From assembly GCA_026545225.1 (NCBI GenBank), contig CM048850.1, positions 5,832,001-5,896,000 of the forward strand: a stretch of DNA of 64,000 nt. Reading direction: 5' to 3'. The DNA comes from Cornus controversa. Its lineage: Eukaryota; Streptophyta; Magnoliopsida; Cornales; Cornaceae. Position numbers and translations under genes: made by a program. The notes beneath the pieces are model-generated. The model worked only from the letters and a program-made list of their open reading frames with translations. It was not told the origin of the DNA and ran no database searches. Shown here piece after piece: positions 1 to 64,000 of this stretch (the first letter of the stretch is position 1; every line of letters starts with the position of its first letter).

Positions 1-104
1 CAAAGTACTTTAAAAGTGTGGAAAGTGAAAAAAATGAGATTAAAAAATGTGAATAAACATTTTTATAAATTTTTTGTGCAAAAGCATCTTTCATATATGG
101 GTAA

Positions 105-309
105 GAGTTCCTAAAAAAACTGGGAAGAAAAAACATCAGAAAATGTTGGTTTTTGGTGTGTGGAAAAGTACTTTAAATTTGTGGAAAAATACTTTAAATG
201 TATGGAAACTACTTTAAAAGTGTAGAAAGTGAGAAAAAATGAGTCTAAAAAATGTGAATTTAAATTTTTATGATTTTTTTGTGCAAATACATCTTTCAAA
301 TATGCTTAA
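105..309 (+). repeat. Representative A subunit (205 bp) of the satellite
   Basis: The A subunit starts at GAGTTCCTAAA, continues with a CTGGGAAGAAAAAACAT-type block, and then carries four tandem variants of a roughly 20 bp motif built on GTGTGGAAAAGTACTTTAAA. It ends in an AT-rich block closing with AATATGCTTAA. Length is 204-205 bp wherever it is complete. It exceeds the B subunit by about 40 bp, which is two of the 20 bp motifs. Confidence 0.9.
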
Positions 310-474
310 GAGTTCCTAAAAAAATTCAAAAGTAAAAAAAAAAGAAAAATTATTTGTTTTAAGTGTGTGGAAAGTACTTTAAAAGTGTTTAAAGTGCAAA
401 AGAATGAGACTAAAAAATGTGAATATAAATTTTTATAAATTTTTTGTGCAAAAACATCTCTCATATATGGGTAA
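310..474 (+). repeat. Representative B subunit (165 bp) of the satellite
   Basis: The B subunit follows A directly and starts with the same anchor. Its second block is ATTCAAAAGTAAAAAAAAAAG rather than the CTGGGAAG type. It has only about one and a half copies of the 20 bp GTGTGGAAAGTACTTTAAA motif, and it ends in ATATATGGGTAA rather than AATATGCTTAA. A and B alternate strictly, so the dimer of about 370 bp is the basic period and A and B are diverged relatives. Confidence 0.88.
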
Positions 475-843
475 GAGTTCCTAAAAAAATAGGGAAGAAA
501 AAACATAAGAAAATGTTGGTTTTAGGTGTGTGGAAAAGTACTTTAAATTTGTGGAAAAATACTTTAAATGTGTGGAAACTACTTTAAAAGTGTGGAAAGT
601 GAGAAAAAAATGAGTCTAAAAATGTGAATTTAAATTTTTATGATTTTTTTGTACAAATACATCCTTCAAATATGCTTAAGACTTCCTAAAAAAATTCAAA
701 AGTAAAAAAAAAGAAAAATTATTTGTTTTAAGTGTGTGGAAAGTACTTTAAAAGTGTTTATAGTGCCAAAAAATGAGACTAAAAAATGTGAATATAAATT
801 TTTATAAATTTTTTGTGCAGAAACATCTTTCATATATGGGTAA

Positions 844-993
844 GAGTTCCTAAAAATATTGGAAGGAAAAAATATAAACAAATATTGGAAATTACTTTAA
901 AAGTGTGGAAAGTGAGAAAAAAATGAGGCTAAAAAATGTGAATTTAAATTTTTTTGATTTTTTTGTGCAAATACATCTTTCAAATATGCTTAA
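844..993 (+). repeat. Shortened A subunit (150 bp) that marks the HOR-1 register
   Basis: The third A position of each HOR-1 copy is only 150 bp. It lacks about 55 bp covering most of the 20 bp motifs: the text runs from CAAATATT straight to GGAAATTACTTTAAAAG. The same short form recurs at the same place in later copies (for example near 2635, 4426, 6218 and 8010), so the deletion came before amplification of the HOR and is a useful register marker. Confidence 0.85.
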
Positions 994-3900
994 GAGTACC
1001 CAAAAAAATTCAAAAGAAAAAGGAAAGAAAAATTATTTGTTTTAAGTGTGTGGAAAGTACTTTAAAAGTGTGGAAAGTTAAAAAAACATGAGACTAAAAA
1101 ATGTGAATATAAATTTTTATGAATTTTTTGTGCAAAAACATCTTTCATATATGGGTAAGAGTTCCTAAAAATATTGGGAAGAAAAAATATAAGAAAATAT
1201 TTGTTTTAGGTGTGGGAAAAGTACTTTAAATTTGTGAAAAAATACTTTAAATGTGTGGAAACTACTTTAAAAGTGTGGAAAGTGAGAAAAAATGAGTCTA
1301 AAAAATGTGAATTTAAATTTTTATGATTTTTTTGTGCAAATACATCTTTCAAATATGCTTAAGAGTTCCTAAAAAAATTCAAAAGTAAAAAAAAAAGAAA
1401 AATTATTTGTTTTAAGTGTGTGCAAAGTACTTTAAAAGTGTTTAAAGTGCAAAAAAATGAGACTAAAAAATGTGAATATAAATTTTTATAAATTTTTTGT
1501 GCAAAAACATCTTTCATATATGGTAAGAGTTCCTAAAAAAATTGGGAAGAAAAAACATCAGAAAATGTTGGTTTTTGGTGTGTGGAAAAGTACTTTAAAT
1601 TTGTGGAAAAATACTTTAAATGTATGGAAACTACTTTAAAAGTGTAGAAAGTGAGAAAAAATGAGTCTAAAAAATGTGAATTTAAATTTTTATGATTTTT
1701 TTGTACAAATACATCTTTCAAATATGCTTAAGAGTTCCTAAAAATATTCAAAAGAGAAAAAACAAGAAAAATTATTTGTTTTAAGAGTGGGCAAAGTACT
1801 TTAAAAGTGTGGAAAGTGAAAAAAATGAGATTAAAAAATGTGAATAAACATTTTTATAAATTTTTTGTGCAAAAGCATCTTTCATATATGGGTAAGAGTT
1901 CCTAAAAAAACTGGGAAGAAAAAACATCAGAAAATGTTGGTTTTTGGTGTGTGGAAAAGTACTTTAAATTTGTGGAAAAATACTTTAAATGTATGGAAAC
2001 TACTTTAAAAGTGTAGAAAGTGAGAAAAAATGAGTCTAAAAAATGTGAATTTAAATTTTTATGATTTTTTTGTGCAAATACATCTTTCAAATATGCTTAA
2101 GAGTTCCTAAAAAAATTCAAAAGTAAAAAAAAAAGAAAAATTATTTGTTTTAAGTGTGTGGAAAGTACTTTAAAAGTGTTTAAAGTGCAAAAGAATGAGA
2201 CTAAAAAATGTGAATATAAATTTTTATAAATTTTTTGTGCAAAAACATCTCTCATATATGGGTAAGAGTTCCTAAAAAAATAGGGAAGAAAAAACATAAG
2301 AAAATGTTGGTTTTAGGTGTGTGGAAAAGTACTTTAAATTTGTGGAAAAATACTTTAAATGTGTGGAAACTACTTTAAAAGTGTGGAAAGTGAGAAAAAA
2401 ATGAGTCTAAAAATGTGAATTTAAATTTTTATGATTTTTTTGTACAAATACATCCTTCAAATATGCTTAAGACTTCCTAAAAAAATTCAAAAGTAAAAAA
2501 AAAGAAAAATTATTTGTTTTAAGTGTGTGGAAAGTACTTTAAAAGTGTTTATAGTGCCAAAAAATGAGACTAAAAAATGTGAATATAAATTTTTATAAAT
2601 TTTTTGTGCAGAAACATCTTTCATATATGGGTAAGAGTTCCTAAAAATATTGGAAGGAAAAAATATAAACAAATATTGGAAATTACTTTAAAAGTGTGGA
2701 AAGTGAGAAAAAAATGAGGCTAAAAAATGTGAATTTAAATTTTTTTGATTTTTTTGTGCAAATACATCTTTCAAATATGCTTAAGAGTACCCAAAAAAAT
2801 TCAAAAGAAAAAAGAAAGAAAAATTATTTGTTTTAAGTGTGTGGAAAGTACTTTAAAAGTGTGGAAAGTTAAAAAAACATGAGACTAAAAAATGTGAATA
2901 TAAATTTTTATGAATTTTTTGTGCAAAAACATCTTTCATATATGGGTAAGAGTTCCTAAAAATATTGGGAAGAAAAAATATAAGAAAATATTTGTTTTAG
3001 GTGTGGGAAAAGTACTTTAAATTTGTGAAAAAATACTTTAAATGTGTGGAAACTACTTTAAAAGTGTGGAAAGTGAGAAAAAATGAGTCTAAAAAATGTG
3101 AATTTAAATTTTTATGATTTTTTTGTGCAAATACATCTTTCAAATATGCTTAAGAGTTCCTAAAAAAATTCAAAAGTAAAAAAAAAAGAAAAATTATTTG
3201 TTTTAAGTGTGTGCAAAGTACTTTAAAAGTGTTTAAAGTGCAAAAAAATGAGACTAAAAAATGTGAATATAAATTTTTATAAATTTTTTGTGCAAAAACA
3301 TCTTTCATATATGGTAAGAGTTCCTAAAAAAATTGGGAAGAAAAAACATCAGAAAATGTTGGTTTTTGGTGTGTGGAAAAGTACTTTAAATTTGTGGAAA
3401 AATACTTTAAATGTATGGAAACTACTTTAAAAGTGTAGAAAGTGAGAAAAAATGAGTCTAAAAAATGTGAATTTAAATTTTTATGATTTTTTTGTACAAA
3501 TACATCTTTCAAATATGCTTAAGAGTTCCTAAAAATATTCAAAAGAGAAAAAACAAGAAAAATTATTTGTTTTAAGAGTGGGCAAAGTACTTTAAAAGTG
3601 TGGAAAGTGAAAAAAATGAGATTAAAAAATGTGAATAAACATTTTTATAAATTTTTTGTGCAAAAGCATCTTTCATATATGGGTAAGAGTTCCTAAAAAA
3701 ACTGGGAAGAAAAAACATCAGAAAATGTTGGTTTTTGGTGTGTGGAAAAGTACTTTAAATTTGTGGAAAAATACTTTAAATGTATGGAAACTACTTTAAA
3801 AGTGTAGAAAGTGAGAAAAAATGAGTCTAAAAAATGTGAATTTAAATTTTTATGATTTTTTTGTGCAAATACATCTTTCAAATATGCTTAAGAGTTCCTA

Positions 3901-6900
3901 AAAAAATTCAAAAGTAAAAAAAAAAGAAAAATTATTTGTTTTAAGTGTGTGGAAAGTACTTTAAAAGTGTTTAAAGTGCAAAAGAATGAGACTAAAAAAT
4001 GTGAATATAAATTTTTATAAATTTTTTGTGCAAAAACATCTCTCATATATGGGTAAGAGTTCCTAAAAAAATAGGGAAGAAAAAACATAAGAAAATGTTG
4101 GTTTTAGGTGTGTGGAAAAGTACTTTAAATTTGTGGAAAAATACTTTAAATGTGTGGAAACTACTTTAAAAGTGTGGAAAGTGAGAAAAAAATGAGTCTA
4201 AAAATGTGAATTTAAATTTTTATGATTTTTTTGTACAAATACATCCTTCAAATATGCTTAAGACTTCCTAAAAAAATTCAAAAGTAAAAAAAAAGAAAAA
4301 TTATTTGTTTTAAGTGTGTGGAAAGTACTTTAAAAGTGTTTATAGTGCCAAAAAATGAGACTAAAAAATGTGAATATAAATTTTTATAAATTTTTTGTGC
4401 AGAAACATCTTTCATATATGGGTAAGAGTTCCTAAAAATATTGGAAGGAAAAAATATAAACAAATATTGGAAATTACTTTAAAAGTGTGGAAAGTGAGAA
4501 AAAAATGAGGCTAAAAAATGTGAATTTAAATTTTTTTGATTTTTTTGTGCAAATACATCTTTCAAATATGCTTAAGAGTACCCAAAAAAATTCAAAAGAA
4601 AAAAGAAAGAAAAATTATTTGTTTTAAGTGTGTGGAAAGTACTTTAAAAGTGTGGAAAGTTAAAAAAACATGAGACTAAAAAATGTGAATATAAATTTTT
4701 ATGAATTTTTTGTGCAAAAACATCTTTCATATATGGGTAAGAGTTCCTAAAAATATTGGGAAGAAAAAATATAAGAAAGTATTTGTTTTAGGTGTGGGAA
4801 AAGTACTTTAAATTTGTGAAAAAATACTTTAAATGTGTGGAAACTACTTTAAAAGTGTGGAAAGTGAGAAAAAATGAGTCTAAAAAATGTGAATTTAAAT
4901 TTTTATGATTTTTTTGTGCAAATACATCTTTCAAATATGCTTAAGAGTTCCTAAAAAAATTCAAAAGTAAAAAAAAAAGAAAAATTATTTGTTTTAAGTG
5001 TGTGCAAAGTACTTTAAAAGTGTTTAAAGTGCAAAAAAATGAGACTAAAAAATGTGAATATAAATTTTTATAAATTTTTTGTGCGAAAACATCTTTCATA
5101 TATGGGTAAGAGTTCCTAAAAAAATTGGGAAGAAAAAACATAAAAAAATGTTGGTTTTAGGTGTGTGGAAAAGTACTTTAAATTTGTGGAAAAATACTTT
5201 AAATGTGTGGAAACTACTTTAAAAGTGTGGAAAGTGAGAAAAAATGAGTCTAAAAAATGTGAATTTAAATTTTTATGATTTTTTTGTACAAATACATCTT
5301 TCAAATATGCTTAAGAGTTCCTAAAAATATTCAAAAGAGAAAAAACAAGAAAAATTATTTGTTTTAAGAGTGGGCAAAGTACTTTAAAAGTGTGGAAAGT
5401 GAAAAAAATGAGATTAAAAAATGTGAATAAACATTTTTATAAATTTTTTGTGCAAAAGCATCTTTCATATATGGGTAAGAGTTCCTAAAAAAACTGGGAA
5501 GAAAAAACATCAGAAAATGTTGGTTTTTGGTGTGTGGAAAAGTACTTTAAATTTGTGGAAAAATACTTTAAATGTGTGGAAACTACTTTAAAAGTGTAGA
5601 AAGTGAGAAAAAATGAGTCTAAAAAATGTGAATTTAAATTGTTATGATTTTTTTGTGCAAATACATCTTTCAAATATGCTTAAGAGTTCCTAAAAAAATT
5701 CAAAAGTAAAAAAAAAAGAAAAATTATTTGTTTTAAGTGTGTGGAAAGTACTTTAAAAGTGTTTAAAGTGCAAAAGAATGAGACTAAAAAATGTGAATAT
5801 AAATTTTTATAAATTTTTTGTGCAAAAACATCTCTCATATATGGGTAAGAGTTCCTAAAAAAATAGGGAAGAAAAAACATAAGAAAATGTTGGTTTTAGG
5901 TGTGTGGAAAAGTACTTTAAATTTGTGGAAAAATACTTTAAATGTGTGGAAACTACTTTAAAAGTGTGGAAAGTGAGAAAAAAATGAGTCTAAAAATGTG
6001 AATTTAAATTTTTATGATTTTTTTGTACAAATACATCCTTCAAATATGCTTAAGACTTCCTAAAAAAATTCAAAAGTAAAAAAAAAGAAAAATTATTTGT
6101 TTTAAGTGTGTGGAAAGTACTTTAAAAGTGTTTATAGTGCCAAAAAATGAGACTAAAAAATGTGAATATAAATTTTTATAAATTTTTTGTGCAGAAACAT
6201 CTTTCATATATGGGTAAGAGTTCCTAAAAATATTGGAAGGAAAAAATATAAACAAATATTGGAAACTACTTTAAAAGTGTGGAAAGTGAGAAAAAAATGA
6301 GGCTAAAAAATGTGAATTTAAATTTTTTTGATTTTTTTGTGCAAATACATCTTTCAAATATGCTTAAGAGTACCTAAAAAAATTCAAAAGAAAAAAGAAA
6401 GAAAAATTATTTGTTTTAAGTGTGTGGAAAGTACTTTAAAAGTGTGGAAAGTTAAAAAAACATGAGACTAAAAAATGTGAATATAAATTTTTATGAATTT
6501 TTTGTGCAAAAACATCTTTCATATATGGGTAAGAGTTCCTAAAAATATTGGGAAGAAAAAATATAAGAAAATATTTGTTTTAGGTGTGGGAAAAGTACTT
6601 TAAATTTGTGAAAAAATACTTTAAATGTGTGGAAACTACTTTAAAAGTGTGGAAAGTGAGAAAAAATGAGTCTAAAAAATGTGAATTTAAATTTTTATGA
6701 TTTTTTTGTGCAAATACATCTTTCAAATATGCTTAAGAGTTCCTAAAAAAATTCAAAAGTAAAAAAAAAAGAAAAATTATTTGTTTTAAGTGTGTGCAAA
6801 GTACTTTAAAAGTGTTTAAAGTGCAAAAAAATGAGACTAAAAAATGTGAATATAAATTTTTATAAATTTTTTGTGCAAAAACATCTTTCATATATGGTAA

Positions 6901-9900
6901 GAGTTCCTAAAAAAATTGGGAAGAAAAAACATCAGAAAATGTTGGTTTTTGGTGTGTGGAAAAGTACTTTAAATTTGTGGAAAAATACTTTAAATGTATG
7001 GAAACTACTTTAAAAGTGTAGAAAGTGAGAAAAAATGAGTCTAAAAAATGTGAATTTAAATTTTTATGATTTTTTTGTACAAATACATCTTTCAAATATG
7101 CTTAAGAGTTCCTAAAAATATTCAAAAGAGAAAAAACAAGAAAAATTATTTGTTTTAAGAGTGGGCAAAGTACTTTAAAAGTGTGGAAAGTGAAAAAAAT
7201 GAGATTAAAAAATGTGAATAAACATTTTTATAAATTTTTTGTGCAAAAGCATCTTTCATATATGGGTAAGAGTTCCTAAAAAAACTGGGAAGAAAAAACA
7301 TCAGAAAATGTTGGTTTTTGGTGTGTGGAAAAGTACTTTAAATTTGTGGAAAAATACTTTAAATGTATGGAAACTACTTTAAAAGTGTAGAAAGTGAGAA
7401 AAAATGAGTCTAAAAAATGTGAATTTAAATTTTTATGATTTTTTTGTGCAAATACATCTTTCAAATATGCTTAAGAGTTCCTAAAAAAATTCAAAAGTAA
7501 AAAAAAAAGAAAAATTATTTGTTTTAAGTGTGTGGAAAGTACTTTAAAAGTGTTTAAAGTGCAAAAGAATGAGACTAAAAAATGTGAATATAAATTTTTA
7601 TAAATTTTTTGTGCAAAAACATCTCTCATATATGGGTAAGAGTTCCTAAAAAAATAGGGAAGAAAAAACATAAGAAAATGTTGGTTTTAGGTGTGTGGAA
7701 AAGTACTTTAAATTTGTGGAAAAATACTTTAAATGTGTGGAAACTACTTTAAAAGTGTGGAAAGTGAGAAAAAAATGAGTCTAAAAATGTGAATTTAAAT
7801 TTTTATGATTTTTTTGTACAAATACATCCTTCAAATATGCTTAAGACTTCCTAAAAAAATTCAAAAGTAAAAAAAAAGAAAAATTATTTGTTTTAAGTGT
7901 GTGGAAAGTACTTTAAAAGTGTTTATAGTGCCAAAAAATGAGACTAAAAAATGTGAATATAAATTTTTATAAATTTTTTGTGCAGAAACATCTTTCATAT
8001 ATGGGTAAGAGTTCCTAAAAATATTGGAAGGAAAAAATATAAACAAATATTGGAAATTACTTTAAAAGTGTGGAAAGTGAGAAAAAAATGAGGCTAAAAA
8101 ATGTGAATTTAAATTTTTTTGATTTTTTTGTGCAAATACATCTTTCAAATATGCTTAAGAGTACCCAAAAAAATTCAAAAGAAAAAAGAAAGAAAAATTA
8201 TTTGTTTTAAGTGTGTGGAAAGTACTTTAAAAGTGTGGAAAGTTAAAAAAACATGAGACTAAAAAATGTGAATATAAATTTTTATGAATTTTTTGTGCAA
8301 AAACATCTTTCATATATGGGTAAGAGTTCCTAAAAATATTGGGAAGAAAAAATATAAGAAAGTATTTGTTTTAGGTGTGGGAAAAGTACTTTAAATTTGT
8401 GAAAAAATACTTTAAATGTGTGGAAACTACTTTAAAAGTGTGGAAAGTGAGAAAAAATGAGTCTAAAAAATGTGAATTTAAATTTTTATGATTTTTTTGT
8501 GCAAATACATCTTTCAAATATGCTTAAGAGTTCCTAAAAAAATTCAAAAGTAAAAAAAAAAGAAAAATTATTTGTTTTAAGTGTGTGCAAAGTACTTTAA
8601 AAGTGTTTAAAGTGCAAAAAAATGAGACTAAAAAATGTGAATATAAATTTTTATAAATTTTTTGTGCGAAAACATCTTTCATATATGGGTAAGAGTTCCT
8701 AAAAAAATTGGGAAGAAAAAACATAAAAAAATGTTGGTTTTAGGTGTGTGGAAAAGTACTTTAAATTTGTGGAAAAATACTTTAAATGTGTGGAAACTAC
8801 TTTAAAAGTGTGGAAAGTGAGAAAAAATGAGTCTAAAAAATGTGAATTTAAATTTTTATGATTTTTTTGTACAAATACATCTTTCAAATATGCTTAAGAG
8901 TTCCTAAAAATATTCAAAAGAGAAAAAACAAGAAAAATTATTTGTTTTAAGAGTGGGCAAAGTACTTTAAAAGTGTGGAAAGTGAAAAAAATGAGATTAA
9001 AAAATGTGAATAAACATTTTTATAAATTTTTTGTGCAAAAGCATCTTTCATATATGGGTAAGAGTTCCTAAAAAAACTGGGAAGAAAAAACATCAGAAAA
9101 TGTTGGTTTTTGGTGTGTGGAAAAGTACTTTAAATTTGTGGAAAAATACTTTAAATGTGTGGAAACTACTTTAAAAGTGTAGAAAGTGAGAAAAAATGAG
9201 TCTAAAAAATGTGAATTTAAATTGTTATGATTTTTTTGTGCAAATACATCTTTCAAATATGCTTAAGAGTTCCTAAAAAAATTCAAAAGTAAAAAAAAAA
9301 GAAAAATTATTTGTTTTAAGTGTGTGGAAAGTACTTTAAAAGTGTTTAAAGTGCAAAAGAATGAGACTAAAAAATGTGAATATAAATTTTTATAAATTTT
9401 TTGTGCAAAAACATCTCTCATATATGGGTAAGAGTTCCTAAAAAAATAGGGAAGAAAAAACATAAGAAAATGTTGGTTTTAGGTGTGTGGAAAAGTACTT
9501 TAAATTTGTGGAAAAATACTTTAAATGTGTGGAAACTACTTTAAAAGTGTGGAAAGTGAGAAAAAAATGAGTCTAAAAATGTGAATTTAAATTTTTATGA
9601 TTTTTTTGTACAAATACATCCTTCAAATATGCTTAAGACTTCCTAAAAAAATTCAAAAGTAAAAAAAAAGAAAAATTATTTGTTTTAAGTGTGTGGAAAG
9701 TACTTTAAAAGTGTTTATAGTGCCAAAAAATGAGACTAAAAAATGTGAATATAAATTTTTATAAATTTTTTGTGCAGAAACATCTTTCATATATGGGTAA
9801 GAGTTCCTAAAAATATTGGAAGGAAAAAATATAAACAAATATTGGAAACTACTTTAAAAGTGTGGAAAGTGAGAAAAAAATGAGGCTAAAAAATGTGAAT

Positions 9901-12645
9901 TTAAATTTTTTTGATTTTTTTGTGCAAATACATCTTTCAAATATGCTTAAGAGTACCTAAAAAAATTCAAAAGAAAAAAGAAAGAAAAATTATTTGTTTT
10001 AAGTGTGTGGAAAGTACTTTAAAAGTGTGGAAAGTTAAAAAAACATGAGACTAAAAAATGTGAATATAAATTTTTATGAATTTTTTGTGCAAAAACATCT
10101 TTCATATATGGGTAAGAGTTCCTAAAAATATTGGGAAGAAAAAATATAAGAAAATATTTGTTTTAGGTGTGGGAAAAGTACTTTAAATTTGTGAAAAAAT
10201 ACTTTAAATGTGTGGAAACTACTTTAAAAGTGTGGAAAGTGAGAAAAAATGAGTCTAAAAAATGTGAATTTAAATTTTTATGATTTTTTTGTGCAAATAC
10301 ATCTTTCAAATATGCTTAAGAGTTCCTAAAAAAATTCAAAAGTAAAAAAAAAAGAAAAATTATTTGTTTTAAGTGTGTGCAAAGTACTTTAAAAGTGTTT
10401 AAAGTGCAAAAAAATGAGACTAAAAAATGTGAATATAAATTTTTATAAATTTTTTGTGCAAAAACATCTTTCATATATGGGTAAGAGTTCCTAAAAAAAT
10501 TGGGAAGAAAAAACATAAGAAAATGTTGGTTTTAGGTGTGTGGAAAAGTACTTTAAATTTGTGGAAAAATACTTTAAATGTGTGGAAACTACTTTAAAAG
10601 TGTGGAAAGTGAGAAAAAATGAGTCTAAAAAATGTGAATTTAAATTTTTATGATTTTTTTGTACAAATACATCTTTCAAATATGCTTAAGAGTTCCTAAA
10701 AATATTCAAAAGAGAAAAAACAAGAAAAATTATTTGTTTTAAGAGTGGGCAAAGTACTTTAAAAGTGTGGAAAGTTAAAAAAATGAGATTAAAAAATGTG
10801 AATAAACATTTTTATAAATTTTTTGTGCAAAAGCATCTTTCATATATGGGTAAGAGTTCCTAAAAAAACTGGGAAGAAAAAACATCAGAAAATGTTGGTT
10901 TTTGGTGTGTGGAAAAGTACTTTAAATTTGTGGAAAAATACTTTAAATGTGTGGAAACTACTTTAAAAGTGTAGAAAGTGAGAAAAAATGAGTCTAAAAA
11001 ATGTGAATTTAAATTGTTATGATTTTTTTGTGCAAATACATCTTTCAAATATGCTTAAGAGTTCCTAAAAAAATTCAAAAGTAAAAAAAAAAGAAAAATT
11101 ATTTGTTTTAAGTGTGTGGAAAGTACTTTAAAAGTGTTTAAAGTGCAAAAGAATGAGACTAAAAAATGTGAATATAAATTTTTATAAATTTTTTGTGCAA
11201 AAACATCTCTCATATATGGGTAAGAGTTCCTAAAAAAATAGGGAAGAAAAAACATAAGAAAATGTTGGTTTTAGGTGTGTGGAAAAGTACTTTAAATTTG
11301 TGGAAAAATACTTTAAATGTGTGGAAACTACTTTAAAAGTGTGGAAAGTGAGAAAAAAATGAGTCTAAAAATGTGAATTTAAATTTTTATGATTTTTTTG
11401 TACAAATACATCCTTCAAATATGCTTAAGACTTCCTAAAAAAATTCAAAAGTAAAAAAAAAGAAAAATTATTTGTTTTAAGTGTGTGGAAAGTACTTTAA
11501 AAGTGTTTATAGTGCCAAAAAATGAGACTAAAAAATGTGAATATAAATTTTTATAAATTTTTTGTGCAGAAACATCTTTCATATATGGGTAAGAGTTCCT
11601 AAAAATATTGGAAGGAAAAAATATAAACAAATATTGGAAATTACTTTAAAAGTGTGGAAAGTGAGAAAAAAATGAGGCTAAAAAATGTGAATTTAAATTT
11701 TTTTGATTTTTTTGTGCAAATACATCTTTCAAATATGCTTAAGAGTACCCAAAAAAATTCAAAAGAAAAAAGAAAGAAAAATTATTTGTTTTAAGTGTGT
11801 GGAAAGTACTTTAAAAGTGTGGAAAGTTAAAAAAACATGAGACTAAAAAATGTGAATATAAATTTTTATGAATTTTTTGTGCAAAAACATCTTTCATATA
11901 TGGGTAAGAGTTCCTAAAAATATTGGGAAGAAAAAATATAAGAAAGTATTTGTTTTAGGTGTGGGAAAAGTACTTTAAATTTGTGAAAAAATACTTTAAA
12001 TGTGTGGAAACTACTTTAAAAGTGTGGAAAGTGAGAAAAAATGAGTCTAAAAAATGTGAATTTAAATTTTTATGATTTTTTTCTGCAAATACATCTTTCA
12101 AATATGCTTAAGAGTTCCTAAAAAAATTCAAAAGTAAAAAAAAAAGAAAAATTATTTGTTTTAAGTGTGTGCAAAGTACTTTAAAAGTGTTTAAAGTGCA
12201 AAAAAATGAGACTAAAAAATGTGAATATAAATTTTTATAAATTTTTTGTGCAAAAACATCTTTCATATATGGGTAAGAGTTCCTAAAAAAATTGGGAAGA
12301 AAAAACATAAGAAAATGTTGGTTTTAGGTGTGTGGAAAAGTACTTTAAATTTATGGAAAAATACTTTAAATGTGTGGAAACTACTTTAAAAGTGTGGAAA
12401 GTGAGAAAAAATGAGTCTAAAAAATGTGAATTTAAATTTTTATGATTTTTTTGTACAAATACATCTTTCAAATATGCTTAAGAGTTCCTAAAAATATTCA
12501 AAAGAGAAAAAACAAGAAAAATTATTTGTTTTAAGAGTGGGCAAAGTACTTTAAAAGTGTGGAAAGTGAAAAAAATGAGATTAAAAAATGTGAATAAACA
12601 TTTTTATAAATTTTTTGTGCAAAAGCATCTTTCATATATGGGTAA

Positions 12646-13697
12646 GAGTTCCTAAAAAAACTGGGAAGAAAAAACATCAGAAAATGTTGGTTTTTGGTGT
12701 GTGGAAAAGTACTTTAAATTTGTGGAAAAATACTTTAAATGTGTGGAAACTACTTTAAAAGTGTAGAAAGTGAGAAAAAATGAGTCTAAAAAATGTGAAT
12801 TTAAATTTTTATGATTTTTTTGTGCAAATACATCTTTCAAATATGCTTAAGAGTTCCTAAAAAAATTCAAAAGTAAAAAAAAAAGAAAAATTATTTGTTT
12901 TAAGTGTGTGGAAAGTACTTTAAAAGTGTTTAAAGTGCAAAAGAATGAGACTAAAAAATGTGAATATAAATTTTTATAAATTTTTTGTGCAAAAACATCT
13001 CTCATATATGGGTAAGAGTTCCTAAAAAAATAGGGAAGAAAAAACATAAGAAAATGTTGGTTTTAGGTGTGTGGAAAAGTACTTTAAATTTGTGGAAAAA
13101 TACTTTAAATGTGTGGAAACTACTTTAAAAGTGTGGAAAGTGAGAAAAAAATGAGTCTAAAAATGTGAATTTAAATTTTTATGATTTTTTTGTAAAAATA
13201 CATCCTTCAAATATGCTTAAGACTTCCTAAAAAAATTCAAAAGTAAAAAAAAATAAAAATTATTTGTTTTAAGTGTGTGGAAAGTACTTTAAAAGTGTTT
13301 ATAGTGCCAAAAAATGAGACTAAAAAATGTGAATATAAATTTTTATAAATTTTTTGTGCAGAAACATCTTTCATATATGCGTAAGAGTTCCTAAAAATAT
13401 TGGAAGGAAAAAATATAAACAAATATTGGAAATTACTTTAAAAGTGTGGAAAGTGAAAAAAAATGAGGCTAAAAAATGTGAATTTAAATTTTTTTGATTT
13501 TTTTGTGCAAATACATCTTTCAAATATGCTTAAGAGTTCCTAAAAAAATTCAAAAGAGAAAAAACAAGAAAAACTATTTGTTTTAAGAGTGGGCAAAGTA
13601 CTTTAAAAGTGTGGAAAGTGAAAAAAATGAGATTAAAAAATGTGAATAAACATTTTTATAAATTTTTTGTGCAAAAGCATCTTTCATATATGGGTAA
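12646..13697 (+). repeat. HOR-1 copy with internal deletion of four subunits
   Basis: This copy is about 1,052 bp instead of 1,792. It runs A1, B1, A2, B2, short A3 and then goes directly into the B5-type subunit (AAAGAGAAAAAACAAG followed by AAGAGTGGGCAAAG). B3, A4, B4 and A5 are missing, about 740 bp or two dimers. The join preserves the A-B alternation, as expected of unequal exchange or slippage between homologous B subunits. Confidence 0.8.
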
Positions 13698-15489
13698 GAG
13701 TTCCTAAAAAAACTGGGAAGAAAAAACATCAGAAAATGTTGGTTTTTGGTGTGTGGAAAAGTACTTTAAATTTGTGGAAAAATACTTTAAATGTGTGGAA
13801 ACTACTTTAAAAGTGTAGAAAGTGAGAAAAAATGAGTCTAAAAAATGTGAATTTAAATTTTTATGATTTTTTTGTGCAAATACATCTTTCAAATATGCTT
13901 AAGAGTTCCTAAAAAAATTCAAAAGTAAAAAAAAAAGAAAAATTATTTGTTTTAAGTGTGTGGAAAGTACTTTAAAAGTGTTTATAGTGCCAAAAAATGA
14001 GACTAAAAAATGTGAATATAAATTTTTATAAATTTTTTGTGCAGAAACATCTTTCATAGATGGGTAAGAGTTCCTAAAAATATTGGAAGGAAAAAATATA
14101 AACAAATATTGGAAATTACTTTAAAAGTGTGAAAGTGAGAAAAAAATGAGGCTAAAAAATGTGAATTTAAATTTTTTTGATTTTTTTGTGCAAATACATC
14201 TTTCAAATATGCTTAAGAGTACCTAAAAAAATTCAAAAGAAAAAAGAAAGAAAAATTATTTGTTTTAAGTGTGTGGAAAGTACTTTAAAAGTGTGGAAAG
14301 TTAAAAAAACATGAGACTAAAAAATGTGAATATAAATTTTTATGAATTTTTTGTGCAAAAACATCTTTCATATATGGGTAAGAGTTCCTAAAAATATTGG
14401 GAAGAAAAAATATAAGAAAATATTTGTTTTAGGTGTGGGAAAAGTACTTTAAATTTGTGAAAAAATACTTTAAATGTGTGGAAACTACTTTAAAAGTGTG
14501 GAAAGTGAGAAAAAATGAGTCTAAAAAATGTGAATTTAAATTTTTATGATTTTTTTGTGCAAATACATCTTTCAAATATGCTTAAGAGTTCCTAAAAAAA
14601 TTCAAAAGTAAAAAAAAAAGAAAAATTATTTGTTTTAAGTGTGTGCAAAGTACTTTAAAAGTGTTTAAAGTGCAAAAAAATGAGACTAAAAAATGTGAAT
14701 ATAAATTTTTATAAATTTTTTGTGCAAAAACATCTTTCATATATGGGTAAGAGTTCCTAAAAAAATTGGGAAGAAAAAACATAAGAAAATGTTGGTTTTA
14801 GGTGTGTGGAAAAGTACTTTAAATTTGTGGAAAAATACTTTAAATGTGTGGAAACTACTTTAAAAGTGTGGAAAGTGTGAAAAAATGAGTCTAAAAAATG
14901 TGAATTTAAATTTTTATGATTTTTTTGTGCAAATACATCTTTCAAATATGCTTAAGAGTTCCTAAAAAAATTCAAAAGTAAAAAAAAAAGAAAAATTATT
15001 TGTTTTAAGTGTGTGGAAAGTACTTTAAAAGTGTTTAAAGTGCAAAAAAATGAGACTAAAAAATGTGAATATAAATTTTTATAAATTTTTTGTGCAAAAA
15101 CATCTTTCATATATGGCTAAGAGTTCCTAAAAAAATTGGGAAGAAAAAACATAAGAAAATGTTGGTTTTAGGTGTGTGGAAAAGTACTTTAAATTTGTGG
15201 AAAAATACTTTAAATGTGTGGAAACTACTTTAAAAGTGTGGAAAGTGAGAAAAAATGAGTCTAAAAAATGTGAATTTAAATTTTTATGATTTTTTTGTAC
15301 AAATACATCTTTCAAATATGCTTAAGAGTTCCTAAAAAAATTCAAAAGAGAAAGAACAAGAAAAATTATTTGTTTTAAGAGTGTGCAAAGTACTTTAAAA
15401 GTGTGGAAAGTGAAAAAAATGAGATTAAAAAATGTGAATAAACATTTTTATAAATTTTTTGTGCAAAAGCATCTTTCATATATGGGTAA
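13698..15489 (+). repeat. Rearranged HOR-1 copy (dimer lost and dimer gained)
   Basis: The first A subunit is followed by a B2-type subunit (with TTTATAGTGCC), so B1 and A2, about 370 bp, are skipped. Further on there is an extra dimer: A-type units sit at about 14751 and 15121, 370 bp apart. Loss and gain cancel, leaving a total length near 1,792 bp although the order is changed. The copy lies immediately before the switch to the shorter HOR. Confidence 0.72.
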
Positions 15490-18400
15490 GAGTTCCTAAA
15501 AAAACTGGGAAGAAAAAACATCAGAAAATGTTGGTTTTTGGTGTGTGGAAAAGTACTTTAAATTTGTGGAAAAATACTTTAAATGTGTGGAAACTACTTT
15601 AAAAGTGTAGAAAGTGAGAAAAAATGAGTCTAAAAAATGTGAATTTAAATTTTTATGATTTTTTTTTGCAAATACATCTTTCAAATATGCTTAAGAATTC
15701 CTAAAAAAATTCAAAAGTAAAAAAAAAAGAAAAATTATTTGTTTTAAGTGTGTGGAAAGTACTTTAAAAGTGTTTAAAGTGCAAAAAAATGAGACTAAAA
15801 AATGTGAATATAAATTTTTATAAATTTTTTGTGCAAAAACATCTCTCATATATGGGTAAGAGTTCCTAAAAAAATTGGGAAGAAAAAACATAAGAAAATG
15901 TTGGTTTTAGGTGTGTGGAAAAGTACTTTAAATTTGTGAAAAAATATTTTAAATGTGTGGAAACTACTTTAAAAGTGTGGAAAGTGAGAAAAAAATGAGT
16001 CTAAAAAATGTGAATTTAAATTTTTATGATTTTTTTGTACAAATACATCCTTCAAATATGCTTAAGACTTCCTAAAAAAATTCAAAAGTAAAGAAAAAGA
16101 AAAATTATTTGTTTTAAGTGTGTGGAAAGTACTTTAAAAGTGTTTATAGTGCCAAAAAATGAGACTAAAAAATGTGAATAAAAATTTTTATAAATTTTTT
16201 GTGCAGAAACATCTTTCATATATGGGTAAGAGTTCCTAAAAAAATTGGGAAGAAAAAACATAAGAAAATGTTGGTTTTAGGTGTGTGGAAAAGTACTTTA
16301 AATGTGTGGAAAAATACTTTAATTGTGTGGAAAGTATTTTAAAAGTGTGGAAAGTGAGAAAAAAAATAAGTCTTAAAAATGTGAATTTAAATTTTTATGA
16401 TTTTTTTGTACAAATACATCTTTCAAATATTTTAAGAGTTCCTAAAAAAATTCAAAAGAAAAAAAACAAGAAAAATTATTTGTTTTAAGAGTGTGCAAAG
16501 TACTTTAAAAGTGTGGAAAGTGAAAAAAATTAGATTAAAAAATGTGAATAAAACTTTTTATAATTTTTTTGTGCAAAAACATCTTTCATATATGGGTAAG
16601 AGTTCCTAAAAAAATTGGGAAGAAAAAACATAAGAAAATGTTGGTTTTAGGTGTGTGGAAAAGTACTTTAAATTTGTGAAAAAATACTTTAAATGTGTGA
16701 AAACTACTTTAAAAGTGTGGAAAGTGAGAAAAAATGAGTCTAAAAAATGTGAATTTAAATTTTTATGATTTTTTTGTGCAAATACATCTTTCAAATATGT
16801 TTAAGAGTTCCTAAAAAAATTCAAAAGTAAAAAAAAAAGAAAAATTATTTGTTTTAGGTGTGTGGAAAGTACTTTAAAAGTGTTTAAAGTGCAAAAAAAT
16901 GAGACTAAAAAATGTGAATATAAATTTTTATAAATTTTTTGTGCAAAAACATCTTTCATATATGGGTAAGAGTTCCTAAAAAAATTGGGAAGAAAAAAAA
17001 TAAGAAAATGTTGGTTTTAGTGTGTGGAAAAGTACTTTAAATTTGTGGAAAAATACTTTAAATGTGTGGAAACTACTTTAAAAGTGTGGAAAGTGAGAAA
17101 AAAATGAGTCTAAAAAATGTGAATTTAAATTTTTATGATTTTTTTGTACAAATACATCTTTCAAATATGCTTAAGACTTCCTAAAAAAATTCAAAAGTAA
17201 AAAAAAAGAAAAATTATTTGTTTTAAGTGTGTGGAAAGTACTTTAAAAGTGTTTATAGTGCCAAAAAATGAGACTAAAAAATGTGAATATAAATTTTTAT
17301 AAATTTTTTGTGCAAAAACTTCTTTCATATATGGCTAAGAGTTCCTAAAAAAATTGGGAAGAAAAAATATAAGAAAATGTTGGTTTTAGGTGTGTGGAAA
17401 AGTACTTTAAATGTGTGGAAAAATACTGTAATTGTGTGGAAAGTATTTTAAAAGTGTGGAAAGTGAGAAAAAAATGAGTTTAAAAAATGTGAATTTAAAT
17501 TTTTATGATTTTTTTTTACAAATACATCTTTCAAATATGCTTAAGAGTTCCTAAAAAAATTCAAAGGAAAAAAAAAAGAAAAATTATTTGTTTTAAGTGT
17601 GTGCAAAGTACTTTAAAAGTATGGATAGTGAAAAAAATGAGATTAAAAAATGTGAATATAAATTTTTATGAATTTTTTGTGCAAAAACATCTTTCATATA
17701 TGGCTAAGAGTTCCTAAAAGAATTGGGAAGAAAAAACATAAGAAAATGTTGGTTTTAGGTGTGTGGAAAAGTACTTTAAATTTGTGGAAAAATACTTTAA
17801 ATGTGTGGAAACTACTTTAAAAGTGTGGAAAGTGAGAAAAAATGAGTCTAAAAAATGTGAATTTAAATTTTTATGATTTTTTTGTGCAAATACATCTTTC
17901 AAATATGCTTAAGAGTTCCTAAAAAAATTCAAAAGTAAAAAAAAAAAGAAAAATTATTTGTTTTAAGTGTGTGGAAAGTACTTTAAAAGTGTTTAAAGTG
18001 CAAAAAAATGAGACTAAAAAATGTGAATATAAATTTTTATAAATTTTTTGTGCAAAAACATCTCTCATATATGGGTAAGAGTTCCTAAAAAAACTGGGAA
18101 GAAAAAACATAAGAAAATGTTGGTTTTAGTGTGTGGAAAAGTACTTTAAATTTGTGGAAAAATACTTTAAATGTGTGGAAACTACTTTAAAAGTGTGTTA
18201 AGTAAGAAAAAAATGAGTCTAAAAAATGTGAATTTAAATTTTTATGATTTTTTTGTACAAATACATCCTTCAAATATGCTTAAGACTTCCTAAAAAAATT
18301 CAAAAGAAAAAAAAAAGAAAAATTACTTGTTTTAAGTGTGTGGAAAGTACTTTAAAAGTGTTTATAGTGCCAAAAAATGAGACTAAAAAATGTGAATATA

Positions 18401-20300
18401 AATTTTTATAAATTTTTTGTGCAAAAACTTCTTTCATATATGGCTAAGAGTTCCTAAAAAAATTGGGAAGAAAAAATATAAGAAAATGTTGGTTTTAGGT
18501 GTGTGGAAAAGTACTTTAAATGTGTGGAAAAGTACTTTAATTGTGTGGAAAGTATTTTAAAAGTGTGGAAAGTGAGAAAAAAATGAGTCTAAAAAATGTG
18601 AATTTAAATTTTTATGAATTTTTTTTACAAATACATCTTTCAAATATGCTTAAGAGTTCCTAAAAAAATTTAAAAGAAAAAAAAAAGAAAAATTATTTGT
18701 TTTAAGTGTGTGCAAAGTACTTTAAAAGTGTGGAAAGTGAAAAAAATTAGATTAAAAAATGTGAATATAAATTTTTATGAATTTTTTGTGCAAAAACATC
18801 TTTCATATATGGGTAAGAGTTCCTAAAAAAATTGGGAAGAAAAAACATAAGAAAATGTTGGTTTTAGGTGTGTGGAAAAGTACTTTAAATTTGTGGAAAA
18901 ATACTTTAAATGTGTGGAAACTACTTTAAAAGTGTGGAAAGTGAGAAAAAATGAGTCTAAAAAATGTGAATTTAAATTTTTATGATTTTTTTGTGCAAAT
19001 ACATCTTTCAAATATGCTTAAGAGTTCCTAAAAAAATTCAAAAGTAAAAAAAAAAAGAAAAATTATTTGTTTTAAGTGTGTGCAAAGTACTTTAAAAGTG
19101 TTTAAAGTGCAAAAAAATGAGACTAAAAAATGTGAATATAAATTTTTATAAATTTTTTGTGCAAAAACATCTCTCATATATGGGTAAGAGTTCCTAAAAA
19201 AACTGGGAAGAAAAAACATAAGAAAATGTTGGTTTTAGTGTGTGGAAAAGTACTTTAAATTTGTGGAAAAATACTTTAAATGTGTGGAAACTACTTTAAA
19301 AGTGTGTTAAGTGAGAAAAAAATGAGTCTAAAAAATGTGAATTTAAATTTTTATGATTTTTTTGTACAAATACATCCTTCAAATATGCTTAAGACTTCCT
19401 AAAAAAATTCAAAAGTAAAAAAAAAGAAAAATTACTTGTTTTAAGTGTGTGGAAAGTACTTTAAAAGTGTTTATAGTGCCAAAAAATGAGACTAAAAAAT
19501 GTGAATATAAATTTTTATAAATTTTTTGTGCAAAAACTTCTTTCATATATGGCTAAGAGTTCCTAAAAAAATTGGGAAGAAAAAATATAAGAAAATGTTG
19601 GTTTTAGGTGTGTGGAAAAGTACTTTAAATGTGTGGAAAAGTACTTTAATTGTGTGGAAAGTATTTTAAAAGTGTGGAAAGTGAGAAAAAAATGAGTCTA
19701 AAAAATGTGAATTTAAATTTTTATGATTTTTTTTTACAAATACATCTTTCAAATATGCTTAAGAGTTCCTAAAAAAATTTAAAAGAAAAAAAAAAGAAAA
19801 ATTATTTGTTTTAAGTGTGTGCAAAGTACTTTAAAAGTGTGGAAAGTGAAAAAAATGAGATTAAAAAATGTGAATATAAATTTTTATGAATTTTTTGTGC
19901 AAAAACATCTTTCATATATGGGTAAGAGTTCCTAAAAAAATTGGGAAGAAAAAATATAAGAAAATGTTTGTTTTAGGTGTGGGAAAAGTACTTTAAATTT
20001 GTGGAAAAATACTTTAAATGTGTGGAAACTACTTTAAAAGTGTGGAAAGTGAGAAAAAAATGAGTCTAAAAATGTGAATTTAAATTTTTATGATTTTTTT
20101 GTGCAAATACATCTTTCAAATATGCTTAAGAGTTCCTAAAAAAATTCAAAAGTAAAAAAAAAAAAAGAAAATTATTTGTTTTAAGTGTGTGGAAAGTACT
20201 TTAAAAGTGTTTAAAGTGCAAAAAAAATGAGACTAAAAAATGTGAATATTAATTTTTATAAATTTTTTCTGCAAAAACATCTTTCATATATGGCTAAGAG
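15490..20300 (+). repeat. Satellite array, about 1,109 bp higher-order repeat (HOR-2)
   Basis: From about 15,490 the period changes to 1,108-1,110 bp: matching A subunits begin near 15490, 16600, 17708, 18817 and 19926. This equals three A-B dimers. A marker variant, GTGTGGAAAGTATTTTAAAAG, recurs near 16328, 17438, 18548 and 19657, again about 1,110 bp apart. The copies at 17708 and 18817 are very alike; the first and last are more diverged. Subunits are clearly the same family as HOR-1 and in the same orientation. Confidence 0.85.
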
Positions 20301-21900
20301 TTCCTAAAAAAGTTGGGAAGAAAAAACATAAGAAAATGTTTGTTTTAGGTGTGTGGAAAAGTACTTTAAATGTGTGGGAAAGTACTTTAATTGTGTGGAA
20401 AGTATTTTAAAAGTGTGGAAAGTAAGAAAAAAATGAGCCTAAAAAAAGTGCATTTAAATTTTTTTGATTTTTTTGTGCAAATACATCATTCAAATATGTC
20501 TAAGAGTTCCTAAAAAAAATAGGAAAGAAAAAAATATTTTTTTTTTGTTTTATGTGTGTGGAAAGTACTTTAAAAGTGTGGAAAGTGAAAAAAATTGAGA
20601 TTAAAAAATGTGAATATAAATTTTTAAGAATTTTTTTTTGCAAAGACATCTTTTATATATGCCTAAGAGTTTCTAAAAAATTTGGAAAGAAAAAATATAA
20701 AAATGTATTTGTTTTAGGTGTGTGGATAAGTACTTTAAATGTGTGAAAAATACTTTAAAAGTGTGGAAAGTGAGAAAAAAATTAGCCTAAAAAATGTGAA
20801 TATAAATTTTTATGATTTTTTGTGCAAATACATCCTTCAAATATGCCTAAGAGTTCCTAAAAAAATTGGAAAGAAAAAAATAAAAAACGTATATGTTTTG
20901 AGTGTTTGGAAACTACTTTAGAAGTGTGGAAAGTGAGAAAAAAATGAGATTAAAAAATGTGAATAAAATTTTTTATGAAATTTTTTGTGCAAAAATATAT
21001 TTCATATATGCCTTAGAGTTCCTAAAAAAATTGAAAATAAAAATTATAAAAAAATATTTGTTTTAGATGTGTGGAAAAGTACTTTAAATGTGTGGAAAAT
21101 ACTTTAAAAATGTGAAAAATGAGAAGAAAAAAATGAGCCTAAAAAATGTGAATATAAATTTTTATGATTTTTTTGTGCAAATACATTTTTCAAATCTGCT
21201 TAAGAGTTCCTAAAAAAATTGGAAATAAAAAAATCAAAAAAATTATTTGTTTTAAGTGTGTTGAAGTTATTTTAAAAGTGTGGAAAGTGAAAAAAAATGA
21301 AATTAAAAAATGTGAATATAATTTTTTTATGAATTTTTTGTTCAAAAACATAATTCATATTTGCCTAAGAGTTCCTAAAAGAATTAGAAATAAAAAACAT
21401 AAAAAAGTATTTGTTTTAGATGTGTGGAAAAATATTTTAAATATGAGAAAAAATACTTTAAAAGTGTGGAAAGTGAGAAAAAATTAGCCTATGTGGATAT
21501 AAATTTGTATGATTTTTTGTGCAAATACATTCTTCAAATATGTCTAAGAGTTCCTTAAAAAAATTGGAAAGAAAAAATATAAAAAAATATTTGTTTTATG
21601 TGTGTGGAAAAGTACTTTAAATGTGTGGAAAAATATTTTATATGTGTGGAAATGAACTTTAAGTTCGTGGACATGAGTTTTAATAAATGTGAAAATAAAA
21701 TGTTATGTTTTATTTGTGTGAAAACATTTATTGGATGTGTTTCTGAAAAATTTGGAGAGAAAAAGCATAGAAAATGATTGGTTTTGAGTGTGTGAAAAAT
21801 AATCGTAAACTCGTGGATACTTAGTTTATTGGTGTGAAAATATATATTTTAAGTGCGTGAACATCCGTGTTATCAATGTGAAAGTTAAATCAATTTGAGA
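20301..21900 (+). repeat. Degenerate edge of the satellite array
   Basis: Units recognised by AAGAGTTCCTAAA or close variants continue near 20506, 20664, 20848, 21012, 21205, 21367 and 21546, but spacing varies (about 160-195 bp) and substitutions and indels build up. After about 21,660 only weak traces of GTGTGGAAA and ACTTTAA remain, and by about 21,900 the satellite is gone. This is the pattern expected where homogenisation fades at an array edge. The 107-residue reading frame inside it is not a gene. Confidence 0.8.
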
Positions 21901-22660
21901 TTAATATGCTATTTTGATTGTAATGATTTACACAAATAAATAATAACAATTGATGTTCACATTTTTAAGTTTCACTTACACACACTTAAAATTACACTTC
22001 TACATATTTAAATTATTATTTCCACACACCTGCAAGAATTTTCACTCACTGAAAATACATAATTTTTTATGTTTTTTTTTCATTTTTTTAGAAACATTTA
22101 AGCACAAATTTTTTTTTATGAACATTTTTAAAAAAAAATTAATTGGAGAATCATTTTAATTGTTTGTAAAATGAATTTAAAGTTGTGAACAATTGTTTTA
22201 TGTGTGTATTCATTAATTAGAAAAATTATAACTTTTTTGTTTTAAGTTAAAACATAGCCTAAGTTGTACTCAAATTGAAGCTCTTGAAATATTCTATTTA
22301 ACAAAATTAATTTTATCAAAAAATATTATTTATAGTAAAAGTTATACACTTTTAAGTGAGAAAGAAAAAAAGTGTAAAACATATATATATCTATATATAT
22401 ATATATATATATATAGATAGATGGTATGAAGATAACAGATGGCAGATGCTGTATATATATATAATAATAAAATATTGAAAAGCTATGTAACGGCATGTAA
22501 CGGAAGGAAAAACGGAGCAAAGAAAACAAAAGTGGTTACATGTTGATTTAAACTAAACGACGCCGTCTCCAGGTACTGCATGGGTACAGCAGTACCCGTT
22601 TACGGCAGAGGATCCTCTTCCATTCTTCAAAGTGATTCACTAATCTGAACATATTTTATT

Positions 22661-22700
<40 letters not shown>

Positions 22701-22705
22701 AATAA
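21901..22705. other. AT-rich spacer between satellite and duplicated gene block
   Basis: I see no gene here. The stretch has AT-rich text, TA microsatellites (about 22,380-22,430 and 22,660-22,700) and a less AT-rich patch at 22,558-22,620. From about 22,627 (AAAGTGATTCACTAATCTGAACAT) the sequence aligns with the upstream flank of the intact dioxygenase copy at about 33,126. The left end of the tandem duplication therefore lies near here. Confidence 0.6.
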
Positions 22706-22710
22706 CATCA

Positions 22711-23057
22711 TGTTGTAAATGGGTTCATAACCCACGTGGGTCTCTTAATGACAAACATATCTATCTCTAAAATATCTCCCCCAACCTCCTTTCATTTGCT
22801 ATATATATATAAGCATCAGATCATATACAAAAGGGATGGTTTTTCCTTTGACAGAAACTTCTCTCTCTCGTGTATACCAATCTCTCTCTCTACTCTCTCA
22901 ATCTTCTTTCTCTTATTGTTATAGACATATATCTATATACATATCAATCTTCTTCTCTCTGTCTTCTCACTCTCTTTCTGTCTCACTGTATAATAGTATA
23001 TATTTATACTATTATTATTGTTTAGTTATATAGTTATTAGATTATACTTTTACAACA
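22711..23057 (+). repeat. 5' LTR of copia element 1 (347 bp)
   Basis: It begins TGTTGTAAATGGG and ends TACAACA, the short inverted ends usual for LTRs. It matches the 3' LTR base for base by eye, apart from one short indel near the end that accounts for the 6 bp length difference. Near its start it has the 10 bp palindrome CCCACGTGGG, which contains a G-box core. A TATATATATAAG string near 22,800-22,812 is a plausible promoter TATA element, followed by a CT-rich stretch. Confidence 0.93.
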
Positions 23058-23519
23058 CGTTATAAGCACGAGGCTCTGACCACTTGAGAAGACAAGTTAA
23101 AGCACGAGGTTCTAACGAACGGAGAAGACAATTTCATTTTTCACTTCCAAGCAAAAGGTACGAAAATTATATTTTATGTCATTTCAATAGATAAATATAT
23201 CTATACATATATCTATATATATATAGATAAATATATAATATATCTATTGGTGTATATGTATATATATATATATACCCATACATATGATCTATATATTTAT
23301 ATAGATATATCTATATATAAATATAAATATATAATATATATGTATATATAAAGTCCTTCCCGATTGCGAAGTGACATGTTCATATTTATTTTATTCTGTC
23401 AATATACTTATATATATATGTATATATAAAGTCCTTTCCGATTGCGAAGTGACATGTTCATATTTATACTATTCTATCAATATAGTATACATATAAAATT
23501 TCGAGTATCTTACAATATA

Positions 23520-24197
23520 AGACTCGTCCACACTATGGAAAAATTTGAAGGATAGGTTCAAATCAAAGAACTATAAATCTGCCAAGAGCTCGAGACAACT
23601 GGTCAAAATTGAAGTTGTCTGATTATAAATCGGTAATAGAATAAAATTCAGCTCTATTCCGAATTAGCTCCCAAATGAATTTATGTGGAGAGCTTAAAAA
23701 TGATGTGGATATGTTAGAAAAAATATTTACCACATTTCATTCCTCGAACTAGCTCCTCTTGCAGCAGTATCGAGAGAGATATTTTACAAGATATTCTGAG
23801 TTGATATCTTGCTTATTAGTAGCTGAACAAAATAATGAGCTCTTATTAGAAAACCACATATCCCGTCCGACCGGATCAGCTTCATTAAGCATCCTTTAAT
23901 GGTCGTGGACGTGGAAGTGATCGTGGATGTGGCCACGGCAGAAATAATAATTATGGTGGTTATCCTTCATTTGAGTTTCCTAGTAGGAACTGCACACCAC
24001 ATTATCATGAAGGAAATGCAAGTGGGGCAAAGCAAGAAAAAATTGAAAGGTATGCCGATGCAACCTCCAAACAATATGAAAATGCTTGTTTTCGCTGTGG
24101 TATGAAAAGGCATTGGTCACAGACCTGCCGAAACGCCCACTTCATTAAGCTATATCAAGCTTCAAATCAAAGGAACAGGGAAGGAAAAAGAGATTGA
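23520..24197 (+). pseudogene. gag remnant of copia element 1
   Basis: Translations of this stretch give pieces typical of copia gag broken by stops and frame changes. Around 23,800-23,880 there is an AEQNNELL and SRPTGS type segment, then a glycine/arginine-rich run. At 24087-24128 there is a nucleocapsid zinc knuckle of the form CX2CX4HX4C (CFRCGMKRHWSQTC). The frame ends at the TGA at 24195-24197. The amino-terminal part is too decayed to follow. It would have packaged element RNA. Confidence 0.75.
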
Positions 24198-24417
24198 AAC
24201 AAATGCTATCGAAAATTATGAACCGATAGCCATCAATCATCTTGATATTTCAGATATCTATAAAGACCTCCCTGAAATAAATAAATCAGTTGACTGATGA
24301 TGAAAATGTTCACATCAATTTGATATCATTTCATTTGGTTTTTATTAGTATATTATTACAAGTTTTGTTTGTAATTATACTTTTATTAATGTAATGAAGT
24401 TTGTTTCTTTTTAGAAA

Positions 24418-27400
24418 ATGGATTTGATCAATGCATTGCCCACATCCAAGATAAATGATGAAGATATATGTTTGGTAGATAGTGCCGCGACACATACTAT
24501 CCTGAGAGATAGAAAATATTTTTCCCATATAACATTAGCTGAAGCTAATGTTAATACCATATCAGGGTCCATAGACCTGATTGATGGTTCTGGAAGGGCT
24601 AATATTGTGTTACCATGTGGAACACAATTGCATATTGATGATGCTCTCTACTCAGCCAGATCCAAGAGAAATCTGGTGAGTTTTAAAGATATACGTCATA
24701 ACGGATATCATATTGAGACAATAAATAAAGGGAGTATGGAATATCTATGCATTACATTAACTATTTCATGCCGGAAGCATGTTTTAGAAAAACTCCCTGC
24801 TTTCTCTTCTGGGTTGTATTTTATGAAAATAAGAGCAATTGAATCACATGTAGTGATGCACCAGAAGTGCTATGACCCAAAGAATTTTATATTATGGCAT
24901 AATCGCCTTGGTCATCCTGGGTCAACAATGATGCGCCGAATTATTGAAAATTCAAATGGGCATCCATTAAAGAATCAGAAAATTCTTTTAACAAGTGATT
25001 ATACATGCACTGCATGCTCACAAGGAAAGTTGATTGTGAGGCCATCTCCTTCAAAAGTTGTTGTTGAATCTCCTGATTTCTTACAAAGGATCCACAGAGA
25101 TATATGTGGACCTATTCACCCATCATGTGGACCTTTTCGTTATTTTATGGTTTTAATTGATGCCTCAACTAGATGGTCCCATGTCTGTTTGCTTTCTACT
25201 CGAAATGTAGCATTTGCTAGACTTTTGGCCCAAACAATTCGTTTAAGAGCACAATTCCCGGATTATCCAATCAAGGCAATTCGTCTTGATAATGCCGGAG
25301 AATTTACATCTAAAACGTTCAATGACTATTGCATGTCTATTGGCACTGATGTTGAACACCCTGTTGCCCACACTCATACTCAAAATGGTCTAGCAGAGTC
25401 TTTTATAAAACGTCTTCAATTGATTGCCAGACCATTACTTATGAAAACAAAACTCCCTGTGTCAGCCTGGGGACATGCCATATTGCATGCAGCATCATTA
25501 GTTCGTATTAGACCAACTGCTTACCATAATTTTTCACCTCTACAACTTATGGTTGGTCAACAACCAAATATCTCTCATTTACGAGTTTTTGGTTGTTCTG
25601 TTTTTGTGCCTATTGCACCACCACAACGAACAAAAATGGGCCCTCAGCGTAGACTTGGAATTTATGTAGGTTTTGACTCTCCATCTATCATTAGATATCT
25701 TGAACCTATGACAGGAGATTTGTTTAAAGCAAGATTTGCTGATTGTCATTTTGATGAGGTGGTATTCCCACCATTAGGGGGAGAAATGACACAGCCTGAA
25801 CAACAACATGAGATCACTTGGAATGCTACGGCATTATCACATTTTGATCCCCCTACAAGTCAAAGAGAACTTGAAGTTAAAAGAATCATTCATTTGCAAA
25901 GTATTGCAAATCAATTGCCAGATGCATTTACTGATACAAGTAAAGTGATACAATCTCATATCCCTGCTGCCAATTTTCCAGCACGAATAGATGTCCCTGT
26001 TGGACAGTCTATAAGTATTGCAGCAGATGCATCTAAAACACGCCTGAAGCGTGGGAGACCCATTGGTGCAAAAGATACTGTTCCTCGAAAAAGGAAAGTA
26101 CAAGAGAAAGTAGATAAAGAAGATGGCACTCCTGAGGAGGCCATACTTACAAAGGGAGCAATAATAGCCCCTGAAGAAATGATAGCCCTTGATGAGGCAC
26201 AAAAAGAGGTAGTCGTACCTGAAAATGATGAGATCTCAATAAATTATGCAAAGAGATGGAACAGAAATGATGTTCTTGTCGACAACATATTCTCTTTTGC
26301 AGTTGCTCTTGATATTGCAAGAGATAATGAGGATCCAGAACCTCAATACGTTGACGAATGTCGACGCAGAAATGATTGGCCAAAATGGAAAGAGGCAATA
26401 CAGGCAGAATTAACTTCACTAGCAAAACGTGAAGTATTTGGATCAATAATCCAGACACCTGAAGGTGTTAAGCCTGTAGGGTACAAATGGGTATTTGTAC
26501 GGAAAAGAAATGAGAAAAATGAAATTATGAGATACAAAGCCCGCTTAGTGGCACAAGGTTTCTCACAGAGGCCTGGTATTGATTATGAGGAGACATATTC
26601 TCCGGTAATGGATGCAATTACATTCCGATTCCTGATTAATTTGGCAGTCACAGAAAGGTTGAATATGCATCTAATGGACGTGGTTACAGCATATTTATAT
26701 GGATCACTTGATAGTGATATTTATATGAAAATCCCTGAAGGATTTCAAATGCCTGAAGCAATCGCTTCAAAACCACGGTCGATGTATTCAATCAAGTTAC
26801 AACGATCGTTGTACGGATTAAAGCAGTCTGGACGCATGTGGTACAATCGCCTTAGCGAGTACTTAATCAAAGAAGGATATGTAAATAATCCAATCTGTCC
26901 ATGCGTTTTCATTAAAAAATCAGGATCTGGATTTGCAATTATAGCAGTATATGTTGATGATTTAAATCTTGTGGGAACTCCGATGAGCTCACCGCGACTG
27001 CTGATTATTTAAAGAAAGAATTCGAAATGAAAGAGTTTGGAAAAACGAGATTTTGCCTCGGATTACAGATTGAGCATTTACCAAGCGGAATTCTTATCCA
27101 TCAGTCAACATATACAGAAAAAGTTCTCAAGCGATTTTATATGGATAAAGCTCATCCATTAAGTTCTCCAATGGTTGTCTGATCGCTTGATGTGAAGAAA
27201 GATCCATTTCGTCCTCGAGAAGATAATGAAGAATTGCTTGGTCCGGAAATTCCATATTTGAGTGCTATTGGTGCACTGATGTACCTTACAAATTGCACAA
27301 GACCGGACATAGCTTTTCCAGTCAACTTACTGGCACGGTACAGTTCTGCACCAACCCGCAGACATTGGAATGGAGTCAAGCATATAATGAGATATCTTCG

Positions 27401-27953
27401 TGGGACCACTGATATGGGATTGTTTTATTCAAATAAATCAAAATCCCAGTTAGTTGGATATGCAGATGCAGGTTATCTCTCAGATCCACATAAAGCTCGA
27501 TCACAAACAGGATATGTATTTACTTGTGGTGACACTGCTATATCATGGAGATCCATGAAACAGACAATGACAGCAACCTCTTCAAATTATTCTGAAATAC
27601 TCGCAATTCATGAAGCGAGCCGAGAGTGTGTCTGGCTAAGATCAATGATATAGCATATTCGAGAAAACTGTGGACTCTCCTCAATAAATAATATCCCAAC
27701 GATATTATATGAAGATAATGCTGCATGTCTTGCACAAATCAAAGGAGGCTATATCAAAGGAGACAGAACCAAGCACATCTCACCAAAATTCTTTTATACT
27801 CACGAGCTTCAGAAAAATGGTGATATTGATGTCCAGCAAATTCGTTCGTGTGATAATTTGGCAGACCTGTTCACTAAAGCTCTGCCTACCACGACATTCA
27901 AGAAATTGGTTCACAATATTGGGATGCGGCAGCTCAAAGATTTTCCATGTTGA
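24418..27953 (+). pseudogene. pol polyprotein of copia element 1 (frameshifted)
   Basis: An 864-codon frame runs from 24418 to 27012. It has an aspartic protease motif DSAATH (Asp21), an integrase zinc-binding HHCC (His161, His166, Cys197, Cys200), the integrase DDE triad (Asp228, Asp291, Glu327) and reverse transcriptase with YVDD at residues 845-848 (26950-26961). One base appears to be missing at about 26,980, so this frame ends soon after. RT and RNase H homology continues in another frame, interrupted by TGA at 27180-27182 and TAG at 27651-27653, and ends at 27951-27953. Protein order (integrase before RT) identifies Ty1/copia. A finer lineage is not assigned. Confidence 0.92.
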
Positions 27954-28124
27954 TGAGGGGGAGAATTTGTTTGAAAAGGTATTAGCATACTGCACTCTTT
28001 TTCCTTCGATCAGGTTTTATCCCACTGGGTTTTCCTGACAAGGTTTTAATGAGGCAGTTCTTGTATATGCAATACCATTTTCAGGTTCACAAGAATCTTG
28101 TTATCTTTATAATGTCATGAACCC

Positions 28125-28133
28125 AAGGGGGAG
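28125..28133 (+). other. Polypurine tract of copia element 1
   Basis: AAGGGGGAG lies directly before the 3' LTR start TGTTGTAAAT. This is the position and composition expected of the plus-strand primer in LTR retrotransposon reverse transcription. Confidence 0.88.
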
Positions 28134-28474
28134 TGTTGTAAATGGGTTCATAACCCACGTGGGTCTCTTAATGACAAACATATCTATCTCTAAAATATCT
28201 CCCCCAACCTCCTTTCATTTGCTATATATATATAAGCATCAGATCATATACAAAAGGGATGGTTTTTCCTTTGACAGAAACTTCTCTCTCTCGTGTATAC
28301 CAATCTCTCTCTCTACTCTCTCAATCTTCTTTCTCTTATTGTTATAGACATATATCTATATACATATCAATCTTCTTCTCTCTGTCTTCTCACTCTCTTT
28401 CTGTCTCACTGTATAATAGTATATATTTATACTATTGATTAGTTATATAGTTATTAGATTATACTTTTACAACA
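28134..28474 (+). repeat. 3' LTR of copia element 1 (341 bp)
   Basis: It matches the 5' LTR throughout except near the end, where the 5' copy reads ACTATTATTATTGTTTAG and this copy reads ACTATTGATTAG. It is followed by the second CATCA target-site duplication. Such similarity implies a recent insertion, because both LTRs are copied from one template at integration. Confidence 0.93.
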
Positions 28475-28479
28475 CATCA

Positions 28480-30411
28480 CATTTTTTATGTCTTTCTTCA
28501 GCTATAAGTTGGTATAAGTGTATTTATTTATTATGAATTTCTTCAAGACCCCCGTCGGTCTTTGACTCTTCGACCTCCTCGAGATCTCTCAACTACAAGT
28601 CAAACAATGGCTTCATCAAAAAAGTTTGCTACTTCAATTAGTAAATGCTCTCAATTAATTGTATGCTAGTTCACAAAGTCAACAAAAAGTTTTGCACAAA
28701 ATATATACAGGGAAGTAGGAAGTGGAAGTGGTATATTTTAAAATTTTATTTGTTTTATATTAGTTGAATTAAACAAAATAATTACGTATGTATTAAAAAT
28801 TATTATTCTTATATAAAATGCCCTTCATTCTCTTATTTCAAAATATCAAATTATCATTTTTAATTTAAATAATCCATTCAATCAAAAAATTAAGAAAATA
28901 TTTGAAATATCGTTTGGTTTCTGAAAAATTACAAAAATATAAAAGTAATCCTGTAAAAGTGAACAAATTCATAAAATAAAACAAAATATATATTATACAA
29001 ACATTATTATATCATAAAGTAGTCAAAATTAGATAGTCTGATATGTCTCTAAATGGTAGCCAACTTTTTTTCCTTTTTAGAGTAGTGCAAGTGGATACAC
29101 TTGACGTATCACAACACATCAACTATATCTAGATAGGAATAAAGTAGATTTTTCAAATGTCATTGATAACTTTTCGGTCTGATACTCGGATGTGTGTGTT
29201 CACTAAATCAAATTAAGAATATATTTAAACAAACAAATATGAATTAGATAGTTAATAATGATAACTTAAAAAAATGACTAGTGAAACCGTTTATCACATT
29301 TAAAAAACCTCAAAATTAAGAATCATTGACACATGAATTTGCCATACAATTTAAAAACTAGTTCACTAATTTTTTTTTTAAAGTAAAAAAAGCAGTTCAC
29401 TAAAGGAAAAAAAAAAAGACCATATTTCTGTGATGAGAGATGATCAACGACCAATAATTTATTCAAGCATTGATGCTTTGTAATGAATTCGATTTTCTTC
29501 CAGTGAGACAAAAAGACAATAATCTGTTGGATTTTATTTAGTCATGCACAACGCTTCTTCAGTCGCACAGGAAACAAATAGAATTTAGTGTGGGTCAGAA
29601 TAAGATACTGAAGGGCATTTTGAACTTGAATAATAATTTTCAATGCATAAATGATTATTTTGCTTAATTCAATCAAAGTGAAAAATAAACTTTTAAAATA
29701 GATCACTTTATAATTTAGGCCTCCTAACTTTATTTAAGTGTAGTTTTTACATATATATATATACATATATATATGTATATATATAAATATATATGGTTTA
29801 CTCTTTTAATTCCATCAGTTTAATTGAGCCCTACTTAACATGGTACTCTAAATGCTTTTTAGGATTCTTGTTCCTGGCTACTTCTCAAATCATACACTAT
29901 GCATAACTAATATAAGATTAAAATTAATACAAATAAATCATTCGGTATAGTGTTATTAAAAATTATTTCCAAAAAAACATTTTAATATTGCGTGGATAAG
30001 GAAATGAAAATACATTGGAACAATTTTCAAAATTTTCTTAAATTCTTATTTTTAAAATATTAAAAAGGAAATGAATATCTAAAAGGAAAACCTAAATTTA
30101 TTTTAAATTTATATTAAGGTACATTTTAGTCATTATTTTGCAATAATTGGATATTTTTTTTATATATATTTCATCTTGTAAATTAAAGTCACATATTACA
30201 TATGAGTCGTCAGTTTGTATTTTATACAGGCTATGGTAGGCCATTTGAATTTTCTAACTTAATTCATTGTAGGGATCAAGTGTTGGAATACATAAAGTTG
30301 GTTAAACCTGTTATAAAAAGGCTACTAAAGGTGCTAATGAAGGGACTAACTATTGTAAAAACAGAAGAAGAAGAATCATCTTTGGTAATGCACACTCTTT
30401 TTGTTTTATAA
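28480..30411 (+). pseudogene. Upstream tandem duplicate of the dioxygenase gene, collapsed
   Basis: At 28561-28620 the 5' leader and first codons (CTTTGACTCTTCGACC, then ATGGCTTCATCAAA at 28607) match the intact copy at 33,807-33,860. After about five codons the text jumps to intron 1 (CTCTCAATTAATTGTATGC, compare 34,391), so about 520 bp of exon 1 is missing. Intron-like homology resumes at about 29,789 (compare 34,740). Exon 2 homology runs from about 30,273 (TAG then GGATCAAGTGTTGG) to about 30,400, encoding a DQVLEYIKLVKPVIKRLL-like segment ending in a stop at 30409-30411. The rest of exon 2, with the first catalytic histidine, and all of exon 3 are not found. About 1 kb at 28,711-29,745 has no counterpart in the other copy and shows no gene. 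Confidence 0.82.
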
Positions 30412-30598
30412 AGTATTTACTCATCAATAAAGCCTTATGCCTATTTATTAGACTTATATACGTTCTCATTCTTTTTTTTTTTTTATAGATTCCCTTTTGT
30501 TCAGGAACGGAGCCTTAGATTTGGTTTCTGAGGACGCTATGTACTGTTCTCTTTAAAAAAACATACTGAGAGAATAAAATGTGATGGTGCTTTGTGGA

Positions 30599-30662
<64 letters not shown>

Positions 30663-31323
30663 TGTGTGTCTTTGAAATATATATGTATATAGAGAGAAGT
30701 GTCTCAAATATAGAGAGAGAACTAATGTATATTAGACCATTGAGGGTAAAAATGACTTTTTGTATCTTAAGATAATCTTTGAACCTATTTTGGTAATTTA
30801 ATTAGTGAAAAACATTTGTGTAATAGTCTAAAAAAGAGGTTGAGGGCGATTGGGACTAGAATAGTATATTTTATCGTATTTGTAATTAATTTTAAAAAAT
30901 AATATATATAGAAGTTTCTCAATAATTCATTTCTTAATATGCATTTTTAGTAAAATTTCGGTACCCTAAGTTACAGTATTTTTGAGAAAAACACAATTAA
31001 TTTTTTTATTTTTTTTATAAACTTGTGTTTATATATAAAAAAGTTTTAGCTGTAGCAAAATTTTGAAATTGAGTTTTGTTATTTTAAAATAAAATTAAAA
31101 TTTTTAATTAAAATAAAATTATGAAATTAAGTTTTAATTGGAGTGAAATTCTAAAATTATTGAGTTTTAATTATTTTAAGAGAGAGATAAGGAGAGCTGC
31201 AGCATTATCCTTCTACTATATATATATATATATATATATATACACGCGCATCAAAAGATGAAAGATAAGAATATTAAGTGCAATTGTACAGAAACAATCA
31301 CGTGATCCACTGCCCTAGCACTA
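30412..31323. other. AT-rich intergenic stretch with microsatellites
   Basis: I see no gene. It holds an (AT)n run joined to a (GA)n run at about 30,600-30,660 and another (TA)n run near 31,219-31,242. The 64-residue reading frame here is just microsatellite translation. Confidence 0.6.
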
Positions 31324-31332
31324 CTCTTAAAG

Positions 31333-32053
31333 GAGGAGTGCTAGCTGCAGTCGCTCAAGCGACTGTCCTTGCATAGTCGCTCCACCGATTGGTGGAAATC
31401 AATTCCAAAAATTAAATGCTTTCCTGCAATAAATGTCCTATTTTTTCGTCAATTAATATACCCTCCCAGTTCTAAAGTATTTACACTGGTGCCATCAACT
31501 AACAAATAAAATTATAAAAATAAAGTATTAAAATATTTTTATTAATAACTTTTTTATATTGTCCTACTTTTAAATATTTTTAATAATCTATATACTTATT
31601 ATAATCATTTCCTGTATAATTTTTAAATTTTTGTTATTATGGTTAATTGAATTAAAGAACATATTTTTAAAGTATTAAAATATTTTTATTAATATTTTTT
31701 TTATATTTTCCTGCTTTTAAATATTTTTAATAATCTATATACTTATTCAATTAATCTATATACTTTATGTTTATAATTTTATTTTTATTAATATTTTTAA
31801 TAATCTATATGGATTGATGTTTTATTTTAAAATATTTTTTTAAATATTAATATTTTAATACTTTATTTTTATAATTTTATTTGTTAGTTGATGGCACTAG
31901 TGTAAATTCTTTAGAACTATGAAGGTATATTAATTGATGAAAAAGTAAGACATTTATTGCAGGAAAGCATTTAATTTTTGGAATTGATTTCCACCAATCG
32001 GTGAAGCGATTGTGCAAAGACAGTCGCTTGAGCGACTGCCGCTAGCACTCCTC
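31333..32053. mobile_element. Mutator-like foldback MITE, 721 bp
   Basis: Both ends carry long terminal inverted repeats. The left end starts GAGGAGTGCTAGC and the right end, read in reverse complement, starts the same way. Similarity extends more than 100 bp inward through CAGTCGCTCAAGCGACTGTC, the ACCGATTGGTGGAAATCAA block and the TTAAATGCTTTCCTGCAAT block. A perfect 9 bp target-site duplication, CTCTTAAAG, lies at 31324-31332 and 32054-32062. A 9 bp duplication with long inverted ends is the hallmark of the Mutator superfamily. The AT-rich centre has no coding capacity, so it would depend on a transposase elsewhere. Confidence 0.9.
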
Positions 32054-32334
32054 CTCTTAAAGATAAATTATTGTACCGAACCAATTAATGCACTCTCTTT
32101 TTCTCTGTCCCTCCCCCAACCCAATAATTCTACTCTCGGCCCCCCCCCCCCTCTCGATTGGATGGAGTGCACATAAAACCCTGCCACTGTCAAAATTCTT
32201 ATAAATTTTTTTGAATTTTTAAAAAAATTTATTTATTATTAATTTCTCTTATATAAAGATAAAATTAAACGGCTCTGTCAATTTGATAATGAAATTATCA
32301 GAATATTTTTTTATTTATTTAATAAAATAAATTA

Positions 32335-32597
32335 CTCCCCCGTCCCATAATTTTAGTCCACTATTCATTTTTGGAATGTCCCAAAATGCATGTCCATTTC
32401 CTAAAATGGATTATATGATTCCTAAACTATCCTTTCCAAACTCTACTATCCTAAAAGTTGGGTCCACTATATAATAATAATACTAACTTTTAAATAAGGA
32501 CTAATATGTAAATTCATGCATTATTACACTAAAAATTGGGTTCCATCATAAAAAGTTGGAATCCCCAAACATCTCAAGAATTATGAGACGGAGGGAG
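32335..32597. mobile_element. Stowaway-like MITE, 263 bp
   Basis: The left end is CTCCCCCGTCCCATAA and the right end is the near-complement TTATGAGACGGAGGGAG, with TA on both sides (32333-32334 and 32598-32599). Those ends and the TA duplication are typical of Stowaway elements of the Tc1/mariner superfamily. There is no open reading frame. Confidence 0.87.
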
Positions 32598-33194
32598 TAA
32601 TAAAAAAAAGTTATTTGTAAATGACGGATGTACCTTTTACGAAGGGGCAATTGAGAAAATTAGAAAGTAAAGGGAATTTCTTGATTAAATTAAAATCATA
32701 AAACCCCTATATTATAAAAAATTCTCATAAAATCCTCATCTATTATAAATTTTTTTATAAAATCTCCCTTACTATGAGGGTATATTAGTCCTTTTAATTT
32801 CAATAGATGCATCAAGAGTAATTTAATTATTTACACACCACTTAACATCTTACATGAAATGCACATATCATTTCCCGCTTAATTTCAAAGTAAAATTAAT
32901 GAGAGAAACAAATTAATTAATTATTATAAAAATTTTGATAATAAAAGAAAGTTTTATGAATTTAACCATGATGGATCTGCTTTGAAGTCTCATGCCTTAT
33001 TGGGAGTGGGTCACATGAAATAAGGTTGAAAAGTTGAATATTTCTGGATTTTTCACTCCAGACAGCCGCCTCGGTTTTCCACGCATACTTGAAAGATGTG
33101 ACATATTTCCTTTTCAGGCTACCCTATTCAAAGTGAATCACGAATCTGAACATATTTTATTCAATATATAAATAACATCACATTTTCTATGTCT
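32598..33194. other. Non-coding stretch with upstream duplication flank
   Basis: This is AT-rich text without a gene. From about 33,126 (CAAAGTGAATCACGAATCTGAACAT) it matches the region at about 22,627 upstream of the other gene copy. At 33,165-33,190 it preserves the empty target site of copia element 1. Confidence 0.7.
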
Positions 33195-33203
33195 TTTTCC
33201 ATC

Positions 33204-33415
33204 GAGCAATGCTATACGTCTCGAATAAATATCATAAATTTTAATTCGAATTTATGTGACAGGTGATATAATTTAATATTTTAGGAGATAAAATTAAATG
33301 GTAAGTTATTATCGGTGGGATTTCTCCCATACACGGAGTCTTTATAGTATTATCACCTTTCACATAGATTCGAGTTAAAATTCGTGAAATAAAATTGTGA
33401 CGTTTAGCATTTCTC
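33204..33415. mobile_element. Mutator-like MITE, 212 bp, upstream of the dioxygenase gene
   Basis: The ends are GAGCAATGCTATACGTC and, reversed, GAGAAATGCTAAACGTC. Imperfect inverted repeats run about 65 bp inward to an ATGTGACAGGTGATA-type block. A perfect 9 bp duplication, TTTTCCATC, flanks it at 33195-33203 and 33416-33424. The upstream paralogous flank (about 28,490-28,515) lacks the element, so it arrived after or differentially from the gene duplication. Confidence 0.88.
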
Positions 33416-33496
33416 TTTTCCATCTATACATTGGTATTATTTATTTAAAATGAATTTCTTCGTGAGGTTGCATGCAAGTTTGTCTAATATTATGTA

Positions 33497-33735
33497 GACA
33501 CAATTCTTATCTATTTATGTAAGTAAGTCCTCTCGTTAATGTGTTTTAATAAAAATAACACATCATTTTTAATTACAAAATTAAATTTAAAATAAAATAA
33601 ATAAGTATAATAAATAAAATTGAAATAAAAAAATTTATTTATTATACTTTAAAATCGATGTGTTCATTTTTTATTGGAACACATCAACGGTCATACTCAC
33701 CTACAATGATAAGTAGGTAAGTATTGTCCTATAAG
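33497..33735. repeat. Imperfect inverted repeat in the gene promoter, possible MITE
   Basis: The left arm (ACAATTCTTATCTATTTATG, later GTTAATGTGTTTTAATAAAAA and AACACATC) is mirrored by the right arm ending GTAAGTATTGTCCTA, with about 80 bp of imperfect pairing around an AT-rich middle. The other gene copy has no equivalent between its GAATTTCTTC and CTTTGACTC landmarks. I could not identify a convincing target-site duplication, so the exact edges are uncertain. Confidence 0.55.
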
Positions 33736-33737
33736 TA
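33730..33737 (+). promoter_or_regulatory. Candidate TATA box of the dioxygenase gene
   Basis: TATAAGTA lies about 115 bp upstream of the ATG at 33845, a usual distance for a plant promoter with a short leader. It falls at the right edge of the inverted repeat above, so the element may have supplied or disrupted the core promoter. This is based on position and sequence only. Confidence 0.4.
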
Positions 33738-33844
33738 GAGTGTCAACATGAGTGCAAACCCCCACTCTACTTGCTCTTGCTCTTGCTAGCTGGTGGCTTC
33801 TCAGTCTTTGACCTCATCGAGATCTCTCAACCACAAGTGCAACA

Positions 33845-36388
33845 ATGGCTTCATCAAAAATGTCTGAACCCATAAGTGATGTCATCGATTTTGTAGTGAA
33901 CAAAGGTCATGGAGTAAAGGGTCTTGTGGATATCTATATGGGTGGTCTTGAAAGAGTTCCTGAACAATACATCCAACCTCCTGAAGAAAGACTAGCAGAG
34001 ATGAAGATCAGCAGAGCAGTGACTGAAGAAGAAGAAGAGTCCATTCCAGTCATCAACGTATCGGACTGGGATGATCTCAAGGTTGCAGAATCAATCTGTG
34101 AGGCCGCAAACAAGTTCGGGTTCTTTCAGATAATCAACCATGGGGTGGCTCTTGAGGTTCTTGAGGAGGTGAAAGAAGCCGGTCACCGGTTCTTTGGTTT
34201 GCCGGACGAAGAGAGAAAGAAGTATTTGAAGGAAAATACACCAACTGATACAGTACAGTTGAGGACAAGCTTTAATCCTCACAAAGAGAAGGTTTTGGAG
34301 TGGAAAGATCACCTTTTCCATACGTATGATCCCCAACATGAGGGATGTGCATTCTGGCCACCTGTGTCAAAAGTAAGTAACTAGTAAACTCTCAATTAAT
34401 TGTATGCTACTTCACAACTCAACAAAAAGTTCTCCACAGAATATATATATATATATATATATATACACTTTTGGTGCGTAGAAAATTTCTTCCTCACCTG
34501 AGCATGAGATCATTATATATATATATATATATATATATAATGATCTCATGCTCAGGTGAGGAAGGAATTTTCTACGCACCAAAAGTATAAGTATAGTAAC
34601 CGTTGGATATGATCTAAGTGTAAAAAATGTAACTTTTAAAAATTATTGTTATCATATCCAATGATTATCATTCGTGGAACAATTTTTTGCTTACATGTGA
34701 AGAAGAGATTATTTCTGTATATATATATATATATATATATATGGTTTACTATTTTAATTCTATCAGTTTGAGTCCTACTTAATATGGTACTATAGATGCA
34801 TTCTGCCATTCTTGTTTCTCGCTACTTCTCAAATCATACACTGCATAACTAATATAAGATTAAAATTAATACAAATAAATCATTCGGCATATAGCGTAGT
34901 GTTGTTAAAAATTATTTAAAAAAAAAAAAATTAATATTGCGTCGGAAATGATAATACATTGGAACAATTTTTTAATTTTTTTTAAATTCTTATTTTTAAA
35001 ATATTAAAAAGGAAATGAAAACCTAAATTTTCTTAATTTATATTAAGGCACATTTTTGTCATTATTTTGCAATAATTGGATATTTCATGGGAATTTTAGG
35101 TCAATTTTTTTTTTTTATATATATTTCATCTTGTAAATTAAAGTCACATGTTACATATGAGTCGTCAGTTTGTATTTTAAACAGGCTTTGGTAGGCCATT
35201 TGAATTTTCTAACATAATTCATTGTAGGGATCAAGTGTTGGAATACATGAAGTTGGTTAAACCTGTTATAAAAAGGCTACTAAAGGTGCTAATGAAGGGA
35301 CTAAATATTGTGGAAACAGAAGAAGAAGAATCATCTTTGTTAATGCACTCACTATTTGTTAATCTGATCTACTACCCCAAGTGTCCAAACCCTGAGCTCA
35401 CAGCCGGAGCTGGTCGACACTCTGATGCCTCAGCAATCACTGTCCTTCTTCAAGACGACACAGGTACGTGGCTGGTCTCTCTTTTTTTTCTTTCTTTGAA
35501 AGTTGAAGCAAACATACAGAATATTAATATTTTTTTCCAGCAGTTTCAAACATTCAGTCATGTATACTATCCGGACTGGCCAGTTTGGTAGAAAAGAAAT
35601 AGAAGGAAAAAAAAAAGAAAAGATTTGGAGGGTTATGATTTTGTGTGTTTAATATGAAATTTTTAAAGAAAGGAAAATGAAAATATTTGGGAAGATAAAT
35701 TAAGGGTGAATAGTAGCTTTTGTTATTCTTTCAAAAAAAGGAAGGAAAGACTATATTTTTTTTAATGAAACTTTGTTAATACCAACTTTTTTGATGTTTT
35801 GATAAAAGTTAAAATTTGTTCTTCTAAATATAAAAGGGTATAATGGTAACTTTTTTAAATTGTTTCCTTTCTTTTCTTTTCCCAAATATGTTAACTATCA
35901 TTTTTTTTCTTTTTCTTTACTAATTAGCCAAACATAATAAAAGTTTAACACTTTCTTTTCTTTTCTTTTCTTTTCTTTTCTTTTTCTCACATTAATAATA
36001 TTACCAAACATATCCTCCTATATGTCCACTAATAACATGTACAAGTGGTCTTTACGTGCGAGGAAGCAACGACAATAACTGGATCCATGTCACACCCATA
36101 AAGGGCGCACTCGTGATTAACATAGGAGATGTACTTCAGATCTTGAGCAATGGTCGATACAAGAGCGTCGAGCATCGGGTGATTGTTAGTGCAACCAAGA
36201 ATAGGGTGTCAGTACCCATCTTTGTGAGCCCGTCACTTAGTTCAGTCATCGGTCCTCTGCAACAAGTACTGCTAGAGAGCGGAGAGCGACCAGTGTACAA
36301 GCAACTTCTCTACTCTGAATACTTTACTCATTTCTACAGTAAAGCTCACGATGGGAAGGAGAGTGTTGAATTTGTCAAGATTAGTTGA
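33845..36388 (+). CDS. 2-oxoglutarate/Fe(II)-dependent dioxygenase, feruloyl-CoA 6'-hydroxylase-like (three exons, damaged junctions)
   Basis: Exon 1 is 33845-34372 (176 codons), exon 2 is 35228-35463 and exon 3 is 36046-36388 (TGA at 36386-36388). Together they give about 370 residues, normal for the family. Exon 1 has the DIOX_N region (IPVINVSDWDD, then GFFQIINHGV). Exon 2 carries the first iron ligands in GRHSDAS (His at 35418-35420, Asp at 35424-35426). Exon 3 carries the distal His in VEHRV (36173-36175) and the 2-oxoglutarate-binding RxS in NRVSVP. DFVVNKGHGVKGL, EQYIQP and the KAHDGK end point to the F6'H/C2'H clade, soluble enzymes that ortho-hydroxylate hydroxycinnamoyl-CoA on the way to scopoletin or umbelliferone. 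The ATG context (CAACAATGG) is good. GT-AG splicing is one base out of phase at both junctions, giving an early stop in exon 2, so this copy may be a recent pseudogene. The substrate is inferred. Confidence 0.85.
34467..34586. repeat. Near-perfect hairpin in intron 1 of the dioxygenase gene
   Basis: The left arm begins ACTTTTGGTGCGTAGAAAAT and the right arm ends ATTTTCTACGCACCAAAAGT. The arms pair for about 50 bp through the CTCACCTGAGCATGAGATCATTA block, with one extra G near GGAAGGAATT, around an (AT)n loop. TA dinucleotides lie at or near both edges. It may be a very small MITE or a palindrome formed at the AT microsatellite. The same intron position in the left gene copy does not show it. 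Confidence 0.75.
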
Positions 36389-36566
36389 TATTAATTAATT
36401 GTCCCCACTGGAATATATATTAATGGATCGATCAGTGAATGTAAAGTACCATGCATAAGGTACTACATGTCTCTTCCTATGATCGATTTTCTATATATCC
36501 GGTTGTTATTTGGCAAACCTTTGCTCATCCTAAACTTTGTGTAATTGTGTTGTCTTCCTTTGCCTT

Positions 36567-36572
36567 AATAAA
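36567..36572 (+). terminator. Polyadenylation signal candidate (AATAAA)
   Basis: AATAAA lies 179 bp after the TGA of the dioxygenase gene, in T-rich 3' sequence, a usual distance for a plant 3' UTR. Plant signals are loose, so this is only a candidate. Confidence 0.45.
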
Positions 36573-36694
36573 TTTGAGGGAACTTTGTGCAATTATTATA
36601 TTATTTAATAATATCAGTATTAATTAAATAACAAGATTGTTGTGAAAGTGAAAAAGTTAGCAGTTTGAGGTTTGAAACCGCATGTGACACACTT

Positions 36695-36699
<5 letters not shown>

Positions 36700-36727
<28 letters not shown>

Positions 36728-36870
36728 TTTGATATTCATCCTTTTTTTAAGCAATACTCACACACACGGCTTCCAGTGAGACTCGAACTCTGGACCTCCC
36801 ATTTGGAAACCAGAACTTATACAGCTGGATCAATTGGTCTTTGGTATACTTGTTTTAACTTTAACACTAC
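36700..36870 (-). mobile_element. Possible tRNA-derived SINE fragment
   Basis: On the minus strand AGTTCGAGTCTC (36778-36789 on the plus strand) resembles the RNA polymerase III box B consensus GGTTCGANTCC. It is preceded by GACCAATTGATCCAGCTG, a weak box A-like stretch, and followed by a tail ending in a (CT)n(TA)n microsatellite at 36,700-36,727. I do not recognise the family and see no target-site duplication, so the call is weak. Confidence 0.3.
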
Positions 36871-37780
36871 TATTCTATTTGTTATACTAGAAGTGGTATC
36901 AAGCCTTGGAATATAATTTTTTTAAACACCCACTTGAGATCAAAATCATCTTTAGTGTCCAGGACACCATTAAAGCCACTTTTTTTCTTGGTACAACTTC
37001 ATATATAAAAAACCATATTACTTCAGAATCTAGAATTCTCTATTCAAAAGATGAGTGATCTCTCTCAAACTAAGATTTTGGTACCCTGAGAAGTGGAAGT
37101 TCTTTAGGAAATCTCATGGGAGCTCGATGGGTTTTTCTTCAATGAGTTCTTGTAGGATTATATATATTGAATTAGAGGAAGATAAAAAAAAGGCAGGAAA
37201 TTAAGCCTAAAAGTTTTGGAAATGGATTTTCAGGCATCATCCTGGTTGGAGAATTGCAACAAAGAAGGATGAAAGAAAATTAATTTTCAAAGTAAAATTT
37301 TAACCGAATGAATATTGACCAATAGGTATTTGAATATTTGACAGCATGTGGAACACCCATATGGATAACTATTGATTAGTTGCATTGTTTAATTAGCCTG
37401 AATCTTTGGCTACCATAGCATTGCTCAAGGAAATAAAAAATGCTACTTGTGCCACTAGACATTTCTGACTTGATTAGAATTGCTCAGCTACTTTTGCTCA
37501 CAAGTCAACTCAAGCATTTTTGACTTGTTCATGATATAGGGAGTATTTTTGACATGAAAGAACAAGTGATAAGACGAGGATAACCATGATCCTTCGCCTA
37601 TAACTCTCCCACTTTGAGATGGAGAGGCGAACCAGAAAGGTCTCCTACTAGAATAATATCGCTGACTTGATCGTAGGACGTAGTCGGCCAGCACCATGCC
37701 AGTGTCCTTTTGATTATCTACTTTTTGTCCTTTTCAGGTAAGAATTGTCTCCAAGATTGAGTGGCAGTTTCTATTTCATC
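36871..37780. other. Non-coding stretch, possibly containing the degraded 5' LTR of the gypsy element
   Basis: No gene is visible. The right end (GTTTCTATTTCATCA) sits directly before a primer-binding site, so an LTR must end at about 37,780. I could not fix its left end because I found no second copy to compare with. Confidence 0.4.
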
Positions 37781-38467
37781 AATTGGTGCCATCTGTGGGA
37801 AACTCTTTTTCTCAATAAGTATGACTCTTGTGCAATCTAGAGTAGATGTGGGCAGTGGAGATGGTGTACCATATGCTACCAGCTAACATGATGTCCCCTC
37901 CCGCTAGTGGAGATGGTCTTCCATCTGCTGCTCTTGTTTAGTAGGACACACATGCTGCTCCCGTCCATCAAAACCCTCTCGCTGGTGGAGATGGTCCCCC
38001 ACTTGCTCCTGTTTATCAAAATCCTCTCTTTGGTGGGGATAGTGTGCTTTTACGTGGTTTTGGCTATCACAATTATCCCATTGATGGAGAAAGAAGGGAA
38101 GGCTTGCAGTCTATAAGTCACGGGGATCTACTCGGGGCACCCCTAGTGCTCTTAACAACTAGAAACGTGTTGTAACGTTGGAGCATCATATTTAAAACTT
38201 GAATCAAAGTCTGATCCATCAAAATACATCAATTCTGCAACACATTCCTCCCATAGATCCGATACCCTCTTAGGGTCTCCAAAACCCCACTAACCAAGAA
38301 GGAAACAATACTGTGCGAAATAATGATCCCCCTTGGAAAAAGCTGAGAATAGTCACGTGGGAGGCCAGAACGTAGGAGGCCACCCTGTTGACCCACTACT
38401 CAATAAGACCCACACTCATGGGGATACTAGGTATATGGCTACTTATTATGACTTACAAGTGTAGGAC

Positions 38468-39050
38468 TTGAAGGCAAAGATTGATGTTATGGCCTACACT
38501 CTAAAAGGAAAAGGTCTTGCCACAGTTGAGGACGTGGTGCAGAAGACCAACCTTCTATTTAGCTTTGATGTAATGAGTTACCCTTTACCTAGCAAGTTCA
38601 AAATGCCAACTCTTAAATTTTTTGATGGAACCAAAGACCCTCTTGACCATCCGGAGACGTAAAAGAGCTCATGTACCTTCAGGGAGTACCAGAAGAAATC
38701 ATGTGTAGAGCATTTCCTACTACATTGAAAGGCTCATCTTGAGTGTGGTTTAACAATTTGAAGCCTAGGTCAGTGCACTCCTTCAAGGAATTAAGTCAAA
38801 AATTTGTGAGCAATTTCATTGTAGGTCGTCGACACAGACAACCACCAACTTACCTGCTTAACATGAGGTAAAATAAAAGAAAATCACTATGTGACTATAT
38901 CAATCGTTTTGACACAGAGATGCTACAAATAGATGGGCTAGATGACAAGGTGGTTGTAATTGCATTCATAAGAGGACCACAAACCTCAAAAATCTTGTAC
39001 TTCATGTCCAAGTAGCCTCTTGAAAGCATGTCAGAGCTGCTGATGAAGGT
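38468..39050 (+). pseudogene. gag of the Tat-type gypsy element
   Basis: A reading frame from 38468 ends at 38660 and includes PLPSKFKMPTLKFFDGTKDP, which resembles the start of the retrotransposon gag domain. Homology continues, with stops, through FRTFQGVPEE, a VWFNNLKP-like segment, FKELSQKFVSNF and DYINRFDTEMLQIDGL to about 39,050. These are the landmarks of the Pfam Retrotrans_gag region. It is inactive. Confidence 0.7.
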
Positions 39051-39652
39051 ATAAAAGTATATGAATACTAAGGATGCTCTTAATGCTTGAAAGAAAAAGG
39101 TTATGATAAGAAAAAAGACAGGAAAAGACCGAGTTACACTGCTAAAGAGGAAAGGGAGACCAAAAATAATAAGTCTATGGGTAATGATAGACCATCCTGG
39201 TGTGATAGAAGTTTCAACTTCACTCCATTGAATATGCCAATAAGTCAGATCCTCCTTCACATTTAAGATGATCCCACTGTGACATGGCCGCAGAAGCTGA
39301 GGATGAATCTGATGAAGAGATCTCACGATAAATATTATAGGTTTCACCAAGATCATAGGCATGGCACGGATGGGTGTATTGACCTAAAGAAGTAAATCGA
39401 GAACTTGATTCATAGGAGCAATTACGCAGTTTCGTGGCTAGTGATGAGAGGGGGGCACCAAACCACCCATAGGGAAATAGAGATAACTGCCCTCAAGGGC
39501 ACTAGCCATTGGGTGAAATTACAGTCATCTCAAGAGGATTTTTAGGAGGTGGTGAGTCCAAGACGACCCGCAAAGCCCATGCAAGGAAGGTTTGGAGTTC
39601 GTGGGAGATAGGTGAGGTCGGGGTATCGCTTCCCCTAACGAAGCATATTTGA

Positions 39653-39883
39653 GTGGAAGACCAGATTATTACCTTTTCAGAAGAGGATGCAAAAGGAGTC
39701 CAGTGGCCGCATGATGACCCCTTGGTGATCATGTTGATCATAGCCAACTTCACAATCAGACATGTGCTGATCGATAATGGTAGTTCCATTGAACTCTTGT
39801 TTATTGAAGTCTTTAACCAAATGAATATATGTAAGGAGAGGCTAAAACCTACCAATAACTGGGTGTTGTTACTCTTCCAATAA
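39653..39883 (+). pseudogene. Aspartic protease of the Tat-type gypsy element
   Basis: The 76-codon frame holds [21 protein letters not shown], a segment that precedes the protease in Tat-group elements, then [13 protein letters not shown]. The active-site triad D-[ST]-G appears here as Asp-Asn-Gly (Asp at 39773-39775). A further stretch resembling the protease C-terminal part is at 39,929-40,282. Confidence 0.68.
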
Positions 39884-40321
39884 CTGCTGACATGAGTGCA
39901 AAGCAAGTTACAAAAGTGGTAGTTTTTTGTGGTAGATTGTCCATCCTCGTACAATGTCATTATTGGGAGAGCTACCTTGAATTCTGTGAAGGTAGTTACT
40001 TCCACTTATCACCTCTTCATGGGTTTTTCAACTGACCATAGTGTTGGTGAATTGAAGGGTGACCAAACTATTGCCCGAGATTATTATGCTACCTCGTTGA
40101 AGGAAAAAAGACTACAAGAGAAATTAAATGTGGAAGGTTTAAAAGTAAAAAGTGACGAAATCATTCATCATGTAGAGCCCGTGGAAGATTTTGTTGAGGT
40201 CGATCTTTATAGTAGAGAAGCCAATAAAAAATTAAGCATTAGCTCATCGCTTTCCCCTATTGCTCACGGTGGACTCATCTAATTTCTAAAGAAGAACCGA
40301 GATATTTTTGCATAGTTGTAT

Positions 40322-40563
40322 GAAGACATGGCTGGTACTGACCCAGAGATCATAGTGCATCGATTGAATATGGATCTGAGTGCTAAGCCTTGTAGACAAA
40401 AGAGGCAAACCTTTGTCCCAAAGAGGAAATTAGCTATATCTGATGAGGTGAATAAACTTTTGAAGGCTAATTTTGTTTGAGGGGCATATTACCCAGACTG
40501 GCTAGCAAACATGGTGTTAGTGAAGAAGTTAAATGGCAAGTGGTGACTTTGTGTAGATTTTAC
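40322..40563 (+). pseudogene. Amino-terminal half of gypsy reverse transcriptase, left of an insertion
   Basis: Translation gives EIIVHRLNMDLSAKPCRQK, FVPKRKLAI, EVNKLLKANFV and MVLVKKLNGKW, then LCVDFT, the first landmarks of a gypsy RT, with in-frame stops after NFV and KW. The text breaks at GATTTTAC (to 40563) and the next RT residues are found only at 42,292, so a sequence of about 1.7 kb was inserted here. Confidence 0.72.
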
Positions 40564-42282
40564 TGTTGGGATTGTATGCCCTTTATAGTACTAATTGGGA
40601 TGTAATGACATTGACTTATCAATAAGAATCCGTTTGCTTATCAAAAACACTGTTTATATATTATGAATGCAATGCAATGATTCGATTCAAGACCCGAATT
40701 GTAGTGTCCATTCACTACGCAATGACTTGGTGCATGCATGGTATGGTTACCAACTTCGGAAGCATAAGTCACTTATATTGCATTATCATAAAGTGTTTTG
40801 TTCATTCGACAATAATGAGTGGACTCCCTATTGATAAAGAATAGAATATGATCGCTAACAAGTCATTATCAAAGTAATTTTAAAGTCGTCATTGCAATTA
40901 CTACTTGTCAGTGTTATGGCGAATGTTATCCCCAAGTATGAAGGAGTGATGAACCCTAGGCATGGTTGGTTAGTACTTTGATATATGTAGTGGGCCCCAG
41001 GGTCTAAAATCCAAATATGTTAGGTGTTGGTTGATTATGTGCTTTGGAATATGCTCCGAACATTTATATCTATGCTAGCTAATTTATTATGGCTTGATTA
41101 GTTTAATCAATGGTAAATCTAAGTGCTTGGTTCGACTTTAATAAAAGGGTATACACCTTGGCAAAGTGCATAAGTTTTATTAAAGGCATATTGATTGAAT
41201 GAGAAGTAATCAAGTGGCTTAATAAATATTTAATTGTTGATTTGGATTGATTGACACTTATACATCCATATCTAATTGTGCGTAGAGGGGTAATTTTGTA
41301 TAATTAACACGGGTGTTGTGTGTTTAGGCAACACAAGGTTAATGACAACACATGGTTTAACCATTTTTGAGTTGGAGTGCAACCACACTTATATAGTGGA
41401 ATTAAGACGTGGTTAATGGATTATTGTAATTTAGGGTCATGGGATAACCGGGTCAATTATAATCCATTAAAGTCAATAAGAGTTTGGGCCCTTAAATAAG
41501 ATCCTCAGTTCTAGCTCACTGAGTCGATTTAAAACTAAATGGGTTGTTAAATGTGAATTGTTATAATGTGATAAGGGCATTTGTAATTTAATTACATGTT
41601 AAGGGCACAAGCGAAATTATATATAAATATATATTGAATATTTTAATATCTTAGAATATATATTAATATATATATATATAATTTAAATATATACATAATA
41701 TCTTATTTTTCGCAGGAGAATATTAGATATGTAGTATATATATAGTTTTATTTTATATTAAGATATGATTTATCATATCTTGCATATGTGAAAATGAAGA
41801 CTTGACTTGGGAGAGACTCTTCTATAAATATGTCATGTTCTCTCCCATATTAAGGGTGTGTGCAAGTACGTAGAAATCAATCACAAGAACTAGGTATTTA
41901 GAGAATCAACCTCAAGGGTCATAGCGATAATTCTTACGAGCAGTACACCAAGGAGATTGATTGCTTAACCAATTGTTAAAGACTGGGGGTTGAAAAATTA
42001 TCCCCATCAGGTATATGATCTCTGAATCCTATATTTTCCATGCAATTATATTCGTGTTCATTAGAAATTTTATTTATTGTTTACATAATCTTTCATACAT
42101 CAAAGGGTTCGATTTTATTTCAATGAACCATGCTTCCACAATTATTTTTCATAACCCATTCGTGTTCATTAGAAATTTTTTTATTGTTTACACAATCTTT
42201 CATACATCAAGGGGTTCGATTTTATTTCAATGAACCACACTTCCGCAATTGTTTTTCATAACCCATATAGCTTTCCCCATCA
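40564..42282. mobile_element. 1.7 kb insertion in the gypsy RT, possible solo LTR
   Basis: Between the RT pieces lies non-coding sequence that begins TGTTGGGATTGTATGCC and could end at CCCCATCA (42282), giving TG...CA ends and about 1,719 bp. It contains no domain. Near its right end there is a two-copy tandem repeat of about 108 bp (42,051-42,264). I did not find a matching target-site duplication, so the solo LTR reading is tentative; that it interrupts the RT is well supported. Confidence 0.55.
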
Positions 42283-42291
42283 TGTTCTAAT

Positions 42292-43170
42292 CTAAATATG
42301 GCATGCCCAAAAGACAACTTTCCTCTACCGAGGATTGATATGCTTGTTGAGGGAATAGCTAGATAGAAACAGCTTAGCTTCATGGATGCCTATTCTGGCT
42401 ATAAGCAAATCCTAATACATCATTCAGACAGAGAAAAGATATCGTTCATCATAAATAGAGGGTTGTAATGTTTTATAGTTATGTCGTTCGGTTTGAAGAA
42501 TGCAAATGTTATCTACTAGAGGTTGGTCAACGCAATGTTCAAAGAATAGATTGACAAGAATATGGAGGTATATATAGATAACATGCTTGTTAAAAGCCTG
42601 AAAGCTGAAGATCACTTGATTGACTTGCAGGAAGCTTTTAATTTACTTATATGAAACTCACCCTTAGTAAATGTGCCTTTGGAGTCTCTTTTGAAAATTT
42701 TCTAGGATATTTAGGGAGTAAAAGAGGGATTGAGGCAAATCCTGAAAAAATTAAGGCCTTCCTTGATACGAAGTCAACTAGGTCAGTTAAAGAAATTCAG
42801 TAATTAATGGGAAGGGTTGCGGGATTAAGTAGGTTGATCTCACATGCCATAGACAAATGTATTCCTTTCTTCGAAGCACTTAATAAGGCCTTTGACTGGA
42901 CACCAGAATGCGAGTAGGCACTCATTGATTTGAAAATGTATCTTAGTTCCCTTGCACTCTTGTCTCGAGCAATCCCCAAAAAAGAACTGTTCTTATACTT
43001 GGCAACCTCCTTAGTAGTAGTGAGCTTTATATTGATTCGAGAAGAGGAAGGAGTCCAAAGGCCTATGTATTACACTAGTCAGGTACTCCGGGGCACTAAA
43101 GAAAGATACTCAGTAATGGAGAAGCTAGCCTTCACATTGGTCATGTTAGCCTGGAAGCTCAAGCCTTAGT
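42292..43170 (+). pseudogene. Rest of gypsy reverse transcriptase and first RNase H
   Basis: RT resumes with LNMACPKDNFPLPRIDMLV, then FMDAYSGYKQI, MSFGLKNA and VYIDNMLV. The catalytic YxDD is YIDN, so the second Asp is lost. It continues with LSKCAFGV, FLGYLGSKRGI, RVAGLSRLI and a 79-codon frame (42930-43169) with LFLYLATS, MYYTSQVL and ERYSVMEKLAF, typical of gypsy RNase H. Several in-frame stops break it. Confidence 0.75.
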
Positions 43171-43402
43171 TCCAAGCACACACAATAGTAGTGTTGATAA
43201 ATCAACCGCTTTGGCAAGTCTTCTACAAACTAGAAACTTCTAGGTTGGGGAGTTTGACATTTAGTATAGGCCAAGGTCAGCAACAAAAGGTCAAGTACTT
43301 GTAGATTTTTTAGCAGAATTGATCTTTTCTCCTAGGGAAGAATATGTACCTGTCCCAAACACAGCTTTGGAGGAATTAGACCTATAAGGCAAAGAAAGTT
43401 AG

Positions 43403-43660
43403 ATGAATCCAGAGCATACATGGGTTTTTTTTTTGTTGATAGATCATCTAGTCCCTAGGCTAGTGGAGCCGGGGTTAATGATCACTTCCCTTGAGGGGGA
43501 GAGCTTCAAGTACGCACTAAGGTTCAGTTTTAAGGTGACTAACAACGAAGCCAAGTACGAGGCTTTGATAGCCAGACTAAAAATAGTAAAGGCCCTTAGA
43601 ATGCAACAATTGAAGGCTTACACAGACTCCCAAATGGTGCAGTACAAGTTCGAATAGAAT
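43403..43660 (+). pseudogene. Second (archaeal-type) RNase H of the Tat-type element
   Basis: The 84-codon frame contains FKVTNNEAKYEALIARLKIVKAL and then LKAYTDSQMVQYKFE. The NEAxYEAL glutamate and the DSQ aspartate are landmarks of the additional RNase H found in Tat-group gypsy elements. The start is not a real gene start. Confidence 0.68.
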
Positions 43661-44250
43661 ACGAAGCCAAGGGAGAAAAAAAGAAGTCTTATCTACATCA
43701 ATTACATGTGTTGATCAGCCACTTTATGATTTTTTGGAATTGATCAAATCCCATGAGAGGAGAACATTAATGCAAATGCATTTTCATGATTGACCACTGT
43801 AGTGGAACTTGGAGCCAATGAATCAATACCTTTAGAGTATCTGGAGAAGCCTAGCATTGCTTAGGGGGAGCAAGAAGAGGTGAAGCAAGTAACCCAAAGA
43901 ATGGAGTGGGTTGACTCCATTATTCAATACATCAGATATGACAAACTGCAACTTAAAAAGATGGAAGCCTAAAAAGTAAGAATTAAGGAATCAAGATATA
44001 TCCTTATAAATTGAATTTTTTACAAAAGAGGAATTTCTTTACCTTTCAACATACTTGGCTCGCTGCATTATGAGAGAAATACATAAAGCAATGTGTGAAA
44101 ATCATGCATAATGGGATGTTTTATGAATTATCTTAGAAAGTGAGTCTAGCTGAATGGGGCCCAACTTAGGACATAGAGGTATGCAATCAAGCATGCAATG
44201 TAGGATCTTTAAGTAGGAAATACCTAGAGGGGGAGGAGGGGGGGTCTATA

Positions 44251-44582
44251 AAGGAAATATTAACCAATTAATAATCTATACAACAAATTTAAACTTTATG
44301 GATGAATATCAATAGAAATTTGAATATCTTAATTGATATGTTCTCTGATACCAGTTGTTTTGATTGTTGTGATTTGGTTCAATATAGTTCTATTACCATT
44401 TGATATATTCTTATATCAATTTACCTTTGACACTTAAATAAACAAACAAACAAACAAATAAATCAAGTAAACAAATATATTTAATTCAAATATATTTTTC
44501 CAAACATATAAAAAATATGTGATTTTGATCAGTTTGGAAAATCTGGTTAAATTGCTATGTCAATCATAAGCTTGTTGAACAT
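44251..44582. other. Non-coding stretch with a reverse primer-binding-site-like string
   Basis: CTCTGATACCA near 44,343-44,353, read on the minus strand, is TGGTATCAGAG, the usual initiator-tRNA(Met) primer-binding site. It is preceded there by CAATCAAAACAAC, as if an LTR ended just before it. I cannot trace an LTR around it. A short (CAAA)n run lies near 44,440. Confidence 0.35.
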
Positions 44583-47131
44583 TGATGGTCCGTGAGGCCC
44601 ATGAGCATGTTTGCCCAAGTTTTAATGTCAAAAGGATATCTAGGGGCATTATTGTCAACTCTCTATTTAAAGGGTTTCTTTTGGTCATTTCACTTTATGT
44701 GTGTGTTTCTATACTTGTTCAAATAAGATTTTATTGCTAATTAATCACAATATGTCCATTATTGCTCATTTAAATATGCTTTCACTTATATGCACTAACA
44801 GCCCATGTAGGGACAATTTTGACATTTCAATGGTATTGCAGGGAAATGACATGTGGAATTTTTGGTCCTAATTTTAGAATTTTTCTGTAGTAGAGAATGT
44901 CACTTATACCCTCTGTACCAACATTAGACTCTATATATAATTCAAAATTGAGAGGGGCAGCTTTGTCATTCAAGTATAAGCCAATCATTGGTTGTAGCTA
45001 AAAGACAAATATGTGACTTGTCACCCGTATCTCTTTAGGACCATTATTAAATTATTGCCTCACATATATATTACCATATACTACATTATTGGTGGTAGAG
45101 CATTCCATAGAGAGAACCAAAGCTATAGATTTTCACAGTGTGAGTACTACTCCATTGAAGAGGATTGAGAAAGCGTATTTTTGAAAATTCGGGAAGATCT
45201 GCCTTCTCTTAAGCTTGAATACAGAGACAAGTTTGGTGATTTATGTGCAACAGCTAAAAAGAGGTTTGCGGTTCTTCTAGAGGTCCAATCAATCACTCTT
45301 AGTATGATATGGGCCTTACTTTGAGCTTAGTGCAAGTATAATTCTTCCCTTGTTCTAATTTAGAAAGACTTTACATTTTGTATGCTCTTAATCTCATAGA
45401 TGGGTATATACTGACATGTATCTGATCATGAAGAGCTTTATTCAAATTGAGCATGTATTTACGTGTGTTAATCTTGAGCTCTATTGTGCTTGAGCAAGTT
45501 TATTTATATCTATTCAAATGAGATTTGGGATTGAATCATGTTTGTAATTACTTTCCCCAAAATTGAATATTGATATCCTAAATTTTATATATTCTGAGAT
45601 TGCTGTCACGTGCACTAATTTTTGTGTGTTTTTTATTGATTTCTTCTATCACATGAAAGAAATTAGTGTTTGTTTTAAATGTATCAGGTCAGAACTTCTA
45701 AGCATTCCATTTTTTAGTTCTCAAATCAAATTGTTATAGCAATATACATAGCTGAAATCAGTCCATACAATGCTAGTCTTCTCAAAATAGGTTTAGAACT
45801 TAATTGAAACATCATTTCACACTTATTTATACTGATCTTGTGTCGTTTTACTAAAATGGTGATGCTAAAATACCTGCATACACATTTGATATCTCAAAAC
45901 CCTATCTTGAGCAAAATGAATTGTCAAAATGTTTTCTGTTGTTGGCTAAAAATCCACTAAATAGTATCTAAAGACTTTAACTAGCTCATTTTAAGGTGTT
46001 CAGCGTGTATTTGTTAAATGACATCTGCATTAGAGTCTGTTTCAAATTTTCTTATTTCGAAACTCTATATATCAGCATGAATATTACATGTCAAAGCTGT
46101 TCTATTTTAAGCATGAATGAAGACCATATAAGTTTAATTTTCCCTATACAACACCTATTATTCAATGTTTTTAAAGTTGTCTTATTTCAAATCATCTCTG
46201 AGCCTTTGTGTTTCTGCTGCCTTGATAAAAGCCTATTGTGTGTTGCTTAAAAAAAACTCAAAAGTCTATTGGTTGTATTAAATAATTTTAGAACTCATCA
46301 GGACTCCTCTAGCAAATGCATTTAAGTTGTCTTTTTAGGTTTCTGTTGAATAGAAAATTCTGAGTATTTAAAAATTTGGTGCACCTTATATTTATATAAT
46401 ATAGATGGTTGCTGTGAGCTTATAGTGCATATATGAAATACATCAAAACTTTACAAATTTCATGCCACTATTTATTCACCATTTTGCTGACAAAATCTGT
46501 TGTTCATTGTGTAATTAAATATCTGATGATATATGACTTTATCTATTGATATGAGCTATTTGTTAAAGGTTATCTAAGACAACCTTTGCTCAGAGGAAAT
46601 CATTGTGTTCTTAAGTGTCTAAATAACTCTATTTCAAGCTGTTATCAATTGCTACTGAAAATGATTAATATTAGCTTAAAATTTATGATGTTACGACATT
46701 AATTACTTGCTGCCCTGTGAAATTTATATTGTCAAATCATGCTACCAAGTCCATATACATAATGATATTCTCTTAGAAATGTTCAGAGTAGCTCCAATTG
46801 ATTCAAACAAGTTTACCTTGACATGATTGAGCAGCTGCATTAAAGTTTGACTTCCTAAAACTCAATGCTTGTCTTAAGTTTGCTGTCAAAAATGATTTGC
46901 AAGATTTGCAGAAGCTGGTGGTTTGATATTTAAGGTCTAGGGGTTTGAAATAAAGCTTTATTTACCATATTAAGTTTGTTTGATCTGTTGTGCGTGCTTA
47001 ATAGAGAGCTTAGATTCAAAACAGTGCCTATAAATCAGCTCCTACACTATTCATCATGCCAAAATGTGGTCCATAAGCAGTACATTATTGATTTGAGCTA
47101 GCTTATTCGATCATCATCTATATACCTTTAG
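44583..47131 (+). repeat. LTR-like fragment related to the LTR of copia element 2, plus unassigned sequence
   Basis: At 44,583 the text TTGATGGTCCGTGAGGCCCA and the following ATGAGCATGTTTGCCCAAG and TAATGTCAAAAGGAT match the reverse complement of 52,543 downward, the start of the minus-strand copia 3' LTR. After about 100 bp the similarity fades, so this is a diverged relative in plus orientation and its right end is not visible. The rest of the stretch has no gene; the 84-residue frame at 45,996-46,250 shows no recognisable domain. Confidence 0.5.
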
Positions 47132-47252
47132 TGTCATGCCCTAAATTCTAGGCTACCGAGACACTCCCGGGCCAACCTTGAATTTTGAGTGTGAACCCAT
47201 TCACTCAACCACATGAACTACTCTAACACCGATCTCACCTTGATATCACGCT

Positions 47253-47264
47253 TTGATACCATGC
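47253..47264 (-). other. Primer-binding site of the truncated minus-strand element
   Basis: Minus-strand TGGTATCAAAGC is close to the canonical TGGTATCAGAGC complementary to plant initiator tRNA(Met) and is the same variant as the site at 59901-59912. The LTR end GTGACA is three bases away. Confidence 0.6.
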
Positions 47265-50073
47265 TGTCACGCCCTGATTTTTGACTCTCGGAGAAACAGA
47301 GGTAACTTCCGTCCATTATGCCCAAATGGATCATCCTTACCCTCAAATACCATGGATGCTTAACTCTATTTGTGCACATAGATGTGCATAACTCCACTTT
47401 ATCCAACCTCAATGGACCCTACATCCAACCACATCACCTTAGTGGAAATTCCATTTATCTACACCCGTGAATCACTCATTTCCAAGAATCAACACTTCGT
47501 GTGATTTGGACTTGAAACTAAAATCTACACCATTGGATAGAGAATCCAAAAATACTCAATTTTAAAAAAAATCACGCTCAATTCTGATTTAAGACGAAAA
47601 GGTTATGCCCGATTGAAGTTTGGGCAAACTTCGGAGCATGCTGTGAATAGTGACTTCGATGCATCAAATAAGTATTGAACATGTAATAACCAAAATTTCC
47701 TCTCGGTACTTTGACATTCTAAAATCCTGCAAGTTTTTCAATGGATCAAACATGTCATTTCGATGCATCGAAGCTTTGATGCAACGAAATGAGCAGTTCG
47801 ATGCATCGAAGTGCCCAAATTCTGCAACTTTGCAAATGGTCATTTTTGGCATTCTAAGTCCTTTCTACCCACAAAATCCATTTGTACAACCTTGAAATCA
47901 TACATGAAAGAAATCTAAAACATTCACAAGTTCTAAATCATGCTAGTAATCAAATCATACACCAATATGAGTCATTCTCCAACATAAACATATTCTAATT
48001 TATATTGAAATCTTCTATCATTACATTAGTCCATCAAATAAAACTAGATGCTCTTAACAAGCATTACATAAAAAAGTCCATTATCTAATCATATTTAACA
48101 AGCTCATAGTCCAAGCATACACTCAAGTTACATTTGTCCAAAATATAACTACAACTCAAAGGGAAAGACCTCATGCCACAAGCCGGCATAGATAGCCACA
48201 AAATATACAATATCCAAAATAAAGCAAAAAGTTACGAGTGTTTAACTTTGTCATTCAAGTCCCATCTGTCATCGGCGCCTTATCTGTAAAAAGAGTTTAG
48301 AAAAAAGGGGTGAGCACTATGACGGCTCAATAGAGATACCCCAACCCACCTAAGTGTCGACTCGACATCGACCTACATGAATGCATGTCACTAAATTACA
48401 CGTATCATCAAACATATATACCATGTTTTTTTACAATCAACGAATATATAAGAATGAATTAAACATATATCATGCTTTACAAATAATTATGTAAGCAAAA
48501 TCATACACTTATCTACCTCTCGGACTTAACCCGATACCCAACCATGATTTTTACCAACCATGTGACCTGGGACGCCTCCCACACGATTTCAACACCATCA
48601 TCGAGTATTTAACTACTCCAAGGTGATTAGACCACCGTCACGGAGTATTTACCTACTCCAGGTGACTTAGCCTCTTTTTAGAACTTATCATCAAGTATTT
48701 ACTTACTCCAAGGTGATTAGACCGTCATCACCGAGTATTTACCTACTCCAAGGTGAATAGGCTATTTTGGAATCATCACCGATTATTTACCTACTCGAAG
48801 GTGATTTGACCACTTCATAACCGTGACCGAGTATTGACTTACTCTAGGTAACTCAACCACCCTACCTTATTTCCTCACAACTGCCACATATATGCATTTC
48901 GAACATATAATAATCAAGCATTCAATATTCATGCTTTGCAATACATAAACTAATTAATAAAGCATATAGCATGCATTTCCATCTCTACAAAGCCACACAT
49001 ATATTTACCTATACATGTGAAGCCTAGCATATCATTCACATATGCACATAAACCTCACTTAAGCACAATTTAGTCATGCTTCACCAATGCACACATTTTT
49101 TATATAAAGATAGCATGCATTTGACTCACATAGCAACACATAATACATACATGTTCACTATAACACATTTTCACATATGTGCACATAACCTAGCATATAA
49201 GTACATATACTAAAATCTCTCACACATTCACACCTTATACCATGTATACTACCATATACATATCAATTTCATACAAGATACTAAAGAGAAGTAGAATTAT
49301 AACACATCCCACCCCTCTTATCACTCTAAATCATGCAATACACACTCTTAGTTCTCATCGCTTTACTCGAAATCTTAGAATCGACAAATAAATGAGAAGG
49401 AGAACCCCTCAAAATTGAAGGCCTTCCAAGAACTTCACCAAATTTCTAGCAATGTCTACCTTGTTAAAATGTGCATTTGTTTGGTTTAAATCAAAGCGCT
49501 AGCCGTCCCCTACATATCTCCCTTCTTCGGCGAGTTTTGAAACCAAGCCGAATGGGTTTGAAATATAGAGAGAAGGTAGAGAGTAGAAGAGAGAGAGGTT
49601 TAGAGAGAGACTAATCCATGAGAAATGGCTAGGACTCTCTCAGCCATTTCTTTTAAAAGCATATTGGGGTGCGAAATGACTATTTCGCCCTCGGGCCACT
49701 TTATGTACCTTCCCGGGTTTCATTTTTGATTTCAAAAACTTCTGCGGTATCGAAATCACTTCCTTTTTCTCTTTAAACATTTCATCTAAGTTATTCCCAA
49801 AAATAAATCTTTTCAAAAATTTTTCGGATTCTCGGGCTCACTTAACCGCATTGTAGGCCCCGATTTGACCAAAAAGTCAAACTTCTCCAAATATTTCAAA
49901 AATTTACCAAAACCATTAAAACACTTATCGCATAATTAAGACGTATGTGTGCATTTGTGCATTTAAGGACAAATTTAGGGAAAGAATTGCAACATATTCA
50001 GAAATTAAAAAAAAAGTGGAACGTTCTAATCTAACACATAATTTCAAAGGCTTGAGTATTCTAGGATGTCACA
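47265..50073 (-). repeat. Minus-strand LTR (about 2.8 kb) of a truncated retrotransposon
   Basis: On the minus strand it begins TGTGACATCC (50073 downward) and ends GGGCGTGACA (47265). Immediately beyond, at 47253-47264 on the plus strand, lies GCTTTGATACCA, which is TGGTATCAAAGC on the minus strand: an initiator-tRNA(Met)-type primer-binding site. This places a 5' LTR here with the internal region to the left, but only a stub of that remains and no coding domain is seen. Inside are a hairpin minisatellite (48,595-48,855) and several palindromic TTCGATGCATCGAA-like strings (47,655-47,812). No target-site duplication was found. Confidence 0.58.
48595..48855. repeat. Hairpin-forming minisatellite, about six copies
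   Basis: Units of roughly 40-60 bp share CACCGAGTATTTACCTACTC followed by CAAGGTG. Within each unit CACC-GAGTA pairs with TACTC-(CAA)-GGTG, so each copy can form a small hairpin. Spacers between copies differ, and the last copies are diverged. The run lies inside the minus-strand LTR. Confidence 0.75.
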
Positions 50074-50420
50074 GTTCCTAATTACGAGATATATTAATCT
50101 TTGACATAGTTGAAATTTTAAACCATTAATGGCAAGACATCATAGCTATCATGAATACATAGTTAAAAAAAATGAAAATTTAGTTGTTTCAATTGTTCGC
50201 CGCACCCCCGAACTTAAAGCAAACATTATCCTCAATGTTTGATGACAAAAAAGAGAAACAAATGTTACCGGCATGGTTGATGGAATTTAAAAGGGTAAAA
50301 CATCAACCGGAGCACAAAATAGAGCACACGGGGCACGTTCTCATAAAGTGCAGCTGGAAAACCTGCAAGGATTTCAAAACTACATACCACACATATTGAA
50401 GAAGAATTTGAAATTAAAAC
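50074..50420. other. Short spacer between two LTRs
   Basis: No gene or recognisable element is seen. A 71-residue reading frame here has no known motif. Confidence 0.5.
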
Positions 50421-52542
50421 TGATAAACCAAGGGGGGAGGGGCTGAATAGGTTCTTCGATTTCTCTTCCTAATATTGCAAGTTTGTTTGGCACATACAAT
50501 CACACAATTTGATATACACACAGATTTATAGAGAAAACCTCAAGGTGGGGAAAAACCTCTTCGAACTGACATCCACTATGTCTGAAAGGGTAGTACAGTA
50601 ATCCTCTCAATCACTCTCTCACACACCCAACTCATAACATAGTTCACTCCAGCACTCACCTAGTTCACAACCTCCTAGGCCTGAACCACTCTCACCAAAT
50701 CTCGCAATAGCTTTTCTACTCTCAATCCCAACTTAGGCTTCCTAAACCCAAACTATCTCACCTCAATCTCACCACAATCACTCACACTCCCCTTGTCCAA
50801 AATATCCCAATACTTAAACTATATATAGTGATAGTGGAGTTAGTTCGATGTCTTGAGCAACAACAAAGTCTTCAAGCTTTGTTTGTTTGGTCTTCAAAGT
50901 CAATCTTCAATTTTCAACCTTTGATAGTTCGTCTTCAAGGTCTGGCGTGACAATGATTCGGTCACTTGTCTTCTTGACAGATCATGACACTTGAATTTCT
51001 TTAATAATTGGCTTTGATATGTACACCCTTGAGTGTAGCTGCAACGGTCTCATAGAAGTTCGCTCTTTCAAGGAATCCCGTCGTCAGCTTCTTAAATTTC
51101 CATTTAACTTGGTGCAATTCTTCTTAATAGCTATCCTGGTAGCTCAGCAATGTAGATTCTAAACCAATAATTCATTCTCAGCAATGAAGATTCTAAAACA
51201 ACAATTCAAGCTCAGCAATGTAGATTCTAAACCAATAATTCATTCTCAGCAATGAAGATTCTAAAACAACAATTCAAGCTCAGCAATGTAGATTCTAAAA
51301 CACCAATTCAAGCACAGATTAGAGAGGAACACACATCAATATATATATAAATTTTCTTGCTCAATGAGAATAGAGCTCTTCTTTAATTTCAAAACATAAT
51401 AGCAAATCAGAACAAGAAGATTGTAAGTGCGCCTGTGCATATAGTGTGTCAACACATAAACCCCAAATTGTGCACCTATGAGAGTGTGCATTAAGCATCT
51501 ATAATCAACTATTATAGATCATTTTATATGAGAAATAGAATTTTAGAGATATGAAGAAATACTACCGAATTTGTGAGAATGTTCAAATGACTGAGTTGAT
51601 GAAAAAGAACCCAAACAGAGACGTGAATAGATGTGACAGTAGAAGGAACCAAACCAGACAGCGAAAATGGCTTTAGATGAATCTTACAGACATGAAAGTG
51701 AAGCTCAAAGAACAGTGATCAGTACAGAGACCTTCAGTAATTAATCAAAAGGCCGAGACTAGTGAAGCCGAGTGAAGTCGCTTGTATAAGATGACGGAGA
51801 AGCTGATCTCAAAACATGTTGTAACTGACGACAAAGAGGTTTGTAGAGCTAACGATGACGAGATTTGTAGTTGTAGATGGCGTTTAACTCTATCAATCTG
51901 TTGCTTCACAAATGTGTCTTAAAAGAGAGGTTGTTGGTGACAAGTTGTGTCATGATTCTAAAAATAGAATAGTAGTCATGAAATCATGCCTTCTTTGCTC
52001 GCCTCACTCACACTCTCAGTTCTCTTTCAGCTTGCCCCTCTTCTCTCTCTATATCGCTGCCTGCATTTTTTTCTCTCTATTTTTCCTCTCACTTTTCTCT
52101 TAGCTTTTATATCAATCGTGTCCACCACATTCAATCACCACCACACAATCTCTCCCGGTCTATTTTATCCTCTCCCACTATCAGCCGAATAACTCTCTTT
52201 TAATTGCAATATCAGTGCTCTCTACTTGGAGCCCACACACATTCTATATTTATAAAACATATTTTTTTTATATAAAATTATGGAACCCTAATTGTCACAA
52301 ATTTCCAAAAATACCCCTGCACTTTGTTGCCCTAGAAACAATTCCCAAAGTGTCTTTCCAATTTAAATACCCAGCATGTTCCTACAATTTGGTTTGTGCA
52401 CATAAAACAATAACAAGATAATTCCATAAATTATGAATAGCACACTCGAACTTATCATTCAAAATGAAATGACACTAATGCTCTTAGATCCTTTTGACAT
52501 AAAAACTTGGGCAAACATGCTCATGGGCTTTCTAGACCATCA
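50421..52542 (-). repeat. 3' LTR of copia element 2 (about 2.1 kb)
   Basis: On the minus strand it starts TGATGGTCTAG (52542) and ends GGTTTATCA (50421). Blocks shared with the 5' LTR include the AATAGGTTCTTCGATTT region (50,447 and 59,942), the GTGATAGTGGAGTTAGTTCG region (50,828 and 60,321) and the AATGTGTCTT region (51,911 and 61,811). Between about 51,130 and 51,310 it has a short tandem repeat of CTCAGCAATGTAGATTC units. It lacks about 400 bp present in the 5' LTR near 60,610-61,090. Confidence 0.85.
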
Positions 52543-52644
52543 ATCTCTCCCTTTTGCCTTTTAATGTCAAAAACCTACCTAATTACCTAACTTCTTTCTC
52601 CCCATTTTTGACAATGAAAGTCAAAAGGGTAAGAAAATAGAGAG

Positions 52645-53067
52645 CTAGCGGGGAGGAAGGGTGAGACCTAGGGCAGTGCGAAGAGTCTCAAAACAGGTCA
52701 GAGGTAAGGGTTTGGTCATAATATCTACTAATTGAGCCTCAGTATTGATATACTCTATGAGAATGTTGCCTTTTTGCACATTGTCCTTCAAGAAGTGATA
52801 CTTGATGTCTATGTGTTTGCTTATATTGTGTAAAGTGTGGTTTTTGCTAATGGCAATTGCACTTTGATTATCATAGAAAATGGTAGTCGAAGTAGAGAAT
52901 TCAATGCCTAGATCTATGAGTGTGGTTCTTATCCACAATGCTTCAGAGTAAGCTTATGCAGTTGAAATGTATTCAGCTTATGAGGTGGAGAGAGACACGG
53001 AAGCTTGCTTCTTGCTAAGCCATGGAACCACATTATTTGCAAACATATAACAACATCCTGAGGTGCT
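52645..53067 (-). pseudogene. RNase H C-terminal part of copia element 2
   Basis: Minus-strand translation gives CCYMFANNVVPWLSKKQASVSLS followed by stops, then a 97-codon frame (52938-52645) with FYDNQSAIAISKNHTLHNISKHIDIKYHFLKD and LVDIMTKPL, the classical C-terminal landmarks of copia RNase H. It continues directly from the fragment at 56,151 once the inserted element is set aside. Confidence 0.85.
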
Positions 53068-54470
53068 TGATAAGTGTTCAATATTATGCATTTGAACCCT
53101 CTTTATTATATATGTTAGTCCCGTTATTACGTTTACTGAGATACGTTTACGGTATTTTTGTATTTTTGATGTATTGCAGGTTTTGTACCAAAAGGAGCAA
53201 TGTTTGAGGCCATTTGCAGTTGAAGAGCAGAATTTAGAAATGAAGCTAAGGCATCTCGATCAATCGAGATGTTGATCTTGATCAATCGAGATCTCGATTG
53301 ATCGAGGATGCATTTCGATTGATCAAAATCTCGATCAATTGAGATTCCAATCTCGATCAATCAAGATTCTGCAGACCCACTTGCCCACTTGCTCACCTGC
53401 TCTTCCCACTTGTAACAAAATTCACCTTTTTGCACGACTTGGATGGATTTTCTGACTTGAACAAGACACATGGAGATATTATTGACTTAGTTGGTATATA
53501 TATTGCTATATATATATATATGGTGGGTCCCAAGAATGAAAAGTAGCCACAAATGCACAAAAGGAGCCATATTTCTCTCATAACATATACCATACATAGA
53601 GACATTCGGGAGAGGAGAAGGGGGAGCTGAACCAGGCCTTGAAGCTTCATTTTCTCCATCAATGGAAGAGTGTAAGGCGGCCATGATCAACTAACTTCTC
53701 TACTAGGGTGTGGGTGAAACCCCTAGCCATGTAAACTTGTTCATTTTTGTAGCATTATTTGGGATTTGTATTTTAAATGTTGATTACTTAGTCTAGTGAT
53801 GATGTACACTTAATCATTTCTTATATATATTCATATGATGTTGTTTTTATTATTGTCTTAGAGTAGAATCCATCTGATGAATGCACAACATTTGCATCTT
53901 CTACAAAAAGTGTAAGTGATGGCTAAGTAATGGTATTTAAAATGAATGTGTTGTTCTTGCTTGTATAAACCATGCCAAGATGAGGTAGTTTGGATGCATT
54001 TAGGTTCACTTAGAGAGTAGGGTAATTAGTTAGGTTGAAAAACTATGCTTGTTGAAGATGGATTATGATAGGTTTGCACACACATTGATCTTTTGATATG
54101 TTGTTGAGGTCACAAGGCTAATGACATTGTTAGACATTTAATTTTATAAATTCCAAGTTTGCTACATTGTTGGACATGTGAATGGCTAGTGGTGGAAACG
54201 ACCCCTAGTTCTCTCTCCCAACTTACAACTCTTTAAATTTAGTATTTTTATATTTCATGCAATAATTTTAAAACAAAAATGAAAACCTTGTTTTTAGAAT
54301 TAAAGTGAAATTAATCTTTCTTCAAGACAATTAACAACTAGTTCTCGTGGGATCGATACCCTCTATATAGAACCGTATCTACAAAGATTCGTGCTCTTGC
54401 GAGTGGTTAAATTATATTTTGAAAAAGGGCAAAAATAAGCTTACAATTACAATGAAGTTTAGCCACATCA
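53068..54470 (+). repeat. LTR 1 of the coding-free element
   Basis: It starts TGATAAGTGTTCAATATTATG and ends AGCCACATCA. It holds a cluster of TCGATCAATCGAGAT-type palindromic motifs at 53,253-53,371 and a short (TA)n run near 53,508-53,521. It is shorter than LTR 2 mainly because of the microsatellite. Confidence 0.85.
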
Positions 54471-54693
54471 AAATTTTGGCGCCGTTGTCTGTTTGTAGTT
54501 TGTGAAGGTCCATTTTTGCTAATGACCGCATAGCTCTGTAATACGTGTTGCATTTGTCAAGTGTAAAATGAACGGATAATCATCCTTTATCTAGTTGATG
54601 ACTGAGCATGATTCAATTTTTGTATAAGGTAGTTCATTTCATTTTTGTAACATGGCATTGCTAAGGGACTAGCAATATGTAAGTTTCGGGGTG

Positions 54694-55131
54694 TGATAAG
54701 TGTTCAATACTATGCATTTGAACCCTCTTTATTGTATATGTTAGTCCCGTTATTACGTTTACCGAGATACGTTTATGGTATTTTTGTATTTTTGATGTAT
54801 TGCAGGTTTTGTACCAAAAGGAGCAATGTTTGAGGCCATTTGGAGTTGAAGAGTATAATTCAGAAATGAAGCTAAGGCATCTCCATCAATTGAGATGTTG
54901 ATCTCGATCAATCGAGATCTCCATTGATCGAGGATGCATTTTGATTGATCGAAATCTCGATCAATTGAGATTCCAATCTCGATCAATCGAGATTTTGCAG
55001 ACCCACTTGCCCACTTGCTCACCTGCTCTTCCCACTTGCAACAAAATCCACCTTTTTGCACGACTTGGATGGATTTTCTGACTTGAACAAGACACATGGA
55101 GATATTATTGACTTAGTTGGTATATATATTG

Positions 55132-55191
<60 letters not shown>

Positions 55192-56150
55192 TGGGTTCCA
55201 AGGATGAAAAGTAGCCACAAATGCACAAAAGGAGCCATATTTCTCTCATAACATATACCATACATAGAGACATTCAGGAGAGGACATTCAGGAGAGGAAA
55301 AGGGGGAGCTGAACCAGGCCTTGAAGCTTCATTTTCTCCATCAATGGAAGAGTGCAAGACTGCTATGATTAACTAACTTCTCTACTAGGGTGTGGGTGAA
55401 ACCCCTAGCCATGTAAACTTGTTCATTTTTGTAGCATTATTTGGGATTTGTATTTTAAATGTTGATTACTTAGTCTAGTGATGATGTACACTTAATCATT
55501 TCTTATATATATTCATATGATGTTGTTTTTATTCTTGTCTTAGAGTAGAATCCATCTGATGAATGCACAACATTTGCATCTTCTACAAAAAGTGTAAGTG
55601 ATGGCTAAGTAATGGTATTTAAAATGAATGTGTTATTCTTGCTTGTATAAACCATGCCAAGATGAGGTAGTTTGGATGCATTTAGGTTCACTTAGAGAGT
55701 AGGATAATTAGTTAGGTTGAAAAACTATGCTTGTTGAAGATGGATTATGATAGGTTTGCACACACATTGATCTTTTGATATGTTGTTGAGGTCACAAGCC
55801 TAATAACATTGTTAGACATTTAATTTTATAAATCCCAAGTTTGCTACATTGTTGGACATGTGAATGGCTAGTGGTGGAAACGACCCCTAGTTCTCTCTCC
55901 CAACTTACAACTCTTTAAATTTAGTGTTTTTACATTTCATGCAATAGTTTTAAAACAAAAATCAAAACCTTATTTTTAGAATTAAAGTGGAATTAATCTC
56001 TCTTCAAGACAATTAACAACTAGTCCTCGTGGGTCGATACCCTCTATATAGAACCGTATCTACAAAGTTCGTGCTCTTGTGAGTGGTTAAATTATATTTT
56101 GAAAAAGGGCAAAAATAAGGTTACAATTACAATCAAGTTTAGCCACATCA
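54694..56150 (+). repeat. LTR 2 of the coding-free element
   Basis: It starts TGATAAGTGTTCAATACTATG and ends AGCCACATCA. The (TA)n run at 55,133-55,189 is much longer than in LTR 1, and GGAGAGGACATTCA is locally duplicated near 55,274-55,298. Scattered single-base differences from LTR 1 show that the element is not recent. Confidence 0.85.
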
Positions 56151-58428
56151 ATGCTTTTTCTATCAATTTGAGAATCGCCCCAATCGGCATCTGAGAAGGC
56201 CACAAGAGACAACACTGAAGAGGGGGTATAATGTAATCCGAGTCTAGTGGTGCCTTTAATATATCTAAAGATCCTTTTGATATCTTTCAAGTGTGAGACT
56301 CTAGGATCATTCTGAAAACTTGCAACTAAACCAACTGTAAACATAATATTAGGTCTTGATGTAGTAAGGTATAGAAGGCTTCCTATCATGGACCTGTAAA
56401 GTGTATTGTCAATGGGGTCAGTGGTACACTCTTTTGACAATTTTGTGGTGACACACATGGGAGTAATCATTAGTTTTGAATCATCCATGTTAAATTTTTT
56501 TAGAATTTCTTTTGCATACTTCTCTTGAAATATGAAAATACCTTTAGCATAGATATCTCAAACTTAGATTGCATAAGTGCAGCAAATTGTGTGGTTTGAT
56601 TCGAGTGTGAACCATAAAACATGATATCATCCACATAGATTTACAAAATTAAAAAGTTTGAGTTGGAATGCCTCACATAGAGTGTGCCATCAAAAATTTC
56701 TTTTTTAAAACCTTGCTCAATAAGAAAGGAGTGAAATTTGTCATACCATGCCCTTGGAGCTTTCTTGAGTCCATAGAGTGCCATTCTGAGTTTGAGAACA
56801 TGTTAAGGATGCTTTGTATCCACAAATCCTTCAGGTTCCTCAATGTACACTTCTTCGGATAGGTCACCATTTAGAAAAGTAGACTTGACATCCATCTGAT
56901 AGACCATTACTTGCTTGTAACATGCAAATGAGAGTAGCATTCGGATGGACTCTAATCGAGCAACTGAAACAAAAGTTTCATTATAGTTCAATCCGGCAAT
57001 TTGAGTGGTGCCTTCTTCATCAATCTTCACATGGATAGATTCCACCATTTTCTTGGTCTTCAAATTGTAATATCTATAGGCTTTGCTCTTTGTAGAATAT
57101 CCTAAAAAGATTCCTTCATCAGCTCTTGAGTCAAACTTACCCAGATTATCATGGTTGTTATAGATGAAACATTTACTTCCAAAGATTTTGAAGTAATGCA
57201 CAGTTACAAGCCTCCCAAACCACAAATCAAAAGGTGTCTTTGTCAATTTTGATCTCGAAAGAGCTTCGTTGATAATGTAAACTGATGTGTTTACCACTTC
57301 TGCCCAGAAACCCTTGAATAGATTCTTCTCAAACAGAAGTGTTCTGCCTATTTCTTGAACTGTTCTATTTCTCTTTTCAACTACCCCCTTTTGTTAAGGT
57401 GTTCTAACTGCTGAGAATTCTTTCTTGATTCCCTTCGAGTCATAGTTATCACTGAATTCTTTCATGATGAATTCAGTTCCAAAATCAGATCTAAGTCTCT
57501 TAACCCTGCAACTTTTTTCATTTTCAACAAGGTTAACAAACTTTTGGAAATGAATTATAGCTTCAGATTTTTCTTTTAGAAAATAAGTCCAAGTCATTCT
57601 TCTATAATCATCAATGACAAGCATAAAGTACTTACTACCACCAATACTTGTGGTTCTCATGGGTCCACACAAATCTATATGCACAATATCAAGTGGATTA
57701 GAGGTATTCACTTTCTTTGTTTTAAAAGAGATTTTTGTTTGATTACCTTGTTGGAAAGCATTGCATACTTGATTTTCATTTAGAAACAAATTTGAAAGAC
57801 CTCTAATAGACTTATGCTTGATAAGATTCTTTATGTTCTTGGAATGCACATGCCCTAACCTTTTATGCCAAAGTGTTGAATTTTCCATGTTAGTGAAATT
57901 ACAAACAGTATGTGAGGAGTCTTCATGAATAGTGTAGACATTTCCTAGAGCTCTACATGCAACAAAAAGAGTTTTACCAGATTGTTTATTAATAACATTG
58001 CAGTTCTCTTTATCAAAATTTACTAAGTTGCCAGTGTCACATAATTGACTCACACTCAACAAGTTATGCTTTAACCCCACTACATAGAGCACATCACTTA
58101 GGATAAGTATTTCTTTGGTTTCAAGTATTGTATCTTTTCTGACAATTTTTCCTTTCTTAATATCTCCAAAAATAATATAACCACCGTCAAAATTTTTAAT
58201 ATTAGCAAATTTGGTCTTATCTCCTGTCATGTATTTAGAACAACCACTATCAACATACCACTTGGTATTTACATTACAAGCTTTCAAAGCAGTGTCGACA
58301 AGCATGCTTACAGAGTTCAATTTCTTAGGAATCCGCATCATTTTAGTTTTAATTAAGCCTTTTGAAGTTACAGATGCTCTGTGCAAGTGTAGATCTGTCT
58401 TTCTAACATACATAGGTTTTAGGTTCAC
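56151..58428 (-). pseudogene. pol of copia element 2: protease, integrase, RT, RNase H (N-terminal part)
   Basis: The 344-codon frame 58428-57394 has protease WYVDSGCSKYMTGD (Asp60), the integrase zinc region (LWHKRLGH, then CNAF where a second Cys is expected) and integrase catalytic Asp in IDLCGPM and RSDFGTEF, ending at an in-frame stop. The integrase Glu lies just after it in GVVEKRNRT. The 57297-56803 frame passes from integrase C-terminal VESIHVKIDE straight to NETFVSVARLESIR, so the RT amino-terminal part is deleted. YVDD is found near 56,630, and RNase H (MIGSLLYLTTSRPNIMF, FSDADWGDSQIDRKS) at 56,488-56,151 runs to the insertion. Confidence 0.85.
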
Positions 58429-58769
58429 ATAATTGGGACATGCAATTCTAGCAGATGCATTCTTAGTCCTAGATTGATTATAAGCATTATATAAAATTTC
58501 ATTTTTGGTCGACTAGCTGTATCAACAATAGGATATGATGCACATATATTACCATTCATAGCTCTAACAAAGGTTGTGTGGGTTTTGTTTGATATCACCT
58601 GAGTAGCTTTGTCGTCAAAACCAATACCTGTTTTGCCAATTACTTTGTAGACTTTTCCCAAATGTCATGCATCTTTTGAGATCTCTAGCACATAAGGTAG
58701 ATAATTTTACCCTTAAGTGCTTCATAAGTAACTCTTTTGTCTATTACAGCTCAGAGTTGACCCTCTTCA

Positions 58770-59852
58770 ATTACTTCTTTTGTTCACTACACTTCTGTTC
58801 CAACCTTTCACATTCAGCAAGGACTTCATCAACATTGGGTTCTTCTTCACTTTCAAAATTTGAACTTGCCACATTTGATTCTTATAAGGCCATAAACAAG
58901 CATGCCTCTTCATGATTCTCATCAGATGATTCTTTTTGTTCTTCTTCTGTGCTTCAATCCCAACCCGTGTAAAAGGCCTTTTTTTTGCCCTTTCCTTTGT
59001 AATACGGAGCATCGAACTTCTTGTATTTTTGTTTCTTGGGAGCAGTTGGACAATTAGCTATGTAGTGACCATGCTTTCCACACCCAAAACAACCTTGTCC
59101 TTGTTTTTACTTTGCTTTTTTCCTCAATTTGAATTTTTTGCACTTTCTTGCTATGTAAGCCATTTCATCCTCAGAGTCGTCAGAATTTGATTCCTTTTTA
59201 GTTGGAACCTCCACTTCTTTTGTTTTTAGAGCTGACTCTCTTCGTGTTTGAGTAGGAGGTTCAATTCTCATCTCATAAGCTGTGAGAGATGACTCCAGCT
59301 CATCAATGCTGAGTCTAAAGATGTCTTTGTCTTCAAGAATGGTAACTTTGGGATTGAACCTATCAGTCATAGTGCGCAGTATCTTTTTGCACACCACTTT
59401 GTCTTCTATCTGTTCAGCCAAAGCCCTCATGTCATTTATAATCTCTTGACTCTAAAGAAGTAATTCACCACATTTTCTCTTTCATACATCTTAAGACCAT
59501 CGAACTTGACTTAATGAAGTTGAATCTTATTTTCCTTGATGGTGTTGCTTCCTTTATGTGCTATTACTAGAGAATCCCAAATTTCCTTCGAAGTTTTGCA
59601 ATTTTTGACTCTTGTAAATTCTTCTTTTTGTAATGCTTTGTATAAGGCATTTCTAGCCTTCCCATCGACTGATTTGGTAATCTTGTTAGCTCTTGAGGGG
59701 TTAATAGTAACAAAGATGACAACCCATTCTAATGTAGCATGCCAAACATCATAGGAGATGGAAAGTAAGAAAGCCTCCATTTTAATCCTCCAAGTGTCAA
59801 AGCTAGTGCCGTAAAAAATAGGAGCCTTGTGAGTAGAACTGTATTCAGTCAT
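58770..59852 (-). pseudogene. gag of copia element 2
   Basis: It starts at the ATG at 59852 with a UBN2-type gag amino terminus (TSFDTWRIKMEAFLLS, then VDGKARNALYKAL and TSKEIWDSL). Stops separate it from a 107-codon frame (59430-59107) with ILRTMTDRFNPKVTIL and SIDELESSLTAYEMR. A zinc knuckle CX2CX4HX4C (CFGCGKHGHYIANC) lies at 59091-59050, followed by lysine- and acid-rich text to about 58,770. It is not functional. Confidence 0.82.
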
Positions 59853-59900
59853 ACTTTGGATCTTTGCTGTAGGTGGTTAAACCAAGAAATGCAGACTTGT

Positions 59901-59912
59901 GCTTTGATACCA
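59901..59912 (-). other. Primer-binding site of copia element 2
   Basis: Minus-strand TGGTATCAAAGC follows the 5' LTR end TTCATCA with a two-base spacer. It is close to the canonical plant initiator-tRNA(Met) site TGGTATCAGAGC. Confidence 0.82.
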
Positions 59913-59914
59913 AT

Positions 59915-61833
59915 TGATGAACCCAGAAGGGGAGGGGGTGAATAGGTTCTTCGATTTTTCTTCCTAATATTACAAGCTTGGCTGACACACACAATCACAC
60001 AATTTGATGGACAAATAGATTTATAGAGGAAACCTTAAGGTGGGGAAAACCTCTTCGAACTGAGCTCCACTATGTCTAAAAGGGTAGTACAATAATCCTC
60101 TCAATCACTCTCTCACTTACCCAACTCACAACATAGTTCGCTCCCGCACTCACCCAGTTCACAGCCTCCTAGGCCTGAACCACTCTCACCAAATCTCACA
60201 ACAACTTTTCCGTTCTCAATCCCAACTTAGGCTTCCCAAAGCCCAAGCTATCTCACCTCAATCTCACCACAATAACTCAGCCACACCCTATCCAAAGTAT
60301 CCCAATACATGGACTATACATAGTGATAGTGGAGTTAGTTCGATGTCTTGAGCAGCAGCAAAGTCTTCAAGCTTTGTTTGTTTGGTCTTCAAAGTCTGTC
60401 TTCAAGGTCCAGCGTGACAATAACTCGGTCACTTATCTTCTTGATAGATCATGATACTTGAATTTCTTCAATGATTGGCTTCGATATGTACACCCATGAG
60501 TGTAGCTGCAACGGTCTCATAGAAGTTCGGTCTTTCAAGGAATCCCGTCGTCAGCTTCTTAGATTTCCATTTGACTTGGTGCAATCCTTCTTAACAGTTA
60601 TCTTGGTATTTCTTTGTCTTTGTACCTGTTCTTAAAATAGACACAACTGCAACTAGAGTAGAAATTAGAAGCTTAAGCAGTTTAAAACATAAAGAGCGTG
60701 AACACATTTAAGCAAAGCATAATTTAGCACTTTAGCACTATAAAATCAACAACTGTTTACTAAATCAGCAAATTTAAATACCAAAATTAGCAATGTAAAA
60801 ATAGCTTAAACAACCCATTAATTTAGCATGTTAAATTTTAGCACTTAGCATTATAAAACTGTCCAAACAGCACTATTGAACTTCACCAAACAACTCTAAT
60901 AAAAGTCACTAAACAACACTATTATATCCACTAAACAGCCCACTAAATCAATAGTTTTTGCACAAATTAAACCCCATGACAACACACTTTTTAAACCTAA
61001 AATCAGCAAGTATATGCTTCTCAAATCAGCAAGACAAGTTCACAAATCAACAATATAGAAGTCTCAAAAGGCAGCAAACTTGGAGTTCAAGATAGAATTT
61101 TAGATACAATTTAAGCTCAGCAATATAGATTCTAAAACAACAATTCATTCTCAGCAATGAAGATTCAAAAACAACAATTCAAGCTCAGCAATGTAGATTC
61201 TAAAACACCAATTCAAGCACAGATTAGAGAGGAACACACATCAATATATATATGAATTTTCTTTCTCAATCAAAATAGAGCTCTTCTTCAATTTCAAAAC
61301 ATAATAGAAAATTAGAATAAGAAGATTTTAAGTGCGCCTCTGCATATAGTGTGTCAACACATAAGCCCCAACTTGTACACTTGTGGGAGTGTGTATTAAA
61401 CATCTCTAATCAACTATTATAGATCATTTTATATAAGAAATAGAATTAATAAGGTATGAAAAAATACTACTAAATTTGTGAGATGTTCAAATGACTGAGT
61501 TGATGAAAAAGAACCCAAACAGAGCCGTGAATAAATGTGACAGTAGAAGTAACCAAACTAGACAGCGAAAATGGCTTTAGATAAATCCCACAGAAATGAA
61601 GGTGAAGCTCAAAGAATAGTGATCAGTACGGAGACCTTCATTAATTAATCAAAAAGACCCAAGACTAGTGAAATCAAGTGAAGTCGCTTGTGACGATGAA
61701 GCTGATCTCAATACATGTTGTAGTTGACAACGAAGAGGTTTGCAGCAGCTGACGACGACAAGGTTTGTAGTAGCTGACGATGTTTATCTCTATCAATTTG
61801 TTACTTCACAAATGTGTCTTGAAAGAGAGGTTG
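59915..61833 (-). repeat. 5' LTR of copia element 2, interrupted
   Basis: On the minus strand it ends GGGTTCATCA at 59915, next to the PBS. Similarity to the 3' LTR is clear to GAGAGGTTG (61825-61833), where the 3' LTR continues TTGGTGACAAG (51,934 on) but this copy changes to the start of another LTR. It carries about 400 bp (near 60,610-61,090) that the 3' LTR lacks. The remainder must lie beyond the window, past the inserted element. Confidence 0.82.
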
Positions 61834-63302
61834 TGATCGGCGTTGAATATTACGCATTCTAGCCTCTTAACTTGTGTATTTTATTCTCTTAGTGATAGAT
61901 TATTTTGTGATTTTACTTCGTTTTAGTGTTTTCTCTATTTTCAGGGCCTTAATGATTATTTCAGTTAAAACCATGATTTTGGACTTTTAAAGATGACATA
62001 CAAGATGGTTAGATAAAGTCTACATAAAGGAGATTCATTCAACCATTTATTTCAATTCAAATCATCCCAAGGAAGAGGTCCAAGATAATTACAGCTGCTT
62101 AAGAAGGTTTCGGGCCTGAAGCCCAAATCTGCGTTTAATACAGTCTTAATCCCGTTTTAGAAAATGGACCAGAAGTGTTATTTTTGAGCCTCAAATTGAC
62201 TTAATTACTTAAATGGTTGAACTAAATTCAATTTTGTACACTTTTGTATTTCACAAACATTCCGTGAATCGGACTTCTAGTGAGTGAAATGTTGGGCCGA
62301 ACGTCAGTAGGAAAAATTCACATGATTAGTGTTGTGGGAAAGCCTAATTAATTCCTAATTGGATTAGGACTTTGGTGTATTCTCTTGGGGCATAAAGTGA
62401 AGGATTGGAGGCTGAGTTGAGGGGAGATATTGGAGAGTTTGAGAGAGCTTTGTGACATACTATGCAGAGCCATTGGAGAACGAAGTCATACGCATAATTC
62501 ATGAAGATGATGCCTTCTTCCTCAACTGTTGAAGCTTCTTCTTCTACCATGAGCGGTTAGTTCATCCACTAGGGTTTTGATGTAGCCCTAACAGAACATC
62601 AATAGTTTGGTTGTTTTAATTATTAGGGACTTTTATATACATGCATAGATTGTGTAATTTAGAGGATTTTTATTATAGAATTGAGCAATACAAGTCTTGT
62701 AAATTCAGTTTCAATGATTTCTTATCTTATCTTAGATATTTAGTTGTTATTGAACTCAATATCTCTTATTTTCTGTGATCATGAGAGTGATTATTATACA
62801 ATGGTAATCACAGAATATATCATTAAAAGCTTTAATGGAGTATGCCTAGAGAAGATGAACCATACTGCATCCTAGATTAGAGTAGTTAGGTAGATGGCCC
62901 ATGCCAATCGAAGATAGTCCATGACTTAACCTTAATCATATGTTATTTTCTTGAAGGATGAAGGTGAGCTTGTAGCCACCGACACCACTTATGCATGATG
63001 TAATCCCCATAGTTAATTCAATTGACCATTGATTGTGGAGTTAGTGGTGAAGTCAAATACCCTAGATTTATCTTATATTATCTTCACTTTCTATTTTTCT
63101 TTGATTTATGTTATTTTGCTTTTTAGTTAATTTAATTAGTTTAAAAATTAGAATTATTTTCTCTTAAATTTAATTAGAATTAATTCCGTATTCTAACTCA
63201 TCAGACCATAATCCCTAAGGTTCGACACCCCTATTCTGCAAGGAATTCATTCTATTACGAAATGTGGTAATTATAATTTGAGACGCGCTCACACACGAAT
63301 CA
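61834..63302 (+). repeat. 5' LTR of the Athila-like element (about 1.47 kb)
   Basis: The left border is set by comparison with the uninterrupted LTR at 51,925-51,945, the right border by the PBS. Its first 40 bases resemble the LTR starts at 53,068 and 54,694 (TGAT..G.GTT.AATATTA.GCATT). The 68-residue minus-strand frame at 62,344-62,550 has no domain and is not a gene. Confidence 0.75.
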
Positions 63303-63307
63303 ATTTT

Positions 63308-63325
63308 TGGCACCGTTGCCGGGGA
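63308..63325 (+). other. Primer-binding site of the Athila-like element
   Basis: TGGCACCGTTGCCGGGGA differs by one base from TGGCGCCGTTGCCGGGGA, the PBS reported for Athila-group elements and attributed to tRNA(Asp). It lies five bases after the LTR end. Confidence 0.8.
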
Positions 63326-63452
63326 TTATCTATTTGATTAATTGATTGGATTTTACAGAATTAATTTTAATTGGATTTTTAGTTTAGGAAATTTTTATAT
63401 TTTGTTTTTAATTTTTGTTTTTGTTTTCTTTTCAGGTTCTTTTGGCTAATAT

Positions 63453-64000
63453 ATGTAAGGTCATCGTTCTGTAGCTGATCCTTCGATACCTCTTGATCTT
63501 GAGTCTGAATGTATTCTTAGACAATAGAAGAACATCCCTGTTGATACCATTGTGCAAGAGGAATAATTAATTGAAGACATGAAGGAAGAAAGGAATGACA
63601 ATCTTATTCCTGATGTTGCTGGAGAAAGGGCTAGATTGCTTAGGGACTACTATGTTCCTGAGACATACACCTCACCAGCTGGTTTTCAACTGCCCAATGT
63701 CACAGCATAGAATTATGAGATCAAGTCCAGCATTATTCAGATGCTACCATCCTATTTTAGGCTGACTCAAGAAGACCCTTATAAGCATCTAAATGAATTC
63801 ATTGAAGTGTGCTCAACTACCAAAATTCACAACTTTTCTGAAGATGCTTTTAGAATGAGACTTTTTCCATTCTCCCTGAAAGGTAGAGCAAAGTATTGGT
63901 TCAATTCTTTACCGGCAGGTTCTATCATGACTTGGACTCAGATGCAACATGAGTTTCTCAAGAAGTATTTTTTGATAGGGAAGACCAATCAGTTCAAACG
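63453..64000 (+). pseudogene. gag of the Athila-like element (partial, four in-frame stops)
   Basis: In one frame from the ATG at 63453 the translation shows PSIPLDLESE, RARLLRDYYVPETYTSP, YEIKSSIIQMLPS, DPYKHLNEFIEVCSTTKI, RMRLFPFSLKGRAKYWFNSLP and TWTQMQHEFLKKYF, all typical of Athila gag. Stops occur at 63456-63458, 63525-63527, 63564-63566 and 63708-63710, so it is dead. A T-rich stretch ending TTTTCAG lies just before it, in the leader. Confidence 0.82.

Follow-up and report, generated by a model that had tools for sequence, protein, structure and literature searches.

The tandem array in the window, by which we mean the whole 64,000-nucleotide stretch of Cornus controversa DNA analysed here, is with a probability of about 0.9 a subterminal inverted-repeat arm of a giant Mutator-like DNA transposon (MULE). 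It forms one arm of a 71-kb element that has an inverted partner array at the opposite end, and the reading as a giant MULE with satellite-array arms follows from the paired arrays, the common termini, the target-site duplications in most copies and the transposase. Since the array is the enlarged arm of this Mutator-type element, a satellite with higher-order repeats (HORs) appears to have grown inside a mobile element. The origin of satellites, their spread to many chromosomes and the rise of HORs are old questions that have mostly been studied at centromeres and after the fact. In this genome several steps coexist: sister copies of the element have arms of 28–47 units, at one locus a three-dimer HOR has been amplified, at another a five-dimer HOR has expanded into an arm of 28 kb, and two insertion sites have an HOR in common, in register.

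Organisation of the array

The earlier note on this DNA had proposed four levels of organisation (a 20-bp motif, A and B subunits, a 370-bp dimer and a 1,791-bp HOR), which the anchor-based partition and the unit identities bear out: a motif of ~20 bp is found within subunits of 165 and 205 bp, these pair into a dimer of ~370 bp, and five dimers make up an HOR of 1,791 or 1,792 bp. The anchors yield the exact tenfold partition claimed for the first copy, i.e., ten units in five dimers, with unit lengths in one HOR copy of 205, 165, 205, 164, 150, 165, 204, 165, 204, and 164 bp (1,791 bp). They also retrieve the one A unit per HOR said to be short by ~55 bp, a 150-bp unit in one dimer from which ~55 bp, including both extra copies of the ~20-bp motif, are missing. 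These two extra copies do separate A from B as proposed, but to say that the two types differ "mainly" by them is too strong because they also differ by 11–17% substitutions (in aligned columns); within one HOR copy, A and B units show identities of 0.83–0.89 and units of the same type 0.90–0.99.

Positions 1 to 15,489 had been taken as a single satellite. The array is indeed present, but its composition is not uniform and it is longer, extending from 5,438 bp before the window (the arm array starts at C6:5,826,563) to the position given in Table 1. The five-dimer HOR is followed by a recombined block and then by an HOR of three dimers (1,109 bp), while upstream of the window lie three more five-dimer blocks, two with an identity of 0.999 and a third with 0.95 (aligned columns only). 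Autocorrelation of the window peaks at 1,792, 3,583, and 369. For the diverged segment found in inverted orientation beyond the array, shuffled 4-kb stretches (n = 20) gave a best E of 3.4, and its local score of 111 exceeds the highest value, 37, reached by 200 shuffles. An inverted segment of 101 bp that resembles it occurs at the outer array edge in two of the copies described below (C1 and C5). No match was returned when the window was scanned for Rfam families and tRNAs.

Table 1. Coordinates of the features in the window
Feature	Position	Strand	Remarks
Tandem array of A (~205 bp) and B (~165 bp) units, part of the probable transposon alpha arm	1..21890	+	
Seven complete five-dimer HOR copies, 1,791/1,792 bp	94..12634	+	mean pairwise identity 0.9961
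Recombined block; five-dimer unit order interrupted by a second short (149-bp) unit	12635..15478	+	
Four three-dimer HOR copies, 1,108–1,110 bp	15479..19914	+	identities 0.967–0.994
Decayed units, outer array edge	19915..21890	+	
Diverged satellite segment, inverted orientation	21926..22101	-	nhmmer E 1.7e-10
Unique terminal domain and element tip, alpha end ...CGGCAGAGGATCCTCTTCC, last base 22,621	22102..22621	+	outer-end homology stops here
First nine flank bases, expected place of the right target-site duplication	22622..22630	.	6/9 match to left flank

Pairwise identities among the five-dimer copies (n = 7) range from 0.9939 to 1.0, the third and fifth copies being identical and the first and second differing by a single substitution. 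Copies of 1.8 kb at 99.6% identity, including one identical pair, are difficult to count, and their exact number in the window might result from misassembly of a shorter array within the element. We regard this as very improbable, as the copies differ in substitutions, one block is recombinant, and a second locus has an HOR of its own (1,113 bp), with six blocks that are 0.996–1.000 identical to two reference blocks. The five-dimer HOR was seen only at the window locus.

The element, its termini and its copies

In the 771.7-Mb genome to which the window belongs, three close copies of the element (42.0–46.4 kb) were found on other chromosomes (C9, C1, and C5). All four elements read whole share one layout, namely a conserved short tip, a unique terminal domain of ~0.5 kb, the A/B array, an interior and a reversed second arm, and paired inverted arrays are separated by 27–32 kb at four loci. 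At each of the eight outward-turned ends, sequence is common past the array and stops at one conserved tip; within every one of these four elements the two tips match over ~60 bp, and the terminal domains and arrays, being inverted, form terminal inverted repeats (TIRs). Both arms keep arrays in all four elements, with 28 to 152 units per arm (eight arms) and arm lengths of ~5.6 to 28 kb. The window copy is an outlier in this respect, its alpha-arm array counting 152 units against 43–47 in the three sister elements. A variable number of tandem repeats inside long composite inverted repeats is a foldback-type feature; the MULE-type transposase, the target-site duplication of ~9–11 bp (in most scored copies) and the TIRs are features of MULEs.

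The transposase is encoded in a 722-aa frame with matches to MULE (PF10551, E 9.8e-29), FAR1 (E 5.7e-26), and SWIM (E 1.3e-4). This FAR1-MULE-SWIM frame is open in three of the four copies (C9, C1, and C5) and interrupted in the window copy (C6). A 93-aa fragment of a Ulp1 (C48) peptidase (E 2.5e-9; 37.7 bits against a cut-off of 20.7) and one eIF-6 fragment between the element ends (E 1.6e-9), a candidate for a piece of host gene captured as in Pack-MULEs, were also detected, and a PDB sequence search with the transposase gave no match.

Target-site duplications were scored in nine elements and are exact in five of them (four of 9 bp, one of 10 bp). The sixth, at C8:6.54–6.58 Mb, was predicted solely from its paired arrays; inspection then revealed the two tips and a near-exact duplication (8/9 bases, judged by eye). 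As a control, mismatched flank combinations (42, from seven elements) reach at most 6/9, a value attained in 2 of the 42. No duplication is shown for the window copy because its left and right flanks match at only 6/9, which is not convincing. None was found at C3:38.2, where a shared 7-mer is out of register, nor, as judged by eye, at C2:34.2, whose two ends may come from different elements.

Genome-wide, end places number at least 40 for alpha (from 60 rows) and at least 41 for beta (from 43), second pieces and short internal matches having been dropped; these end counts, like the repeat counts, are lower bounds. Ten outward-facing end pairs lie within 80 kb, against 0.18 expected in a random-placement control for which the sizes of C4, C7, C8, and C10 were guessed. 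Among the ten, C2:34.2 is probably mispaired and C2:84.5 carries two alpha-type ends; the C1 element (beta end not listed) and that at C8:6.54 (found later) are left out.

The unit length, the dimer and the HOR levels would fit a conventional HOR satellite, centromeric or subtelomeric, that just happens to have transposon ends in its vicinity, and the region at C3:37.451–37.458 Mb is satellite throughout with no tip within the 7 kb read, so that some arrays may be free. For the window, such an explanation nevertheless seems to us scarcely credible: the arrays are inverted and paired inside defined elements, their loci are scattered within chromosomes, and 14 of the 17 array loci among the matches listed (388 were reported) lie less than 20 kb from a listed terminus, a fifteenth having later been shown to carry both tips. 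The three loci with no listed terminus are C8:6.54–6.57 (since resolved), C8:29.83–29.86 (an inverted pair), and C3:37.46. All four loci read whole are element arms and not centromere-confined arrays. A free centromeric or subtelomeric satellite was accordingly rejected for the window array, given that the arrays lie inverted at the ends of elements of 42–71 kb, which share termini, mostly show duplications, encode a transposase and occupy scattered sites. An inverted segmental duplication without transposition was likewise rejected, in view of the common tips, the duplications at most scored copies and the transposase.

Descent of the arms and a possible role for the arrays

When each unit is compared with those of all other arms, its closest counterpart belongs, in 413 of 427 cases, to an arm of like class in a different element (427 of 483 units were used, 56 with lengths outside 158–170 or 200–210 bp being dropped). 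These relationships show that the arms were passed on together with the element. Homogenisation of the arms within an element was rejected, since only 4 of the 427 units have their closest other-arm counterpart within their own element. There are two classes of beta arm, and descent is not simple because the C1 and C5 beta-arm units are closer to alpha-arm units (short units 0.91–0.92) than to the beta arms of C6 and C9 (0.87–0.88). The three-dimer HOR is common in register to C6:30.3 Mb, with identities of 0.974–0.982 in register against 0.946–0.956 out of register; that locus was read over 10 kb of its array and at its two ends. A plausible course of events would be that the element moved by cut-and-paste using its FAR1-MULE-SWIM transposase, that transposition carried the older three-dimer HOR between sites, and that the 1,791-bp HOR arose where it now lies, a block of five dimers being multiplied by recurrent exchange out of register, through unequal crossing-over or through gap repair following excision.

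Each unit carries a motif, GTGTGGAAA ... TACTTTAAA, in a single direction per arm and with this direction fixed relative to the element ends, and the motif is almost absent from the element interiors and from the 41.4-kb flank. The arrays may have built up because a protein encoded by the element, be it the transposase or a VANC-like anti-silencing protein, binds the directional motif of their units, a proposal to which our analysis gives about even odds. The site of FHY3/FAR1 is CACGCGC, and this word is absent from all four elements. The targets of VANC21 are motifs arrayed in one orientation within tandem repeats (PMC5735166).

The same giant MULE could instead carry its arrays as passengers, that is, tandem duplications resizing by unequal exchange with no role in binding or anti-silencing, which we place just short of an even chance. 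The wide variation from 28 to 152 units per arm and the HOR differences between copies are as expected of neutral exchange, whereas the retention of arrays on both arms of all four elements and the fixed direction of the motif relative to the element ends are suggestive of the contrary.

The fullest form of the binding proposal, in which the nucleosome-sized arm arrays of a giant and recently active MULE serve as a platform where its transposase or anti-silencing protein binds, and the MULE constitutes a mobile satellite nursery, is tentative and in our opinion rather unlikely. If true, arrays and ready-made HORs would be carried between chromosomes, would expand in place and could outgrow the element, providing a route to new satellites, perhaps centromere-competent, without a centromeric origin.

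Comparison with known systems

Arrays of the alpha-satellite type consist of diverged subunits in a fixed order inside near-identical HOR copies, and the window array shares this pattern but sits in a transposon arm. The likeness to primate alpha satellite pointed out in the earlier note holds for the HORs, but the chromosomal and probably centromeric nature that it suggests is not supported, the arrays being most likely transposon arms. HOR structure and 370-bp dimers alone are no evidence for a centromere, which calls for caution when satellites are annotated in new plant assemblies.

The dimer resembles in length the units of ~370–380 bp of the Cannabaceae subtelomeric satellites CS-1, HSR1, and HJSR (PMC12406709, PMC3897423, PMC9332022), HSR1 and HJSR being compared by unit length only. 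Cannabis CS-1 and CS-237, suggested by the 370-bp unit, were rejected as their published oligos match no better than shuffled ones. The CS-1 oligos and primers match the array at best with 5–9 edits, a number equalled or undercut by the best-matching of 50 shuffles of each. The repeat family is possibly undescribed. In the open-licence literature, no paper printing any of six 19–20-bp words of the repeat was found, and 369/370-bp satellites led only to an unrelated frog paper; among the matches listed for short words of the repeat with "satellite", no paper is, by its title, on this repeat. One repeat pattern gave no match in viral and prokaryote contig collections, and a text search of the open-licence literature found no MULE with satellite-array arms.

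Tetris, a foldback transposon of Drosophila virilis whose TIRs contain AT-rich tandem repeats of ~220 bp (TIR-220), has 8–10-bp target-site duplications and repeats expanded to satellite-like arrays (PMC4079207), and like the window element it combines an outer flanking domain with a repeat domain. It is described in the available text as non-autonomous, with TIRs of up to 1,735 bp and no transposase found, whereas the window element encodes one and has far longer arms; the term "higher-order" is absent from that text, while the window element, in a plant host, carries two HOR types. In the Mutator/Foldback element Tm1 of root-knot nematodes, a MULE transposase lies within composite TIRs with variable-number tandem repeats, and target-site duplications are of 9 bp and tips asymmetric (PMC3169594); its repeats measure 13–15 bp, its transposase is Phantom-like, and the accessible parts of that source report neither satellite-sized units nor HORs. 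FARE of Arabidopsis is cited in PMC3169594 as a foldback element in plants that reportedly includes a transposase with a MULE domain, and it is similar to the window element by description only, in these same two features.

VANDAL21 with its VANC21 protein is comparable to the window element as a MULE with non-coding tandem repeats and a motif in one orientation (PMC5735166), but VANDALs are non-TIR MULEs, the VANC21 motif is YAGTATTAY, and the likeness is confined to the arrangement of the motif. The KIU MULEs of Arabidopsis share the Ulp1 domain and, unlike the window element, are described as non-TIR (PMC13317346). Plant MULEs of the Jittery group have the same FAR1 N-terminal and SWIM C-terminal domains in their transposase, with TIRs of 39–292 bp or none, unlike the arms found here (PMC6446971). 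The text of the plant MULE survey gives TIRs of 14–500 bp, and its table lists lengths of up to 640 bp (PMC6446971); within the literature found, the described range of MULEs is extended by elements of 42–71 kb whose arms reach kilobase length and whose transposase is apparently complete.

Paired arrays, element ends and target-site duplications

A query of the 771.7-Mb assembly (61 contigs) with the 370-bp dimer returned at least 388 matches, and among the matches listed the dimer occurs on chromosomes C1-C6 and C8-C10, often in opposite orientations no more than about 35 kb apart. Four loci were read entirely, namely those on C6 (where the window occupies 5,832,001-5,896,000), C9, C1 and C5, and all four present left arrays on one strand, 27-32 kb of other sequence and right arrays on the opposite strand. 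Beyond the arrays of these alpha and beta arms, 8 of 8 outward-turned ends carry a common sequence that breaks off at one shared point, alpha ends in ...GGCAGAGGATCCTCTTCC and beta ends in ...GGCAGAGGATCCTGGTCC, apart from minor variants, and the flanks past the eight termini compared have no sequence in common. Within one element the two tips match across roughly 60 bp, and the terminal domains are found at about 40 places each in the genome. Ten outward-facing end pairs lie within 80 kb of each other, spanning 4 to 71 kb and including one in the wrong order, where random placement expects 0.18; furthermore, 14 of the 17 array loci among the dimer matches listed have a listed terminus within 20 kb.

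Target-site duplications were scored in nine elements (Table), leaving out a tenth, the 4-kb C2:84.5, as its tips are incomplete. The flanks of the window's element agree at 6 of 9 positions, a value without meaning because mismatched combinations also reach it (best 6/9, twice, among 42 combinations of seven scored elements). At C3:38.2 the common 7-mer of the flanks sits out of register, and at C2:34.2, whose ends possibly belong to two different elements, there is no duplication between flanks. The fairest test of the element model is C8:6.54, since it was chosen for its paired arrays while absent from all end-query listings: the 13 kb read revealed both tips, 42.5 kb apart, plus a near-exact duplication. 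In a second such test, C3:37.46, the tip was not found in the 7 kb read, which is possibly an array departed from its element, or a longer arm.

Table. Positions and properties of the features (window positions unless a chromosome or a genome stretch read, L, is named)
Feature	Position	Property
Five-dimer HOR, seven complete copies	94-12,634	mean identity 99.61%
Recombined block	12,635-15,478	between the two HOR types
Three-dimer HOR (second HOR)	15,479-19,914	after recombined block
Decayed units	19,915 to ~21,890	outermost part of array
Satellite match, opposite strand	21,926-22,101	E 1.7e-10
Last base of window's element	22,621	
Copia LTR retrotransposon	22,711-28,475	starts 90 bp outside element tip
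Copia LTRs	22,711-23,058 and 28,134-28,475	98.0% across 348 bp
Copia pol frame	24,415-27,012	RVT_2 and other copia domains
Partial tandem copy of dioxygenase gene	29,770-30,405 vs 34,718-35,360	84.6% match
2OG-Fe(II) dioxygenase gene	33,812-36,388	at least 3 exon-like frames, DIOX_N and 2OG-FeII_Oxy
Further copia remnants	50,400-61,840	minus strand, frames at 56-60 kb
Repeat pair in remnants	50,418-51,934 vs 59,912-61,834	86-89%
Repeat pair in remnants	53,068-54,471 vs 54,694-56,151	93%
Arrays of window's element	C6:5,784,071-5,794,607 (two blocks) and 5,826,563-5,853,890	
Window's element	C6	71,025 bp
C9 element	C9	46,429 bp
C1 element	C1	44,661 bp, reverse orientation
C5 element	C5	42,025 bp
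Target-site duplication	C1	9 bp exact, GGGTATGAG
Target-site duplication	C5:22.1	9 bp exact, TGTTGTGAG
Target-site duplication	C6:30.3	9 bp exact, CATTCTCTC
Target-site duplication	C5:56.6	9 bp exact, CTAAAGGTG
Target-site duplication	C9	10 bp exact, ATGTGTTTAT
Target-site duplication	C8:6.54	8/9, TTGTTCGGT/CTGTTCGGT
Transposase_32 (PF20167) frame	L016:8,446-9,660 (C9) and L026:4,509-5,717 (C5)	opposite strands
Element-like 4-kb unit (L037)	C2:84,501,265-84,505,306	alpha-type sequence at both ends; array mostly forward, plus short inverted segment
Second test locus (L041)	C3:37,451,001-37,458,000	minus-strand satellite matches, bases 1 to 6,933 of 7,000, no recognisable tip

Interior of the element

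The four interiors are collinear in blocks of more than 1 kb, 94.5-99.6% alike. A 722-residue frame close to the alpha arm, with FAR1, MULE and SWIM domains, is open in C9, C1 and C5, and its pairwise synonymous/nonsynonymous changes (10/3, 10/5 and 2/2) are few and lean towards constraint. The transposase protein aligns to the window's element in two pieces with inserted sequence between them. An Ulp1 (Peptidase_C48) fragment lies close to this frame (E 2.5e-9) and an eIF-6 fragment elsewhere (E 1.6e-9); HMG-box (24.0 bits) and plant-mobile-domain (27.9 bits) matches fall under their curated cut-offs of 25.4 and 34.9. Two further frames (239 and 222 residues), retained by 4 of 4 copies, give no clear purifying signal (e.g. 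7/6 and 1/6). The Transposase_32 frames may be later, separate nested insertions; their blocks in the C1/C5 interiors are 82-83% alike to those in the C6/C9 interiors but run on the other strand. In the C6 and C9 interiors, overlapping self-similar matches shifted by ~116 bp, about 22.6-24.6 kb from the start, point to a further short tandem repeat. Outside the element, the window also holds copia sequences and a dioxygenase gene (Table).

Architecture and descent of the arrays

Tandem Repeats Finder recovered nested periods of ~20/21, 150-165, 204-207 and 369/370 bp (among the matches listed, 150 of 203), bearing out the nested levels described in the earlier note, and an independent anchor search reproduced its tenfold partition, with unit lengths now measured as 205-165-205-164-150-165-204-165-204-164 bp (1,791 bp), with the short 150-bp unit as the fifth of ten. 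Two refinements are needed. The A and B units, thought to differ mainly by two copies of a 20-bp motif, do differ by two extra ~20-bp motifs (~40 bp), and their aligned columns are also only 83-89% identical; the organisation previously assigned to 1-15,489 holds for its five-dimer part, which gives way to a recombined block, a three-dimer HOR and decayed units. A stretch of ~21.7 kb contains 111 copies of the palindrome AAAGTACTTT. At its outer edge the array does more than just stop: an inverted satellite segment lies there, and the two sides of the junction align with a local score of 111, whereas 200 shuffles reach 37 at most.

Five-dimer copies 3 and 5 are identical across 1,792 bp despite the intervening copy 4, and a single substitution separates copy 1 from copy 2, a mosaic which suggests exchange of blocks exceeding one HOR. 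The unit-length patterns of nine arms, one of which is partial, show the five-dimer HOR in that of the window alone; its founder block may have come from the inner end of an alpha arm, as suggested by the 150/151-bp short units close to that end in C1 and C5. The three-dimer HOR predates the separation of the window and C6:30.3 copies, since identity in its regular part is higher in register (97.4-98.2%) than out of register (94.6-95.6%). The C6:30.3 array has six blocks in succession that match two reference blocks at 99.6-100%.

Anchored units number 44 (C9), 43 (C1), 47 (C5) and 152 (C6, the window's) in the alpha arms, and 33, 46, 28 and 52, respectively, in the beta arms of C9, C1, C5 and C6. 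The arrays travel with the element, because 413 of the 427 units compared have their closest counterpart outside their own arm in the same arm class of a different element. The 75 short units of the window's alpha arm are nearest to C9 alpha (51), C6:30.3 (22) and C1 alpha (2), and none to its own beta arm. Descent is nevertheless not perfectly simple, since the beta arms fall into two classes, the C1/C5 short units being closer to the alpha arms (0.91-0.92) than to the C6/C9 beta arms (0.87-0.88).

Possible role of the arrays and comparison with known elements

Beyond the structure, ends, duplications in most scored copies, transposase frame and array descent demonstrated here, mobility would be of the cut-and-paste type, driven by the FAR1-MULE-SWIM transposase, and the arrays would be amplified through out-of-register exchange or gap repair. 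The least certain part concerns some binding role for the arrays, to which we give roughly even odds (0.5). Motifs GTGTGGAAA and TACTTTAAA are oriented almost entirely in one direction per arm (of 230 GTGTGGAAA in the window's element the alpha arm holds 229, and of 83 reverse complements of this motif the beta arm holds 82) and are all but missing from the interiors and the 41.4-kb flank. According to parts of a study on Arabidopsis VANDAL21, the element-encoded VANC21 binds a nine-base motif and strips DNA methylation, this motif being arrayed with a single orientation in non-coding tandem repeats of the element (PMC5735166); in a section of the Tetris paper, its authors propose that TIR repeats may add transposase sites (PMC4079207). 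Arrays devoid of any binding role would be almost as likely.

No title returned by text searches of open-licence PMC articles concerned a giant satellite-armed MULE, which may be described elsewhere, and the total size of the element exceeds those found described. Indeed, excerpts of a MULE survey give TIRs of 14-500 bp (text) or up to 640 bp (table) (PMC6446971), the part of a giant-transposon review dealing with the Pack-MULEs of one study reports none above 7 kb (PMC6431247), and the words Mutator and MULE do not occur in a 2025 review on satellites from transposons (PMC12628747). By tests of membership, the element is a MULE and its architecture is of the foldback type, resembling Tetris, Tm1 and FARE (the latter only as cited elsewhere) but with kilobase arms, nucleosome-sized units and HORs beyond what was found described.
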